Source: Gammaproteobacteria bacterium (lineage in GTDB: Bacteria > Pseudomonadota > Gammaproteobacteria > JAABTG01). From it: 64,000 bases of DNA. Numbering within the stretch: position 1 is the stretch's first letter; each line of letters opens with the position of its first letter. Below, piece by piece: positions 1 to 64,000 of the stretch. The DNA is taken from NCBI GenBank assembly GCA_034522055.1, contig JAXHLS010000002.1, positions 1,426,001-1,490,000 on the forward strand, read 5' to 3'. The position numbers were made by a program, and so were the translations under genes. The notes under the pieces are model-generated. The model did not search any database, was not told where the DNA came from, and saw only the letters and a program-made list of their open reading frames with translations.

Positions 1-211
1 GGCGATGGTCCGGCACCGTGGTGGCGCCGGCCACCGCCGTGAGGATGCCGACACGGCGCCCCGGCCCGAAGGGTACCTCGACGCGCACGCCGGGTGCGGG
101 AGGGGGGCCGGTCCACGGTGCAGGAGGAAGATAGTCGAAGGCCTGCCGGAGGGGCGAGGGCACGGCCACCTGCCAAATGACGGGCCCGCCGGCGGGCGAT
201 GGCCGGGTCAC
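1..211 (-). CDS. priA: PriA primosomal helicase, N-terminal fragment (runs off window)
   Basis: The complement of the first ~210 bases reads as the N terminus of PriA, the 3'-5' helicase that restarts stalled replication forks. The diagnostic stretch VAVPSPLRQAFDYLPP is followed by a basic, glycine-rich beta segment (VEVPFGPGRRVGIL) typical of the 3'-BD domain that binds the 3' end of the nascent leading strand. The proposed GTG start directly follows the TGA of the upstream gene (212-844), so the two are probably co-transcribed; a GTG 13 codons further in (before AVPSPL) is an alternative start. The rest of the protein (helicase domains and zinc motifs) lies outside the window. Confidence 0.8.
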   Translation of the reverse strand, partial: MTRPSPAGGPVIWQVAVPSPLRQAFDYLPPAPWTGPPPAPGVRVEVPFGPGRRVGILTAVAGATTVPDHR

Positions 212-844
212 TCAGACGAGGAGGCCGGCGTCGCCGGGTTCGGTGAGCAACGCCTCCACCTGCCTCATGGAGGCCCGCCGCATGGGCCGGCCATCCACCG
301 GGCTGACGGGGGGCTGGCGGGCGGCGGGACCACAGAACACCGTGACGCCCACCGGGATGTCGCCGGCGACGAAACGGTATTCAGGTTGTTCCACGTTGGC
401 GCCCCCGGCCTCCCGCAGGCGGCGGCTGGAGAGGTCGCTGGGGATGCCGTGATTCATGAGATACAGGCCCACGTCCTCGACGGTGTCGGCGAATACGTGC
501 AGATTCACCTCGCTGTAGTGATCCGCCGTGCCCTCCAGCACCGGTCCCACGAGGCGGGGGCCGAAGGGCTCCAGCAAGCGCATGGCCTTCAGCCCCGCCT
601 CCCGCAGGCGCCGCAGATGACGGGGCTGGGTGTCGGCGAGAAACAGCCGCTGGTATTCGGCGATAGCCTGCTGGATCTCCTCGTTCTTGGGCAGGGCGTG
701 GCCATCGGCCGCCCCCAGGCGCTGGGCGGCCTTCTTCTTGGCCATCAAATAGCTCGGATTGCCCGATTCCACCATGATGCGCGCCGCCACCGCGGCGATC
801 TGCTCCCGCAGGGCGGAGCCGGCATGTGCCTTCTTCTTAGCCAT
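212..844 (-). CDS. Conserved hypothetical protein, nucleotidyltransferase-like
   Basis: A 210-residue protein begins with a lysine-rich segment (MAKKKAHAG) and repeats MAKKK at about residue 34. The middle has a FGPRLVGPVLEGTADHYSEV stretch, compatible with a degenerate nucleotidyltransferase core (a GS/GT turn followed by acidic residues), then a segment about 'LMNHGIPSD'. I know this as a family often called hypothetical or nucleotidyltransferase beside priA or mrcA in gammaproteobacteria; no activity has been assigned to it as far as I know. It lies between priA and mrcA on the same strand. The start is the ATG at 844, and the stop abuts the probable priA start. Confidence 0.6.
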   Translation of the reverse strand: MAKKKAHAGSALREQIAAVAARIMVESGNPSYLMAKKKAAQRLGAADGHALPKNEEIQQAIAEYQRLFLADTQPRHLRRLREAGLKAMRLLEPFGPRLVGPVLEGTADHYSEVNLHVFADTVEDVGLYLMNHGIPSDLSSRRLREAGGANVEQPEYRFVAGDIPVGVTVFCGPAARQPPVSPVDGRPMRRASMRQVEALLTEPGDAGLLV

Positions 845-913
845 CGATCATCGCCTATCGCACCGCGGCACCGTCCAGGGCGGGACAGCGCCCGTGTCGG
901 CTCGAAGCGACCC

Positions 914-3316
914 TCAGAACAACTGCTCCGTGATGCTCCCCGACGACTCCCCACCGGCCGTCGCCGGCCCCTCCCAGTCCACCTGTTTGGTGGGGACATG
1001 GGCCTTGCGAAAGGTCTCGAAGATGGCCCCCGGAAAGTCCGAAGTGGCCAGCAGGCCGGTGGTGGGATCGATACGCACCGTCACCAGGCCCGGCGGCGGC
1101 GCCATGTCGCGACTCGGCATGTCTTCGAGGGCCTCGGCCATGAAGTCTATCCACACCGGCAGGGCCGCCCGCCCACCGGTCTCCCGCGCCCCCAGGGGGG
1201 CCAGCTTGTCGAAACCCACCCAGGCCGTGGCCACCATGGCCCCGTTGAAGCCGGAGAACCAGGCATCCCGCTGCTGGTTGGTGGTGCCGGTCTTGCCGGC
1301 GATGTCGTCACGGCCGAGGGCCAGGGCCTTGCGCCCGGTGCCGCGGCGGATCACGTCCTTCAGCATGGAGCGCAGGAGCCAGGCGTTCTCGGGGGGAATG
1401 GCACGGGGCGCGAGGCCGGCCAGCATCTCCGGGTCCGCTTCCTGCGCGTCGGCCTTCTCGATGGCCTGCCAGCACTCCGCGCACGCCACCGGTGGCGCGG
1501 CCTCGAAGACCACCTCGCCGCGGTAATCGGTGATCCTGTCGACAAAATAGGGCGTCACCCGGTGGCCGCCGTTGGCGAACACCGCAAAGCCCCTCGCCAC
1601 CTTGATGGGCTCCAGGTCCAGGGCCCCCAGAGCCAGGGAGAGGTTGCGGGGCAGCTCGTCCGGCGCAAAGCCGAAACGCTCCAGGAACCGCACGGTGTAG
1701 GGGATGCCGACGCGCTCCAGCACGCGGATGGACACCAGGTTGCGCGACTTGGTCAGGGCCTCCCGCAGGCGCGTGGGCCCGAAGAACTTGCCACTGTAGT
1801 TCTCGGGCCGCCACGATGCCTCCAGGCTCGTATCCTCGAACACCACCGGGGCATCGTTGATGAGGGAGGCGGGCGTCAGGCCGGATCCGAGGGCCGCCGA
1901 GTAAATGAAAGGCTTGAAGTTGGAACCCGGCTGGCGCTTCGCCTGGACGGCGCGGTTGAACTTGTTGAGGTAAAAGTCGAAACCACCCTGGAGGGCCCTC
2001 ACCGCCCCATCGCCGGGGTCCAGGGCCACCAGCGCCCCTTCCACCCGCGGCACCTGGGTGAGGCGCCATGCGCCCTCCTCGTCCTCGCGCACGCGAACGA
2101 TGTCCCCAGGGGCCACCACGTCGGCGGCACCCTTGGGACTGGGGCCCCGCCGATCCTCGCTGATATAGGGACGGGCCCAGGACAGGCCGCTCCAGGGGAT
2201 GTCGATGGTCTCGCCGTTGGTCAGATAGGCCTCCGCCTCCTGCTCACCCACCCGGAACACCACTGCGGGCACCAGACCGCCCACCCGGGGGATATCCTCC
2301 AGGGTCGCCCTGGCCTGCGCCGCCGACGGTTCGCCATCCGTCTCCAGACGCGCCTCCGGTCCCCGATAGCCATGGCGCTCGGTGTAGTCCACCAGCCCCC
2401 GCCGCAGGGCGGTCGTGGCGGCCCCCTGCAAGCGGCTGTCCACGGTCGTGGTAACGGAGTAACCACTCACATACGCGTCCTCTCCGTAACGCTCCACCAT
2501 GTACGCGCGCACCATCTCCGCCACATAGGGCGCGTCGATTTCGACGGCGAAGCCGTGGAGTTGCGCCGTGATGGGCTGGGCATCGGCCAACTCGAATTCC
2601 GCCTCATCGATGTACCCCACCTCGCGCATGCGGCGCAGCACGTAGCTCCGGCGGGACAGGGCCCGCTGGGGATTGGAGATGGGATTGAAGGCCGATGGGG
2701 CCTTGGGCAGGCCAGCGATCATGGCCATCTCGGCGGTGGTGAGTTCCGCCAGAGGGCGGCCATAGTAGACTTGGGCGGCGGAGCCCACACCGTAAGCGCG
2801 GTGACCGAGGAAGATCTTGTTGAAGTAGAGTTCAAGGATCTGGTCCTTGTCCAGGCTGGATTCGATCTTCACGGCCAGCAGGATCTCGTTGAGCTTGCGG
2901 ATGTAGGTCTTTTCCCGCTCCAGGAAGAAATTGCGCGCCACCTGCATGGTGATGGTGCTGCCCCCCTGGGTCTTCTCCCCGGTGGTGGCGAGGCTCCAGG
3001 CGGCCCGGGCCAGACCCTGCCAGTCCACGCCCGGGTGTTCGTAGAAGCGGTCATCCTCGGCCGCCAGGACCGCCGCGATAAGCCCCTTGGGCACCTCGGG
3101 GAGGCGCACGGGGATGCGTCGCTTCTCGCCGAATTCGGCCATCAGCAGACCGTCGCGACTATAGACCTTCAGGGGGACCTGGAACTGGACGTCCCGCAGG
3201 GTCTCCACGGCCGGCAGCTGGGGTACCAGGTAGAACCAGATGGCGGCACCCGCCGCCAGGCCCGTGGCGGCGCCGACAAGCATGAGTCCGAGAATGAGGC
3301 GCAGTAACAAGCGCAT
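914..3316 (-). CDS. mrcA: Penicillin-binding protein 1A (bifunctional transglycosylase/transpeptidase)
   Basis: This 800-residue class A PBP polymerises and cross-links peptidoglycan in the periplasm. The start chosen is the ATG giving MRLLLRLILGLMLVGAATG, an N-terminal membrane anchor; the open frame extends 82 codons further upstream, but that stretch reads as non-coding. The GT51 transglycosylase has the EDDRFYEHPGVDW motif with its catalytic Glu. An OB-like insert follows. The transpeptidase has the SxxK nucleophile in PGSNFKPFIY, the SxN motif in TKSRNLVS and the KTG box in GKTGTTNQQRDAWF. Length fits the family (about 800-850). It is divergent from pilM, the usual gammaproteobacterial arrangement. 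It appears intact. Confidence 0.96.
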   Translation of the reverse strand: MRLLLRLILGLMLVGAATGLAAGAAIWFYLVPQLPAVETLRDVQFQVPLKVYSRDGLLMAEFGEKRRIPVRLPEVPKGLIAAVLAAEDDRFYEHPGVDWQGLARAAWSLATTGEKTQGGSTITMQVARNFFLEREKTYIRKLNEILLAVKIESSLDKDQILELYFNKIFLGHRAYGVGSAAQVYYGRPLAELTTAEMAMIAGLPKAPSAFNPISNPQRALSRRSYVLRRMREVGYIDEAEFELADAQPITAQLHGFAVEIDAPYVAEMVRAYMVERYGEDAYVSGYSVTTTVDSRLQGAATTALRRGLVDYTERHGYRGPEARLETDGEPSAAQARATLEDIPRVGGLVPAVVFRVGEQEAEAYLTNGETIDIPWSGLSWARPYISEDRRGPSPKGAADVVAPGDIVRVREDEEGAWRLTQVPRVEGALVALDPGDGAVRALQGGFDFYLNKFNRAVQAKRQPGSNFKPFIYSAALGSGLTPASLINDAPVVFEDTSLEASWRPENYSGKFFGPTRLREALTKSRNLVSIRVLERVGIPYTVRFLERFGFAPDELPRNLSLALGALDLEPIKVARGFAVFANGGHRVTPYFVDRITDYRGEVVFEAAPPVACAECWQAIEKADAQEADPEMLAGLAPRAIPPENAWLLRSMLKDVIRRGTGRKALALGRDDIAGKTGTTNQQRDAWFSGFNGAMVATAWVGFDKLAPLGARETGGRAALPVWIDFMAEALEDMPSRDMAPPPGLVTVRIDPTTGLLATSDFPGAIFETFRKAHVPTKQVDWEGPATAGGESSGSITEQLF

Positions 3317-3638
3317 GGTGAGATGGGGTAACGAATCCTGCAACGTCCGGAAGACCCTGATTCGAGCCTTTATGGCAAGAATCAACCATGCCCGCCTCCG
3401 GATGCCCGAATCTTCAGGCATTTCCCTGGCGGGCGCCCTAGTATATAAGAAAGTGATTGCACCCCGACAGATTAAAGAATGTAGGGGCTTCTGCCGTTGA
3501 CCCGTCAGTGGCCACCCGACGACTTCCACGGACAGTGTCACACCGGGAAAGGACCGCCTCAACTTAAGACACCAGTTTATTTGTATCTTGCAACTGCTTG
3601 ATCTATAGTTAGCCGTAGACGTAATAAATCGGTAGACA
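3317..3638. other. mrcA-pilM divergent intergenic region
   Basis: This spacer holds the control regions of the two divergent transcription units. It is AT-rich towards pilM. I see no conserved small ORF or RNA gene. Apart from the pilM-side promoter listed separately, I could not assign the mrcA promoter with confidence. Confidence 0.4.
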
Positions 3639-3666
3639 TTGCTTACATAATTAGCTGATTTATAAT
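3639..3666 (+). promoter_or_regulatory. Candidate sigma-70 promoter for pilMNOPQ
   Basis: A TTGCTT -35 hexamer (3639-3644), a 16-bp spacer and a perfect TATAAT -10 (3661-3666) lie in an AT-rich stretch. The predicted start of transcription is about 3673, leaving only about 9 nt before the GTG of pilM, which would give a very short leader. A promoter further upstream for the main transcript is therefore also possible. Confidence 0.45.
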
Positions 3667-3681
3667 GAAAAAGGTACCCCA

Positions 3682-4743
3682 GTGAGCCTCTTTGGCAAGC
3701 GTAATGTCCCCGTCATCGGGTTGGACGTCAGTTCCACCGCCGTAAAGCTCCTGGAGCTCGGCAGGAGCGGCGGCAAGTATCGGGTGGAGAGCTATGCGGT
3801 GGAGCCGTTACCCCCGAACTCCGTGGTGGAGAAGACCATCACCGACGAACAGGCGGTGGGCGAGGCCATCCGGCGGGCGGTGAAGCGCTCGGGTAGCAAG
3901 TCCAAGCATTGCGCCCTGGCGGTCGCTGGCTCCGCGGTGATCACCAAGGTCATTCCCATGCCCGCCGGCATCTCCGACGACGAGATGGAAGGCCAGATCC
4001 AGCTGGAGGCCGACCAGTACATCCCCTATCCCCTCGAAGAGGTCAGCCTGGACTTCGAGATCATCGGGCCCTCGGAGCACGACCCGGACAAGGTGGACGT
4101 CCTGCTGGCCGCGTCGCGGACGGAAAACGTGGACGTGCGGGTGGCAGCCGCCGAACTGGGCGGACTGATCACCCGCATCGTGGACGTGGAGGCCTTCTGT
4201 ATGGAAAACGCCTTCAGCCTGCTGGCGCGACACCTACCCGAACAAGGGGTGGAGCAGAACATCGCCATGGTGGACGTCGGCGCCACCATGACCAACCTCA
4301 GCGTCCTCAGTGACCTCAAGATCATCTACGGCCGCGAGCAGGTCTTCGGCGGCAAGCAGCTCACCGAAGATATCCAGCGACGTTACGGCCTGTCCTACGA
4401 AGAGGCCGGGCTGGCCAAGCGCCAGGGCGGGCTGCCGGACAATTACGGGCCGGAGGTGCTCGAGCCCTTCAAGGAGGCCATGGCGCAGCAGATCAACCGC
4501 GCCCTGCAGTTTTTCTACTCGTCGAGCCAGGTGGACCAGGTGGATCACATCGTGCTCGCGGGAGGCTGCGCCTCCATCGAGAACATCGACAAGACGGTGG
4601 CGGAACATACCGGTGTGGCGGTCACGGTGGCCAATCCCTTCGCCGAGATGTCCCTCACCAACAAGGTCAAGAGCGAAATCATCGCCAACGACGCGCCCGC
4701 GCTGATGATTGCCACTGGACTCGCCCTGAGGAGCTTCGACTGA
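3682..4743 (+). CDS. pilM: Type IV pilus inner-membrane assembly protein PilM
   Basis: PilM (353 residues) is the cytoplasmic actin-like ATPase that binds the N-terminal tail of PilN and organises the PilMNOP alignment complex of type IV pili. The N terminus (VIGLDVSSTAVKLLEL) is the phosphate-1 loop of the actin/FtsA fold. MVDVGATMTNLSVL is the second phosphate loop, and IVLAGGCASIENID the adenosine loop. Translation starts at a GTG (3682). The stop TGA overlaps the ATG of pilN by one base, indicating translational coupling in the pilMNOPQ operon. Confidence 0.96.
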   Translation: MSLFGKRNVPVIGLDVSSTAVKLLELGRSGGKYRVESYAVEPLPPNSVVEKTITDEQAVGEAIRRAVKRSGSKSKHCALAVAGSAVITKVIPMPAGISDDEMEGQIQLEADQYIPYPLEEVSLDFEIIGPSEHDPDKVDVLLAASRTENVDVRVAAAELGGLITRIVDVEAFCMENAFSLLARHLPEQGVEQNIAMVDVGATMTNLSVLSDLKIIYGREQVFGGKQLTEDIQRRYGLSYEEAGLAKRQGGLPDNYGPEVLEPFKEAMAQQINRALQFFYSSSQVDQVDHIVLAGGCASIENIDKTVAEHTGVAVTVANPFAEMSLTNKVKSEIIANDAPALMIATGLALRSFD

Positions 4744-5327
4744 TGGCGCGTATCAACCTGCTACCCTGGCGCGAAGAACTACGCAAGAAGCGCCAGAAGG
4801 ATTTCGGCATCACGGTGGGCATCGCGGTGGTGGCGATGCTGGCCGTGGTAGGCCTGGTGCACCTGCAGATCGACAAGATGATCGAGTATCAGAATGCGCG
4901 CAACCAGCGGCTCACCAGCGAGATCGCCCTGCTCGACCGCAAGATTGCCGAGATCAAGGATCTGGAAAAGGAGAAACAGAACCTGCTGGCACGCATGCGC
5001 ATCGTCGAACGGCTCCAGACCAGTCGGCCGGAGGTGGTCCATCTCTTCGATGAACTTGCCGAGATCCTGCCGGAAGGCGTCTACCTCACGAGCCTCACCC
5101 AGCGCGGCAAGAGCCTCAGCCTGGATGGCTACGCACAATCCAATGCCCGGGTATCGTCGTTCATGCGCGCCCTGGACGGTTCGGAGTGGCTGGACCGGCC
5201 CGATCTCAAGATGATCCAGGCCGAGGAGATGAGACGCGGAACGACCACCGTGCGCCTCAGCAAGTTCACCCTGTCGGCCACCCAGGTGCGCCCGGGTGCG
5301 CAGGCGGAAGAGGATACTGCACGATGA
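4743..5327 (+). CDS. pilN: Type IV pilus assembly protein PilN
   Basis: PilN (194 residues) is a bitopic inner-membrane protein. Its cytoplasmic N-terminal motif INLLPWREELRKKRQ is the conserved PilM-binding segment. It is followed by one membrane helix (about residues 22-40), a coiled coil (LLDRKIAEIKDLEKEKQNLL) and a ferredoxin-like periplasmic domain that pairs with PilO. The start overlaps the pilM stop and its end overlaps the pilO start, so it is the second gene of a tightly coupled operon. Confidence 0.95.
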   Translation: MARINLLPWREELRKKRQKDFGITVGIAVVAMLAVVGLVHLQIDKMIEYQNARNQRLTSEIALLDRKIAEIKDLEKEKQNLLARMRIVERLQTSRPEVVHLFDELAEILPEGVYLTSLTQRGKSLSLDGYAQSNARVSSFMRALDGSEWLDRPDLKMIQAEEMRRGTTTVRLSKFTLSATQVRPGAQAEEDTAR

Positions 5328-5917
5328 AAATCGAAGACCTGCGAAACCTCGACCCCAACAACATCGGCAGCTGGCCCATGGCCGCCAAGGCCCTGGTGAT
5401 CCTCGTGGTGTGTGCACTGGTATTGGGGGGTGGCTACTGGTTTCATACCCAGCACCAGCTCGCGGACCTCGAGAAGGCGCGCGCCACCGAGCAGAAGAAA
5501 CGCGCGGAATTCGAGCAGAAGCAGAAGCTGGCGGCCAACCTCGAACCCCTCAAGGAACAGCTCGAGGACATGAAGAACTCCTTCGGCGCCATGCTCCGGC
5601 AGCTGCCCAACAAGTCCGAGATCGAGGCCCTGTTGGTGGATATCTCCCAGACCGGCCTGGCCAGCGGCCTCGAGTTCGAATTGTTCCAGCCCATGCAGGA
5701 GCAGCGCCGGGACTTCTATGCCGAAAAGCCCATCAAGATCCGCGTGACCGGGACCTACCACGAATTCGGCAGGTTCGTCAGTGGGGTCGCCGCCCTGCCC
5801 CGCATCGTCACCCAGCACGATATCTCCGTCCGGCCCCAGGGCCGGAATGAGGAAGGCGAGCCCACCCTCGTCATGGAATCCACGGCAAAGACCTACCGCT
5901 ACCTGGACAGCGAGTGA
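5324..5917 (+). CDS. pilO: Type IV pilus assembly protein PilO
   Basis: PilO (197 residues) dimerises with PilN in the periplasm. The start is the ATG at 5324, which overlaps the pilN TGA in an ATGA; the open frame upstream of it overlaps pilN and is not used. The protein has a short cytoplasmic N terminus, one membrane helix (ALVILVVCALVLGGGYWF), a coiled coil rich in Lys and Glu, and a ferredoxin-like C-terminal domain (IKIRVTGTYHEFGRFVSGVA). Gene order and overlaps match the standard cluster. Confidence 0.94.
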   Translation: MKIEDLRNLDPNNIGSWPMAAKALVILVVCALVLGGGYWFHTQHQLADLEKARATEQKKRAEFEQKQKLAANLEPLKEQLEDMKNSFGAMLRQLPNKSEIEALLVDISQTGLASGLEFELFQPMQEQRRDFYAEKPIKIRVTGTYHEFGRFVSGVAALPRIVTQHDISVRPQGRNEEGEPTLVMESTAKTYRYLDSE

Positions 5918-6498
5918 TGGGAGGACAACGCGTCGTGCACACAACGTTACCCAAGCTCATGAGCACCAGGCCCCTGCGGCGCCGCATGGCGGGCCTGGCC
6001 TGCATCGCCCTCGGCGTGACGGGCTGCGTCAACACCGACATGAGCGACCTGGATGCGTATATCGGCCAGGTGAAGCAAATCAAGAGTTCGCGCATCGAAC
6101 CCCTGCCCGAGATCAGCATCGCGGAGGTGTTTGTGTACGAACCCGGCGGTCGTACCGATCCCTTCGTGCCCTTCATCCAGGCAGACGCGGAGCCGGACGT
6201 GGTGGTCGCGGGGACGGGCGGCGTGCAGCCCCCTACCAATCACGTCAAGGAGGAACTGGAATACTATCCCCTGGACTCATTGCGCATGGTGGGGACCATG
6301 GCCCAGGACGATGAGTCCTGGGCCCTGGTGACCGACCCGGACGGGGCCGTCCACCGCGTCCAGACGGGCAATTACATGGGCAGGAACTACGGCAAGATCA
6401 CCGCCATCGAAGAGAACCGCGTCATGCTCACGGAGATCGTGCCCGACAACCTGGGCGGCTGGCAGGAACGAGCGGCCGAGCTGGGATTGAGTGAATAA
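5917..6498 (+). CDS. pilP: Type IV pilus lipoprotein PilP
   Basis: PilP (193 residues from the ATG at 5917; a GTG one codon earlier is possible) is an inner-membrane lipoprotein linking PilNO to the secretin PilQ. A signal peptide ends in a lipobox-like ALGVTGC, with Cys as the lipidated residue. The C-terminal beta domain (LRMVGTMAQDDESWALV, then VQTGNYMGRNYGKI) is the family hallmark that contacts the N0 domain of PilQ. The start overlaps the pilO TGA. Confidence 0.93.
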   Translation: MGGQRVVHTTLPKLMSTRPLRRRMAGLACIALGVTGCVNTDMSDLDAYIGQVKQIKSSRIEPLPEISIAEVFVYEPGGRTDPFVPFIQADAEPDVVVAGTGGVQPPTNHVKEELEYYPLDSLRMVGTMAQDDESWALVTDPDGAVHRVQTGNYMGRNYGKITAIEENRVMLTEIVPDNLGGWQERAAELGLSE

Positions 6499-6533
6499 CG
6501 GTGGTTGCAGCCCGGATCTATGGGAGTCGAGTC

Positions 6534-8641
6534 ATGAATATCAGCAAACCTTTTATCGGTGAACGCGCGGGCCCTCTGTGGGGCGGTGTGTTGGCTGCCC
6601 TGGCGCTCTGCTCCATCGGTATGGCGGCGATGGCACAGACCCTCGATGACATCAGCTTCGTGGAGTTGTCGGGAGAACGGGTGCAGGTGAAGCTTCAGCT
6701 GTCCGAGGCGGGGCCGGAACCGCTCTCCTTTTCCGTCGACAATCCCGCCCGGGTCGCGCTGGACTTCCCCGGCGTGGGCCTCAACCTGGAACGCAAGAGC
6801 CAAACCATCGGCGTCGGCATGGCCCGCAGCATAACGGCCGTGGAGGCCTCCGGCCGCACGCGGGTGGTATTGAATCTCATACGCCTGGTGCCCTACGAGA
6901 TCGAGACCCGGGGCAGCACCATCCTGGTGACCCTGGACAACGCCGGCGCCGCGGGCGGCCGCGCCTTTCCGGACACCGTAGGCAAACGGTCGGACGCCCC
7001 GGATTCGCTGGCGCTGGAGAACGTCGACTTCAGGCGTGGCCCCGAAGGCGAGGGCCGGGTGCTGGTGACCCTGTCCGATGCCAGCGTGGTCATCGACACC
7101 CGCCAGGAGGGTGACAAGCTCATCGTGGACTTCCTCGACACCACGTTGCCCCGGAACCTGGAACGCAAGCTGGACGTGGTGGATTTCGCCACGCCGGTGC
7201 ACCAGGTGGATACCTTCCCCCAGAACAACGACACGCGCATGGTGGTGCGCCCCGGCGACGAGCCCTACGAATACCTGGCCTATCAGTCCGATACACTCTT
7301 CACCCTGGAACTCAAGCCGGTCACGGAGGAGGAGGCCGAGCGGCGCAAGAAGGAGCGGGTGGGCTTCACCGGCGAACGCCTGTCCCTGAATTTCCAGAAC
7401 ATCGAGGTGCGCGCGGTACTGCAGCTCCTCGCCGACTTCACCGGCCTCAATCTGGTGGCCAGCGACAGCGTCACCGGCAATGTCACCCTGCGCCTCAAGA
7501 ACGTGCCCTGGGACCAGGCCATGGATATCATCCTCAAGTCCCGTGGTCTCGGCATGCGCAAGACCGGCAACGTCATCATGGTGGCCCCCACCGAAGAGAT
7601 CGCCGCCCGGGAGAAGCTCGAGCTGGAGGCCCAGCAGCAGATCGAGGAGCTCGCCCCCCTGAACAACGAGTTCGTCCAGATCAACTACGCCAAGGCCTCG
7701 GACTTGGCTACGTTGCTGAAGGGCGCGGAGAACTCGCTGCTCTCCGAACGCGGTAACGTCAGCATCGATCAAAGAACGAACACGTTGCTCGTTCGCGATA
7801 CTGCCGCAAACCTTGAGGCGGTGCGTGGGTTGGTTGCCCGGCTCGATGTGCCAGTAAGACAGGTCCTTGTGGAGTCGCGCATCGTGATTGCGACGCGGAA
7901 TTTCGCACAGAATCTCGGTGTTCGTTTCGGGTATTCGCGCAGCATCAATCGTGATGACGAGGACCAGACATCGTTTTTTCTGGGCGGAAGTACCGCTGGT
8001 GACCCGCAAGAGTTTATTACGGATCTCGGAGTAGCCCACGCGGGCTCTATCGGACTCGCCATCGGTAAGGTTAACTCTTGGCTTCTCCAGCTTGAACTGC
8101 AAGCCCTCCAGGCCGAGGGGCGAGGAGAAGTTCTTGCGAATCCAAGGGTGATCACCTCAGTGACCAAAATACTGCGACCATCAAACAGGGAGCCAGAATA
8201 CCCTTCCCAACGGCTCTTCGCAGGACGGAACCGACACCAAGTTCGTCAAGACGCCGACCTTTGCACTCACGGTGACTCCGCAAATCACGCCGGACGATTC
8301 GATCTCAATGGACTTGAGTGTAACCCGCAATGAACCAAACTTCGCAAACACTGTAAATGGTCAACCACAGATTGACACTCGGGAGGTTTCAACGAAAGTG
8401 CTCGTTGATAATGGAGAGTACGGTGGTGTCTCGGCGGCGTTTTCGAAAAGACAAAGAGCTTCAACACGTGCAGCGGGTGCCTTTCTTCGGGGAGCTCCCG
8501 TTAATTGGCCATGCCTTTCGCAACAGCATACAGAGACAAGAACGAGCACTGGTCGTGAGCTGTCCTGATATTTATCAGATCCTGCCGCGGATACTAAACA
8601 GACGCGTTCATCCGCCAGTGCATTCTGGCGACGCCCCTTAG
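6534..8641 (+). CDS. pilQ: Type IV pilus secretin PilQ, frameshifted in its 3' third
   Basis: PilQ forms the outer-membrane gated pore through which the pilus passes. From the ATG at 6534 the frame has a signal peptide, an AMIN domain (DDISFVELSGERVQVKL), a second AMIN-like segment, the N0/STN domain (LSLNFQNIEVRAVLQLLADF), N1 and the start of the secretin barrel. After VLANPRVITS (about 8160) the frame breaks. Conserved secretin sequence continues in other frames: NTATIKQGARIPFP, then the TPTFALTVTPQITPDD segment, then GGVFEKTKSFNT, then VPFFGELPLIGHAFRNS. At least five small indels, mostly extra bases, are needed to restore it. From about 7765 GC content also drops sharply. This is sequence error, foreign gap fill or a decaying recombinant gene; the end coordinate is approximate. 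Confidence 0.85.
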
Positions 8642-8720
8642 CTGAGCCCGCGGAGGCCGAGCGGCGAACTGTAAAGCGACTGCAGGCAGCGCGTGTACCC
8701 TACCGCCCACTGATTCGCAG

Positions 8721-9229
8721 ACGAACCTCTTCCTCGTCGGCCCTATGGGGGCCGGTAAGTACCACCATCGGCCGGCAACTCGCCGCGGGAGCTCAAGCGC
8801 GCCTTCGTCGATAGCGACAAGGAGATCGAGGCGCGCACCGGCGTCGACATTCCTCTGATCTTCGAGCTCGAGGGCGAGGCGGGCTTCCGCCGTCGGGAGG
8901 CCGCCGTCATCGCCGAGGTCACCCAGCGTGAGGACATCGTCCTTGCTACCGGCGGCGGCGCCATCCTGCTGGCGGAGAACCGTGCCGCTCTCATGTCCCG
9001 GGGGGTGGTGGTCTACCTCGCCGCGCCCCTGGACCAGCTCTACGAGCGCACCCGGCGAGACCGCAATCGGCCGCTGTTGCAGACGGAGAACCCGCGCCAG
9101 GCCATAGAGGAACTCATGGCACAACGGGACCCTCTATACCGTTCCATCGCGGATTTGATCGTGGAAACCGATAGCCGTACAGTCCGCGCCATCGTCCGCC
9201 AGATCCGTAACAAATTGAAAGAGCTATGA
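8721..9229 (+). CDS. aroK: Shikimate kinase, 5' end frameshifted
   Basis: AroK phosphorylates shikimate with ATP in chorismate synthesis. The N terminus reads [13 protein letters not shown] (Walker A) in one frame. One extra base at 8760 and one at about 8788 must be removed to continue with TTIGRQLAA and [18 protein letters not shown]. From there the frame is clean: the shikimate-binding GGGA motif (ATGGGAILL) and a C-terminal RPLLQ lid region to the stop at 9229. No start codon is visible in this patch, so the 5' boundary is approximate. The stop overlaps the aroB ATG (ATGA). Confidence 0.85.
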
Positions 9230-10342
9230 AAACCCTGCAGGTAGCCTTGGGAGAACGGGCCTACCCCATCCATATCGGCGCCGGCCTGGTGGGAGATCCC
9301 CAGTGGATCCGGCCCCATCTCGCCGGCCATCAGGCCCTGGTGGTCACCAACGAGACCGTGGCGCCCCTCTATCTGGATTCGGGTGCTGGAGTCCCTGGCG
9401 GGCGTTCGCCACCACCACGTGGTCCTGCCTGATGGCGAGCGCTTCAAGACCCTGGACACCGTCAACCTGGTCTTCGACAAGCTCCTCGCCGAGCGCCATG
9501 ATCGCCATACCACCCTGGTCGCCCTCGGCGGCGGCGTGGTGGGGGACATCACGGGTTTCGCCGCCGCCTGCTACCAGCGGGGCGTGGCCTTCATCCAGAT
9601 CCCCACCACCCTGCTGGCCCAGGTGGATTCGTCCGTGGGCGGCAAGACCGGCGTCAATCATCCCCTGGGCAAGAACATGATCGGCGCCTTCCACCAACCG
9701 CGGGTGGTGGTGGCCGATACGGACACCCTGGACACCCTGGACGGGCGCCAGCTACGGGCCGGCCTGGCCGAAGTGATCAAATATGGCCTCATCGGGGACC
9801 GGGATTTCTTCGACTGGCTGGAGCAGCACATGGATGCCCTGCTGGAGCGGGACCCATCCCTGATGTCCGAGGCCATACGACGTTCCTGTGAGAACAAGGC
9901 CGAGGTGGTGGCGGCGGACGAACGGGAGGCGGGTCGGCGCGCCCTGCTCAACCTCGGCCACACCTTCGGCCACGCCATAGAGACCGGTATGGGCTACGGG
10001 GCCTGGCTCCATGGCGAGGCGGTGGCCGCCGGCATGATGCTGGCGGCGCGCATGTCCGTGCGCCTGGGCTGGCTGCCGGGGGCCGCGGCCGCGCGCACCG
10101 AGGCCCTGCTGCGCCGCGCCGGCCTGCCCACCACCGTGCCGGCGGCCCTGCCCGCCGCCCGCGCCCTGGACCTCATGGCGGTGGACAAGAAGGTGCAGGA
10201 TGGTCAACTCAGGCTGGTGCTGCTGCGGGGCATCGGCGAGGCCGTGGTGACGGGTGAATTCTCGCCCCGGGACATCACCGCCACTTGGGAGGCCTCCAGT
10301 GATGGTGAGGCCGCGGCGATGGCGACCGCGGACGGCGACTGA
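9226..10342 (+). CDS. aroB: 3-dehydroquinate synthase, one frameshift
   Basis: AroB converts DAHP to 3-dehydroquinate using NAD+ and a divalent metal. The first ~50 residues ([18 protein letters not shown] to APLYLD) lie in one frame; an extra T near 9380 shifts the rest ([20 protein letters not shown] onward). The NAD-binding [13 protein letters not shown] motif, the substrate and metal segment [17 protein letters not shown] and the [12 protein letters not shown] metal-binding histidines are all present. It overlaps both aroK (ATGA) and the next gene. With the single base corrected it would be a normal-length enzyme (about 370 residues). Confidence 0.93.
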
Positions 10343-11501
10343 TGGATCAAACCCTCAACCTCGCGCCCTACGCGGCCCGCGACGACGAGAGCCGCGGCCG
10401 GACCTTCCCGGAGGAGGCACCGCGCTACCGCGGCGAGTTCCAGCGCGATCGCGACCGCATCGTCCATTCGGCCGCCTTTCGCCGGCTGGAATACAAGACC
10501 CAGGTGTTCGTCAACCACGAAGGCGACATGTTCCGCACCCGCCTCACCCATTCCGTGGAGGTGGCCCAGATCACCCGCACCGTGGCCCGCCTGCTGAACC
10601 TGCACGAGGATCTGTCGGAAGGCATCGCCCTGGCCCACGATCTCGGCCACACCCCCTTCGGGCACGCCGGCCAGGACGCCCTCAACCACTGCATGAAGGA
10701 CTACGGCGGCTTCGAGCATAATCTCCAATCCCTGCGGGTGGTGGACTTGCTGGAGGAGAAGTACGCGCAGTTCACCGGCCTCAACCTCACCTTCGAGACC
10801 CGCGAGGGGATCCTCAAGCACTGCGCCCCCGCCAAGGCGCGAGCCCTCGGGCTGGTGGCGGCGCGCTTCGTGGACGGCGGCCAGCCTTCCCTGGAGGCTC
10901 AGGTGACCAACCTGGCGGACGAGATCGCCTACAACAATCACGACGTGGACGACGGCCTGCGGGCCGAATTCATCACCATCGAGCAGTTGCGGGAGGTGGC
11001 GCTGTTTCGCGAGCAGCACGACGAGGTCATGGGCCGCTGGCCCGGCCTCAGCATTCGGCGCACCATCCACGAGGTGATCCGGCGCATGATCAACCGCCAG
11101 GTGGTGGACCTGGTGGAGACCACCCGGGCGGCCATCGCCGCCGCCGGTCCCGCCACCATCGACGAGGTCCGTCAGGCGGGCGAGCCCCTGGTGCGCGCCA
11201 GCGACGCCCTGCGCGAGCAACATCTGGAACTCAAACGCTTCCTGCGGGAACACCTGTACCGCCACTACCGGGTGCACCGCATGACCATCAAGGCCGGCCA
11301 CATCGTGCGCGGCCTGTTCCAGGCCTTCATGGACGACCCGCGGACCCTGCCCCCGGATTTCCAGGACAAGGTGCACCATTACGAAGACGACCAGGGCCGG
11401 GCCGGGCGCGCGCGGGGGTGGCGGACTACATCGCCGGCATGACCGACCGCTTCGCCATCAACGAGTACCAGCGCCTGTTCAACCCCACCGAACTCACCTG
11501 A
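10342..11501 (+). CDS. dgt: dGTP triphosphohydrolase-like HD protein, frameshift near the 3' end
   Basis: This HD-domain deoxynucleoside triphosphate triphosphohydrolase (dgt-like, type 2 family) releases tripolyphosphate from dNTPs. Visible motifs are [20 protein letters not shown], the H..HD metal site ([10 protein letters not shown] ... [17 protein letters not shown]) and [15 protein letters not shown] run of five G near 11413 breaks the frame. The conserved C terminus [20 protein letters not shown] continues in a neighbouring frame to a TGA at 11499-11501, so I extend the gene to there. It overlaps the aroB stop. Confidence 0.9.
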
Positions 11502-11614
11502 AGCCGCCAGTGGATCCGTACATCCGGGGCCCCCGTACCGACCTCCAGGGTTCGCCGCAGCGGATCCCCCGGCGCGGCGCTACCGGCCGGCGGTCTGCCA
11601 GGGTGAGGCCTAGC

Positions 11615-13260
11615 ATGCCCCATCGCGACCACTCACCGGCCCGTGGCACCAATCCCTTCCTGGCGCCGGGGGATGATGACTTCTTCTACGCCACGGCCCA
11701 GATCACCCAGCGCCTCAATCTGCTCCATCACCTCGGCCGCTACAGCGACCAGGTCATGGTGCTCACAGGCCCCGAGGGCAGCGGCAAGACCACTCTCACG
11801 GATCGGCTGCTGCGCGAGGGTCAGAATGCCTGGCGTGCCACCGTGGTCGAGGCCCACGTGGAGACCAGCGCCGAGCAGCTGCTGGCCCGCGCCCTCGCCG
11901 GCCTCGACGTCCATGGCTCGATCATCACGGAAAAGGACGGCCTGGATGCCCTCCAGACCCACCTGGCGGCGGCCGCCAGGGGCGGCCTCCCCACACTGCT
12001 GGTGGTGGACGACGCGCAGTTCCTGGCGGCGCCGGTGCTGAAACTGCTGCTGAGGCTGGCCCGTCATCCGGACTATCCGGGCCTGCGGCTGCTGCTGGTG
12101 GGGGATCCGGCCTTCGCCGACCGGGTGGCCGGCGCCCTCGGCGAGACCATCTTCCATCTGGTGGAACTGCCCCCGTTCGGACAGGAACAGTGCATGCACT
12201 ACATCACCATGCGCCTCGATAGATCCGGAACCCCCGCCCACGACCTCTTCACCGCCGAACGGGTGGACCGGCTGTGGAAGGACAGCGGTGGCTACCCGGG
12301 TCCCCTCAACCGGCTGGCCGCGCGCATCATCGAGAAACCGGCGCGCCCTGCCACCCCGGCCGCCACCCGCGCCCCCCGGACCGCGCCCCCAACGCGGACC
12401 CGCACGATGGCACGCAGCGCCCGCGGCAACCGCCGCCTGCTGGCGGTCATCGGGGGCGCCGCCCTCCTGCTGACCCTGGCCATCACCGCCCTGTTGCCGA
12501 GGGCAGCGACGAACGGGATACGGGCCTCACCCGTCCCCTGCCGGCCCCCGCCGCGACCGAGAGGGCCGTCTCTGCCCCTGATCCGGAGACGACGCCCCAG
12601 GCAACCACGGCGCCAGCTACCCGGACCACCACCCCCGTGGATGAGGCCGCACCCGACCCACCGTCCCCCGGACCGTCCGCCGGCGCGGACGGGCAGACAG
12701 GGCCAGCCCCCGGCGCAGCCCCTGAAGTCCCGGCGCCAGAGACCCCCGCACAGACCGCGGATCCAACCGCCAGGGACTCCGAGGCGGAGCCGATAGCCAG
12801 AACCCAGCCGCCGCCACAAGAACCGGCCGCACCGCGGGAGCCGGTCGAGGAGCCCCCGGCGCCCACCGCCGAGACGCCGCCGGCGCCCCCACCGGCGGAT
12901 AGCGAGGCCGCGCCGACCTCCGAAACGCCACCACCGCGCCCGCCTCGCCCACGGCCGGCGCCGCCGCCGTCGTGGCCCTTCAACCTCGCCGAGGACCGCT
13001 ACGTATTGCAACTCATGGGCAGTCACGAGCGCGCGTCCGTGGCGCGCCTGATCACCCGGCACGAGCTGGAGGATCCGAGCGCCGTGGTGGATCTGGTGCA
13101 CGAGGGGCGGCCCTGGTATGTGCTGATCCACGGGGCCTACGCCAGTCGCGATGAGGCGGTCGGTGCCATCCGCCGGCTGGCACCGGAACTGCGCGCCCTG
13201 CGCCCCTGGGCACGCTCCGTGGCCAGCCTGCGCGCCAACCTTTCCCCACACCCGCCGTGA
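11615..13260 (+). CDS. damX: DamX-like protein: AAA ATPase, membrane segment, SPOR domain; one frameshift
   Basis: The N-terminal ExeA/GspA-type AAA domain has Walker A GPEGSGKTTLTDRLL and Walker B LLVVDDAQFL. A membrane helix follows (LLAVIGGAALLLTLAITALL, about residues 275-295). A one-base loss near 12495 then moves the reading to another frame, which gives a long Pro/Ala/Glu/Thr-rich periplasmic linker and a C-terminal SPOR domain (YVLQLMGSHERASVARLI ... PWYVLIHGAYASRDEAVGAI) that binds denuded septal peptidoglycan. The position between the aroKB genes and later housekeeping genes is the normal place for damX. The start chosen is MPHRDHSPARGTNPF. Confidence 0.87.
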
Positions 13261-13287
13261 CGGCGGCCCCGGCGGGCAGGCGAAACC

Positions 13288-13347
13288 AAAGGTGTCAGGA
13301 ACCTTTTCTGGCAGCAAAGGTTCCCAGAAAAGGTTCCTGACACCTTT
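13288..13347. repeat. 24-bp inverted repeat, REP-like hairpin
   Basis: Two perfect 24-base arms (13288-13311 and 13324-13347), beginning AAAGGTGTCAGGAACCTTTT, are separated by 12 bases. The hairpin sits 27 bases after the damX stop and directly before the IS end, and ends in a short T run, so it could work as a terminator. The GTGTCAGGAACC type of palindrome resembles sequences found next to RAYT transposases, remnants of which occur at 26.7-30 kb. Confidence 0.7.
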
Positions 13348-13379
13348 TCCTAGGACCCGGTCCCACGGCAAATTTGTTC

Positions 13380-15202
13380 TCACCCTGCCGCTCGAGCCGA
13401 ACCGAGTGAGTTGTCGGTCAGGCGCAGGTAGTCGAGGATCCTTCGAGAACTGGAGGCAAGTTGGCGCATCATTTGCGCGATCGACTGGCGGGGTTTCTGG
13501 AACGACTTCAAGATCCCCACCGCGAAGCGGCGCAGGCGCGTGACGTTCTCCGGGCCATAACCGGTGCGTATGCGGCTGCGATCCTCGTCGTAATTCCAGT
13601 CGATGATGTAGTGGGTGCTCTCGATGCGCCAGTGTTCGCGATTGATCGCGAGCAGGCGCTCGGGCGATGCCTGCTGTGGCGAACGGCTGGTGATGCCGAG
13701 GGCGATTTCGCAGCTGCGCTTTGCGGTTTTCTTGATGAGCACCTCGCGCTCGATCAGAAAGACCTGTCCGACATGGGGGAAATCGAGGTAGCCGTTCAGT
13801 GCCGTGCTCGCCCAGATCCGCCGCGTCTCGATCCGCCCATGCGCCAGGGTGGGTGGCTCGGCGAAGTCTGGCGCGCCGCGCCGCTCGAAGTGCAGCGCGA
13901 TGTCGTTTGCGAGGGTGGGCTGATTGCCTTTGACCGTGAAGTGGTAGTGCGCTTGGCGCTCGACGATGTACGCGGCGAGTGCGCGTTGTGTCAGGAGCGC
14001 ATCGGCGGTGATGTCGCGGCCCGCAATCTCGCATTGCGCGAGCAGCGGGGTCGCCATGCCGATTTCATTGGTCCGTTTGAGCGCGTCGCTTCCCGTTACC
14101 GGCAGCGAGCCGACTTTTTTTGGGTGTAGCAGTGTCCGGACTCATGGCCAACGACGCTCATGATATGCGTTTGTTCTCCGGCTTCATTGATGGCGTTCTT
14201 CATCGTCTTGCCATCGATGGCCAGCGCCTCCTCCTTGGCCGCCCAGGCCTGGTTCCAGGCATCGAGCGCCCATTCGAGCGCGCCCGGTTCGATGCGCACC
14301 AGACAGTCACGGATCACGTACTCGCTGGGCACCTCGTAATGGACCTTGCCGTTGACGCGGGTGCGGCGGCAGCCGAAGCGGGATCGTGCGCCCTGGCCAA
14401 GCCCTTTGGCCCAATCGGCCATGGCCTTGTAGCCGCGCATGCCACACAGGCTTGCGCCGGCCGCGAGCGCCAACACCACTGGCAGGCGATGACGGCGCCC
14501 GTGGGCACGGCGTGGATCGGGGATCGAGGCAAAACAGTGAGGCAGCGAGTACATTTGTTCGGCATTGAGTTGCATCTTGGGGACTCCAGCAAGGCCCAGG
14601 TGGGCACGATCGGGATGGTTCAGGCGAGCCGGGACATTGCGGCACAGCGGCCGCACGAATACCCGTTTGGGGGCACAGGCCTCGGTCGAGTAGCCCTCGC
14701 GCGTACGTCGGTAGCCGCGCGTCAGCCCGAGTTCAAGCCAGTTCGCGGCGCGGTAGACACCGCCATGGAAGCGGCGCGGATCGACAAATGTTTCGAGCAA
14801 CAGCAGCGGATGCCCGAACTGGCACTGCCAATCGGCACCGATGCGCCGCTCCAGCAGCGACAGCACCTTCGAGCCCACATTCGGCCAGCGGCCTTCAGGC
14901 AGGATCAGAAAGCGGCTATTGTTAGCGACCAGCTTGAGCCGGTCGTACTGAAGCCGGAAGTCCCAGCCGATCCAGCGATCCCGCACGCCACATTTGAGCG
15001 CCGCCGCCGAGACGCTGAGCAACGCGACCCATTGCTCGCGCCAGGTTGCCACGTACCACAGCGTCTCGCCGATCTTGGGCAGATCGCCCAGGTAGCGGTG
15101 CCGGGCCATCTGCGCTTGATAGCGCGCCTGTTCGCTGCGCGTGACCGGGCGAAGGATCAGTTCGGACAGGCATTGGCCTTGGAAAATCGTTGATGAGTTC
15201 AT
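13380..15202 (-). CDS. DUF4338 (DruA-like)-ISAs1 family transposase, made as two frames joined at a -1 slip site
   Basis: Frame one (15202 to 14096) starts with a DUF4338 domain (ILRPVTRSEQARYQAQMARH ... PRRFHGGVYRAANWLELGLT), the domain of the Druantia protein DruA. It continues with an ISAs1/H-repeat N-terminal segment (FASIPDPRRAHGRRHRLP) and the first catalytic block LAIDGKTMKNAI. Frame two (read to 13380) supplies MATPLLAQCEIAGRDITADAL and the C-terminal block HWRIESTHYIIDW with catalytic Glu. Joining in the -1 frame at A_AAA_AAG gives an uninterrupted family-like protein (...CYTQKKVGSLPVTGSDALKR...). Either programmed frameshifting or a homopolymer error explains the split. Confidence 0.85.
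14087..14120 (-). promoter_or_regulatory. Candidate programmed -1 ribosomal frameshift signal
   Basis: On the minus strand the heptamer A_AAA_AAG (14120-14114) is in the correct phase (CAA AAA AAG). Six bases later comes a stem-loop (14107-14087): CGCT, G, CCG, loop GTAA, CGG, GA, AGCG. It has two short stems, a small internal loop and a GNRA-type tetraloop. The zero-frame TAA lies in that loop. Slippage by -1 enters exactly the downstream transposase frame. Confidence 0.6.
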
Positions 15203-15493
15203 GCGCCCGTTATACCGGGCTTTTTCGGTCTTGTCCAGCGGTAGAGGCTAAGTTATTAGCTTCACCCAAGAAACTTGGGAGGACAAATTCGCCCTGGACC
15301 CGGTCCGCCTCAACCTTGGCAGGACACCAATTACTCGGTATTCTGCGAGGTTCGGCGCTACGATGGCGCCGCTCCAATCCCCTGTGGGCCCGGGGTTAAT
15401 GAGGAGCGGCCCCGTACCCACACTGCAAGTTCCAGACGAGGCGCCACCACGGGCCCGCGTTGATTTCCAAGACGTCATAATCGAGAGTCCGCC

Positions 15494-20134
<4,641 letters not shown>

Positions 20135-20136
20135 AC

Positions 20137-21579
<1,443 letters not shown>

Positions 21580-21723
21580 CGCTCCCCATTGCTGGTGGCC
21601 CCGGGCCGCCGTCGGGCGAACACCACCACCGCATAAAGTCATCCGCGGATGAAGAGGCCCTGGCGCCGCCGGCAGGACATCATCCGCCTTGTCCCCCACC
21701 CTGCCATCAGGTAAAAGGTGCGG

Positions 21724-22797
21724 ATGACCAAACCAACCAACGACCGCTTCTTACGCGCCCTGCTACGGCAACCCGTGGACCGTACTCCCATCTGGCTGAT
21801 GCGCCAGGCGGGACGTTATCTGCCGGAATACCGCGCCACCCGCAAGCAGGCGGGGAGCTTCCTGGACCTGTGCAAGAACGCCGATCTGGCCTGCGAGGTG
21901 ACCCTGCAGCCCCTGGAACGCTACGACCTCGACGCCGCCATCCTGTTCTCGGATATCCTCACGGTGCCGGACGCCATGGGCTTGGGCCTCGGCTTCGCGG
22001 AGGGCGAGGGCCCCTACTTCCAGCACCCGGTGCGCACCGAGGCGGACGTGGCGCGCCTGCCGGTGCCGGACCCCGAGGATACCCTCGGCTATGTAATGAA
22101 GGCCGTGCGCACCATCCGCGGGGCCCTGGACAACCGAGTGCCCCTCATCGGCTTCTCCGGCAGCCCCTGGACCCTGGCCACCTACATGGTGGAGGGCGGC
22201 ACCTCCAAGAACTTCCGCCACATCAAGGCCATGCTCTACGACCGCCCGGAACTCCTGCATCGCATGCTGGAGCGGGTCGCCGACGCGGTGCGGCTGTACC
22301 TCAACGCCCAGGTGGCGGCAGGTGCCCAGGCGGTGATGATCTTCGATACCTGGGGCGGGACCCTCACCACGCCGGCCTACCAGGAGTTCTCGCTGGGCTA
22401 TATGCAGCGCATCGTCGACGGCCTGACCCGGGAGGCCGAGGGCGCGCGGGTGCCCGTCATCCTCTTCACCAAGGGCGGCGGCGGCTGGCTGGAGGCCATG
22501 GCCGCCACCGGTTGTGATGCCCTGGGGCTGGACTGGAGCACGGAACTCGGCGCGGCACGCCGCCGGGTGGGCGAGACGGTGGCCCTCCAGGGCAACCTGG
22601 ATCCCAGCGTGCTCTACAGCTCCGCCGACAAGATCGAGGCCGAGGTGGCCCGCCTGCTGGCCAGCTACGGCCCCGGCCCCGGCCATGTCTTCAACCTCGG
22701 CCACGGCGTCCACCCGGAGATCGACCCCGACCACGTCGCCGCCCTGGTGGACGCGGTGCACCGCCTGAGTGTGCCTTATCATGCGGGCGGTGGTTGA
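21724..22797 (+). CDS. hemE: Uroporphyrinogen III decarboxylase
   Basis: HemE removes the four acetate carboxyls of uroporphyrinogen III in haem synthesis; no cofactor is needed. The signature [16 protein letters not shown] is at the N terminus, with the catalytic Asp in [16 protein letters not shown] and the [17 protein letters not shown] loop after it; [19 protein letters not shown] closes the barrel. The ATG at 21724 is preferred over a GTG two codons upstream because an AGG-rich ribosome site (about 21712-21717) then lies at good spacing. Length (357) is normal. Confidence 0.96.
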
Positions 22798-23165
22798 AAA
22801 GCGTTAACTACGAAAAGCATTAACTACGAAAGACGCGAAAGGCGCGAAATGAATCCAAGGGCCCCCAGCCACCTCCCGGCGCCGGCGCCGGCGCGAAGGA
22901 ATCAGCTTTCGCGGTCATCTTCATGGCTGGAAAGTCACCGGCTGCCGATCGCTATTCTCCCGTCCTGGCCGGTAAACCACCCAACTCAACATATACCCCA
23001 TGATCGTTACACGCCTGTGCGGGCATACAGCCTGGCATCCGATCACCCGCCCCGTTGCGCCCCCCGGCGCACCCCTTTTCGCGCCTTTCGCGTATTTCGT
23101 AGTTTAAAAAAGCCGTCTCTTCTCTTAATTTCGTGGTTAAAAACAGCTCTTCCCCAAGGCCGGGC
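22798..23165. repeat. Intergenic repeat pair (inverted), MITE-like
   Basis: No gene is seen here. A 28-base motif, AACTACGAAAGACGCGAAAG plus GCGCGAAA, at 22822-22849 recurs inverted at 23078-23104 with one mismatch (T for G), bounding about 280 bp. A third, shorter copy in direct orientation occurs at 24092-24110 after the next gene. Such ACGAAA/GCGCGAAA repeats are usually dispersed intergenic elements. Confidence 0.6.
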
Positions 23166-24080
23166 ATGACGCCGCGCGAGTCGCTGCTGGTGGTGGCGAA
23201 GGGCTTCTGCATGGGCAGTGCCGATGTGGTGCCGGGGGTCAGCGGCGGCACCATGGCCTTCATCCTCGGCATCTACCAGCGCCTGCTGGAGGCCATCCGC
23301 TCCTTTGATCTGCGCCTGCTGGGCCTGCTGGGCCGGGGCCGGGTGCGGGCCGCCGTGGACCACACCGATCTGGTGTTCCTCGCCTTTCTCGGCCTCGGCA
23401 TCGCCATGGCCGTGTTCTTCTTCACCCGGCTGGTGCCTCTGCCCACCCTGATCCATACCCACCCGGAACCCGTCTACGGGCTGTTCTTCGGCCTCGTGGT
23501 GGCATCCGTGGCAGTACTGCTTGCGGAACTGGAGGATCTCGGCCCGCGGGACCTGGTGCCTCTCGCCCTGGGCACCGCCCTCGGCCTGGGGGTGGCCAAC
23601 ATGGTGCCGGCCCAAACCCCGGAGACCGCCTGGTTCGTCTTCCTCTCCGGCGCCCTGGCCATCTGCGCCATGATCCTGCCGGGGATATCGGGTTCCTTCA
23701 TCCTGCTCATGCTGCGCAAGTACGCCTACGTCTTCGACGCCCTGGGGCGTCTGGACATGGCCGTCATCATCCCCTTCGCCCTCGGCGCGGTGACGGGCCT
23801 GATGGTATTCAGCCGCCTGCTGGTGTGGCTGCTGCACCATTTCCACCGTGTCATGGTATTGGCCATCTGCGGCATCCTGGTGGGATCTCTGTGGGTGCTG
23901 TGGCCCTTCCAGGAGCGGGTCTACGAGACCGTGCGGGGCAAGGCGCGGCTGGTGAGTTCGAGCCCGATACTGCCCACGGACCTCGACAGGGGCCTGCTGT
24001 GGGCCGTCGCCCTGGGCTTGACCGGTTTCCTGGCGGTAATGGCCATCCACCGCCTGTCCCGGCGCCATGTTGCGCCCTGA
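23166..24080 (+). CDS. DUF368 family membrane protein (PopT-type polyprenyl-phosphate transporter)
   Basis: A polytopic membrane protein (304 residues from the ATG at 23166; an in-frame GTG at 23133 is possible) with the DUF368 signature GSADVVPGVSGGTMAFILGIY near the N terminus and its internal repeat AMILPGISGSFILLMLRKY. Proteins of this family have been shown to flip the recycled lipid carrier undecaprenyl phosphate across the inner membrane. About eight hydrophobic segments are seen. It stands alone, flanked by copies of the ACGCGAAAGGCGCGAAA repeat. The function is taken from the family; nothing local adds to it. Confidence 0.85.
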   Translation: MTPRESLLVVAKGFCMGSADVVPGVSGGTMAFILGIYQRLLEAIRSFDLRLLGLLGRGRVRAAVDHTDLVFLAFLGLGIAMAVFFFTRLVPLPTLIHTHPEPVYGLFFGLVVASVAVLLAELEDLGPRDLVPLALGTALGLGVANMVPAQTPETAWFVFLSGALAICAMILPGISGSFILLMLRKYAYVFDALGRLDMAVIIPFALGAVTGLMVFSRLLVWLLHHFHRVMVLAICGILVGSLWVLWPFQERVYETVRGKARLVSSSPILPTDLDRGLLWAVALGLTGFLAVMAIHRLSRRHVAP

Positions 24081-24560
24081 GTTTTGGGACCACGAGATAC
24101 GCGAAAGGCGCGAAATGTAAATTATAAACGGGCAGTCCGGGTGATACGAGCACCCTCAAGCTCTACGCTCGCTTGGTGGCCGCCGGCGGCTGCCTCGAGG
24201 CGCAGGCCTGCGGAGGCCGAGAACGAAATACGGCAGTAAATCGAGGAAGTCGTCCGGGAGGCGATGCGCACTCTCATTGGTAAAAAGGACCCACCTGACC
24301 CACTTCCAGCGCCTAAATGCTCCCAGAAAGGCCGCCGAGGAAACTGCGCTGACACAGCTGATGATGAAGTTTCCGCGAGAGGCGTCACCCAGAGCCTGCA
24401 GGCAACGACCCTGAGCCCAAGCGAAAGCCCTTCGACCCATGCTACAAGGAGATGCTGAACTAGCAGGTGTAGGAGGGCCGGAAGCCACGGCGCAGATGAC
24501 AACTTCGAAAATGCCTCCACTACGAATGATTGGAAGGGAGGACTATCCACCTAGATCCTT
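24081..24560. other. Gene-free stretch after DUF368
   Basis: The first part has the third copy of the ACGCGAAAGGCGCGAAA motif (24092-24110). The remainder has short, poorly coding open frames on both strands with no recognisable family. It looks like decayed sequence at the border between conserved chromosome and accessory region. Confidence 0.4.
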
Positions 24561-24905
24561 TCAAAAGATGCTTCTTTTTTTCCCGGTCTTTTTTCCAACG
24601 ACGAGTGCATGAGCCGGCTCTTCTTTCTTTGGATCTCTAACGATCTTTAACTCGCATTCGCGCGCCAGTCCCGCCTTAAAGCCGACCAACCCAAAACCGG
24701 CATGGCCCATTAGGATATCTATAGGCTCGCGTCCAGCTTCAATCAGTTTGTCCTCGGCTGCGACCGACAGTTCTTGGTCATCAAAATTTGCCGACGATGG
24801 CCCGACGCCCTCAGTAGAGTCATCTGATACTACTTGGTAGGGAGGAATTCTTCTGTATAGCTCACAACCATCTTCGATCGAGGTATCATCATCGCAATCA
24901 TCCAT
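24561..24905 (-). CDS. Small acidic hypothetical protein, third gene of the TIGR04255 cassette
   Basis: A 114-residue protein with a strongly acidic N terminus (MDDCDDDTSIED), then RRIPPYQVVSDD and PSSANFDDQELSV, and a conserved-looking C-terminal half with GHAGFGLVGFKAGLARE and EEPAHALVVGKKTGKK. I have the impression of a family of this shape (RIPP.....SSA.F.D ... AG..R.C ... DP...EPAHA.V.GKK) in diverse bacteria, but no function is known to me. It lies 42 bases downstream of the second gene on the same strand, is AT-richer than the host, and probably belongs to the same operon. Confidence 0.6.
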   Translation of the reverse strand: MDDCDDDTSIEDGCELYRRIPPYQVVSDDSTEGVGPSSANFDDQELSVAAEDKLIEAGREPIDILMGHAGFGLVGFKAGLARECELKIVRDPKKEEPAHALVVGKKTGKKRSIF

Positions 24906-24947
24906 GGCGTTCGCCCCGGAAACATTCTTAATGCTGCCGAGAGATAA

Positions 24948-25448
24948 TCATCTTCTACTAATACACTCAATGAAGTGGGAGAGTGGTGAGAGATCATAAG
25001 ATAATTCTCCTTCCCACTCGGGGCCCTGCGACGCCTCATCTTCAAAGAATACTTCTAACCTATCAATTGCAAGCACCTTTACTTCTAGGTCGATTCCGTT
25101 TAAATGCCACTCAACCTGCAGGTTGCCCTCACTTGTAGGTATTACAGTAGGAATTGGTGTTTGCGGTTTTGAAATTTCCGAGAGTAGCCGAAGGGTATGA
25201 ATGGCACACTCAACATATACCGGTTTCGCACCATAGGAATCCCAGTTTTCGGGTAGGTTAATCAACTCATTAAGTCGCTCTGTTATCTCCTGCAACCAAC
25301 CCGGTTGACTTGCCACGGAAAGGGTCGCTTGGTTGTCAAGCGATGTCGTATCTCTAGCACGAATCAACTCATAAGCATAACGTCCCGTTAGTAAGGAGGA
25401 AAAGTCACTGCCGCCCGTAGGATCTAACGCTAGCTTATTTGCTGGCAT
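24948..25448 (-). CDS. Hypothetical protein, second gene of the TIGR04255 cassette
   Basis: This 166-residue protein is not recognised. Its centre has the segment LINLPENWDSYGAKPV, a 'leaf of about ENWDSYG' motif seen in several phage- and defence-linked small proteins. It is followed by a beta-rich half (GNLQVEWHLNGIDLEVKVLA, DRLEVFFEDE). There is no signal peptide or membrane helix. Its start overlaps the end of the TIGR04255 gene by 14 bases, so the two are translationally coupled. Codon use is AT-richer than in the flanking chromosome, in keeping with recent transfer. Confidence 0.7.
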   Translation of the reverse strand: MPANKLALDPTGGSDFSSLLTGRYAYELIRARDTTSLDNQATLSVASQPGWLQEITERLNELINLPENWDSYGAKPVYVECAIHTLRLLSEISKPQTPIPTVIPTSEGNLQVEWHLNGIDLEVKVLAIDRLEVFFEDEASQGPEWEGELSYDLSPLSHFIECISRR

Positions 25449-26289
25449 CCTTTCGTCCCCATGCGTTGTGCATCTTCTCGGTTGTGATTGCAGCGAAGCC
25501 GTTTACGATGCGCTTTCGGCCAAGATCAAGAAATGTAGTTACTCCGTCTACACCTTTTCCTATCGGACGACCACGAGCCGTAAGTTTCAATAGGAAAAGT
25601 GGGCTGTTATCGACAGCGCGAAATGCCGGCTCCAATGAGATGTGTAACCGGCCCGCAAATTCTCCGTTGGCATCTTTGATTAAATGACGAGATTGAACCC
25701 TAATATCTTCTGCCTCGTCAATGTTCGGCTCTTCGTCTAGCCCATTCCAGTATTTGAATACATTTCCAATCTGGTCAAACCGCTCCCATTCGACACCAGA
25801 AACAATATGATTTACGTAGGTAACTTCACATTGGTTTGGTTCTAGTTCTCCGAGCCCCTCCTTTTTTATGAACGCTCGAAAAATCTCTAACTCGTCTTTG
25901 AATGTCTTTCGAACGTTGGGATAGCACGGATATTCCTCGTTGTCAGAGGCCTTTTTCCAATTATGAATGAATCGGTCTTGTTGAACTTGGATTAGTTCCG
26001 TTCCAAGCTCATTGACAAACCAAACGCGTGGTACTGGAGGCGTTCCGACCATCTCCAGTTTGATCGAGGCTTTCGATGAACCGCGAGCCCCAAGAGTTTC
26101 GATCACTGGATTAAGGGGAGAATGCTCCTCTACGCTCGGGAACCGATTTCTGAGCTCCATCCACATAAGCCCAAAGTGCGGCGTATGCAGAGAGCGTAGA
26201 GGCTTAAACTGAACCGACAGCGCAACTTCAACCAGCGGCGGGCGCTCAAAATCCGGCAACCTATCCTCTTCGCCGCCCATCTCTCTCAT
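25435..26289 (-). CDS. TIGR04255 family protein
   Basis: A 284-residue protein starts (after a short polar lead) with the family hallmark DFERPPLVEVALSVQFKPL and contains the recurring IETLGARGSS, RVWFVNELGTELIQVQQDRF and YVNHIV segments of the TIGR04255 family. That family is sporadically distributed and has no known function. The protein is soluble, with alternating beta strands. It is the first gene of a three-gene minus-strand operon (24561-26289). The patchy distribution, lower GC and position in a defence island suggest an accessory conflict system; this is inference. Confidence 0.8.
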   Translation of the reverse strand: MREMGGEEDRLPDFERPPLVEVALSVQFKPLRSLHTPHFGLMWMELRNRFPSVEEHSPLNPVIETLGARGSSKASIKLEMVGTPPVPRVWFVNELGTELIQVQQDRFIHNWKKASDNEEYPCYPNVRKTFKDELEIFRAFIKKEGLGELEPNQCEVTYVNHIVSGVEWERFDQIGNVFKYWNGLDEEPNIDEAEDIRVQSRHLIKDANGEFAGRLHISLEPAFRAVDNSPLFLLKLTARGRPIGKGVDGVTTFLDLGRKRIVNGFAAITTEKMHNAWGRKDASK

Positions 26290-26338
26290 TTCCTGACTGC
26301 CTTACATTCCGCTCCGACTAGCACTATACGTACCCCGC

Positions 26339-26581
26339 TTACACGGTCACTAGCTTCGGTACCCTTCGTTGCCTTCGACCCGCCTTTTGGACGGGTTTCA
26401 GTTTCAAGAAGCCTTCTCGGACCATTCTTTCGATTCCATTCTCCACGAAATGCTTCGCCACCTCCGAAGGGGTAACTCCATGGATCCCAATCTGGGCCAA
26501 ATCCTCGAGATAGGAGGCATTCTGCGCCGAGAGAGTGATAAAGACTCTCTCGCTGTCCATCTTGTTCGGCTTCCTCGACAT
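26339..26581 (-). CDS. Small ribbon-helix-helix-like protein
   Basis: 80 residues from the ATG giving MSRKPNKMDSERVFITLSAQ; the open frame extends 11 codons further, less plausibly. The strand ERVFITLS followed by two predicted helices (NASYLEDLAQIG, TPSEVAKHFVENGIERMVREGFL) fits the ribbon-helix-helix DNA-binding fold of antitoxins and small repressors. The C terminus is basic. It is encoded upstream of and on the same strand as the TIGR04255 gene (gap about 50 bases), so it might regulate that operon. Confidence 0.6.
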   Translation of the reverse strand: MSRKPNKMDSERVFITLSAQNASYLEDLAQIGIHGVTPSEVAKHFVENGIERMVREGFLKLKPVQKAGRRQRRVPKLVTV

Positions 26582-26616
26582 GATACTGAGAAATCCTAGC
26601 AAAATCTGTGTCAATA

Positions 26617-26640
26617 ATAGGGGACAGACCCCGGTTTTTT
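26617..26640 (+). repeat. REP-like GGGG...CCCC hairpin with T run
   Basis: A GGGGACAGACCCC palindrome is followed by a GG and a run of seven T. It lies just upstream of the first RAYT remnant. This type of GGGG-ACAGA-CCCC sequence is commonly found beside RAYT transposase genes and could also act as a plus-strand terminator. Confidence 0.5.
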
Positions 26641-26680
26641 TACTATCAATTATTCAATAAAGGCAGGATGACGAGCGACC

Positions 26681-26965
26681 ATGCCACGGCGACCCAGAGT
26701 GGTGCTGCCCGGTGTCCCGATGCATTTGATTCAGCGGGGAAACAACCGGCAAGCGTGCTTTTACGCCGACGATGACTACCGGTTCTATCTGGACTAGCTG
26801 CAAACGTATGCGCGGGAGACTTGTTGTGCAATATATGCCTATGTGCTCATGACCAACCATGTTCACCTCCTGGTCTCGTCACTAACGTCCGGGGGAGTGG
26901 GGGAGATAATGAAACGGTTGGGGCAGCGGTATGTCCAGTACGTCAACCGGACCTACCGACGCGCA
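26681..26965 (+). pseudogene. REP-associated tyrosine transposase (RAYT) remnant 1
   Basis: The frame from the ATG reads MPRRPRVVLPGVPMHLIQRG NNRQ as in the Y1/IS200-like RAYT family, continues to YRFYLD, hits an in-frame TAG at 26795-26797 where the family usually has Trp, then resumes with YAYVLMTNHVHLLV (the HUH-type metal-binding histidines) and GQRYVQYVNRTYRR. It stops there, abutting the next repeat. The catalytic tyrosine region beyond is missing. Non-functional. Confidence 0.8.
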
Positions 26966-26966
26966 T

Positions 26967-27746
26967 TAACGGAGTCAGACACGATATTGTGTTAGCCATC
27001 TAGCACGGAGTCTTCAGGTGAGAGCCACCACCCATGGCCCGTCTTGCCGGCTACGTCATTCCCGGTCAGCCGCAGCACATTATTCAGCAGGGGAACAACC
27101 GCCAGGTGATTTTCGCCGCGGATGCGGACTACCGGTTTTTCAGGCACGCGCTGGTGGAGGCGGCCGCCAGGCACGGTCTGGCCATTCATTCCTATGTTTG
27201 GATGACCATTCACGTCCACGTGCTGGCGAGGCGGAGTTCACTCACGGCATCAGGAGTGAGGGGCTGGCCACCCCCATCCCCGCCCGACGCAGGTGATGCC
27301 GCTGCGCACCACGACGGTGTCGACTATCCCTGCCCGCAGTGTCGGACCGGGCGGCTGTACATAATCGCGCAGATTGCGCCCGGTCGTGCATCCTGGAGGC
27401 CGCCCGATACGCGACACTGAGGCCGTAGAACAGGATAAAGACCCGCTGTCTTGACCGAGGGGGGGACGGCCCCGCTGCGGGGCCGCGGTTGCGCTCGTCC
27501 GGCCATTGGATTTTGCGCAGAAATGGCGAGAGAACGACCACCCATCGCACGTCGCAGGGACCGAAGACATGGACGAAGAGGCCTCGCCGGCCACGACCAC
27601 CGCCCCGATCAGCGCCACCCCCGGCGCACCGCGCCCACCCTGCGCAATACATTTCCCTATAGATCAGACCGCGCCGGTCTGATGGGCGGCTTAGTCCAAC
27701 AGACATTTATTCGCCATGCTGCGCGCGGCGGATAAATGCTTATTAG
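26967..27746 (+). repeat. Long direct repeat, left copy (L), around RAYT remnant 2
   Basis: Starts at a TAACGGAGTCAGACACGATA hairpin-like sequence, contains RAYT remnant 2, and ends at GATAAATGCTTATTAG. Apart from a 347-bp internal segment it is nearly identical to 29690-30119. The two copies lie in direct orientation on either side of the toxin-antitoxin cassettes. The 347-bp extra segment (27267-27613) begins at the first, and ends just before the second, of two GCCACCCCC direct repeats, so the right copy can be derived by a slip deletion. Confidence 0.8.
27034..27240 (+). pseudogene. RAYT transposase remnant 2
   Basis: MARLAGYVIPGQPQHIIQQG, then NNRQVIFAADADYRFF and HGLAIHSYVWMTIHVHVLA match the N-terminal half of a RAYT. 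The HUH motif is degraded (IHVHV in place of NHVHL), and the frame then leaves the family. The following frame to 27420 ends in a CPQCRTGRLYIIAQI zinc-ribbon-like stretch that recalls IS91-type C termini; this is only a hint. Non-functional. Confidence 0.75.
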
Positions 27747-27777
27747 CTATGCCTTAAATCCAGAGACTTAAAGCGTA

Positions 27778-27806
27778 TTGACACTGTACATACTTATTTG
27801 TAGACT
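27778..27806 (+). promoter_or_regulatory. Consensus sigma-70 promoter of the brnTA cassette
   Basis: A perfect TTGACA (27778-27783), a 17-bp spacer and TAGACT (27801-27806). Transcription would begin about 27813, a few bases before the ATG at 27817, so brnT would have almost no leader. This shows the cassette carries its own promoter, as toxin-antitoxin cassettes of integrons usually do. Confidence 0.7.
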
Positions 27807-27816
27807 GTTCGCGCGG

Positions 27817-28106
27817 ATGAGCGTTACGAACTGAAGGGAATCACCTTTGTTTGGGATTCAAACAAGGCGCAAACCAACCTAGCGAAACACGGCGTTACTT
27901 TTGCACAAGCTGCTCAGGCCTTCTTTGATCCGTTTCTCCGCGTCACCGATGCAGATACCGACCAAGAAGCTCGAGACGCGGTGATCGGTATGGATGAACG
28001 TTGGAACCTACTTTTTGTTGTCCATATCGTGCTTGAAGAGGATGCGATCCGACTCATCTCTGCACGTAAGGCAACGCCAAGCGAGAGAAAGCTCTATGAG
28101 TCTTGA
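27817..28106 (+). CDS. brnT: BrnT-family toxin, frameshift just after the start
   Basis: BrnT is a RelE-fold ribonuclease toxin. The body of the protein (YELKGITFVWDSNKAQTNLA, KHGVTFAQAAQAFFDP, RWNLLFVVH, IRLISARKATPSERKLYE) is clearly BrnT from 27825 to the TGA at 28104-28106, but this frame has no start codon. An ATG at 27817 is one base out of phase, so a single-base insertion after ATGAGCG would restore it. Either the sequence has an error, or the toxin is silenced. The gene ends inside the start of brnA (10-base overlap). Confidence 0.75.
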
Positions 28107-28395
28107 ACAGCTAAAAAAACGTCTTGCTCGAAACCGCCCGATGTCATCGGTAACGATTCGTATGCCCGAAGATGTGGTCGAGGATCTAAAGAGAATTGCC
28201 CCTGTTCTCGGGTTTTCAGGTTACCAACCACTGATTCGTGCTTACGTAGGCCAGGGACTCAGGCAGGATCTTGATCGTCTGGAAAATGATACTGATACGG
28301 TTAAGGCTCTGATATCCGGTCTTAAAAAACGTGGCGTCAAGGAGTCAGTGATTGAAGAAGCGTTAGCCGAAGCAGTTCATAAAGAAACGGCATAA
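28097..28395 (+). CDS. brnA: BrnA-family antitoxin
   Basis: 98 residues. The central part SSVTIRMPEDVVEDLKRIAP is the ribbon-helix-helix strand and helix A, followed by GYQPLIRAYVGQGLRQDL. That region dimerises, binds the operator and neutralises BrnT. The start codon ATG lies within the end of brnT, so the pair is translationally coupled. Complete, and followed at once by an attC-like site. Confidence 0.8.
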
Positions 28396-28441
28396 CAATC
28401 GGCTCCATGGGGCCTACGGCCCATGAGCCGCGGCGTTAGCG
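28391..28441 (+). repeat. attC-like integron recombination site 1
   Basis: CATAACAATCGGCTC at one end and GAGCCGCGGCGTTAGCG at the other are complementary with extrahelical bases; the centre (ATGGGGCC TAC GGCCCAT) folds as an imperfect hairpin. AAC and GTT are in the positions of the R'' and R' core sites. It begins within the last codons of brnA. At 51 bp it is a little shorter than most attC sites. Confidence 0.6.
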
Positions 28442-28473
28442 GCAACAACAGAACAAGTAAGGAGGTGATGACG

Positions 28474-28686
28474 ATGAAAAACGAATATACCGCTGTTGTG
28501 AAACAGGAAGATGATTGGTGGGTGGGATGGATTGAGGAAGTTCCTGGAGTGAATTGCCAGGAAAAAACTTGCGAGGAATTGAAGGAAACTTTGGAAGTCA
28601 CGCTAAGAGAGGCTTTGGAGTTTAATCGCCAAGATGCGTTGACTGCTGCTGGTGGCGATTACAAGGAAGAAAAAATCGCAATATGA
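28474..28686 (+). CDS. hicB: HicB-family antitoxin
   Basis: 70 residues: EYTAVVKQEDDWWVGWIEEV PGV and the helix CEELKETLEVTLREALEF are the partially degraded RNase H-like HicB fold that blocks HicA. The ATG at 28474 is preferred to the one at 28468 because AAGGAGG then has an eight-base spacing. No C-terminal DNA-binding domain is present (short HicB type). It overlaps hicA by four bases (ATGA). Confidence 0.85.
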   Translation: MKNEYTAVVKQEDDWWVGWIEEVPGVNCQEKTCEELKETLEVTLREALEFNRQDALTAAGGDYKEEKIAI

Positions 28687-28871
28687 AGAGAAATGAACTT
28701 CTCAAGTACTTGCGTAACCAAGGATGCGAACTTTTACGAGAAGGCGGGAAACATTCATGGTGGCATAATCCCGCGCAGAATAAACGCTCAGCGATCCCTC
28801 GACATCCAGAGATCAAAGATATCCTGGCGAAGAAGATATGCAAAGACCTTGGTATAGAGCCGGTAAAGTAG
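28683..28871 (+). CDS. hicA: HicA-family mRNA interferase toxin
   Basis: 62 residues with a dsRBD-like fold: KRNELLKYLRNQGCELLREG then GGKHSWWHNP, in which the conserved His of the G-K/S-H-x motif is the catalytic residue, and SAIPRHPEIKDILAKKICKD. It appears intact and is co-translated with hicB. The antitoxin-first order is less common than hicA-hicB but well known. An attC-like site begins at its stop codon. Confidence 0.88.
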   Translation: MKRNELLKYLRNQGCELLREGGKHSWWHNPAQNKRSAIPRHPEIKDILAKKICKDLGIEPVK

Positions 28872-28872
28872 C

Positions 28873-28931
28873 CGCTAACGAGGCGCTCGAGCGGACGCGC
28901 TGACGCGCGCCACTCAGCTTTGACGTTATGT
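28873..28931 (+). repeat. attC-like integron recombination site 2
   Basis: 59 bp from CGCTAAC to GTTATGT. The interior (AGGCGCTCGAGCGGACGCGC TGA CGCGCGCCACTCAGCTTT) pairs imperfectly, as in well-known attC sites that contain GAGCGGACGCGC and GCTTTGACGTTA. The ancestral stop codon of vapC (from the opposite strand) lies within the right core site, so the cassettes are packed without spare sequence. Confidence 0.65.
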
Positions 28932-29350
28932 TTCCGTTAACACAGAGCGTAGGCCAAGATGATCGACGAAGGGAATGAAGTCTCGATCAAGAAAGAGCAA
29001 TGGCATTTTTTTCTCGATGCAGAACGTCGCGATTATGACATCGGCGGTCTTGTGACATCGGCGGTCTTGCGTATCGTGAATCCCTTCTTGCGCAATGCAC
29101 GGTAATTATCGGCGCACTTTTCAGCCATTCCTTTACCGAACATCCCGTACTGGTCCAGGGTCAAAAGGGTTTGCCTTGTTTTGCGAAAACCACGGTCGTT
29201 ACGGTTACGAATGCCTTGAAGGATTTCCAGAAAGATCAAGTCACCCATTGCGACAACGCCTTCGACGATACCCAAATCGAGCGCGTCTGTGTACCTACTT
29301 TGAATACCATTGAGATAATCGATCCAGACACTGGTATCGACCAGTATCAT
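28926..29350 (-). pseudogene. vapC: VapC PIN-domain toxin inactivated by a 17-bp tandem duplication
   Basis: The open part (29350 to 29033, 105 codons) begins MILVDTSVWIDYLNG with the first catalytic Asp and keeps the conserved Glu in LIFLEILQGIR. Near the C terminus the sequence encoding KTADV is duplicated (29036-29069), which shifts the frame and stops it at once. Removing one repeat gives KTADVIIATFCIEKKMPLLF LDRDF and a normal C terminus ending at 28926, including the last active-site Asp. The toxin is therefore almost certainly dead in this copy. The antitoxin gene lies directly upstream. Confidence 0.85.
29036..29069. repeat. 17-bp tandem duplication within vapC
   Basis: TGACATCGGCGGTCTTG occurs twice in a row (29036-29052, 29053-29069) with no mismatch. 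Its length is not a multiple of three, so it is the frameshifting mutation in vapC. Confidence 0.9.
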
Positions 29351-29541
29351 TTACCATCCCTCATCTCGTCGAGGTCGCCTTCCCATTTGATTTTGCCGCG
29401 CAGTTTGCGGACTTCCTGCTGTTGGCTTCGACGCACCAGCAGTTTAAGCCCTTGTTCTACAGCTTCTTTTTTTGTTGCATACCCTGATGCCTCAAGGGCG
29501 TCGGCCATTAGTTTATCGTCTATTACAATGTTGGTTCTCAT
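29347..29541 (-). CDS. vapB: VapB-family antitoxin
   Basis: 64 residues. MRTNIVIDDKLMADALEASG is the typical start of type II VapB/VagC-like proteins with an RHH-like N terminus (TNIVIDD strand), followed by ATKKEAVEQGLKLLV and a toxin-binding C terminus (KLRGKIKWEGDLDEMR). It overlaps vapC by four bases. The gene points against the direction of the other cassette genes, which is common for toxin-antitoxin cassettes with their own promoter. Confidence 0.88.
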   Translation of the reverse strand: MRTNIVIDDKLMADALEASGYATKKEAVEQGLKLLVRRSQQQEVRKLRGKIKWEGDLDEMRDGK

Positions 29542-29552
29542 GGTGCACCTAT

Positions 29553-29577
29553 GTGTATATATTTAGGTCTTATACAC
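29553..29577 (-). promoter_or_regulatory. vapBC operator palindrome
   Basis: GTGTATA (29553-29559) and TATACAC (29571-29577) form a perfect inverted repeat 12 bases upstream of the vapB ATG, in a very AT-rich stretch. This is the expected place for VapBC autorepression. Confidence 0.6.
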
Positions 29578-29597
29578 ACTTTAGCGCGAGCAAGGAA

Positions 29598-29675
29598 ACA
29601 TAACAATCGGCTGCACAGCGACCGATTTTCCGCCGCTTCGCGGCTCCAAACCGGCGCGTGAGCCGGGCGTTCGGC
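29598..29675 (+). repeat. attC-like integron recombination site 3
   Basis: 78 bp from ACATAAC to GTTCGGC. The sequence starts TAACAATCGGCT and ends GAGCCGGGCGTTCGGC, with the inner complementary blocks CCGGTTT-like/AAACCGG and CCGCCGCTTCGCGG. Its start matches attC-like site 1 (TAACAATCGGCT), supporting one array. Confidence 0.7.
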
Positions 29676-29689
29676 GAGAGAGAACGCAC

Positions 29690-30119
29690 TAACGGGGTCA
29701 GACACGATATTGTGTTAGCTATCTAGCACGACGTCTTCAGGTGAGAGCCACCCATGGCCCGTCTTGCCCGCTACGTCATTCCCGGTCAGCCGCAGCACAT
29801 TATTCAGCAGGGGAACAACCGCCAGGTGATTTTCGCCGCGGATGCGAACTACCGGTTTTCAGGCACGCGCTGGTGAAGGCGGCCGCCAGGCACGGTCTGG
29901 TCATTCATGCCTATGTTTGGATGACCGATCACGTCTAGGTGCTGGCGATGGCGGAGTTCAGTCACGGCATCAGGAGTGAGGGGCTGGCCACCCCCGGTGC
30001 ACCGCGCCCACCCTGCGCAATACATTTCCCTATAGATCAGACCGCGCCGGTCTGATGGGCGGCTTAGTCCAACAGACATTTATCAGCCATGCTGCGCACG
30101 GCGGATAAATGCTTATTAG
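29690..30119 (+). repeat. Long direct repeat, right copy (R)
   Basis: Nearly identical to 26967-27746 minus the 347-bp segment between two GCCACCCCC repeats. It begins directly after attC-like site 3 with the TAACGGGGTCAGACACGATA sequence and ends with GATAAATGCTTATTAG. The pglY gene starts 190 bases further on. The rest of that spacer (30120-30309) has no gene. Confidence 0.85.
29754..29936 (+). pseudogene. RAYT transposase remnant 3
   Basis: MARLARYVIPGQPQHIIQQG and NNRQVIFAADANYRF as in remnant 2; a one-base loss then changes frame to RHALVKAAARHGLVIHAYVW MTDHV followed by TAG. It sits in repeat R and is a diverged sister of remnant 2. Confidence 0.8.
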
Positions 30120-30309
30120 TTGGTGACCGTCGGAGCCCGGTTCCAACACGTGCCGGCCTCCATTGGCGCGTTCCGCTGTCCGGAGGGCTGACATTTCTGC
30201 CTCGTGAGGCAGAATAGGGCATCCTACGACCCGGGTACCGCGGCCGCTTGCCGGCCCCTGGCCGAGAAAAAACCCCGGGCCGCGACAACAACAAGGACTC
30301 CCTTCACCC

Positions 30310-33300
30310 ATGGCTGAGCAGCTCAACCTCGGCGACATCTTCGACATCCCGGAGCGGGTCTACCAGGGGGACCTGGTGTTGAAGCTCACCGACGGGGTGG
30401 CGCACCCCGAGGCCACCCTCGCCCAGTACGTGGTCACGGACCAGCTGGCGGAATCCTTTCGCCTCGCCCTCGACCTCATCCAGTCCGCCCTCGAGACCAA
30501 CCGCAGCAAGGCGGCCTTCCTCCATGGCAGCTTCGGCAGCGGCAAGAGCCACTTCATGGCGGTGCTGAGCCTGCTGCTCTCCGGCAACACCGCGGCCCGC
30601 CGCATCCCCCGCCTGGCCCCGGTGGTGAACCACCATGCCTCCTGGCTGCAGGAGCGCCGGGTGCTGGTGCTGCCCTACCACATGATCGGCGTCACCAGCA
30701 TGGAGTCCGCCATCCTCGGCGGCTACGCCGAGTGGGCCCGCCGGCATCACCCGGACAAGCCGGCCCCCGCCTTAAGACCGCAACCTGCCGGTGATCGCCA
30801 ACGAGCGCCTGCTTAAGCCCAAGGACGAGGCCGCTGCCCGGGCCCTGGCCCAGGCCTTCGAGCAGGCGAGCCAGGTACGCCAGGGGGTGCTGGACACCCT
30901 GCTCACCCGCGACGGGGACAAGGAGATGTTCCGCCTGGTCTACCCCTTCAGCCCGGCCCTGGTGCAGACCCTGGTGGTCGTATCCTCCCTGCTCCAGCGC
31001 GAGCGCACCGCCCTGAAGCTGATGCAGCAGCTGCTGGTGGACCGGCGTGAGGGCTTCCAACTCGGGCAGATCATCCCCGTGGGCGACCTGTTCGACGTGG
31101 TGTCCGAGGGGGACGAGCCCTTCTCCCAGGTGATCCGGGCCCAATTCGAGACCGCCAAGCGCCTGTACCGCGAGAAGCTCCGCCCCCACCTGGAGATGCA
31201 GCACGGCGTGACCGAGTATGACGTTGCCCGCGGCGCCGCGCCGGAAGAAAAGCCCGCGCCTTCACCAACGACGCCCGCCTCGCCAAGACCCTGGTGCTGG
31301 CGGCCCTGGCCCCCGAGGTGGAGGCCCTCAAGGGCCTCACCCCCCAACGGCTGGCGGCCCTGAACCACGGCAGCGTGCGTTCCCCCGTACCGGGGGCCGA
31401 AGGCACCACGGTGCTCAGCCGCCTGCGCAACTGGGCCTCCCAGATGGGCGAGATCAAGTTCTCCGATGAAGGTCCCAGCCCGGTGGTGAGCCTGCAGCTC
31501 ACCGGGGTGGATACGGAGAGCATCGTCCAGAACGCCAAGGAACTGGACAACACCGGCAACCGCATCCGATTGGTGCGGGACACCCTGTTCGGCGACCTCG
31601 GACTGGTGGACGACCAGGTGGCCATGCTCCAGGAGGACGATTACCACTTCACGTGGCGGGGTAGCCGGCGCAGCTGCCGGGTGCTTTTCCGCAACGTGCG
31701 CGATATGCGCCTGGAGGACCTGGAATCCGGGGACGAGTGGCGCCTGGTCATCGACTACCCCTTCGACGACGGAGACCACAGCCCGGCAGACGACCGGGCG
31801 GTGGTGAACGACTACCGCTCGTCCCGCGACTCGACCTTCACCCTGGTGTGGCTGCCCTCCTTCCTCAACGACCGGGCGCAGCAGAACCTCGGGCGCCTGG
31901 TGATCCTGGAGCGCCTGCTCACTGGCGACAACCTCGAGCGTTACGGCGGCAACCTGTCGCCCCAGGACCGACAGCAGGCGCGCCTGCTCCTGGACAACCA
32001 GCGCAACCAACTGCGCCAGCAGCTGAAGGACCAGCTCATGAGCGCCTACGGCCTCAGCACCAGCCGCCGGGACGACCTGGACCAGGCCCATGCCCTGGAC
32101 CAGCACTTCGAATCCCTGGCCACGGGCTTCGCCCCCCGCCCGCCGGTGGGGGGAAACTTCCGGGCATGTGCCGTCGGCCTGCTGGACCAGGCCCTGCGCT
32201 TCCAGTACCCGCAGCACCCGGATTTCGGTGCCGACGAGGTACGGCCCGCCGCCCTCAAGCGGGTGCTCCAGAACGTGCTCGCGGCGGCCGCCGATCCCGA
32301 CCGGCGGGCGGCCATCGACAGGACCCAGCGGGACGAGATGAGGCGCATCGCCGTGCCCCTCGCCCTGGGCGAGATGGGCGAGACCCACTTCGTCCTCGAC
32401 GACCACTGGCGGGAGCACTTCCAGCGCCTGCTGCGCGAGGCGGGAAACCCCGGCCCCCTCACCGTGGGCCAGTTGCGGGCCTGGAGCGACGAGCCCGAGC
32501 CGCGGGGCCTCGTCCGGGAGGTGCAGGATCTGGTGATCCTCACCTTCGCGGTCCAGACCAACCGCGTGTTTTACCGCCACGGTGGACCGGAGGAGCCGAC
32601 CCTCGGCCACCTGGACGACGTTCTCGAATTGCAGGAGGCGGATCTGCCCGAGGCGGAGGCCTGGGAGGAGGCCCGTGACCGCCTGGCCACCCTGTTCGGT
32701 CGCAGCGATACGCCGGCGGTGCGCAACGCCCCCAATGCCGCCCGGCTCCAGCGGGCCCTGGACGACATTATCAAGGCCTATCACGCCCCCACGGAGCGCT
32801 ACGCCCGGGTGCTGGAGGAGCGGCTGGACTCCAGGGGCATCAAAGACTCCGCCCGCCTCGAGACCGCCCGTGCCGCCCAGGCCCTCATGAATGTCATGGC
32901 CAGCGCCGAGGGCAACGCCCGGGTGACTGCCCTCAACGAAGCGCGCCTGACCACCAGCGCGAGCGCCATGGCCAAGGCCATGCACGACGGCGAAGCACTG
33001 GCGCGGGCGCTGGAAGATGTCGACTGGCAGCTCTTCGAGACGGCTCGTAGCCTGCGCGAGCCCTACGGCCAGCAGGCCTTGGCGTTACACGAGGGGATCA
33101 ACGAGGCCCTCGGCAACGACGAGCACGTGGTCGCGCTGCGCCAGCGCCTGCGTGACGCCCAGACCCAGGCCCATCAACTCATTCGCGACGCGTTGCAGCC
33201 GGAGCCGGGAGCCCCACCCGGACCGGGCTCCGTTACGCCCCCGGATAATGGGGAACGCGTCGAAAACATCCAGAAGACCGCTCTGTCTCCGGCCCAGCTG

Positions 33301-33396
33301 AAGGCGGAGGTGGAAGCCGTCCTGACGCGCACTCAGGACGACGTCGTCACCATCGACCTCACCCTCGTGATCCGCACCGGCAACACCCGTCCATGA
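30310..33396 (+). pseudogene. pglY: PglY/BrxC-type ATPase of a type 2 BREX system, internally deleted and frameshifted
   Basis: The first segment (30310-30775) reads FDIPERVYQGDLVLKLTDGV and Walker A HGSFGSGKSHFMAVLSLLL. At about 30775 it jumps from HHPDKPAPA to NLPVIANERLLKPKDEAAAR in another frame. From memory the family has roughly 200 residues between these points, including Walker B, which are missing here. A second shift near 31250 leads to AFTNDARLAKTLVLAALAPE and a clean 700-codon tail to 33396. PglY is the large ATPase of type 2 BREX phage exclusion. With Walker B lost and two shifts, this copy should be inactive. It overlaps pglZ by four bases. Confidence 0.8.
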
Positions 33397-35286
33397 GCGC
33401 CCTCTCTCCGGCAGAGATCATTCATATGGTGAACCGGGTGGGGCGGCGCGGCCCGCGGCCGCGGGTCGTCGCCCTGCGCTGCGATTCGCCGAGGACGGGA
33501 CCGGAGGAGTTGTCCACTTCCCTCGGGCCCGCCCGGGTCCGGGTGTGCCCCAGCAACCTTGCCCTGCGGGAAGCGCTATCCGACGCCGAGGGCCATTACC
33601 TGGGCACCTCGGAGGAAACCGGCTGCACGGTGGTGCTGACCCCCCTGCACAATGGCAGCGTCCCCATGGACATCCGGGCCCGCCTCGCCCGCTACACGGT
33701 GCACGAGCTGGATGCCTGGCAGAGCGTCATGAACATCATGGGGGCGCGGGAGCTGGATCCGCGCATCCGCGGCGAGCGCTGGATGGCCGACGCCCTGCTC
33801 CAGGCCCTGCCGCCCGACGGCGGCACGCCCCTGGTGACCGGTTACCTGGATGCCGACACCGCCTGGAACCGGGTGTTGCAGGGCCTGCTGGGCCTGGCCG
33901 GACCACGTCCCGATGCCCGGGACCTGGTGCGCTGGTCGACCCGGTCCGGCGCCCTCAAGGCGTGGGCCGAGTTGCCCGAGGCCATCCAGGCCGGCATCTC
34001 CAGGCACCTCAAGAGCGGCCTCGGATCCCTGGGTGACGGACTCCTCGGCGCCCTGGGCGCAGGGTGGGGCGAGCACCTGCTGGCCATCGGCCTCGCATGC
34101 GAGGTGGTTTTCCCCGAGGGCCGCCAACGCCGCGCCCTGCACCATCAGGCCGCGGCGCGCCTTGAGCCGTTGCTGGGCGCGCTTCCCCTCGGCCCCAAGG
34201 CAGGACAAACGTGGGCCGAGGCGGCCCGGGGGGTGGTTTCCGGGCTGGAGCAGGACGAGCGGCAACGGGCCACCTATGCCGCCGAGCAATTGCTGCGCGA
34301 GCTGCATGCCGAGGAGCTGGCGGCAGACAGCCTGGTCCTGCCCGCGGGTTGCGGTGCGCACCGCCATCTCCACCCCTCAGCAGCGAGTGGTGGGCATGGT
34401 CATCAACGCCATCGACGACCACCTTGCCAAGTCGGACCAGCTCCAGCTCAGCTGGAAGCTCGGCACCGTACGGTACCTGCAGAGCCTGCTGGCCGAGGCC
34501 GAATCCGCCCGCCGCCTGGTCATCCTGACGGCCGACCATGGCCATGTCCTGGAGAACAGTACGACAGTCCTTCCCGGCGGTGAAGGGGAACGCTGGCGCT
34601 ATGGTGACGGCGAAGAGACCCCGGCCGCAGATGAACGACTCTTTCATGGGCCCCGGGAGCGGGCACTGCATGGCCGGCGCGCGGTCGTCCTACCCGCGGT
34701 GGAGCGGGCCCGCTATGCCACCGCCGGCCATAGACGCCACGGCTACCACGGTGGCGCGACACCCCAGGAGGTGCTGGCCCCCTTCCAGGTCTGGCTGCCC
34801 CTGGGAGAAGATGCGCCGGAGGGCTGGCATATCACTCCCCAGCACCGCCCCCATTGGTGGGAGCCGCGACAGGAGGCGCCCGCGCCCCCACCGAAGCGAG
34901 TTAGCCGCAAGCAGGCGGCCGACAAGCAGCGCTCGCTGTTCCAGGTAGACGCATCACCCGGGGTGAATGATGGCGCGAGCTGGATCGATGGACTGTTGGC
35001 CAGCCCCAACCTGGCGCGCCAGCGCCAGCGGCTCGGCCGCCGGGACCCGGGGCTCGAGCGGCTGCGGGTGTTGCTGGAAACCCTCGACGCCCAGCAAGGT
35101 GGTCCCGTACCCGACCTGCGCCTGGCCGAGGTCTTCGGCCTGCCGCCTTTCCGTCTCGCCGGCCTCATCGCCAACCTGCAGTCGGTGCTGAATCTCGACG
35201 GCTACCCGGTCCTCTCCCATGACCCTGGTGCCGAAGAGGTTCGCCTCGATGTGGCCCTCGCCACGAAACAGTTCGAGGTGAACTAA
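33393..35286 (+). pseudogene. pglZ: PglZ of a type 2 BREX system, internally deleted
   Basis: Frame one (33393 to about 34350) is the BREX-2 type N terminus (ALRCDSPRTGPEELSTSLG ... CTVVLTPLHNG ... ACEVVFPEGRQRRAL). It then jumps at about 34350 to another frame with VRTAISTPQQRVVGMVINAI, followed by the PglZ metal-site segment VILTADHGHVLENSTTVL and the family's C terminus to 35286. From memory full-length BREX-2 PglZ proteins have some 900 or more residues; here the two parts total about 630, and the nucleophile-containing first half of the alkaline-phosphatase-like domain is missing. Probably inactive. Confidence 0.78.
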
Positions 35287-35290
35287 GGAC

Positions 35291-36598
35291 ATGGCAGTGA
35301 GTCCCCAACGCCGCCAGGAGATCATCGCCGCGCTGCGTCGCGGCACGGTGCCGGCACGCGCTCTGGATGCATTCGCCGTCGGCCTGGAGTGGCTTACCCC
35401 CACCCTCCTCGATGAGCTGGACCAAGTGGCATCCGGCCAGGCCGCATTCAAGGCCGTAAGGGGTGACTATGGATGCGGCAAGACCTTCCTGGCCCGCTGG
35501 TTCCAGGATCAGGCCCGCCAGCGGGGCTTCGTCACCGCCGAGGTACAGATCTCCGAAACCGAGACCCCGCTACACCGTCTCGAGACCGTCTACCGTCGCC
35601 TGATGGAGCACCTCGCTACCGCGGACCAACCCCAAGGGGCACTGCGCCAGGTCATCGACGGCTGGTTCTTCACCCTGGAAGAGGATGTGCTGGCCAGCAA
35701 CCCCGAGCTGGACGAGCAAACACTTCTACGGCGGACCGAGGCCCTGATGGAGTCCCGGCTGGCTACCGTGGCCAAGGTGGCACCCGCTTTCACCGCTTCC
35801 CTGCGGGCCTATCGCCGCGCACTGCTTGCCGGTGACCGCGCCATGGCTGAGGGGCTGGTGGCCTGGCTGGCCGGGCAACCCAACGTGTCGGCGTCAGTGA
35901 AGCGCGGGGCGGGCCTCAAGGGAGACGTGGACCACTTCGGGGCACTGGGACTGCTACAGGGGTTCCTGGCGCTGATACGGGATGCCGGGCACCCGGGCCT
36001 GGTGATGGTGCTGGACGAAGTGGAGACCCTGCAGCGCATGCGCAGCGATGCCCGTGACAAGAGCCTGAACGCCCTGCGCCAGCTCATGGACGAGATCGAC
36101 CGGGGACGTTTTCCAGGCTTGTATCTCTTCATCACCGGCACACCCGCCTTCTTCGAAGGCCCCTACGGGGTTCAACGTCTTGCGCCCCTCGCCCAGCGCC
36201 TGCAGGTGGATTTCTCGGCGGACACCCGCTTCGATAACCCCCGGGCGGTGCAAGTGCGCCTGCAACCCTTCGATCTGCCGCGCCTGGAGGCGGTGGGTGC
36301 CCGGGTTCGGGGCTTGTTCGCCCTGGGCTCGGAGGCCGAAGCACGCATTCACCAGCATGTAGATGACGCCTACCTGGCGGATCTGGCCACGGCCGTAGCG
36401 GGCCGCCTCGGGGGCAAGGCCGGCCTCGCGCCGCGCATCTTTTTGCGCAAGCTGGTGGCCGACGTCCTGGACCGTGTGGAGCAGTACCCGGACTTCGACC
36501 CCCGGGAACACTACGCGCCGACGGTTGCCGCCCGGGACCTCACGGACAGCGAACGGCAAGCCCTGACCGACGTGGACGACGTGCGGCTGGATCTGTGA
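35291..36598 (+). CDS. brxD: BrxD, ATP-binding protein of type 2/3-related BREX (DUF2791)
   Basis: 435 residues: RREIIAAL-like lead, then PTLLDELDQVASGQAAFKAV and Walker A GDYGCGKTFLARWFQDQAR, then LVMVLDEVETLQRMR as Walker B and a sensor region (GLYLFITGTPAFFEG). This is the DUF2791 P-loop family found in type 2 BREX loci between pglZ and brxHI. The gene is intact and starts four bases after pglZ. Its stop overlaps the GTG of brxHI. Why it stays intact beside two broken genes is unclear. Confidence 0.88.
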   Translation: MAVSPQRRQEIIAALRRGTVPARALDAFAVGLEWLTPTLLDELDQVASGQAAFKAVRGDYGCGKTFLARWFQDQARQRGFVTAEVQISETETPLHRLETVYRRLMEHLATADQPQGALRQVIDGWFFTLEEDVLASNPELDEQTLLRRTEALMESRLATVAKVAPAFTASLRAYRRALLAGDRAMAEGLVAWLAGQPNVSASVKRGAGLKGDVDHFGALGLLQGFLALIRDAGHPGLVMVLDEVETLQRMRSDARDKSLNALRQLMDEIDRGRFPGLYLFITGTPAFFEGPYGVQRLAPLAQRLQVDFSADTRFDNPRAVQVRLQPFDLPRLEAVGARVRGLFALGSEAEARIHQHVDDAYLADLATAVAGRLGGKAGLAPRIFLRKLVADVLDRVEQYPDFDPREHYAPTVAARDLTDSERQALTDVDDVRLDL

Positions 36599-38700
36599 AC
36601 GACGGATTCCAGCGGCTGCACTCCGCGGTGCAGTACCATGTCGCCAACACCCTGGGCTGGCCGGGGCTCCGCCCCCTGCAAGAGCTGGCGTCCGGACCAT
36701 TGACCGAAGGGCGTTCGGCGCTGCTTATCGCGCCTACTGCCGGCGGCAAGACCGAGGCGGCGCTCCTGCCCATTCTTTCCCGCATGCTAAGCGAGGACTG
36801 GCGCGGACTGTCCGTTCTCTACATCTCCCCCCTGCGCGCCCTGGCCAACAATCTGGAGCCTCGATTGAACCAGTTGGCCGGGATGCTCGGCCGGCGGGTG
36901 GCCCTGTGGCATGGAGATATCGGCCAGGGCCAGCGGCGGGCCGTGACACGGGAGCAGACGGATCTGCTGCTGGTCACGCCGGAAGCAGTGGAGGGGATCC
37001 TGTGCGGCTCCCGGACGGACCACCGTGCCCTCTTCGAGAACCTGCGGGTGGTCGTCGTAGATGAACTACACGCCTTCGCAGGCGATGACCGCGGCTGGCA
37101 GCTCCTGGCCCTACTGGACCGCCTCCAGCACCTGACGACGGGCGCATTGCAACGGGTGGGCCTCAGCGCCACCGTCGGCAATCCTGAAGCGTTACTGCAA
37201 TGGTTCACGGCGGGCAATGATCCCGGCGTCGTCATCCAACCACCAACGGAAACCTCGAGCCCGCCGGAAATCAAGGTGGACTACGTCGAGAATCTGGAGA
37301 ATGCCGCCCAGGTCATCGCATCACTACACTCGGGCGAGAAACGCCTGGTGTTCTGCGATAGCCGGGCACGGGTGGAAGAGCTGGCTTACCTGCTCCGGGA
37401 ACGCCAGATCGAGGCCCACGCTTCCCATAGCAGCCTGAGCGCGGAGGCCCGCCAGCTCGCCGAGCGAGCCTTCGCCGAATCCAGTAATTGCGTCATTGTC
37501 GCCACCAGCACCCTGGAGCTGGGTATAGACGTGGGTGACCTGGACCGCGTCATCCAGGTCGATGCACCGAGTACCGTGGCCGCTTTTCTTCAACGCCTAG
37601 GGCGTACCGGCCGGCGTGCAGGCACTTCCCGCAACTGCCTGTTCCTCGCCACGGACGCCGATGCCCTCATCCGCACCCTTGCACTTCTTCACCTGTGGCG
37701 GCAGGGATGGGTGGAGCCGCTACACCCGCCCCCATTGCCGATCCACGTCTTGGCCCAGCAGATATTCGCCCTCGTTCATCAGGAAAGTAACTTACGAGAA
37801 GCGGATCTGAGTGAGTGGCTTCGAGGCTTCCTGGATGCCTCACGGTTGCGGGGAAGCCGTGCCGAAGAGCTGCTTGCTTGGCTGCAGGAGGAGGGTTGGC
37901 TGCGCCACCTTGATGGGCGGTTGTGGCTGGGCGACAAGGCGGAGGCCCGTTTTAGGGGCAAGCGTTTCACCGACCTGCTATCGGTATTCAGTGCGCCGGA
38001 GTTGTTCACTGTGCTGCACGGCCGCCGGGAGATCGGCCAGGTCCATGGCTCGAGTCTGGCGGGCAAGGACGAGGCCCCGCCCGTTCTGACCCTGGGAGCG
38101 CGGAGTTGGCGGGTGACTCGATCCGACCACAACCGGCGGGTGGTATTCGTGGAATCCACAGATGCCACCGGTAAATCCCGCTGGCTTGGCAGCTCGCGGC
38201 ACCTGCGCAATGAACACTGCACCGCCGCGCGTGAAGTCCTGGCCGGAGAAATTCCATCGCACCTGCTCTCCCGCCGGGCGACGACCCTGTTTGCAGAACT
38301 CCGCGACGACTTCGCATGGCTCGAGCCGGATGGCGACGTGCCCCTGGAAGTCTTGCCCAACGGCCGTCTGCGGCTCTGGACGTTCATGGGCGGACTGGCC
38401 AACGCCTTGCTCCGACAGGCCATCGCTACGTTGACGGACTGCACCGCCGGCCAGCCACAACAGTTCTATGTAGATTTGGCCTGTCCTGGTAACCCCGAGG
38501 AGGTTCGCTCTCGCTTATGGGCGATGGCTGACCCGGCACGCCCCGATATAGGCGAGGATGAACGCCTGCCTCCGCTCAAGTTCAGCGAGACGCTGCCTGC
38601 CGCTACGTTATCCGAGGTTCAAGGTGCCCGATACACGGACAGCAGCGCTCTTGAGCGACTGCGACACGCGGGTATCCGCCTGGTGATGAACACGCTATGA
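36595..38700 (+). CDS. brxHI: BrxHI, DEAD/DEAH-box helicase of type 2 BREX
   Basis: 701 residues of a superfamily 2 (Lhr-like) helicase: motif I APTAGGKTEAALLPI, Ia YISPLRALANNL, II VVVDELHAF, III GLSATVGNPEAL, IV-VI with TSTLELGIDVGDLDRVIQVD and AAFLQRLGRTGRRAG. The C-terminal half has a winged-helix-like region and a unique tail. The start is GTG overlapping the brxD stop (GTGA). Intact and of the usual length. It closes the operon; pglX (methyltransferase) and pglW (kinase) are not found on either side. Confidence 0.9.
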   Translation: MNDGFQRLHSAVQYHVANTLGWPGLRPLQELASGPLTEGRSALLIAPTAGGKTEAALLPILSRMLSEDWRGLSVLYISPLRALANNLEPRLNQLAGMLGRRVALWHGDIGQGQRRAVTREQTDLLLVTPEAVEGILCGSRTDHRALFENLRVVVVDELHAFAGDDRGWQLLALLDRLQHLTTGALQRVGLSATVGNPEALLQWFTAGNDPGVVIQPPTETSSPPEIKVDYVENLENAAQVIASLHSGEKRLVFCDSRARVEELAYLLRERQIEAHASHSSLSAEARQLAERAFAESSNCVIVATSTLELGIDVGDLDRVIQVDAPSTVAAFLQRLGRTGRRAGTSRNCLFLATDADALIRTLALLHLWRQGWVEPLHPPPLPIHVLAQQIFALVHQESNLREADLSEWLRGFLDASRLRGSRAEELLAWLQEEGWLRHLDGRLWLGDKAEARFRGKRFTDLLSVFSAPELFTVLHGRREIGQVHGSSLAGKDEAPPVLTLGARSWRVTRSDHNRRVVFVESTDATGKSRWLGSSRHLRNEHCTAAREVLAGEIPSHLLSRRATTLFAELRDDFAWLEPDGDVPLEVLPNGRLRLWTFMGGLANALLRQAIATLTDCTAGQPQQFYVDLACPGNPEEVRSRLWAMADPARPDIGEDERLPPLKFSETLPAATLSEVQGARYTDSSALERLRHAGIRLVMNTL

Positions 38701-38911
38701 ACCGCCCTCGCGTCCACAGCGGCGTTTTCTTCGAAGTAGAGGCTGGCGTAACGGTAGTGGGGCCGGACCCACGATGGACCAGCCGCTCTCGCCACCGGCA
38801 GTGTGGATCTCTTTGCGTACCATCTGGCCGGAGGCCGACGGGTACCACAGGCTGTCGTACTGCTGGGTAACGATGGTCTGCAGCGCCAGGTCATGCCCTT
38901 CGTCTTGGATC
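38701..38911 (-). pseudogene. Unidentified gene fragment
   Basis: The complement reads ALQTIVTQQYDSLWYPSASG QMVRKEIHTAGGESGWSIVG and, one base out of phase, HYRYASLYFEENAAVDARA. It looks like one protein fragment with a frameshift near 38760-38775. I do not recognise the family. It is wedged between brxHI and hipA. Confidence 0.35.
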
Positions 38912-40165
38912 TTACAGGGCCCGGGCAGCTTGCAGGTCGTCATGCTCGAAGGCGCTTGCCATACGGTTTATCCGGGCCTGATCCAGTCCGATACGGGCGG
39001 CCTCCTGCCGCCAGGTGGAAACAGCCTCGGCCACCTCTTTGGCGATAGCGGCGGCCCGCCCGGCGTCAAGCTCGAAATACCCTGCCACCTCCTGCGCAAG
39101 ATCAAGGGAGGCCGTCCCGTCCTCCAGATCGATGGCGGTGCTTAGCACGCGGGGCTTGATGTCCACGGGCACGGGATTGAGGTCGTAGGCCGGCGCGAGC
39201 CGCCAGCCGTCGGTGCCCTCGTAGAGAAAACCGTGATTGCGCAGGTGATCATCGGTATTGGAAATCAGGATATTGAAGACGATGCGCCGCCACAGCAGGT
39301 GCATATCTTTCTTTGGCGATGCGCCGTACTGGCGCAAGGCGTCCACGAACTCCAGGTAACTGTGAGTTTTATTATCGGAAGCGCCGAGCATGCTCATGGC
39401 CGACAGGAAGGGGATGCGCACATCCCCGGCACGGTCGAACCGGCGCAGCAACAGCACAGGCTTGCCTGCAATGGCTTCAAGCCGCCATTCCGGCACCGGC
39501 AGGGACGCCTTTTCCGCCAGGGCAAGCGCGACGGCTTCCCAGCGCACCGTGTCAATCTCGTCATCCCGCTGCGGAAACTTGGCAATGGCCAGCGCGCCGT
39601 CGCTGTCGCGCACGGACGCCTTGGGACGCGCGCCGCCCAGGGACGAGCCCGGCGCGAGGAGCAGGCGCAGATCCTCATCGCTGTCGGAATCGGCGGCGAC
39701 ATGGTCGGCGGCGGAAAGCAACCGCGGCAGCTCGACGAGCGGCGGAATAGGCGTGGCGTCGTCCGCCGCCAGGAACCGGCCACCAGGCTCCAACGCGAAC
39801 CGCAGCGCTCCCTGCCGGGCCTCGTCATTGACCGTCAGCAGATAATCGATTTCCCGCAGGGTGCGGGGCGTCTGCCCAACCTGGTCCGCGCGCCGCCGCT
39901 CGGCACGGCGCATGAGCACGCGGCCCCACCTGTCCGGAGCGGAATCACCGATGGCCCCGAAAAGTGGCTTGCCCGCCGGCGTGTGAAACGGGCCGGGACC
40001 AAGCTGGAGGGCAGGCTCCAGCGAGAACCTGGCCGGATGTGCCAGCCAGCCGTCATCATATTCAAAGGTCGCGCTCTCCCGTCCCCGGCGCTCGCGTGCC
40101 CAGAGGCGGCCGACAAGCGTTGGCGTTCCATCAAGGTCGAGGTAAACAAGCGCTTCCGTGTCCAT
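38912..40165 (-). CDS. hipA: HipA-family serine/threonine kinase toxin
   Basis: 417 residues from the ATG giving MDTEALVYLDLDGTPTLVG (an extra ATG lies one codon upstream). HipA toxins phosphorylate a translation factor (GltX in E. coli) and cause growth arrest. Family features: the Gly-rich SSLGGARPKASVRD, the ATP-binding AIAKFPQRDDEID with invariant Lys, LLLRRFDR, and the catalytic block FNILISNTDDHLRNHGFLY with the active-site Asp and Asn, then LAPAYDLNPVP (metal-binding DLN). The N-subdomain is present. It is coupled to hipB upstream. Confidence 0.92.
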   Translation of the reverse strand: MDTEALVYLDLDGTPTLVGRLWARERRGRESATFEYDDGWLAHPARFSLEPALQLGPGPFHTPAGKPLFGAIGDSAPDRWGRVLMRRAERRRADQVGQTPRTLREIDYLLTVNDEARQGALRFALEPGGRFLAADDATPIPPLVELPRLLSAADHVAADSDSDEDLRLLLAPGSSLGGARPKASVRDSDGALAIAKFPQRDDEIDTVRWEAVALALAEKASLPVPEWRLEAIAGKPVLLLRRFDRAGDVRIPFLSAMSMLGASDNKTHSYLEFVDALRQYGASPKKDMHLLWRRIVFNILISNTDDHLRNHGFLYEGTDGWRLAPAYDLNPVPVDIKPRVLSTAIDLEDGTASLDLAQEVAGYFELDAGRAAAIAKEVAEAVSTWRQEAARIGLDQARINRMASAFEHDDLQAARAL

Positions 40166-40521
40166 CACTCGGTTCCTTTCCGGTCCCGCGTCGGGCGCTT
40201 CTTGCCGGAACGGCGAATACGCTTGGGCAAGTCTTCATCTTCGAGCTCCAGCCCGACGGTGTCGTTGCGGATGTCCCCGAGTTCGCCGAGCTTTTCCGCA
40301 AGGCCGAGGACAAACAGCACCGTGGCGTAATTCCCGAGCGAGACTCCGGGCGCGCCCTTTTCTACCTTGTTCAGTGTCGTGCGGCTGATCGAGGCCCGCT
40401 CGGCCATCACCGCCGTGGGAATGCGCCGCCGCAGCCGGGCGTCACGAATGTCGCCTCCCAGTTTGCGCAGGACTCGCTGAACGGGGAGAGGCAGGGGCTT
40501 TGTCGTCCGGCGCTTTTCCAT
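40165..40521 (-). CDS. hipB: HipB-family XRE antitoxin and repressor
   Basis: 118 residues. An XRE helix-turn-helix occupies about residues 20-75 (VLRKLGGDIRDARLRRRIPT, MAERASISRTTLNKVEKG), followed by an acidic and then basic tail. The stop overlaps the hipA start region (ATGATG), giving the usual hipBA coupling. The upstream palindrome is listed separately as its probable operator. Confidence 0.9.
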   Translation of the reverse strand: MEKRRTTKPLPLPVQRVLRKLGGDIRDARLRRRIPTAVMAERASISRTTLNKVEKGAPGVSLGNYATVLFVLGLAEKLGELGDIRNDTVGLELEDEDLPKRIRRSGKKRPTRDRKGTE

Positions 40522-40542
40522 GGCTTGTGTCCATTTTTACAA

Positions 40543-40561
40543 ACGTTACAAATTATAACGT
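40543..40561 (-). promoter_or_regulatory. Probable hipBA operator and -10 region
   Basis: ACGTTA (40543-40548) and TAACGT (40556-40561) form an inverted repeat that encloses a TATAAT on the minus strand (complement of 40552-40557), 22 bases upstream of the hipB ATG. HipB binding here would block transcription. The -35 is weak. Confidence 0.5.
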
Positions 40562-40942
40562 ATACAACACTATACATTAGGGCAAGGAAAAACGAAACGC
40601 TCCAGCAATACCAAAGTCCACGATAATGAACTTAATCGTGCTTAATATGCATTTTAATGAACGCCACGAAATACTATCTTGGCAGCTACGTCGTCTGCAT
40701 CAAATCCAGGAGCACCGGAATCGGTACCGATAGCTACCAGCCGGCCTTTCGGCTCTCGGCACCCTTGGGCCCCGACGATAGGGTGGAGATGCAGGCAGCC
40801 CGTTACTAGGCCTCGCCCACCGGCTGGAAAGTCAGGGCGCCTGAGGAATCCGGCAGAAGAGGGGGAAAGTGGTGGCCAGGTAAACCCGAAGTAACCGACC
40901 AAAGCGCCATATTAGCGGTCATCAGGCCGGACGCAAAACGCC
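40562..40942. other. hipB-fic intergenic region
   Basis: No supported gene. The short open frames on both strands have no family resemblance. The left end belongs to the hipB promoter, the right end to the fic promoter. Confidence 0.4.
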
Positions 40943-40981
40943 TTGCTGCGCACATAACGCACTGTTATAAATGGCGTTATG
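40943..40981 (+). promoter_or_regulatory. fic promoter with overlapping operator; leaderless start
   Basis: TTGCTG (40943-40948), 17-bp spacer, TATAAA (40966-40971). Transcription would begin about 40978, at the fic ATG (40979), so the mRNA is probably leaderless. A perfect 8-bp inverted repeat, CATAACGC (40953-40960) and GCGTTATG (40974-40981), spans the -10 and the start codon and is a candidate autoregulatory site. Confidence 0.55.
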
Positions 40982-42223
40982 AGCGACTTGAAAACGGACA
41001 AAAAAGCGGACATTAAAGCGGCCGGAAAGGGGCTTCCCGACCGGGGCGAGCAGGTTTGTCTGATGGAGCCGATGAGGATACCGGACGCATCCCGCCACCG
41101 GGAGTACCTGACCGACCTCGTGTTGGAGCTTGCGGCCCGCTCCGCCGGATTTCGCCGGAGCCTGCCCGAGGGCTTCCTGACGGCCCTTGCCGACCTCGTG
41201 CGGGCCATGAACTGCTACTACAGCAACCTGATCGAGGGGCACGATACCCACCCGATCGATATCGAACGCGCCCTACAGGACGATTACAGCCAGAACGAGG
41301 AAAAGCGGGATCTCCAGATGGAGGCACGCGCGCATATCGAGGTGCAGCGCTGGATCGACGGAGGAGGACTGCGAGGAAAAGCGACGACCGCAGACGGGCT
41401 TTGCGAGATTCACCGCCGCTTCGGCGAGCTACTGCCCGGGGACCTTCTGGTTGTCGAAGACCCGGACACAGGCGAGACCCAGGCAATGACGCCTGGCGAG
41501 CTGCGCCTGCGCGACGTGAAGGTCGGCCGTCACGTATCTGTCAGCCCCGGCGCTCTCCCGCGCTTTCTGGAGCGCTTCGAGAGCGTTTACAGCGGACTCG
41601 GGAAATCGGAGGCCATCCTGGCCGCCGCCGCTGCCCACCACCGCCTGCTCTGGATACACCCGTTCCTGGACGGCAACGGCAGGGTCGCCCGGCTCATGTC
41701 CCACGCCACCCTGCTCGACGTACTCGATACCGGCGGTGTGTGGTCGGTCGCCCGCGGCCTCGCACGCAACGTGCGTGCTTACAAGGGCCACCTGATGGGA
41801 TGCGATTTGCCGCGCCGCAACGATCTGGACGGCCGCGGGCATCTCAGCGAGGAAGGGCTGGCATCGTTCACCGCTTTCTTTCTGGACACCTGCCTTGACC
41901 AGGTTATCTTCATGGAAGGACTCGTCCAGCCTGACCGTCTGCGCAATCGCATCCTGCTGTGGGCGGAGGAAGAGAGCCGGGGCGGCCGGCTGCCGGACAA
42001 GGCAGGCGCTCTCCTGGAGACGGTCCTTTACCGGGGCGAGGTCCCGCGCGGCGATACCGCCGGCATCGTTGGTACAGGCGACAGGCAGGCCCGCCGTATC
42101 GTGTCCGCACTACTGGAGGCGGACGTATTGACCTCCGCGAGCCCCCGGGCCCCCCTGCGCCTGGCGTTCCCGGCGAAACTCGCGTCTCGCTGGCTGCCAG
42201 GGCTGTTTCCTGAACAGACCTAG
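40979..42223 (+). CDS. Fic-domain protein (AMPylase-type), class II
   Basis: 414 residues. The catalytic Fic motif is HPFLDGNGRVARLM (about residue 223), with the His that activates the target hydroxyl and the Gly-Asn-Gly-Arg phosphate loop. An N-terminal helix carries the inhibitory (S/T)xxxE(G/N) motif as SNLIEG (about residue 82), which places the protein in the self-inhibited class. The C terminus resembles a winged helix (GDTAGIVGTGDRQARRIV SALLEADVLTS). Family members transfer AMP to protein Ser, Thr or Tyr residues. It stands alone, convergent with the hsdM stump. Confidence 0.92.
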   Translation: MSDLKTDKKADIKAAGKGLPDRGEQVCLMEPMRIPDASRHREYLTDLVLELAARSAGFRRSLPEGFLTALADLVRAMNCYYSNLIEGHDTHPIDIERALQDDYSQNEEKRDLQMEARAHIEVQRWIDGGGLRGKATTADGLCEIHRRFGELLPGDLLVVEDPDTGETQAMTPGELRLRDVKVGRHVSVSPGALPRFLERFESVYSGLGKSEAILAAAAAHHRLLWIHPFLDGNGRVARLMSHATLLDVLDTGGVWSVARGLARNVRAYKGHLMGCDLPRRNDLDGRGHLSEEGLASFTAFFLDTCLDQVIFMEGLVQPDRLRNRILLWAEEESRGGRLPDKAGALLETVLYRGEVPRGDTAGIVGTGDRQARRIVSALLEADVLTSASPRAPLRLAFPAKLASRWLPGLFPEQT

Positions 42224-42244
42224 AACGGCCATGACATATGGCCC

Positions 42245-42539
42245 GTGCTGTCAAGGGCCGCCAGAACTGAGCCGGTTCTGGCCAATCCTTGCCCAACGCA
42301 TCCAGGGCATGGCGGTAGTGGTCGAACAGCTCGTCGCCGTCCTTCTTGATGAGGCTGGACCAGCTGTACGGCTGCGGCACGATGCTGGCTTGATTGTAAG
42401 GCGCCTGGGTACGTTCGTCGGCCATCTTGAGAAACAGCACATAGGTGAGCTGCTCGACGTAGTCGCTGTAGCTCATGACGTCGTCGCGCAGGACGTTGCA
42501 GTAGTTCCAGAACTTGTTCGTAATTCCCGCAGGACTCAT
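42245..42539 (-). pseudogene. hsdM: HsdM (type I DNA methyltransferase) N-terminal stump
   Basis: From the ATG at 42539 the frame reads ITNKFWNYCNVLRDDVMSYS and DYVEQLTYVLFLKMADERTQ, the N-terminal helical domain of type I methyltransferases, and continues to about HALDALGKDWPEPAQF before turning into unrelated sequence close to the fic stop. The whole methyltransferase domain and the specificity subunit are missing. The start overlaps the upstream gene's stop (ATGA). Confidence 0.85.
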
Positions 42540-43597
42540 TTCGGTGCCCCTGGGGTGTCTACGGCGCTGTACGCCTGCTGAGGGTGGTTGGGATGCTCCG
42601 GGAACCGCGCCCGGATCAACCCCACCCGCAGCATGGGTGTGATGTAGTGGTTGCGCACGCTATCGGGCTCTCTGTTCAACAATTCCGCCAGTGTTCGGAG
42701 GCTGAGGAATCGCCCAGCACACAAACTAACGATGGTGTCCCTCACTAAGGCTTTGTCGGCACGACCTTTTTCCCGCACCGGCGCCGCCATCGCCATAAGT
42801 TCCTCGTATTGTTCGGAGTCGGGCTCATAATGTTCGGAGTCGGCGTCCTTATGTTCGGAGCTTGCCTCTTCCGGGTCTGCATCCGGGAATAACTGCCCGG
42901 TTTCGAGGTGGCCCGGCAGTCGGTAACGCGTGCCACGGGCCTGGCCACTTCTGCTGAGCCAGCCATGATCCACCAACGATTTCAGATGCGTGCCGATATC
43001 CCGGGGATGCTCCCGGCAGTAAGGCTGAACATCGGCATTGCCGATCTCACCGAAGCGATGGGCCAGTAGCAGGATGATCCGATCCAACTCCGGCAACTGC
43101 GCATACGCATTCCCGACGAGTTCGCGCAACTCCCGCTCCACGGCCTCCGGAATCAGGCTGGCAAGGGGCAAGGTCAGGCTGGTTATCTCCAGATCCAGCG
43201 CCTCTGACACCAGGGGAATCAACCACTGCTGCTCGCGCCAGGCACGTAGAATCTTGGGGAAGCCCGAGCCCGACTTCTCACCTAGGCCGAGCATCTGAAA
43301 CATCTTCTGCAAGCTCGGATTGCGCGGGTCGCTGACGCCGCCTTCATACAGTCTCTCGACCGGCACGCGCAGCCGGCCGGCATTTCGGAACACGAACGCA
43401 TCCGGTCGCTTGGTGACGATGATGCCTTGTGCTGCCTCGTGGTCCGCGTGCGCAAGGGTATTGACCAGGGCCTCGCGCAACGCCTGGTGCAAATGGGTCT
43501 CCCCTACCCTGACCGACTCGCTGTCCAGCCTGAAGGGCACATTGAGCCCCTCCACAAGGCGCTCATAGGAGAAGGGGTTGGGAGGCCAACCAGGCAT
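42536..43597 (-). CDS. RecG-like/AlbA_2-HATPase_c_4 protein, N terminus lost
   Basis: 353 codons. The region LHQALREALVNTLAHADHEA is the N box of the HATPase_c_4 fold, with VFRNAGRLRVP and MFQMLGLGEKSGSGFPKIL as later ATP-binding boxes; the C-terminal half is winged-helix-like, with an unusual run of repeats in SSEHKDADSEHYEPDSEQYE. Full proteins of this type start with an AlbA_2 DNA-binding domain, which is absent. The first residues (MPGWPPNPF) come from a fused piece of hsdR read in another frame. Such genes often accompany hsdM, with which it overlaps. Confidence 0.75.
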   Translation of the reverse strand: MPGWPPNPFSYERLVEGLNVPFRLDSESVRVGETHLHQALREALVNTLAHADHEAAQGIIVTKRPDAFVFRNAGRLRVPVERLYEGGVSDPRNPSLQKMFQMLGLGEKSGSGFPKILRAWREQQWLIPLVSEALDLEITSLTLPLASLIPEAVERELRELVGNAYAQLPELDRIILLLAHRFGEIGNADVQPYCREHPRDIGTHLKSLVDHGWLSRSGQARGTRYRLPGHLETGQLFPDADPEEASSEHKDADSEHYEPDSEQYEELMAMAAPVREKGRADKALVRDTIVSLCAGRFLSLRTLAELLNREPDSVRNHYITPMLRVGLIRARFPEHPNHPQQAYSAVDTPGAPK

Positions 43598-43649
43598 TGA
43601 AGTTGGCCTGTACCCGCTCCGGAAAGGGGATTAACTCGTTGTCCTGGTA
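43585..43649 (-). repeat. Duplicated piece of hsdR 3' region
   Basis: These 65 bases match 44654-44718 closely and encode YQDNELIPFPERVQANFNAW, the same segment as in the intact hsdR (HQDNELIPFPERVQANFNAW). It is a scar of a second hsdR copy or of a rearrangement joining it to the HATPase gene. Confidence 0.8.
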
Positions 43650-43695
43650 CATTGTTGGTGGCATGCCTGTTCTGCAGCGACGTGTTCCTTTGCTC

Positions 43696-44022
43696 TCACG
43701 CGGCATGCCTCGTCGGCTTGACCGCCAGGGTGATGTGCTCGGCATCCTGAAGGGCCTTGATGACGGCGAAGAGGTTTCCCGCCGTGGGGTTGCCTTTGGG
43801 GCCGAGCATGCGCTGCAGGCTCTTGGGGGGGATGCCGGTGGCCTCCGCCAGGCGGTCGAAGGTGATGGTGGCGTTGACGTAGTCGCGCAGCATCGCCTTG
43901 CCGGTGGCGAGGTCGCCGGCGAGGAGCTCGTTGATGGCCTCGGTGAGCATGGCGGCGCGGTAGCGCGCGTCTGCCCGGGCACGGGCCTGGATGGTGTGGC
44001 GGAATTCGCGAGTGACGGCCAT
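43696..44022 (-). CDS. HigA-like antitoxin (XRE-type)
   Basis: 108 residues with a helix-turn-helix FDRLAEATGIPPKSLQRMLG in the second half, followed by NPTAGNLFAVIKALQDAEHI. That layout (HTH in a protein with a longer helical lead) fits the antitoxin partner of Gp49-like HigB toxins. It starts five bases after the toxin gene on the same strand, the toxin-first order typical of higBA. Confidence 0.8.
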   Translation of the reverse strand: MAVTREFRHTIQARARADARYRAAMLTEAINELLAGDLATGKAMLRDYVNATITFDRLAEATGIPPKSLQRMLGPKGNPTAGNLFAVIKALQDAEHITLAVKPTRHAA

Positions 44023-44027
44023 GGCGT

Positions 44028-44360
44028 TCACCTCTTGTCGCGCGCCTTGTAGTCGCGCCAGCGTCGTTGGGCCAGGCGGATGTCGGCGCCCTGGCCTTTC
44101 TTGGTCCCGCCGCCGAGCAGTATGACCAGCCGGCCGCCCTGCTGGCCGATGTAGATGCGGTAGCCGGGACCGGCGTGGATCCGGTACTCGGCCACGCCCT
44201 GGCCCACCGGCTTCACGTTGGAGAGGTTGCCCTGCTCCATGCGGTACAGGGCCGTGGTGACCTTTGCCGCCGCCGCGGGGTCGAGCCGGGCAAACCACCT
44301 GGCAAACGGCGAGGCCCCGTCCGGGTCCAGGTATTCGACGACTTTCCTTGTCGAAATCAT
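44028..44360 (-). CDS. HigB/RelE-superfamily toxin (phage Gp49-like)
   Basis: 110 residues: PFARWFARLDPAAAAKVTTA, LYRMEQGNLSNVKPVGQGVA EYRIHAGPGYRIYIG, then LVILLGGGTKKGQGADI and a basic tail. This is the RelE/ParE beta-sheet with its conserved YRI(H/Y) and K residues; Gp49-like HigB toxins cut mRNA on the ribosome. Intact. The pair lies between the intact hsdR and the duplicated hsdR piece, so it probably entered a type I restriction locus. Confidence 0.85.
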   Translation of the reverse strand: MISTRKVVEYLDPDGASPFARWFARLDPAAAAKVTTALYRMEQGNLSNVKPVGQGVAEYRIHAGPGYRIYIGQQGGRLVILLGGGTKKGQGADIRLAQRRWRDYKARDKR

Positions 44361-44363
44361 AAG

Positions 44364-44379
44364 GTAACTTATCGGTTAC
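44364..44379 (-). promoter_or_regulatory. Probable higBA operator
   Basis: GTAAC-N6-GTTAC inverted repeat (44364-44379) four bases upstream of the toxin start, downstream of a TTGACA at 44383-44388 (minus strand). Typical place for autorepression by the antitoxin. Confidence 0.5.
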
Positions 44380-44415
44380 TAATGTCAACCCGCTTAAATT
44401 GGCGTGGCGCACGCC

Positions 44416-47256
44416 TCACGCGGCGAGGCCCTCGTTCAGCTGCTCGATGATCGTCTCGAGCTCATTGCCGAACAATTGGTGGACCCTTCCCAAGCCGCCC
44501 TCCTGGGCGAAGGGCGCGTACTCGAAATCATCCGGCTCGATGCCCAGATTCGCGGCGATGTGGTCCCGGATCATCTCCAGCCAGTGAATTTGCTCCGGGC
44601 TGAACGGTTCTGGATTCCGGCCTTCGCCGGAATGACGTGTTTGTTGTTGCGTCGCCAGCCAGGCATTGAAGTTGGCCTGCACCCGCTCGGGGAAGGGGAT
44701 CAGTTCGTTGTCCTGGTGGATGGCGAAGCGCACCAGGGACACCAGGTCGGTGAGGATGCGCCTGCCGCCGGCGCCCTTGACCCTGGTGTTTTCCAAAGCG
44801 GCATAGGCCTGCCATAGCTGGGATTCGGTCCACAGGTGGGGCGGGGCCTGAATCTGGTCGGCCAGTTCCTTGATGTCGTCGAAGTTCAGGCGGGCCCTGT
44901 AGGGTTTGCTGTAGAGGATCTGCAGGGCGGTGATCTCGTCCTTGTGGTCCTCGATGAACTGCTCGAAGGACTGGACGACGCCCCGGGCGCGCTCGGTGGC
45001 CTCCGCGCTGAAGCCGGCCTCGATGACCTCGTCCTGGCTGACGTGGTCGAGGGTGATCTCGTTTTTCTTCTTCACGTCGACCAGCAGCGCTCGCAGCCCG
45101 GGGTCGTACAGGGGCTTGACGGCCTGCTGGATGATCTTGTCCCTGGCGGCCTGCAGGATCTCGTTGCTGACGGGCTGGTCGCTGTCCGGCGGTAACCCCA
45201 GGTCGGCCCTGGCCTGCTCCAGGTGACGGTCGGGATTAATGGCCTCCACCAGTCGGCGGCTGAGGTCGTTGAGCCCTAAGCCTTGGGCCAGTTCGCGGAT
45301 TTTGTTGTCGTCGTCCTCGCTCAAGCGATGCTCCATGCGGGCCAGACGGCCGGCGATGGAGGTGAGCACGGCCTCTTCGGTGTTGCCGAAGCTCACCGCC
45401 TGGAGCAGCTTTTCGAAGGAGACTGACTTTTTCTGGTCCAGGGGCCGGGAGTCCGTCTTGTCCTGCTCGCAGACCCCGACGGCGTCCACGATGACGAAGT
45501 GGTTCTTTATTTCCGCGTCCGGGGTGACGGCCCTGAGGTCGTCGCCCCGGATGACCCGCACGCCGCGGCCCTTCATCTGCTCGAAGAAGGAGCGGGACTT
45601 GACGGCGCGCATGAAGACCACGATCTCCACGGGCTTGATGTCCGTGCCGGTGGCGATCATGTCCACGGTGACGGCGATGCGCGGGAAATAGGTGTTACGG
45701 AAGTCCTTGATCAGCTGCTTGGGTGTAGCGCCGGTGGTACGGTAGGTGATCTTCTGAGCGAAGTCGTTTCCCTTGCCGAACTCCTCGCGCAGGATCTCGA
45801 CGATGTTCTCGGCATGGTTGTCGTCCTTGGCGAATACCAGGGTCTTGGGGACCTCGGTGCGCCCGGGGAAGATCTCAGTCGGGAGCTTCTCCTTAAAGGT
45901 GCGCACCACGGTGCGGATCTGGTCCGGCGTGACCACGTCGCGGTCGAGTTGCCTGGCCTCGTAGCTCAGGTCTTCGTCCAGTTCCTGCCAACGTTTCTGC
46001 CGGGTCTCGCGGTCCTGCTGCTCCACGTAGTAACCGGCCTCGACCCTTGAGCCGCCCTCTGTGATCTGGGTCTTGATGCGGTAGACGTCGTAGTTGACGT
46101 TGACGCCGTCCGCCACGGCCTGCTCGTGGGGGTATTCCATGACCAGGTTCTGGTGGAAGAAGCCGAAGGTCTGCTTGTTGGGGGTGGCGGTCAGGCCGAT
46201 GAGGTAGGCGTCGAAGTATTCGAGCACCTGGGCCCAGAGGTTGTAAATGGAACGGTGACATTCGTCGGTGACGATGATGTCGAACGCTTCTATGGGAATA
46301 CCGGGGTTGTACTCAATCGGCGGCTGCTCCTTGAACAGGCCCTCCAGACCCTGCACGGAGATCTCTTCGTCTTCCGCGGGCAGTTCCTTGCCTCTGAGCA
46401 TGGAGTACATGCGCTGGATGGTGCTGATACAGACCCGCGCCGTGGTGTCGAGGTTGTTGCTGGACAGGCGCTGGACGATGTACTCCTCGCTGAATTTGAA
46501 GTTGTTGTAGGGCGAGACGTACTGCTGGAACTCCTTGAGGGTCTGGTCGCCCAGGTTGCCGCGGTCCACCAGGAACAGCACCCGGCGGGCGCCGGCGAAC
46601 TTAATCAGGCGGTAGATGAAGTTGATGGCGGTGAAGGTCTTGCCCGAGCCGGTGGCCATCTGGATGAGGGCGCGGGGGCGGTTCTCCCTCAGGGACTGTT
46701 CCAGGTTCCGGATAGCCGTTATCTGGGCGGGCCACAGGCCTTCCTCGATGAGGCGCGGCAGGTCGTGCAACCGGGCCAGGAAGGTGGGACCCCGGTCGAG
46801 GTAATCGCCCGGCGCCTCCCTCACTCCGTGGGCGGCGTCGTCGAGCCACTGGGCCAGGGTGTCCGGCCGGTGGAAGCTGAAGGTCGACCGGGCGCGCGGC
46901 TCGGGGTCGAGGCCGTTGGTGAATTTGGTTTCCGCGCCGGTGGACTGGTAGGCGAAAGGCAACGGCTTCTGCCAGGCGGGCAGACCGTCGGGCAGACCCT
47001 CCGAATACTTCGTCGACTGGATCTCGACGCCGGTCAGGGTGTGCCCCGCCTTCTTGGCCTCAAGCACCCCGGCGGCCTTGCCATCCACGTAGAACAGATA
47101 GTCGGCGAAGCCATGGCCCGATTTCAGCGGGAACTCGCGCACGGCGACTCCGCGCCCGGCCACGATGTTGGCCTCAGAGGGGTAGGTGACGATCCAGCCT
47201 GCGGCGCGCAGCAGTCGGTCGATCTCCTCCCTTGCTTTTTCTTCTTCTCCGGTCAT
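44416..47256 (-). CDS. hsdR: Type I restriction endonuclease, HsdR subunit
   Basis: 946 residues from the ATG giving MTGEEEKAREEIDRLLRAAG; the frame is open further upstream into the tRNA fragment, which cannot be coding. The N-terminal nuclease has GFADYLFYVDGKAAGVLEAK (PD-ExK). The translocase motor has Walker A QMATGSGKTFTAINFIYRL, the DEAD-like VTDECHRSIYN, GLTATPNKQT and the RGVRVIRGDDLRAV region, with an EcoEI-type C terminus (LRALLVDVKKKNEITLDHVS). Intact, but it has no complete HsdM or HsdS partner in the window, so restriction is unlikely without partners elsewhere. Confidence 0.93.
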   Translation of the reverse strand: MTGEEEKAREEIDRLLRAAGWIVTYPSEANIVAGRGVAVREFPLKSGHGFADYLFYVDGKAAGVLEAKKAGHTLTGVEIQSTKYSEGLPDGLPAWQKPLPFAYQSTGAETKFTNGLDPEPRARSTFSFHRPDTLAQWLDDAAHGVREAPGDYLDRGPTFLARLHDLPRLIEEGLWPAQITAIRNLEQSLRENRPRALIQMATGSGKTFTAINFIYRLIKFAGARRVLFLVDRGNLGDQTLKEFQQYVSPYNNFKFSEEYIVQRLSSNNLDTTARVCISTIQRMYSMLRGKELPAEDEEISVQGLEGLFKEQPPIEYNPGIPIEAFDIIVTDECHRSIYNLWAQVLEYFDAYLIGLTATPNKQTFGFFHQNLVMEYPHEQAVADGVNVNYDVYRIKTQITEGGSRVEAGYYVEQQDRETRQKRWQELDEDLSYEARQLDRDVVTPDQIRTVVRTFKEKLPTEIFPGRTEVPKTLVFAKDDNHAENIVEILREEFGKGNDFAQKITYRTTGATPKQLIKDFRNTYFPRIAVTVDMIATGTDIKPVEIVVFMRAVKSRSFFEQMKGRGVRVIRGDDLRAVTPDAEIKNHFVIVDAVGVCEQDKTDSRPLDQKKSVSFEKLLQAVSFGNTEEAVLTSIAGRLARMEHRLSEDDDNKIRELAQGLGLNDLSRRLVEAINPDRHLEQARADLGLPPDSDQPVSNEILQAARDKIIQQAVKPLYDPGLRALLVDVKKKNEITLDHVSQDEVIEAGFSAEATERARGVVQSFEQFIEDHKDEITALQILYSKPYRARLNFDDIKELADQIQAPPHLWTESQLWQAYAALENTRVKGAGGRRILTDLVSLVRFAIHQDNELIPFPERVQANFNAWLATQQQTRHSGEGRNPEPFSPEQIHWLEMIRDHIAANLGIEPDDFEYAPFAQEGGLGRVHQLFGNELETIIEQLNEGLAA

Positions 47257-47424
47257 TCCGTGGCGCTTGTCCTGGGATAAGCGTAGCCATGCCTTGGTGG
47301 ACGTTAATCCATAAGCGGCCTGGCAGCTACTCGGCGCGGGGGCGGGAGCGGGGGCCGGGAAAGGGCAGTCGCGCCTCGCCGGGGAGGGCGGCCAAGGCCC
47401 AGGGAAATAAGGCCCTGGGAAATA

Positions 47425-47473
47425 TGGTGGGCCGTGTTGGATTCGAACCAACGACCACCTGATTAAAAGTCAA
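47425..47473 (-). repeat. tRNA-Lys (TTT) 3'-half: attachment site fragment
   Basis: The minus strand reads TTGACTTTTAATCAGGTGGT then CGTTGGTTCGAATCCAACACGG CCCACCA in order: anticodon loop CTTTTAA (anticodon TTT), variable loop, TpsiC arm with GGTTCGAATCC, acceptor strand and CCA. The sequence upstream (after 47473) does not form the 5' half: no D arm, and the anticodon stem mismatches. It is therefore an att copy of a tRNA-Lys 3' end left by integration, lying 254 bases before a tyrosine integrase. Confidence 0.88.
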
Positions 47474-47726
47474 TCAACGTGTTAAAACTTGTTCTTTCAA
47501 GCGCACGCCAGAAGGCACCGCAGAGTGATCGTAAGTAGATGTTATTGCGCATCTTTTATCCGCTATTGCCTATCATGCGCTACCAAGTCCATACTGCCCC
47601 TAACGACGGGATTCTGGTAGCCAAAAGTAGCCAGTTCACGCTTTCCTTATATTGTTCGGACCGCGTGAATGGATTCCAAACGAGCGACCGAGCCCCACCT
47701 TTGGACGTACTGATGGAAAACGAGCC

Positions 47727-49004
47727 ATGCCCACGAAACGGATCACGGACAAGACCGTCGCGGCCGCCGCTCCGCAGCAAGGTCGCCCCCGCGAGGCCAT
47801 CTTTGACGACCTGGTGACCGGGCTGTGTTTGCGAGTGGGGGCCCGTACCCGGCAATGGGTCGTGGTCTATACCCTGGCCGGCCGGAAGCAGTGGGAGACG
47901 CTAGGCAAGGCCCGCACCTGCCAGGAAGACGAGCGCCACGGCATGACGGTGGGCGAGGCCCGGGAGGCCGCCAAGAAGGCGCTGGTCGCGGCGGCCAATG
48001 GCGATGATCCCCGCGCGCGCCCCGCGGAGATCTTGCCCGAGCATGTCCGGGAAACCTTCGCGGCCGTGAAGGATGACTACATCAAATTTCACGCCAAGCC
48101 AAAGCTTAAACCCCGTACCGCCGACTCCTACCGCGGCGAGCTGAATCGGGTGGCTGCAAAGCTCGGCAAGAAACCGATCACCGCCATTTCCCGGCGCGAT
48201 GTGCTGGACATCACTGATGGCTTCGTGAAGGAAGGCAAGGGCGCCCAGGCACGCTTGGTGTACGCCATCCTTAAGTCATTCTTCAATTGGTGCGTTCAGC
48301 GGGGGATCCTCGACGCGTCGCCCATCGCCGGATTGAAGGCACCGGCCAAGGTGCCGCCGCGGGATCGGATCCTGACCGACGACGAGATCAAGGCCGTGTG
48401 GTCCGCTGCAGGGCCGCTGGAGTATCCGTTCGGGCCTTTTGTCAAACTACTACTGCTCACCGGCCAGCGGGAGACGGAGCTTGCCCACATGCGGTGGGCC
48501 GATATCGACGGTGGCGTCTGGACCATCCCCGACACCAAGCGCGGTACGATACACCGCGTTTTCCTGCCGAAGCAGGCCCTGGACATACTGAAACCTCTGC
48601 CCCGCTTCACGGGGCCCTATGTCTTTTCCGGGAGCGCAGGCAAAAACCCCGTGTCGGGTTTCTCGAGGGCCAAGCGCCGCTTGGATGCCTTCATGGAAGC
48701 GGCGGATACCACCATCGCGCCTTGGCGGTTCCACGATCTGCGCCGCACCGCCGCCTCGGGTATGGCCGCACTCAAGGTGCCACCCCACGTCATTGAGGCA
48801 ACTTTGAATCACCGGTCGGGGATCGTGTCGGGGATCGCCCGGGTCTACAACGTCCACAATTACGCTGTCGAAAGCGCGAAGGGCCTGGCAAAGTGGGCGC
48901 GCCACGTCGAGTGCCTCACCACGAACCAGAAGCCGGGCAAGGTGGTACCGTTAAAACGCGTGGGTGTAGATCTCGAACTGACCTCAACAAGTCAACGTAA
49001 GTGA
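47727..49004 (+). CDS. int: P4-type tyrosine site-specific integrase
   Basis: 425 residues from the ATG giving MPTKRITDKTVAAAAPQQGR. An N-terminal arm-binding domain is followed by the core-binding SAM-like domain (VRETFAAVKDDYIKFHAKPK) and the catalytic domain with Arg in LLTGQRETELAHMRW, the HxLR box in HDLRRTAASGM, His in LNHRS and the Tyr nucleophile in RVYN. It should recombine the element at a tRNA 3' end, matching the tRNA-Lys fragment directly upstream. An open frame starts 25 codons earlier, but this start gives the standard N terminus. Confidence 0.93.
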   Translation: MPTKRITDKTVAAAAPQQGRPREAIFDDLVTGLCLRVGARTRQWVVVYTLAGRKQWETLGKARTCQEDERHGMTVGEAREAAKKALVAAANGDDPRARPAEILPEHVRETFAAVKDDYIKFHAKPKLKPRTADSYRGELNRVAAKLGKKPITAISRRDVLDITDGFVKEGKGAQARLVYAILKSFFNWCVQRGILDASPIAGLKAPAKVPPRDRILTDDEIKAVWSAAGPLEYPFGPFVKLLLLTGQRETELAHMRWADIDGGVWTIPDTKRGTIHRVFLPKQALDILKPLPRFTGPYVFSGSAGKNPVSGFSRAKRRLDAFMEAADTTIAPWRFHDLRRTAASGMAALKVPPHVIEATLNHRSGIVSGIARVYNVHNYAVESAKGLAKWARHVECLTTNQKPGKVVPLKRVGVDLELTSTSQRK

Positions 49005-49280
49005 TCGATTTATTTCAAGTTGCACGCGGGCTTGGAATTTGCCCAGGCGATACCGATGACACTTTGTCGTGAGGGGGAGCGCAGCAGGAATAAGGAAGGG
49101 GCAGTGGACCTCTGGAATAATGTTCGGTGAGAAAGCGAAACCACTGCGGAGGGCTGCCCCAATGCCAGTATTTCACGCCGAGACCCGTCACGCCACTGCG
49201 TGCCCTATCAGCCAAAGCCTGGAGCGCCTGAAGGCGCTGCTGCGGGCGCTGCCCGAGCGCGCCGTGGTGCTGGAGGAAAT
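49005..49280. other. Junction region after the integrase
   Basis: No intact gene. A short plus-strand stretch (about 49212-49283) reads SLERLKALLRALPERAVVLE in one frame, perhaps a scrap of another gene fused at the ISL3 breakpoint. Confidence 0.3.
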
Positions 49281-49682
49281 CTGACGGACAACCAACAGCT
49301 AAAGTTACGCGACCTGCTGAAATACAACCTCAAAAGTGTGCGCGCCTACTTACTCAAGGAGCAGTTTCAGCAACGGTGGGGGTACCAATCCCCGGTATGG
49401 GCCGGCAAGTTCCTGGACGCCTGGTGCACGCAGACCATGCGCTCTCGGATCGAGCCGATGAAGAAGTTTGCCCGTACCATGCGTACCCATCGCGAGCTAG
49501 TGTTGAATTATTTCCGCGCTCGAAAGCGATTCTCCAGCGGCGTCGTGGAGGGGTTAAACAACAAGGCGAAAGTCACCATGAGAAAATCATACGGATTCCG
49601 CACCTTTCGAGCGACAGAAATCGCCTTGTATCATGCACTTGGCAAGTTGCCGGAGCCAAAACTCGCCCACAGTTTTTACTGA
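49281..49682 (+). pseudogene. ISL3-family transposase, C-terminal fragment
   Basis: About 133 codons: KLRDLLKYNLKSVRAYLLKE, WAGKFLDAWCTQTMRSRIEP, MKKFARTMRTHRELVLNYF and FSSGVVEGLNNKAKVTMRKS YGFRTF with the DDE-type catalytic Glu in VVEGLNN. The N terminus and the first two catalytic Asp are missing. Its end lies next to a truncated attC-like sequence downstream of the DUF4231 gene. Confidence 0.85.
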
Positions 49683-49693
49683 CGAGCCGATTA

Positions 49694-50149
49694 TTATACC
49701 GATTTGATCTGCTTCTTGTGCATTTTAATGTACTGCGACCAGTTACTGTTTTCCTTTGAGATCTGCGCCTCTACCCGCTTCACCAACAAATCGAAAGGTC
49801 GCTCGGCGTCGTACGGTTCGGTCTTGGTGAGAAAAAGATACTTTTCGTGCCGAAGCGCTTCACAAGTAGTGCGATATTCGATCCAATTTTCTTGGAACTT
49901 GTAAAATCCCGCGACTGCGCCCGCGGCTGCGATGGTTAAGCCAAGAACTCCCACAGTGAATTTCCTCCAAAAGCCGTCGGGCGCTATGTATCCGGCCAAG
50001 AATGGAATTGAGGCGGCAGCAATCAGTTGAAACACTTGAAGACGCTTGAACCATTTCTGATTCCACTGACTCTTGGCGTCATACCACTCAATCTGATCTT
50101 CGAGTCGATCGCGAAGATAATGCTCTTCGTCCATATGCGTTACGGACAT
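49694..50149 (-). CDS. DUF4231 (SLATT-like) two-helix membrane protein
   Basis: 151 residues. After a polar lead (LRDRLEDQIEWYDAKSQWNQ KWFK) come two hydrophobic helices (VFQLIAAASIPFLAGYI; FTVGVLGLTIAAAGAVAGFY) separated by a short loop, then a helical C terminus with ENWIEYRTTCEALRHEKYLF. This is the DUF4231 form of the SLATT fold, predicted in comparative work to be a pore-forming effector in nucleotide-signalled immunity. Its start overlaps the TIR gene by 10 bases. It is therefore the likely effector of a TIR-sensor pair. Downstream lies a piece that looks like the first part of an attC (TATAATAATCGGCTC), cut by the ISL3 fragment. Confidence 0.82.
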   Translation of the reverse strand: MSVTHMDEEHYLRDRLEDQIEWYDAKSQWNQKWFKRLQVFQLIAAASIPFLAGYIAPDGFWRKFTVGVLGLTIAAAGAVAGFYKFQENWIEYRTTCEALRHEKYLFLTKTEPYDAERPFDLLVKRVEAQISKENSNWSQYIKMHKKQIKSV

Positions 50150-50643
50150 TTTCTATTGTTCGAAAAGCGCTCGCGTTTGTTCACTATCTTTCTCGCGAGC
50201 GTTGTCCTTGCGTCAAATGCCTCTTCTACGATGCCATTGAATCCACTCTGAGAACTAGGGTATTTGTAGAACTTAGCGTATCCGGAGTCGACGTTCGCCT
50301 GAACTCGCTCTGGAAGAGACCTGAAGCTTTCCGCGAGCTGAATGGCGACGAGGCCGTTAGGGAAACCGTCAGCTGGCTGCCGAAGTGATGCCTGGACCTC
50401 CCAATCCACGTAACGGCGCGCACATGTGCATTGACCGATCAACACCAATGTTACCGTTGAGTCTTCGAGATATAGTTGGCGGATTCGACGCATCACATAG
50501 TCGGTATCATTAGAACCGATGATGTCATCAGTCATCTCCATCCCGCGTCGGATGAAATTTGCGCCAAAGGTTTGGATAAAGCGATCGACCACCGGCTTGT
50601 CCGCCTGGTGGTACGAAACAAAGCATTTTCGTCGGACTGCCAT
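50140..50643 (-). CDS. ThsB-like TIR domain protein
   Basis: 167 residues. RRKCFVSYHQADKPVVDRFI starts a TIR-like (DUF1863/ThsB) fold; GMEMTDDIIGSNDTDYVMRR IRQLYLEDSTVTLVLIG and then RRYVDWEVQASL, whose Glu is in the place of the catalytic Glu of this family, follow. ThsB proteins of the Thoeris system make a cyclic ADP-ribose-type signal on infection. No ThsA is present; instead a DUF4231 membrane gene follows with overlap. Inference: the TIR makes a signal that opens the DUF4231 channel. Confidence 0.85.
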   Translation of the reverse strand: MAVRRKCFVSYHQADKPVVDRFIQTFGANFIRRGMEMTDDIIGSNDTDYVMRRIRQLYLEDSTVTLVLIGQCTCARRYVDWEVQASLRQPADGFPNGLVAIQLAESFRSLPERVQANVDSGYAKFYKYPSSQSGFNGIVEEAFDARTTLARKIVNKRERFSNNRKCP

Positions 50644-50662
50644 GGTGGTTCTCCCTTAATCG

Positions 50663-50710
50663 GTATAACGCTTCAGTTCATCGACGGGCCTCTGCAACCG
50701 ATGGTTAGGC
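50663..50710 (-). repeat. attC-like integron recombination site 4 (minus strand)
   Basis: On the minus strand: GCCTAAC, a perfect RYYYAAC core site (50710-50704), then CATCGGTTGCAGAGGCCCGT CGATGAACTGAAGC and GTTATAC (50669-50663). The inner blocks pair imperfectly (CATCG/CGATG, GGTT.CAG/CTGAA). It stands between the truncated gene at 50727 and the TIR gene, where a cassette border is expected. At 48 bp it is shorter than usual. Confidence 0.5.
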
Positions 50711-50726
50711 GTCATGCGGCTCACCA

Positions 50727-51075
50727 TTAAATTTCGTCCTCGAATCTTGTCAACTGATTCTCTGAGATATCACGACTCTTGATGTAAACCATCAACTCTG
50801 GAACACCTCCAGAGCGTGCGGATAGGTTGAACTGAAGGCGACCATGCCACCTCGCACTTGGGTTGATGCCCACGCACTCAATGAGCCCTGCCCGCGAGGC
50901 AGTATTCAGCGGACTAAGGTTGGCTCCTGCGCAGTTCAGTCGCCTGACTTTGATCGCGGGCATGCACTCCGCGTCGGACACGCCGCCTAGATGTTCTAAG
51001 TCTGCGATGTCGGTACGTGGGGCGAACGTAGCAGTGGTCCACACCGTTGCACGGACATCTTCCGCCGCAGCGCAT
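50727..51075 (-). pseudogene. Unidentified gene cut by the IS4 element
   Basis: C-terminal part of a protein, about 115 codons (SLTDHECAAAEDVRATVWTT ... RRLNCAGANLSPLNTASRAG ... LQFNLSARSGGVPELMVYIK). I do not recognise the family. The frame stays open into the IS, but the sequence there belongs to the transposase. The stop is followed at 17 bases by attC-like site 4, so it may be the remains of another integron cassette. Confidence 0.5.
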
Positions 51076-52458
51076 TCGTGATCGGTTAGCGAGCCCATGC
51101 GACGCCCTGGTCGACTTGCTGGAGCAAGAGCAGCCGAGATCGGTTCGGGTCGACCGCTTTGTGCAGGAACATCGCTTCGAGGCGTTTCGCGAGTGCTCTC
51201 GCCGTGCGCAGGGGCATCATCATGAAAGCGAGGATGTTCAATGCAGCGGCGCTGAACAGCAATGCCCAACGGCCCTTGGGGACTCGATGCCGTTGGCTGC
51301 GCAGACGTTTTCGCACGGCATCAAGCAACTGCCGGCTAACCAGCAACGTGATGATGTTCGACAGGACGAGCGCCTCTACGACCAAGGCCTTGCGGGTTGG
51401 GAGCTCGGCGAGACGGTAATGCGACTTCAGTTCTTTGAAGATCAACTCCAACTGCCAGCGACAGGCGTAGACCTGAACCAGCGACTCTGCATCGAACTCC
51501 TCGGCCGGGATGTTCGTGAGGTAGAACCAGTAGCCCGCCGTGTGCGGGTCGCGCACGCCAATCAGCCGAAAGCGGCGCCGATGGGTACCCCGTTGACCGT
51601 CGTAGACCCCGCGCTTGAACTGAACTTCCACCTCGACGTCGAGCGCAATGCGCCGCAACTTGCCGGCGACGCCATTGAGGCGGTCGCCTTCGAGGGCGAT
51701 GCTGCGCCCACGCCACAGTCGGTTCACATCGACGATGAGCGGATTCGCTCCCGCCGGCACACGGGTGAGGAAGTACCCGCCGTTTCCGTCAATGCAATCA
51801 GAGAGTTGGTATCGGAGATAGCCGAGGTCGAAGAGCAGCAATCGGCCCCCGACCCACCGCCCCATGCGCAGACTGCGGTGGTCGTTCGCACGCTCTCCTG
51901 TGAACTTGACCTTCTCCAGCCCCGCGCCCATCACGCTCATCACCAGATGCAGCTTCTCCGCCGCAGGGTTGGCGTTGGCGCGCGTGCCCGGATAGCGCCG
52001 GGCGAGCAGTCGATGCAGCTTCACCACGCTCGCATCGGTGACCACCACGTCGGCAAACTTCGCCAGCAGGCCGCGAACCGCCGGCTCGTGCTCGGCCACC
52101 TGGCCGCACCACCCAGTGACCACCGCCCGCAGGAATCGCACCAGCTCCGGAGTAAACCGGTCGTAGAACGCCGACAGCACCAGCGAAGTGCCCGTCGCGC
52201 ACTGATACATCCGCCGAAGGCCTGCCAGGGTACGCTCTCGTCCCGTCGCGTAACCCAGCACCAGCGTCCACAGCATCGCGCTCGGTTCGACCTTGCGGCG
52301 ACGGCGAACCATCCCGCTCTCGTAGGCGAGGCGCTCGATCTCCGCCTTCGGCAGCACTCTGGTCAACGTCTCTCGGACCCCAGTAGACTTCGCTCGGGCT
52401 ACGGCCACTCCTCTGTGCCGGTTGAAGCTTCAGCAACTCCAATCAGATCAGAGGCCGT
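51076..52458 (-). mobile_element. IS4-family insertion sequence
   Basis: A complete IS4-type transposase gene with short flanks. Imperfect ends are suspected (a TGATCGGTTAG-like sequence near 51070-51090 and TGATCTGATTGG on the complement near 52455), but I could not fix the termini or find a clear target duplication. It interrupts the gene at 50727-51075. Confidence 0.55.
51086..52408 (-). CDS. IS4-family transposase
   Basis: 440 residues. The first catalytic Asp is in VVVTDASVVKLHRLLA, the second in LLLFDLGYLRYQL; the YREK block is YACRWQLELIFKELKSHYRL with Glu as the third residue of the DDE triad. An N-terminal helical region (ESGMVRRRRKVEPSAMLWTL) precedes them. It appears intact, so the IS may still be active. 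Its GC content is higher than that of the neighbouring defence genes. Confidence 0.93.
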   Translation of the reverse strand: MAVARAKSTGVRETLTRVLPKAEIERLAYESGMVRRRRKVEPSAMLWTLVLGYATGRERTLAGLRRMYQCATGTSLVLSAFYDRFTPELVRFLRAVVTGWCGQVAEHEPAVRGLLAKFADVVVTDASVVKLHRLLARRYPGTRANANPAAEKLHLVMSVMGAGLEKVKFTGERANDHRSLRMGRWVGGRLLLFDLGYLRYQLSDCIDGNGGYFLTRVPAGANPLIVDVNRLWRGRSIALEGDRLNGVAGKLRRIALDVEVEVQFKRGVYDGQRGTHRRRFRLIGVRDPHTAGYWFYLTNIPAEEFDAESLVQVYACRWQLELIFKELKSHYRLAELPTRKALVVEALVLSNIITLLVSRQLLDAVRKRLRSQRHRVPKGRWALLFSAAALNILAFMMMPLRTARALAKRLEAMFLHKAVDPNRSRLLLLQQVDQGVAWAR

Positions 52459-52512
52459 GGCCATCTTCAAGTTCTTGATTCCTAGTGAATCACGCCGCTA
52501 TCCGAACACCAA

Positions 52513-52686
52513 TGCGTCTGGGCGCCCCTGGAGGCGGCGTTCAACGAGGCCTTCGGGCGCGGGGGAGCGGGCGACATGAGCTACACGCGGGACGTAGACA
52601 TCTTCTGGGACGCCTTCCGCCTCATGCAGGGCGACGCCTGTTACATCAAGAACGACTTGCCCAACGTGACCTTAGTCCAGCTTTAA
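52513..52686 (+). pseudogene. Unidentified C-terminal gene fragment
   Basis: The plus strand reads WAPLEAAFNEAFGRGGAGDM SYTRDVDIFWDAFRLMQGDA CYIKNDLPNVTLVQL and a TAA at 52684. It has good, GC-rich codon use, so it is probably the end of a real gene left between the IS4 and the TIR-propeller gene. No family is recognised. Confidence 0.45.
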
Positions 52687-52701
52687 GCCCATTACTTGAT
52701 T

Positions 52702-55700
52702 TTACAGGAAATCTAATGAGACTTCGAACGGCGCACGAACTTTTGCGAGCTCAATTAGCTCTCGCCCACCGATAGGTAACACTCTCCACAATTCGATGAC
52801 CCCGAATACGTCAGCAACTGTGATTACTTGCGCATCGTCGGAGAGATGTCCCCCTTCGCCATATAGTTTTGCGTTTGACCAAAGCACGTTACCAACGTCG
52901 GTATCCACCAGTGCCACCACCGTCCTATCCAGCCGCCTTCCGTTCAAGAGGGCAAGGGGTCGGGTCCGTGACACGTTCACGGACTTGTTTTCAAGTTTCT
53001 CCAGCCCGACGTCGATCACGGGCTGGGACTGGCCCGCAACGTATTTAGCCAAGCCATTAAACGCGAGAATGTATAGAGTCGGCTGGTCCTGGTACTCGAT
53101 GACCGCGTCGAGTTGAATACTTTGTTGGGCACGAGGCCCAACCTGGAACACAGTTACTTGGTCCGGACCACCACTCACTTGACACGTTGCCTCTTCACAT
53201 ACGATCAGGAAACGCTGGTCGTTGCTCTCCGTAATGTCCGAGGTGAAGAGACGCCCATCTTCGAAGAGGCTGAATTCATATCCGCTCTCGGGGAGACTCA
53301 CACCGCTCGATTCAACAAGCCCCTTCCGCCACCAGCTGAGGCGACAGGATCGCCTTGATCGCAGCACGGGCGCAGACGAATACGCGCTTCCGAGAAGCGG
53401 AAGCTCCTTCACGAAGGTGAATACTGCAAGTTGTTGCCCGTCAAAGAGGGGGTATACGGCGCAAATAGGCTGTGCGAACGTACGTTGCGCCGCGATCTGC
53501 CCTGTCTCAGCAGGAATCTCCACCAAAGTTTTGTCGGAGAAACAATATGCAGTCGAGCCGGTTGCCGTGAGCCGGCAACCCTTCGTCTTCGACGCCGAGT
53601 GATCTTGAAACACTGGATCTGGCTTGGCTTCTTTGTAGAGCGTGTACTCCGACACGCCCTCTTTAGACACTGCGGCTACTAGCATCAGCCTGGACGCAAT
53701 GTCAATATGGTCGACGCGGTAGGCCCGTGCGTCCCACAAATGGCGCCAGGTTATGGAGTCAAATACACTATAGCCGTCTCGATGGTTGACCGCAATGATC
53801 CTTTCCTCACCGCCAAACAATTGAGCAAGTCCTTGCCCGTAGTCGAGTTTAAGCGGGAGAGGATGCTCGAAGAGCAATTCATTGGTCGAGAGTTCGAACA
53901 CTTTAAGCCCGGATTCTGTCAGCACCGCAAGTTGTGCTTCGGAGATTAATCTATGGTCGACAATGCTGTCTGCGGCTGTCTCGACCACAGTTTCCGGCTG
54001 TTCTGGCCTGGTGCGATGGACAACTACCATCTCACTCCCGGTTACCGACACGAGGTCGCTTGAAGGTGAGAACTGTGTGCGCAATGAGAAGCGTGAGCCG
54101 AGAGCTCTGTCGTACGGCGTTTCAAACGAGGTCAACACCTCCTCCGACCACGGGTCCACGACGAGTGTGACGATCCTGGTTACAGACTCGGATTGCACGC
54201 TCACTGCAAGGAGATTTGTGTCCTCCGAAAACACCAGTTCGCTCGCAAGCAGTGGCCGATCGAAAAGCGATATTTCCGCTAACAGCTTATCCCGAAACCG
54301 GACATAGAGGACGCCGTCGCGTGACAATACAGCCAAGTACTTCCCGTCGGTAGAGATACCGTAAGAGCTTACGTTTTTGACTGTCCATGGCTCATATTTC
54401 TCGCGCAGAAAAACGAAGGTCACGTCACCGTGTTGTCCGGCCGTAGACCCCGATTTCAGCAAAAGCACGTCCGGCGTGGCCAGTTGCGGCTTTAGCTGCC
54501 TACCAGCCTCCAAGCCCGTACTCAACTCCACCTGGATAGGGGCCCCTTTCTCGTCCTTGCTAATCTCATAGACCCCCCCAGCTTTCTCGGCAACGACGAA
54601 GCCGTTGCGATCTTTGTGGCAGTCCACAGCAACGTCTTGTAGGACCTTCCACCGCTCGTAGCCACCCTTAGCGGCGGTAAAAATAGTGATCCTGCCGGTC
54701 ATGCCTAGTTGATTCCTCGGTGCCAACAAGAGGAACTCTGCCCCGTGGCAGGCAAGAATGAGATCTTTCGTCTGCAGATCTTGCTGAAAACTGATGGCTC
54801 CGGTATCCCAGTCACGCACCACCACCAGTAACGTCACCAGACAGGCATCCATGTTTGAGAATGTCAAAGATTCGCATTCTGCGGTGCTGGCGTGCTTGGC
54901 CTCCACGGTCAAGATTTGCTTACCGGCCTTCGTCTCTAGGATCTGAACGATGTTGTTCGAAATAACAACGGATGCACCTGCGGGCCCTTGCCTGACAAGC
55001 TTTTTCTGGAGGGAATCGCCCCGCCACACGAGGCGCAAGGTGCCGTCCTCGGTCTCGCCCAGCGCAATTCCACTGCTCCTAGCGTACCCTTCGTCGCGTG
55101 AGACGGTTTGCTCCATCAGATCCACCGAATAGGCGTTTCCGTCGCTGGTGTATACTCTGAGCTGCTGGCCCGTTTCGTCGAACGTTGACGAACTGACACC
55201 CTTGCTTGAGCGGATCGTTGCCGTGGCAGTGGATAAGTATAGAGCCTTTGATAGTAAGCTCTCGCTAGTTATAACGATCGGTCGGTTCTCGTACTCCGGG
55301 TCGTCCGGCAAAGCGGATATGAGCTTGGGTATCGCCGCCCCATAGCGGCCTGCCTGGATGTCTCGTTCGGCCGCTGACGTCAAGGCAATCGAATCCGCCC
55401 GCAACTGATCCCACCGACGTTGTTCCATCTCTTGCCATACATATGTCATAAGGACAAGCAGACCCACGGCCCCTGCGGCCAACATAGAGAGCCTGCGATT
55501 TCGACGTTTACGTGCTCGCTGGGCAAGGTCGTCATAGCGAATACCCAGGATGAACGCGATGATTTTTAGAAGCGCAGCGTTATTCTCCCGCCATGTCGGG
55601 CCAAACTGCACGAAAAGTGGCTGATCAGAAGGATACTCGGCATGGAGCTTAACTTCGTCTGAAGTCCAGGAAGGATGGGATATAACATCCTTTGACGCGT

Positions 55701-56034
55701 TTCCTGGTCTGATCGGCAGGATTCGGTGGCCTTTCCCCTGCCGACGGAACTCGGTCAACTCCATCTTTACCCACTCTGACGAAATCGAGTTCTCGGTGGC
55801 AATCACTAGTAACGTGTCAGATGCCCGCAACGCATCAACGACCGAATTCGTGAGGCTTGGGGCCCCCCCAAACTCTTCGGTGTCGAGAAAGACGGGGGCA
55901 ACCGTCCTGCCCTTAACATCTGATTTGTTAATCTTCAGGTTTCTTGGAAGCGTGTATCTTTCGAGCTGCTTGTGAAGCCAGCCAGCGAACGTCCTGTCGT
56001 GATGACTGTAGCTGATGAATGCGCGATATTTCAT
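52702..56034 (-). CDS. TIR domain-transmembrane-beta-propeller protein
   Basis: 1110 residues. The N-terminal TIR domain starts KYRAFISYSHHDRTFAGWLH and has TLLVIATENSISSEWVKMEL with the WxxxE signature of NAD-cleaving TIRs. A basic stretch RARKRRNRR precedes one membrane helix (LSMLAAGAVGLLVLMTYVW, about residues 183-203). The remaining ~880 residues are repetitive beta-strand units (about a dozen, e.g. YSVFDSITWRHLWDARAYRV, FGVIELWRVLPIGGRELIEL), a WD40/quinoprotein-like propeller. Such TIR-WD fusions are found in scattered bacteria; a sensor (propeller) with an NADase or signalling effector (TIR) is a reasonable guess. GC is lower than the host. Confidence 0.85.
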   Translation of the reverse strand: MKYRAFISYSHHDRTFAGWLHKQLERYTLPRNLKINKSDVKGRTVAPVFLDTEEFGGAPSLTNSVVDALRASDTLLVIATENSISSEWVKMELTEFRRQGKGHRILPIRPGNASKDVISHPSWTSDEVKLHAEYPSDQPLFVQFGPTWRENNAALLKIIAFILGIRYDDLAQRARKRRNRRLSMLAAGAVGLLVLMTYVWQEMEQRRWDQLRADSIALTSAAERDIQAGRYGAAIPKLISALPDDPEYENRPIVITSESLLSKALYLSTATATIRSSKGVSSSTFDETGQQLRVYTSDGNAYSVDLMEQTVSRDEGYARSSGIALGETEDGTLRLVWRGDSLQKKLVRQGPAGASVVISNNIVQILETKAGKQILTVEAKHASTAECESLTFSNMDACLVTLLVVVRDWDTGAISFQQDLQTKDLILACHGAEFLLLAPRNQLGMTGRITIFTAAKGGYERWKVLQDVAVDCHKDRNGFVVAEKAGGVYEISKDEKGAPIQVELSTGLEAGRQLKPQLATPDVLLLKSGSTAGQHGDVTFVFLREKYEPWTVKNVSSYGISTDGKYLAVLSRDGVLYVRFRDKLLAEISLFDRPLLASELVFSEDTNLLAVSVQSESVTRIVTLVVDPWSEEVLTSFETPYDRALGSRFSLRTQFSPSSDLVSVTGSEMVVVHRTRPEQPETVVETAADSIVDHRLISEAQLAVLTESGLKVFELSTNELLFEHPLPLKLDYGQGLAQLFGGEERIIAVNHRDGYSVFDSITWRHLWDARAYRVDHIDIASRLMLVAAVSKEGVSEYTLYKEAKPDPVFQDHSASKTKGCRLTATGSTAYCFSDKTLVEIPAETGQIAAQRTFAQPICAVYPLFDGQQLAVFTFVKELPLLGSAYSSAPVLRSRRSCRLSWWRKGLVESSGVSLPESGYEFSLFEDGRLFTSDITESNDQRFLIVCEEATCQVSGGPDQVTVFQVGPRAQQSIQLDAVIEYQDQPTLYILAFNGLAKYVAGQSQPVIDVGLEKLENKSVNVSRTRPLALLNGRRLDRTVVALVDTDVGNVLWSNAKLYGEGGHLSDDAQVITVADVFGVIELWRVLPIGGRELIELAKVRAPFEVSLDFL

Positions 56035-56058
56035 CGGGGATATCCTGGGACCAGTTGA

Positions 56059-56415
56059 CTATGAATATGAGACAACAATGTGCGGTGGGTCCGTGGCTGA
56101 GCCGCGCTGGCGTTTTCTTAAACCCAGTAGCGGGTCAACTCCAGTCCAAGAGGATCTGTCCCACCCTCGCCGCGGCACCGTTTTCAACCCACGGGTTGAT
56201 GGCCCAGTAGTAGTCGACGTATTCAGGAAGGACGGTGGAAATGGGGCGTGACGCCAAGGTTGGCCACAATACCCCTGACCATGCCGGATCACGGACGTGT
56301 CCGCGGCGAAGCAATCCAGCCAGTCCGTGAGTTCGGGCAGCAGCGCATTCCACTGGCGCGGCTCCAGCGCGGCTCCGTATATCCGGTCGATGAACGATGC
56401 TAGGTCCTTGTCCAT
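56059..56415 (-). pseudogene. LuxR-type regulator, N-terminal remnant
   Basis: MDKDLASFIDRIYGAALEPR QWNALLPELTDWLDCFAADT resembles the N terminus of LuxR-family regulators with a PAS-like sensor. A frameshift near 56270 moves the reading to LASRPISTVLPEYVDYYWAI NPWVENGAAARVG, which ends at a stop. The HTH domain is missing. Confidence 0.55.
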
Positions 56416-56799
56416 GTGACGGTGTCACTGAGGCGAATCGGGGTCTTCTTAACTTAAGCAAAGATTCCCACGGTTTTCCATGCTCACCGCACCGTCACCA
56501 ACCGATCGCCAGTATTTCAGTCGTCCTGGCAACGCGGGCGTCGGGGATTTCCCGATACAGGATTAAGGCAGCAAACCGCTATGGCTGAATGGTTGCGCTA
56601 TTAGAACAAGCGAAACAAATAGAGAACGAGGTTCGCATCAGCGAATTCTGAAATACTGAGGTTCCCAGATGCGATCGCTTCTGGGAAAAGCGAACATCGC
56701 CGCGAATAAAGTAGTCCACCCATCTCGGAGAAGAACATCACCCGTATGGAAGTGATAGGGGGCTGAGCCCGAAGTCTCTAGGTGGACGTCGTACAGCCT
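56416..56799. other. Gene-free stretch
   Basis: Short open frames only, none with a recognisable product. The right part merges with the IS91-type transposase remnant. Confidence 0.4.
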
Positions 56800-56982
56800 C
56801 TGCTGCGGCAGCGCTTGGTACCGTGACCGCCAGGTGGCTTTGGGCTCCCACCCTATCACATAGAGGTGCGTGGCGATCTTCTGAATGACTTCAGGATCCT
56901 CGATGCCAAAGACCCATTTCAAACACTGGGCCCAAGTCATCGCGGCGCAGCGTTCGACCGGGAAGGCGGGGGGGGGGGACAA
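56800..56982 (-). pseudogene. IS91-family transposase, C-terminal remnant
   Basis: MTWAQCLKWVFGIEDPEVIQ KIATHL matches the C-terminal segment of IS91 transposases, which normally reads MTWAQRLKRVF, then a C-x2-C zinc-binding insert, then IEDP.VI.KIL.HL. The zinc insert is absent, so the fragment is internally deleted. The following QALPQQRLYDVHLE corresponds to the usual tail; the frame then runs into unrelated sequence to 56638. Confidence 0.65.
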
Positions 56983-57058
56983 GCGGCTCGGCTCCGACTG
57001 ACCTCATCATACACACCGCCCGGCAGTCGGAGCGGACCACAGGCCTGGCGACACGTCG

Positions 57059-58111
57059 CTACAAGACGATGACGACACTCCGCCGCGCGCGGGTCACGGC
57101 AACGTATAAGCGGTTTCGCTCAATGGGGCTGAGCTTGTTCGGGCCGTCTTTCCCGGACGCAACCCGGACCATCGGTCTGCTTCCAAACAACACGACCCGC
57201 TCATAGGTCGCACCCTTGGAGACGCCGATGTTAATCGCTGGAAGGCCCATGGTGTCGTTGGTCTTCTGCCTGCGCAGCACAGTGACCTCGGCTCCGTATA
57301 TCTGGAGGTACCCGGGTAGTTGAAGGCGAGTCAGTAGGTGGACGCCATCGCCGTCCTCGCCCTCATCGTGGAGGGATGTGGTCGGCTCGTATCCCTCGAA
57401 GAGAGCGTCCGCCCAGTCGAGGATCGCCTGGCAGCATCGGTGACTCTCATTCAGCCACTCGATCTGGATGGTCGCAGCCCGCTTTTCGAGCCACGCTACA
57501 AAGGACGCCCCCTTGTACTTCTTGTTCTTGTTGCTGTCGTCGGTGAAGTATAGCGCCTGCCGGGGATCGCCCACGAGGTGCACGGTGGGAGGCGTCGCCA
57601 TCAGCACGTCCAGTAGGTCGAAATCGTGGCCAGCAAGATCCTGCATTTCGTCAATGTAGATCTCGCTATAGATGGAGGCGAGTCGTTCCATCACCTTGCC
57701 ATCACTGTCCTCGTTGCAGATTAGTGCGAGAGCTGAGGCTCGGTTCTTGTATACGTCACCCTGCTTCGTGAGGTAATAGCTCCGCTGAGTCTTCTTGGCG
57801 AATTTCTGCCACGGAGCGTTTTCGAAGAAAAGCGAACGCACAACGCCGATCTGGCCGAGGAAGGCCAGCTGGTACGGATGGCAGAGCTCGTTGATCAGGA
57901 ACCGATACCACGTGAGGATGTCGACGTTCCGGGGCACGACGCCGCATGCCTGAGCAACTCGACGCTCGATATGATTGCGGTTCTCGATGGTATAGGTAGT
58001 GATGAGCACGCGCTTGCCATCGGCCGCGGCGGCGAGGGCACCGTCGATAAGCCTCTGCGTCTTGCCGGACCCAGCGGCGCCGATGGTGGCCGTGTGCCTA
58101 GGCGAGGTCAT
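57059..58111 (-). CDS. Short UvrD/PcrA-like helicase (GajB-like)
   Basis: 350 residues of a superfamily 1 helicase: motif I IGAAGSGKTQRLIDGAL, II EIYIDEMQDLAGHDFDLLD, III HLVGDPRQALYF, IV WLNESHRCCQAILDWADALF, V GVSKGATYERVVLFG, VI RNRLYVAVTRARRSVVIVL. It is about 150 residues shorter than known GajB proteins, mainly because the accessory subdomains are reduced. Its start lies inside the end of the OLD nuclease gene (14-base overlap), so the two are made together. Role by analogy: activates or is guided by the nuclease partner in phage defence. Confidence 0.88.
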   Translation of the reverse strand: MTSPRHTATIGAAGSGKTQRLIDGALAAAADGKRVLITTYTIENRNHIERRVAQACGVVPRNVDILTWYRFLINELCHPYQLAFLGQIGVVRSLFFENAPWQKFAKKTQRSYYLTKQGDVYKNRASALALICNEDSDGKVMERLASIYSEIYIDEMQDLAGHDFDLLDVLMATPPTVHLVGDPRQALYFTDDSNKNKKYKGASFVAWLEKRAATIQIEWLNESHRCCQAILDWADALFEGYEPTTSLHDEGEDGDGVHLLTRLQLPGYLQIYGAEVTVLRRQKTNDTMGLPAINIGVSKGATYERVVLFGSRPMVRVASGKDGPNKLSPIERNRLYVAVTRARRSVVIVL

Positions 58112-59705
58112 CCAGCGCCTGGGTAATGTACGTCGGCATGGTGAGAGTGCTCTCGGACTCGAAGATGGCTAGTGCCGCGGACGTCTTGTTTGCCTCCATC
58201 CACTTCAGGAGGTCGGCGTCGGTGGTGTCCGCGCGGCCGAGCACAGTGTTGAGCGCTTCAAGGCTGCTGGCCGCGAGCAACTGCGGTTCGAGGGTCTTGA
58301 GCGTCGTGTCGGCGCCTACCCGCACGGTGATGAAGTCGTGCTCGGTGTACTGGTCGTAGCCGGCGAGGACGTCCGCGTGAGCCTTACCGTCGTTGTCCCT
58401 CACCACCACGACGCGCCTCTGCAACGGAACGGCGAGATCCAGGAAGCGCTTGAACGACAGTCCGCGCGTACTGAGGATGTCGACGCCGTCGTGGATAGGC
58501 AGCTTTTGGTATCGGTCTTTGTAGGCCCGCTGAAGGATCAGCTCATCCGAGGGGCCCTCGACAAGCACGACCTTCCGGGCAAGCACGAGCCGGAGCGTGT
58601 CGTAGCCGGGCAGCTTCTTAAAATAATCCTCGGAGTCTGCACTGAGCTCGGTAATGCGGAGCGATGTACTATCCCCACCCATCAGGATCAGGCTCGCGAG
58701 GCCGAGCTTATTGAGGACGTAGGAACTGTGCGTGGTGATGAACACTTGCTTGCCTTCGCACTTTGCGAGGATCTTCTCCAGAAGGATATTCAGCGACGCA
58801 AAGGACAGGTGGTTCTCCGGTTCCTCGACCAACATGACGTGCGTGTCGTCAACCTGACGGCTCAAGGCCAGGAGAACCTTCAGTCGGCTTTGCTCTCCCT
58901 TACCGACGTATGGAAGGGGGAGCTGGTCGAGGTGTGGTGCGAGGCTGCTCTCCCAGGTTGACCGATGAGAGATGTCGATCGAGAGGCTGAGGCATCGGTC
59001 CGACACGTCGCCGTGGGACTCAGTCAGCTTCTCATTGATGGTATTGACAGACCCCTGCGCGGCGAAAGCTTCACGGATGCTGCGGTACTGACGTGAGAGC
59101 TCCGCCCGCTCGGGCTTGGTGAGTGTGCTTCCGATTATCTGCTGTAGGTAGTAGTCAGCACCGGACTGCAGCCGGATGGTCGAGGCGTCGATCATGGACA
59201 CCGTCGCTGGCACGCCCCTTGCGTTGATTGGATTGCCAGAGAACCCGAGCCAGTCGACCCGGTAGTACTCGACGGGGATCAGTTTAAGATCAGTCGGGTC
59301 TTGGATGAACTCGTGAAACTCGTCAGCCAGGTCGGGGTCGGGATAGATCCGGATTCGGATGCCCGGACTATCTTCACCAAGGGCGTTGTTCGTTCCTTGA
59401 AGCTTCGCAGTGTCTTCGTTCTTCTCCATGAAGAGATCGATGATGATCTCCGGAGGCTCCACCTTCTGGTGGGCTTGAAGCGCAGCGAAGTAGGCGCCGG
59501 TTGACTTGCCGTTGAAGTGAAACGGCGAGAGATCTGTGATGATCGATCGGCCGCCGACTCGCCCGGTTAGGGCGAGGCCAATCGCCTCGACGAGGGTTGA
59601 CTTCCCGCTGTCGTTGTCGCCGACGAGGATGTTGAGACCCTTGTTGAAGTCGAGCGTGTAGTCCTCGTAGCACCGGTAGTTCTTGATGACGATTTTGGAA
59701 AGCAC
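58098..59705 (-). CDS. OLD-family ATPase-TOPRIM nuclease (GajA-like)
   Basis: 535 residues. The ABC-type ATPase half has Walker A GDNDSGKSTLVEAIGLAL, the signature-like GKGEQSRLKVLLAL and Walker B VMLVEEPENHLS, with the H-loop TTHSSYVLN. The TOPRIM half has VVLVEGPSDELILQRAY and VVVRDNDGKA (Glu and DxD metal ligands). This is the architecture of GajA, the Gabija nicking nuclease, and of class 2 OLD proteins. With the overlapping UvrD-like gene it forms a Gabija-like pair. Length is close to known GajA proteins. Confidence 0.88.
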   Translation of the reverse strand: MLSKIVIKNYRCYEDYTLDFNKGLNILVGDNDSGKSTLVEAIGLALTGRVGGRSIITDLSPFHFNGKSTGAYFAALQAHQKVEPPEIIIDLFMEKNEDTAKLQGTNNALGEDSPGIRIRIYPDPDLADEFHEFIQDPTDLKLIPVEYYRVDWLGFSGNPINARGVPATVSMIDASTIRLQSGADYYLQQIIGSTLTKPERAELSRQYRSIREAFAAQGSVNTINEKLTESHGDVSDRCLSLSIDISHRSTWESSLAPHLDQLPLPYVGKGEQSRLKVLLALSRQVDDTHVMLVEEPENHLSFASLNILLEKILAKCEGKQVFITTHSSYVLNKLGLASLILMGGDSTSLRITELSADSEDYFKKLPGYDTLRLVLARKVVLVEGPSDELILQRAYKDRYQKLPIHDGVDILSTRGLSFKRFLDLAVPLQRRVVVVRDNDGKAHADVLAGYDQYTEHDFITVRVGADTTLKTLEPQLLAASSLEALNTVLGRADTTDADLLKWMEANKTSAALAIFESESTLTMPTYITQALDDLA

Positions 59706-59948
59706 GCTCTCTCCAATCCGCTACGCGTCGCAATCAGTCTTTGGCGATCGAGCGACTTCCATCAGATCTTCATGTTGGCAGCGGCGAGCCGTCGCATGAC
59801 GTTGGCGGTGTCTAAAAGAATGGCACATGGCCAGGGCCCCTCATGAGTGGAGATTTTAGCTGAATAAGGGCGCAAGGTCAGATTTCGCAAGTAGAAGAAG
59901 CGAGCGCTTTAGGGAACGCCGGTCCTTCAGCATTTCATGAACTGCTGA
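59706..59948. other. Spacer upstream of the Gabija-like pair
   Basis: Divergent boundary region; the promoter of the nuclease gene must lie here but no clear hexamers stand out. No gene seen. Confidence 0.35.
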
Positions 59949-60219
59949 AATATTTCGCTCCTGGGAGAAGCGGCCAATCGGGGCGATCTCGATGCGGAAG
60001 ACAAGGCCTTCATTTTCGATGCCATGCAAAAGCCGCTGTCACCTGACCAGATCGCGGGGCTAGCCGGGAACCAGGAACAGGCCGCCGAACTCTACCTTAC
60101 CGCGCGCGTCGCTATCGATCCCGAGCACGTCGCCGAGAAAGCCTTCCTGCAAAGCCTGTCGCGCGCGCTGCAGCTACCAGACGCTCTTGTCAGCCATCTC
60201 GACGCACAGGTCGCGTAGA
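59949..60219 (+). pseudogene. DUF533/TerB-like protein, C-terminal fragment
   Basis: ISLLGEAANRGDLDAEDKAF IFDAMQKPLSPDQIAGLAGN then ARVAIDPEHVAEKAFLQSLS RALQLPDALVSHLDAQVA and TAG. This is the end of a DUF533 protein (TerB-like helical domain, periplasmic or membrane-anchored, function unknown). The reading frame is open from 59949 only, so the N-terminal two thirds is lost. Confidence 0.7.
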
Positions 60220-60268
60220 AGCTGTAAACTTGAGCAACCCCATCCACCAACCAGATTGCGAGCATGCC

Positions 60269-60514
60269 ATGATCCAGAAACCCGAACGCGACATCGAAAA
60301 GGACTACCCGATCGCCGAGTTCATCGACAAGTTGCGCCGCCTTGCCGATGCACTGGAGACCGGGCAGCGCTTTCAGATCCAGATCGCCGGGGAGCGCATC
60401 TCGGTGCCGGTGGGTGCCACCTTCAACATCGAACACGAACGCGGCGAAGAGGAGGAAGAGATCGAATTCCAGATCAAGTGGTCTCGGAAAGGCGGTGCAT
60501 CTTCGACAGATTGA
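60269..60514 (+). CDS. Amphi-Trp domain protein
   Basis: 81 residues from the ATG giving MIQKPERDIEKDYPIAEFID; a TTG start 13 codons earlier is possible. IAEFIDKLRRLADALETGQR FQIQIAGERISVPVGA and the later EEIEFQIKW with its Trp are the hallmark of the amphi-Trp family (small acidic proteins of unknown role). The protein appears complete. It follows the DUF533 fragment by about 50 bases. Confidence 0.8.
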   Translation: MIQKPERDIEKDYPIAEFIDKLRRLADALETGQRFQIQIAGERISVPVGATFNIEHERGEEEEEIEFQIKWSRKGGASSTD

Positions 60515-60779
60515 AAAGATCCGGCGCCATGTGTTTCACCCTGTCTGCGCCGGCCGGGAGTAAGATTAGCAGCACGGCACCACATCCTACCGGACGTGAT
60601 GGTCCCTCTGTTTCCTACATCTTCGCCGACCTGCCGCATCGACTTACCGTGGGGAAAGGGGACGTCAGCGGCTTGGCAATGCCGGGCATTTTAGGGGGGG
60701 GAATCCCACCAGGGTAACCGCTAGCCAGGAACCCGGTAACGAGCCTTGCAGTCAGTCCGGTAACGGGCTGGTTGATGTG
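60515..60779. other. Gene-free stretch
   Basis: No supported gene. It contains an odd G7 run (60694-60700) and short GTAACGGG-type repeats near 60717-60765. It borders the group II intron 3' end. Confidence 0.35.
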
Positions 60780-61000
60780 TAGGTAGTCGGGTGGCCACGG
60801 GTGATCGCTCACCCGCGGCTCCCACAGATCCGGACGTGCCCACACAGGCATCCGGCTCCTCGATGTAGCAAACGCTACGGGGCGTACACACTGTGAGCCA
60901 CGCGTGCAGGCTGGAGAGGGTGGCTCTGGAGCAGGCCCGTGAACTGATCCCAGTTCAGGTAGGCCCGTCCGGAGGGGCCCACAGGGTCGGACCTGCGAAA
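60780..61000 (-). mobile_element. Group II intron 3' end (ORF tail, domains V and VI)
   Basis: On the minus strand an open frame ends in GPSGRAYLNWDQFTGLLQSH PLQPARVAHSVYAP and a TAG, like the tail of an intron-encoded protein. Then comes a GAGCCGGATGCC ... GGCACGTCCGGATC hairpin, the 34-nt domain V shape with its AGC triad and C-G bulge, then a second hairpin GCCGCGGGTGA ... TCACCCGTGGC suitable for domain VI, and an end near CCGAC/CTAC. The rest of the intron (upstream, beyond about 61000) is not present. Confidence 0.6.
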
Positions 61001-61255
61001 AAGCAACACAAACCAATGTGTTATGAATGTTATTGGCCCATTGAACGGCCTTTAATCGGGCATTCTCAGCCTGAAACAACGCTTGCGCGCAGAAAAGGGG
61101 TCGGTGACAAATGAGAAGTCTTTAGTAGTGTAAATGATTCACATTTGTCAGCGAGCCTTTAATTGGTAGACTTCCCTGCCAGCCGGCGAAGGCAACGTGA
61201 TCGCATCCCTGCGAAGTCGTCCTGCGGCTCAGGTTATCAGGCCGAGTGGCTATCT
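61001..61255. other. Gene-free stretch before the ICE genes
   Basis: AT-richer sequence with a small AAATG/CATTT inverted repeat near 61130-61155. No supported gene. Confidence 0.35.
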
Positions 61256-61993
61256 CTACAAGTACTTCTTAAACGTGCTCGCCGTCACCGCCACGCTCAG
61301 CGCGAACAGCGTCGCGAACGGCAGGACGACGAAGCTCGGGTGCAGGCTGAACGGCAGCGCCAGATAGATCACCCAAGTGAGTACGAGCAGTGGCAGCGCC
61401 GAGCGTTTCGCCCAGTGATAGACGAAAGAGCTCTCCCGTCCCCCGCCCCACCGCCGCAGATCCCGCTTCACCAGGCCGTCGACGATGGCGACCAGCGTGA
61501 ACATCACGAACACCGGCATGGCGAGTGCCAGAACAGCCAGCCGGACCGAAAAGACCTGCGTCACTTGCATCGCGGCGAGCACGTACTCGGCGACCGGCTG
61601 AAATGCGCCATGCAGCCGTGACCGCAGCCCCGACTCGCCGGGCACCGGGGCACTGGCGACCCACTCGATGAAGTCGGCGACTCGGGTAAACTCGAACAGG
61701 ACGTAGTAGGTCTGGTCCGCGACGGTCTTGGTGAACTGGGCGGGATCCGAACTGACCAGGCTGCGGCCGAAGTCCGCCTGGAGGTAGCCGATCTCGGCAG
61801 CCAGCATGTCGCGGCTGTGCTCGAGGCCCTCGTCCGGCCACCAGAAGACCATGCCCACCCATTCGATGATCACCGAGAACACCAGCGACAGGATGAGCCA
61901 TTTGATGCCCTGAGCGACGGTAGTCAGGAGAGTTGATAACAGCCCTTGGCGCACCTCCCGGCGTCTTGGATCTGCGGCGGCCTCAGATCCCAC
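61256..61993 (-). CDS. ICE membrane protein, TIGR03747/DUF4400 family
   Basis: 245 residues from the GTG giving MGSEAAADPRRREVRQGLLS (overlapping the traD stop by 11 bases). Hydrophobic segments include GIKWLILSLVFSVIIEWVGM, LAVLALAMPVFVMFTLVAIV and LPLLVLTWVIYLALPFSL. FWWPDEGLEHSRDMLAAEIG is a family-typical periplasmic stretch. The family is found in clc/PFGI-1/SXT-like integrative conjugative elements, directly after traD, and is thought to belong to the mating-pair apparatus. Intact. Confidence 0.88.
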   Translation of the reverse strand: MGSEAAADPRRREVRQGLLSTLLTTVAQGIKWLILSLVFSVIIEWVGMVFWWPDEGLEHSRDMLAAEIGYLQADFGRSLVSSDPAQFTKTVADQTYYVLFEFTRVADFIEWVASAPVPGESGLRSRLHGAFQPVAEYVLAAMQVTQVFSVRLAVLALAMPVFVMFTLVAIVDGLVKRDLRRWGGGRESSFVYHWAKRSALPLLVLTWVIYLALPFSLHPSFVVLPFATLFALSVAVTASTFKKYL

Positions 61994-64000
61994 GGTCGCC
62001 CTCCCCCGCGACGGGAGGGTCGCCATCGGTAACCGCGTGCCACCAGGTCTCGTTGGCCCGATACCAGTGGTCGTTGGTGATGTAGGTACGCTCCATCTCA
62101 TCGGCGATGGCCGTCAGGTTCGCCGGCATCGCTGGATCGCCTTTGTCATCGGGTAACGGCATGCGGATCTTCCAGAGTCCTCCGCCTTCGAGCAGCGCGA
62201 AGGCCTGGCCCTTCGGGAGTCGGACGAGTTCGGCAGGCGTGAGCATCGGCACCTCGGACACGCTGATGCGATCCTCGTTGCGCGACTGGAAATCGACGCC
62301 GGACATGGGATCCGACGAGTCGTTGACGCCGGAGACGTTCATGAGCGTGAACGCTTCGACCCGGGGCAGCTGGTCGGTAAGCATCTCGGCCGTCGCGAGT
62401 TCCTTGACCCGCAGCATGATCAGGGTGTTGAAATTACCGGCCACCTGCCCCGCCTTGGCACGGCTGCCGATCTTCGCCTCCACGTCGGACCAGGTCTGGG
62501 TGTAGGCGGTCACCTGAAAGCCGGCGCCACCCGCCTTGTTCAGTAAGGGGACGAACTCGTCCCCGATCAGTTCGTTGAACTCGTCGGCGTGCATCGAGAT
62601 CGTCGGCAAATGGACCGTTTGCGGCGCGGCACCTTCCTCGGCCGGGTCGTGAATACCGTGCTTGTAGATGTGACCGGCCACGGAGACCAGATCGGCGAAC
62701 ATGGAGTTGCCTACGGCACTCGCGACGGTCGTATCAGTGAGTGCATCGAGGCCGACGTAGACGATCCCCTTGCGATGGATCACGTCCAGCCACTCGAAGA
62801 TCGGCCGGCTGTCGTCGCCGTTCAGGTAATCGGGCGAGATGAGCTCGGCGATCTTGCCGGTGGTCAATTTCTCCATCAGCGGGCCGACGGAGCTCACGAT
62901 CTTGTCGAAGTAGGTCTTGTCGTACTTGAATGCGGACACGAGGCCATCGAGAACCGGATCATAGAAATCCTGCGCCTGCAGGTAGCGCATCAGGGCGATT
63001 GCGTCCCGGTCTCGCCCTTTCAGCGCCGATGAGAGGTTGCGCTCACTGATCTTGCCCGCGATCTCCTCAACCGCCTCGGACCAGCTCTCCTCACCGTTGC
63101 GCCGCAGGTGCTCGCGCGCATACTCGACGAACAGGGGCTCGATGTCATTGATGTAGCGACGGATCTGCTGGTAGTCCGGCCGACGCCCGAGTGCCACCAG
63201 CGCCCGCGCGATGATATTGACGAAGCGCCAGGCGAATTCCTTGAAGGCGGCCGAGTTGCCCTCGCTGGGCAGCTGGTTCGCGATCCGGGTCGCCACCTCG
63301 GTGATCCGCGAGAAGCTGCCGATGGCATTGTACCGCGCCGAAGTTTGAGGGAAGCCGAGATGAAACAGGGTGAAGTCCCTGGCGCGTCCGGCCCGCCTGG
63401 CCTCGGCGTAGACACGGCGCAGCAAGTCGGCATCACCCTTCGGATCGAAGACGATGACGACGTCACCGCGGCGGATATCCTGGGTGATGAGGATCTCGGC
63501 GAGCCGGGTCTTGCCGACCCGGGTCGTACCGAGCACCAGGGTGTGACCGACGCGCTCGCCGAGATCCATCCAGACGTCCTGCTCGTCGGGCTCGACGGCA
63601 TGCAGTGCCGGCGTGCCGCCGACCGCCGGCAGGGGCTTGAGGGGATTCCACCCTCTGGGCTGGCGCAGCAGCCAGGCCACGACCTTGAGTACCGGCACCG
63701 ATTCCCAGGCCACCTCTTTCCGCCGCGCCCACTGGTAGAGCGGACCCGGCTGCACGTAGTGCTGCACTTCGGGACGGAGGGTGTCGCGCAGGCGCTGGGT
63801 GTGGCGCTGGGTCCAGCGAAAGCCGCGCCCGAGAAACAGCTTGTGGCGGCTGAGGGGAATGCGATGGGCCCGGAGCGTGTAGCTCGGCAGGCGGCGCATG
63901 TTGCGCTGGTAGCGCAGGACCCGCCACGCCTGGCGGGTACGCACAAACGCCAAGAGGAACAATGCCGCAGCCGCGGCCATGGCGACACCCGGCGGCATCA
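61983..64000 (-). CDS. traD: Conjugative coupling factor TraD (SXT/TOL type), N terminus off window
   Basis: The visible ~671 residues start in the second membrane helix (MAAAAALFLLAFVRTRQAW) and continue with VLRYQRNMRRLPSYTLRAH, the Walker A LVLGTTRVGKTRLAEILI and Walker B VIVFDPKGDADLL, plus TVHLPTISMHADEFNELIGD. This hexameric ATPase passes the relaxase-bound DNA strand to the type IV secretion channel. The family is TIGR03743. The true start is upstream of the window edge. It is translationally coupled to the DUF4400 gene. Confidence 0.92.
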   Translation of the reverse strand, partial: MPPGVAMAAAAALFLLAFVRTRQAWRVLRYQRNMRRLPSYTLRAHRIPLSRHKLFLGRGFRWTQRHTQRLRDTLRPEVQHYVQPGPLYQWARRKEVAWESVPVLKVVAWLLRQPRGWNPLKPLPAVGGTPALHAVEPDEQDVWMDLGERVGHTLVLGTTRVGKTRLAEILITQDIRRGDVVIVFDPKGDADLLRRVYAEARRAGRARDFTLFHLGFPQTSARYNAIGSFSRITEVATRIANQLPSEGNSAAFKEFAWRFVNIIARALVALGRRPDYQQIRRYINDIEPLFVEYAREHLRRNGEESWSEAVEEIAGKISERNLSSALKGRDRDAIALMRYLQAQDFYDPVLDGLVSAFKYDKTYFDKIVSSVGPLMEKLTTGKIAELISPDYLNGDDSRPIFEWLDVIHRKGIVYVGLDALTDTTVASAVGNSMFADLVSVAGHIYKHGIHDPAEEGAAPQTVHLPTISMHADEFNELIGDEFVPLLNKAGGAGFQVTAYTQTWSDVEAKIGSRAKAGQVAGNFNTLIMLRVKELATAEMLTDQLPRVEAFTLMNVSGVNDSSDPMSGVDFQSRNEDRISVSEVPMLTPAELVRLPKGQAFALLEGGGLWKIRMPLPDDKGDPAMPANLTAIADEMERTYITNDHWYRANETWWHAVTDGDPPVAGEGDRGI

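Follow-up and report, generated by a model that had tools for sequence, protein, structure and literature searches.

Three adjacent genes on the minus strand, headed by a TIGR04255 family protein and referred to here as genes 1, 2 and 3, are strongly confirmed as a copy of a cassette that is widespread among bacteria. It appears to be a three-part toxin–antitoxin or phage-defence system of an undescribed kind. The copy was studied within a 64,000-nucleotide stretch of gammaproteobacterial DNA, the whole of which is called the window. The name TIGR04255 reflects the sporadic spread of this protein family, which is unmentioned in the literature searched, a body of text that covered few subscription papers or preprints.

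All three open reading frames (ORFs) were found in the minus-strand layout and at the coordinates that an earlier note on this DNA had given (Table 1), and the 14 bases that it described as shared by the ends of gene 1 and gene 2 are present. Its description of the unit as AT-richer also holds, the G+C content being 0.48 vs 0.66 in the preceding 24 kb, as does the location in a defence island: the unit lies at the edge of a region with Fic, HsdR-like, TIR and GajA/GajB genes and a broken BREX. Pfam recognised none of the three unit proteins, and profile searches of genes 1, 2 and 3 against PDB sequences returned nothing meaningful.

Table 1. Coordinates of the three-gene unit and of adjoining features within the window.
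Feature	Position	Strand	Length	Remarks
Gene 1	25435..26289	(-)	284 aa	TIGR04255 family protein, NCBIfam match
Gene 2	24948..25448	(-)	166 aa	ENWDSYG motif; matches C-terminal third of PADLOC PDC-M32A
Gene 3	24561..24905	(-)	114 aa	EPAHALVVGKKTGKK; predicted ART fold (model); matches PADLOC PDC-M32B
Out-of-frame remnant of gene 3 C-terminus	24520..24600	(-)		Three-frame translation compared with family C-termini
ORF upstream of the unit	26339..26614	(-)	91 aa	RHH-like by eye

Several other elements of the island were recorded. A HicB/HicA-like pair, identified by eye only, occupies window positions 28423-28871, and a VapBC-like pair is located at 29033-29541, where the PIN gene seems to switch frame near its C-terminus (TADVIIATFCIEKKMPLLFLDRDF in the other frame). 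The BREX remnant at 30310-35286 contains pieces of BrxC in different frames, which match profile positions 4-153, 357-507 and 526-1231, as well as a split PglZ that lacks about 265 profile positions. BrxD and BrxHI come next, and no pglX was seen between BrxC and PglZ. A 1110-aa protein encoded at 52702-56034 exhibits an N-terminal TIR domain, the other approximately 1000 residues matching nothing in Pfam, and adjoining minus-strand GajB and GajA genes (Gabija) were identified by PADLOC at 57059-59705 (E 1e-87 and 4e-198). The earlier note had also placed a possible RHH regulator upstream of the unit. The 91-aa ORF in question gave no match in Pfam, NCBIfam or PADLOC searches and a weak match to phrog_23040. 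Among the 80 related units, a single one (L125; E 2e-4) has a relative of this ORF alongside; the RHH gene was consequently rejected as a conserved regulator, and the ORF probably lies outside the unit.

The supposition of the earlier note that similar neighbours occur elsewhere was borne out by a survey of gene neighbourhoods, and the lack of a recurring association, which the note had named as its refutation, was not observed. A scan of the gene 1 alignment against 84,980 species genomes yielded 206 relatives, the best 80 of which were kept. Gene 2 was found directly downstream in 75 of these 80 and gene 3 in 70, and the corresponding numbers for the 77 loci with sufficient sequence are 73 and 69. 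Judged by organism names, the loci belong to Acidobacteriota, Pseudomonadota, Planctomycetota, Nitrospirota, Actinomycetota, Gemmatimonadota and other phyla. Moreover, the pairwise distances of the three proteins correlate with each other (r 0.59-0.68 over 67 loci), compared with a maximum of 0.18 in 500 permutations. That three unrelated genes came to lie side by side in a degraded island can therefore hardly be credited: the broken state of gene 3, VapC, BrxC and PglZ in the window would fit such a history, whereas order and spacing are shared in about 70 of the 80 relatives and the genes co-vary. Chance co-occurrence was rejected on the strength of the survey and the co-variation.

The same trio, including the 14-base overlap, is present on a plasmid of Mycobacterium paragordonae, where it is annotated as a TIGR04255 protein and two hypothetical proteins. 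Three loci are situated on viral contigs, two of them with the whole unit, and one on a plasmid, while the unit was absent from the phage collection searched; with these counts, a phage-borne origin was rejected. Integrase-like genes were seen by eye beside the unit in four loci. A recurrent fourth gene was likewise rejected, as the neighbours shared by a few Terriglobia/Bryobacterales reflect local synteny of their chromosomes. Within this group, five loci with common surroundings (L079, L084, L089, L092 and L095) carry a TIGR04255 gene from which gene 3 and, in most of them, gene 2 have disappeared, an example of natural loss.

According to its structural model, gene 3 encodes a protein of the ADP-ribosyltransferase (ART) fold. 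The fold was modelled on the relative L065, from 68 sequences, with a pLDDT of 97.1. In comparisons of this model by VIA-align, 27 of the 28 rows with a Z of at least 2 were ART-fold proteins from about ten families, with Z values of up to 8.2, the remaining row being an SH3 domain. These rows include Tpt1/KptA, HopF2, Tse2, CC0527, DarT, pierisin, TreTu, SdeA, NarE and Tne2, all of which we take to be of the ART fold. Foldseek also ranked Tpt1/KptA best, with weak E-values of only 0.2, and profile comparison (hhalign) of gene 3 with KptA and RES alignments gave no match, so that the ART assignment is purely structural. The likeness to the small ART-fold proteins Tpt1/KptA (C-lobe), Tse2 and DarT thus consists in the fold (VIA Z 8.2, 5.7 and 5.0), whereas a sequence link is undetectable for KptA and RES, the two that were tested, and the gene 3 family, in contrast to these proteins, comprises only about 128 residues.

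Among 43 very divergent third genes, an R...S...H triad is conserved (R20 in 41 of 43, S53 in 38 of 43 and H105 in 40 of 42). By strand order, R20 and S53 fit ART motifs I and II, and H105 is located at motif III. Glutamate is usual at this motif of ART proteins. With histidine in its place, as also distinguishes gene 3 from the small ART-fold proteins named above, the protein may be inactive or use other chemistry. It has to be considered, as an improbable alternative, that gene 3 has the ART fold without transferase activity and binds nucleotide or RNA, and that the unit serves a housekeeping or regulatory purpose. The exchange of Glu for His at motif III and the missing sequence-level link to KptA or RES would agree with this, yet R, S and H are retained in very remote relatives, and the patchy spread over many phyla together with the low G+C content suits a mobile conflict module better than a housekeeping role.

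Gene 2 is composed of a variable N-terminal tail and a [N/G]WDxxG...EGx[I/L]QxEW domain. In PADLOC searches, it matches PDC-M32A at profile positions 257-358 only, i.e., in the C-terminal third (E 1.3e-10), and all 75 of the 75 gene 2 relatives match PDC-M32A; profile comparison of gene 2 with the C-terminus of PDC-M32A gave an E-value of 1.2e-10. Gene 3 of the window matches PDC-M32B (PDLC04579) with an E-value of 8e-4, and this match was obtained for 14 of 68 gene 3 relatives (best 4.6e-8). Both the gene 2 and the gene 3 alignments were too variable for pattern scans. PDC-M32 is a PADLOC candidate consisting of genes A and B that has been reported in Sinorhizobium prophages (PMC12429752), and no published mechanism for it was found in the literature searched. 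The homologue of gene 3 is PDC-M32B, that of gene 2 is the C-terminal domain of PDC-M32A, and the order is conserved; the core formed by genes 2 and 3 is, by these sequence comparisons, a divergent relative of PDC-M32. However, gene 2 encodes a protein of its own, with TIGR04255 at the head of the unit, whereas PDC-M32A is a protein of 375 aa whose N-terminal approximately 250 residues showed no relationship to TIGR04255 and gene 1 in profile comparison. The possibility that TIGR04255 corresponds to the N-terminus of PDC-M32A was rejected on this basis and, since this N-terminus is different, the unit of the window represents a TIGR04255-headed variant.

A frameshift in gene 3 has probably impaired the copy in the window. 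The annotated end of the gene, GKKTGKKRSIF, comes after a frameshift in an A-rich tract, and another frame holds KKHLLKGSRWIVLPSNHS followed by a stop at 24520-24522, which resembles family C-termini such as KRFLARHAVWVV. Gene 3 is thereby truncated, and the part lost includes the last, C-terminal helix of the L065 model. In the same island, BrxC and PglZ are split with profile segments missing and the VapC-like gene has also changed frame, which makes genuine decay likely; the HsdR-like, TIR and GajA genes are intact. A local assembly error could also be the source of the frameshift in gene 3.

The first gene matches NCBIfam TIGR04255 with 66.1 bits (cut-off 30; E 4e-18) over model positions 2-252 of 252, and the invariants of the family are Q101, Q103, N110, W111, Y120, E155, Y158 and N160. 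The protein models with a pLDDT of 92.9 as a duplicated TBP-like/helix-grip fold, a description by which no ancestry is claimed. TBP-domain/helix-grip proteins share the tandem beta-alpha-beta(4)-alpha arrangement of the model, and Foldseek ranked TBP first (E 2e-4). However, the TM-scores are low (0.25-0.43), and VIA lists guanidino kinases first, with a Z of 8.8 that is near background. SecB was absent among the listed Foldseek and VIA matches of gene 1, and neither gene 1 nor genes 2 and 3 matched a SecB family in Pfam or NCBIfam.

What TIGR04255 heads was further analyzed at 72 loci picked by the TIGR04255 model alone from about 900 genomes of the same phylum, whose downstream genes were read. 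At most of them, TIGR04255 heads a three-gene unit, and the class of the third gene is exchanged between loci. An ART-like third gene was found in about 35 of the 72 (two tentative). Eighteen loci form a class marked by a helix-turn-helix (HTH) gene in the middle and a '(V)LSHxC' gene in third position, both being recognised in 16. The third gene is of an 'LSNTCD' type in six loci and of another unnamed family in five. Established toxins occupy the third position in a few instances: PemK in one locus (E 1.1e-18), PIN in two (E 1.4e-8 and 2.2e-6) and YhaV in one (E 6.8e-46). HEPN-like third genes were noted by eye in two loci, without Pfam confirmation, and two were ambiguous, so that the third genes outside the ART-like class are mostly of unnamed families. 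A replacement also occurs within the close family, as in L055 a PIN gene (E 1.5e-15) takes the place of gene 3, and gene 2 of this locus has an extra C-terminal tail that appears antitoxin-like by eye. In the second large TIGR04255 class (L006, L009, L014, L016, L175, L179 and others), the HTH gene is followed by a '(V)LSHxC' protein of about 280 aa. Five loci (L004, L005, L176, L178 and L204) exhibit a third gene of about 220 aa with the conserved Cys/His motifs CHLAWH and TCATF, peptidase-like by eye. HTH domains are present in many antitoxins. The statement of the earlier note that all three proteins are of unknown function proved too weak, given the PDC-M32 relatives of genes 2 and 3, the predicted ART fold of gene 3 and the PemK, PIN and YhaV genes behind TIGR04255.

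The presence of PemK, PIN and YhaV toxins at the third position leads to a reading of the unit as a toxin–antitoxin pair with an added subunit. In this three-part toxin–antitoxin-like module, to which we give a slightly better than even chance, gene 3 would act as toxin and gene 2 as its antitoxin, while gene 1 would supply a control subunit shared by many toxin pairs. The toxin would use NAD+ via the unusual R-S-H triad and modify nucleic acid or protein, thereby halting growth or phage replication, and the NWDxxG domain of gene 2 would bind and block it. Gene 1 would guard the antitoxin, perhaps via the poorly conserved N-terminal tail of gene 2, or sense infection; once gene 1 is occupied or titrated, the antitoxin would fail and the toxin would act, as with the chaperone of TAC and CmdTAC systems. 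It is only in other classes of TIGR04255 units, several in number, that the middle gene commonly has a hydrophobic tail, and the gene 2 tail of the window has no obvious hydrophobic patch. As gene 1 also shows no SecB sequence homology, the putative guarding step is an analogy.

Alternatively, the unit may be a phage-defence system built from sensor and effector, in which gene 1, together with gene 2, recognises a phage molecule and activates gene 3 as an ART effector, gene 2 being a scaffold or activator instead of an antitoxin. This is rather unlikely in our estimation, even if the gene 2 and gene 3 relatives in the phage-defence candidate PDC-M32, the position of the unit within a defence island and the duplicated saddle-like fold predicted for TIGR04255, with its invariant set of polar residues, are all consistent with it; the classical toxins PemK, YhaV and PIN behind TIGR04255 and the HTH middle genes instead favour a toxin–antitoxin logic. 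The two readings overlap, since many toxin–antitoxin systems defend.

The proposed toxin–antitoxin module can be compared with systems in which a third component is established. CmdTAC is a three-gene defence system of an ART toxin, an antitoxin and a SecB-like chaperone, which is triggered by a phage capsid protein that occupies the chaperone (PMC11618068), and TAC chaperones partner unrelated antitoxin families (PMC5105189). Unlike these, the unit has as its third component TIGR04255, with a TBP-like model and without SecB homology; its triad is R-S-H vs H-Y-[E,D,Q] in CmdT, the gene order is different, and no antitoxin relationship to CmdTAC or TAC was seen. What they have in common are the number of three genes, the ART fold of the CmdTAC toxin and a third component that partners unrelated toxin families. 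Tentatively, and with a chance that we put a little short of even, TIGR04255 would be a new, TBP-like control-subunit family of three-part toxin–antitoxin systems that plays the part of the SecB-like chaperone, with partners of at least four recognisable toxin kinds (ART-like, PemK, PIN and YhaV) and several unnamed ones, the commonest being a new ART-like R-S-H family. The link to swappable toxins gives TIGR04255 a testable role and turns PDC-M32 from an anonymous defence candidate into a probable ART-type toxin module. In comparison with TAC and CmdTAC, it suggests that third components attachable to unrelated toxin–antitoxin pairs are not limited to SecB-like chaperones.

Follow-up and report, generated by a model that had tools for sequence, protein, structure and literature searches.

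The minus strand of the window (the whole stretch of 64,000 nucleotides that was analysed) carries a ThsB-type TIR gene followed directly by a gene for a SLATT membrane protein, and this locus is best read, with somewhat better than even confidence, as a two-gene TIR-to-SLATT immune module that forms a short operon and whose most likely origin is an integron gene cassette. In the 5' to 3' order of the minus strand the locus is composed of a cut ORF, an attC site, the TIR gene, the SLATT gene, and then the end of an ISL3 element; the genes adjacent to the TIR are SLATT, the ISL3 remnant, the cut ORF, and an IS4 transposase. The GC content is 49.7% at the TIR-SLATT locus versus 62.9% in the window. 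The features of the locus are as follows.

49278..49688 (start approximate), plus strand: 3' part of an ISL3 element, delimited by comparison with seven copies in the genome
49689..49696, no strand assigned: GATTATTA, putative 8-bp ISL3 target site including the SLATT stop, the partner copy being gone
49694..50149, minus strand: SLATT_1/DUF4231 membrane-protein gene, 151 aa, full-length ORF, alternative start ATG at 50134
50140..50643, minus strand: ThsB-type TIR gene, 167 aa, full-length ORF
50651..50655, minus strand: Shine-Dalgarno-like GGGAG 5' of the TIR start, read from the sequence
50663..50710, minus strand: attC (48 bp) with R'' GCCTAAC, L'' CGGTT(G)CA, L' TGAACTG, and R' GTTATAC, boxes read from the alignment
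50727..51085, minus strand: 3' part of a cut ORF, from the ORF list, its stop 16 nt before attC
51086..52408, minus strand: IS4-family transposase gene on the upstream side, NCBIfam transpos_IS4_1 207.3 bits

The TIR and SLATT Genes

The first gene of the pair encodes a TIR protein with the ThsB fold and an invariant Glu. Its ORF matches Pfam ThsB_TIR at 49.1 bits (cut-off 21.2), the top match of its profile among solved proteins is ThsB (E 1.3e-15), and the six top solved structural matches of its AlphaFold2 model (pLDDT 81.9) are ThsB or bacterial TIR proteins with Z of 11.3–14.9, including 8fz9 (Z 14.9, rmsd 2.3 over 122 residues), 8wcf (EcThsB; Z 14.0, rmsd 3.1 over 134 residues), and 6lhy (ThsB; Z 13.8, rmsd 2.2 over 115 residues), after which the list continues with deoxyribosyltransferase-like DNPH1 and SARM1 at Z of about 10. 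The residues F8, S10, and E82 are invariant in a 20-sequence alignment, and E82, the Glu of the W/Y-E region, was found in 20/20 and 30/30 aligned TIRs, the two sets overlapping. Among phage families the protein matches phrog_13658 (3e-21). No NCBIfam model matched the window TIR at E 0.1; nine related TIR ORFs matched none at E 0.01, while a tenth matched the retron-TIR model only. The NCBIfam “Thoeris type III” TIR model gave a weak match to a window protein other than the TIR of the pair.

The second gene encodes a SLATT protein with two hydrophobic, predicted transmembrane helices. The ORF reaches 84 bits against DUF4231 (cut-off 24.7) and 139.4 bits against NCBIfam SLATT_1 (cut-off 41), and the phage family phrog_7395 is matched at 1.9e-45. 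Two hydrophobic stretches at residues 37–60 and 62–85 are seen in the hydropathy profile, and the structural model (pLDDT 90.8) is all helical with four helices. Sequence and fold searches with SLATT yielded no significant relative of solved structure, and for this reason its gating is a conjecture; a match to a human receptor (E 0.014) and the helical-bundle rows of the fold search were judged to be due to chance.

In the original prediction the TIR and DUF4231 genes were described as overlapping by 10 bases. Both ORFs and their families are as described, but the overlap of 10 bases exists only if SLATT starts at 50149; in most aligned SLATT relatives the first residue is near the Met that corresponds to M6 (50134), a start which would leave a 5-nt gap to the TIR gene, so that the overlap depends on the start codon chosen.

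The attC Site Upstream of the Pair

The attC upstream of the TIR gene is genuine, as had been proposed originally, and lies in the cassette orientation at a distance of 19 nt from the TIR start codon. In a scorer developed for this analysis it reached 43.8, and the opposite (plus) strand of the site 18.1, which makes its orientation clear; the background maximum, over both strands of 1.92 Mb of first-order Markov sequence, was 30.1. Curated attC sites scored in leave-one-locus-out mode had a median of 44.5 and a minimum of 22.1 (n=53). This curated set includes 53 sites from 11 arrays located beside integron integrases in other genomes; it was obtained by automatic motif selection of 59 sites minus six doubtful ones, with loci without arrays omitted and the near-identical sites of one locus (L098) limited to three.

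An attC covariance model, built here from 31 sites of 75 nt or less and distinct from that of IntegronFinder, gave 27.2 bits for the upstream site (E 7.9e-4 for the window, filters off), which is the third rank among four window attC, the next window match having 10.2 bits. By reading of the alignment L'' carries the unpaired G that is expected there. The length of the site, 48 bp, is below that of all 53 curated sites, which were themselves filtered at 52 nt or more. The window scan by the scorer resulted in four attC sites at 40–44, within the range of the curated sites. On the far side of the attC the cut ORF, which has no Pfam, PADLOC, NCBIfam, or plasmid match, is probably a truncated preceding cassette.

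The Downstream Border and the ISL3 Element

The downstream side of the pair is occupied by the ISL3 remnant, whose ORF 49200-49682 matches DDE_Tnp_ISL3 at 116.3 bits; the remnant stops at 49688, with 5 nt to the SLATT stop codon (TAA, 49696-49694). It had been supposed that the 15-mer at 49698-49684 is the start of another attC cut by the ISL3 element, and this candidate is rejected as best explained by the ISL3 terminus. In the genome the sequence of seven related ISL3 copies is common up to GAGGC and diverges thereafter, from which it follows that GGCTC in the window is IS sequence, namely the ISL3 terminal repeat, while the bases that precede it hold the SLATT stop. The opposite end reads GGCTC in 6/7 of these copies, and exact 8-bp target duplications accompany 5/7.

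The 15-mer differs from the start of two window attC sites by 2 and 3 mismatches and has four matches in the window, itself included, versus 0.54 expected; the ten host bases beside the ISL3 end agree with attC site 1 at 8/10 positions. On this resemblance, the one sign in its favour, ISL3 may have inserted right at the start of an attC, in which case the missing border would be a cut attC. Neither the scorer nor the covariance model found a downstream attC for the pair nearby on the same strand, and the suggested covariance-model scan of both borders was therefore positive upstream but gave no match downstream. The downstream end of the cassette would have been lost with the ISL3 insertion 5 nt past the SLATT stop, and with this loss the pair would be unable to move as a normal cassette.

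Genomic Surroundings

Besides the attC of the pair, the window contains a separate cluster of sites near 28 kb.

28390..28441, plus strand: attC of the 28-kb cluster, some 22 kb distant from the TIR pair, scorer 43.4, covariance model 29.7 bits
28873..28931, plus strand: attC of the 28-kb cluster, scorer 40.4, covariance model 50.7 bits
29598..29675, plus strand: attC-like site of the 28-kb cluster, scorer 42.1, covariance model 20.0 bits (E 0.032)

The nearest other attC to the pair is thus located 21 kb away on one side, and on the other side no attC was found up to the window end, 13 kb on. A CALIN is characterized by at least two attC in a stretch of about 4 kb; the TIR-SLATT locus has a single attC, the next in the window being 21 kb off, and does not form one. 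In the region 27830-29680 three small gene pairs, by eye BrnTA-, HicBA-, and VapBC-toxin-antitoxin-like, are accompanied by the three attC-like sites and look like cassettes without an integrase nearby. This cluster is flanked by a direct repeat (26990-27770 and 29690-30120), by eye similar to REP-type transposase remnants.

In a search of the genome no integron integrase exceeded the TIGR02249 cut-off (265 bits). The best match (L003:1501-1869, 203 bits) is a C-terminal fragment covering model positions 194–313, located on the same contig about 99 kb from the TIR pair; small IS66-like ORFs (by eye) stand in place of its missing N-terminal part. Another contig of the same genome (C6) carries an attC array, in which nine attC are spread over about 20 kb (L168 and L169), two of them repeated with equal scores; two reverse-transcriptase-like ORFs (by eye) and an ISL3 gene are interspersed among them, and three further attC sites were seen in L170. 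The whole-genome attC scan gave at least 13 matches, a lower bound since 150 of 5,532 candidates were scored, and the site at 50663-50710 is not among them. According to these data the original proposal of integron carriage is upheld at the upstream border by the attC, but lacks the downstream border and an integrase over the cut-off.

Several defence genes lie in the same window: Gabija (57059-59705), whose GajA and GajB genes overlap by 14 bases, BREX genes (31294-38700), a gene for type I restriction (44416-47451), and one for a large TIR protein (52702-56034); the Gabija and BREX genes are in line with the immune reading of the pair. The large TIR protein, of 1,110 aa, adjoins the IS4 element and has an N-terminal TIR and a long C-terminal part with very weak propeller-type matches only. 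At 60700-60831 the window matches a group II intron (Rfam RF02005, 51.4 bits). In agreement with the original statement that ThsA is missing nearby, none was present among the PADLOC matches listed for the 14 neighbouring ORFs (E limits 0.1 and 1e-5).

The insertion sequence remnants on both sides, the cut preceding ORF, and the integrase reduced to a fragment are all consistent with a locus that has decayed and no longer works. Such decay is quite unlikely, as both ORFs of the pair are full length with residues that are invariant in relatives, and the TIR gene is preceded by a ribosome-binding-like sequence.

Conservation of the TIR-SLATT Pair

A TIR gene beside a SLATT gene is a conserved module, which was seen in phages, in bacteria, and in one archaeal MAG. 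The collection of viral contigs was the one scanned most deeply for SLATT, and the scan with the SLATT alignment identified 47 loci there, which fall into 32 clusters at 90% SLATT identity, 25 at 70%, and 14 at 50%. A ThsB-type TIR ORF on the same strand was present in all 47, at distances of −52 to +438 nt, and was placed downstream of SLATT in 45/47 and upstream in two (L161 and L164). This conservation supports the original view of a minimal two-gene TIR and SLATT immune pair.

In a survey of 72 rows, which includes the window locus itself and in which one gene is counted twice (L035 and L119), 53 rows have a ThsB-type TIR, 5 have a TIR_2-type only, and in 14 none was detected. The seeds of the ThsB profile include the TIRs of the window, L028, L029, L039, L040, and L105, and those of the TIR_2 profile include L025 and L026; these rows match by construction because their own TIRs are in the profile, while the 47 viral rows are non-seeds. 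Two TIR ORFs of the survey are short (L125, 61 aa; L134, 100 aa), and for most genome loci the flanks extend about 1.5 kb only. One further locus (L106) had no ORF readable as SLATT and was removed.

Outside the viral contigs, ThsB-type pairs are carried by two further class genomes (L028 and L029), by two staphylococcal phage-like plasmids (L039 and L040), and by a contig of 3.8 kb that was binned to an Archaeoglobus MAG (L105). SLATT also stands beside a TRAF-binding/TPR-S protein in L027 and beside a SAVED protein in L041. The best TIR match of the plasmid search (43.6%) was on a Vibrio harveyi plasmid (L011:2548-4537), where a DUF4231 protein with SLATT_3 and part of SLATT_1 lies near the TIR on the other strand, together with a second TIR and a TRAF-binding protein.

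The TIR was found in 1/5 genomes of the family sample, this being the own genome, and in 4/369 genomes of the class sample, own genome included; SLATT was found in 1/5 genomes of the order sample, again the own genome, and its relatives in 15/369 class genomes and, at a stricter limit, in 6/398 genomes of the phylum sample, the own genome counted in both. In the TIR search of genome contigs none of the 67 pattern matches was confirmed.

attC Sites at Related Loci

A general association between TIR-SLATT and attC was mostly not seen at the loci scanned. With default filters no attC was detected at the first 25 loci (24 with TIR/SLATT and one, L003, with the integrase remnant), a scan that left out L013-L015, L018-L020, L037, and L038, nor was any found at the 47 viral loci. 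The covariance model applied to 60 loci (279 kb) gave one site of 41.4 bits, which belongs to the array of the own genome (L047), and three of 13.0 bits. Among seven related genomes with wider flanks one (L174) has an attC, of 52.7 bits.

In this genome the gene order at L174:4984-8471 is SLATT, TIR, an Eco57I-type methylase, an XhoI-type endonuclease, and attC, which lies 6 nt past the endonuclease stop, and a full-length integron integrase match is present on another contig. No upstream attC was seen there, and two genes separate the pair from the attC; the row is possibly a four-gene defence cassette, and the arrangement supports cassette carriage of SLATT-TIR. Of the expectation that both neighbourhood and attC borders would recur, the first part thus holds, since TIR-DUF4231 neighbourhoods do recur, but attC borders do not in the relatives scanned, except at L174 with its restriction-modification pair in between. 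An integrase over the cut-off was found in 4/7 genomes with a close SLATT (one of them partial) versus 103/274 of the class sample, which is no enrichment (binomial p 0.24).

These results bear on an alternative which is possible, if rather doubtful, namely that a genuine TIR-SLATT immune module arrived here not as a cassette but with a prophage or a defence island, and by chance abuts the attC of an older, decayed cassette. Both proteins match phage families and most pairs were found in viral contigs; in addition, the attC is single, insertion sequences and a tyrosine integrase adjoin the pair, and nearly all related loci scanned are without attC. Against it stand the correct orientation of the attC at 19 nt from the TIR start, the three further attC 21–22 kb off, and a second genome (L174), in which the SLATT-TIR gene row ends in a strong attC. 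Acquisition as an integron gene cassette remains the preferred explanation.

Relation to Known Systems and Proposed Mechanism

The TIR-SLATT logic was proposed in silico in 2022 for firmicute phages (PMC9503650, section 3.7.4), where Streptococcus phage Javan281 and Staphylococcus phage SN10 are named; Javan281 was also matched by the TIR search performed here. Like the window pair, the neighbourhoods described in that section have a TIR beside a two-helix SLATT, whereas the window pair is located in a bacterial chromosome, has the TIR first, and stands beside an attC. That SLATT forms a gated pore has been predicted in the literature (PMC9503650, PMC7159879), the prediction going back to 2015 (PMC7159879). 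The search for literature on DUF4231 together with TIR found none, and in the literature searched no test of TIR-SLATT was seen.

The likeness to Thoeris consists in the ThsB-type TIR of the window, with the same fold and conserved Glu; Thoeris, in contrast, has a SIR2-SLOG or TM-macro ThsA, and the window TIR is adjoined by SLATT instead. The papers listed in a literature search on Thoeris type III were unrelated. The system of the P2-like phage AC1, reported to be active against phages (PMC9122126), likewise combines a TIR with separate membrane proteins, in three genes. Integron-borne anti-phage cassettes were described in 2025 (Darracq, Kieffer, and Getz, cited via PMC12409362 and PMC12444791), and in these accounts small defence genes are carried as cassettes, while the window pair keeps one attC border. 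None of the matches listed in a literature search, which lay outside most subscription journals and bioRxiv, linked TIR-SLATT to integrons. TIR-SLATT pairs and integron defence genes were therefore both known before, and the window locus is a new example.

In the proposed mechanism, phage infection would cause the TIR to cleave NAD and make a nucleotide signal, or else to signal by contact; SLATT, in the place of ThsA, would respond by opening or permeabilising the inner membrane, and growth would stop before phage release. According to PMC11204291 ThsB-type proteins make signals for a separate effector, and Phe or Ala is usual in NADase-type TIRs at the position that the active-site Tyr occupies in ThsB of TM-macro systems. 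Position 8 of the window TIR is Phe, and if F8 is equivalent to the active-site Tyr position, a cyclic-ADPR-type product would be likelier than His-ADPR.

The same equivalence, placing F8 at the Phe/Ala position of NADase-type TIRs (PMC11204291), would also suit a different and rather improbable mode of action, in which the TIR itself depletes NAD in the manner of SARM1 and SLATT is a sensor, anchor, or inhibitor instead of a signal-gated pore, and the variable gene order and spacing of the pair are in line with it. It is opposed by the nearest solved structures, which are ThsB-type signal makers (PMC11204291), and by the presence of SLATT beside other signalling proteins (L027 and L041), so that signalling from the TIR to SLATT is the mode of action adopted here. 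In pneumococcus a DUF4231 protein is co-selected with ypsA, and it is ypsA that is called a ligand-binding protein (PMC11368177); this co-selection may hint at a SLATT ligand.

More broadly, it is tentatively suggested that TIR-SLATT is a distinct and widespread Thoeris-like class, occurring from phages to archaea, in which a NAD derivative made by a ThsB-type protein gates a SLATT pore and which was picked up by integrons more than once, here after an attC and in the row of L174.

In summary, the TIR-SLATT locus is a compact two-gene version of a predicted system with clear mutational targets, and it suggests integron cassettes as a route by which the pair may pass between unrelated bacteria.
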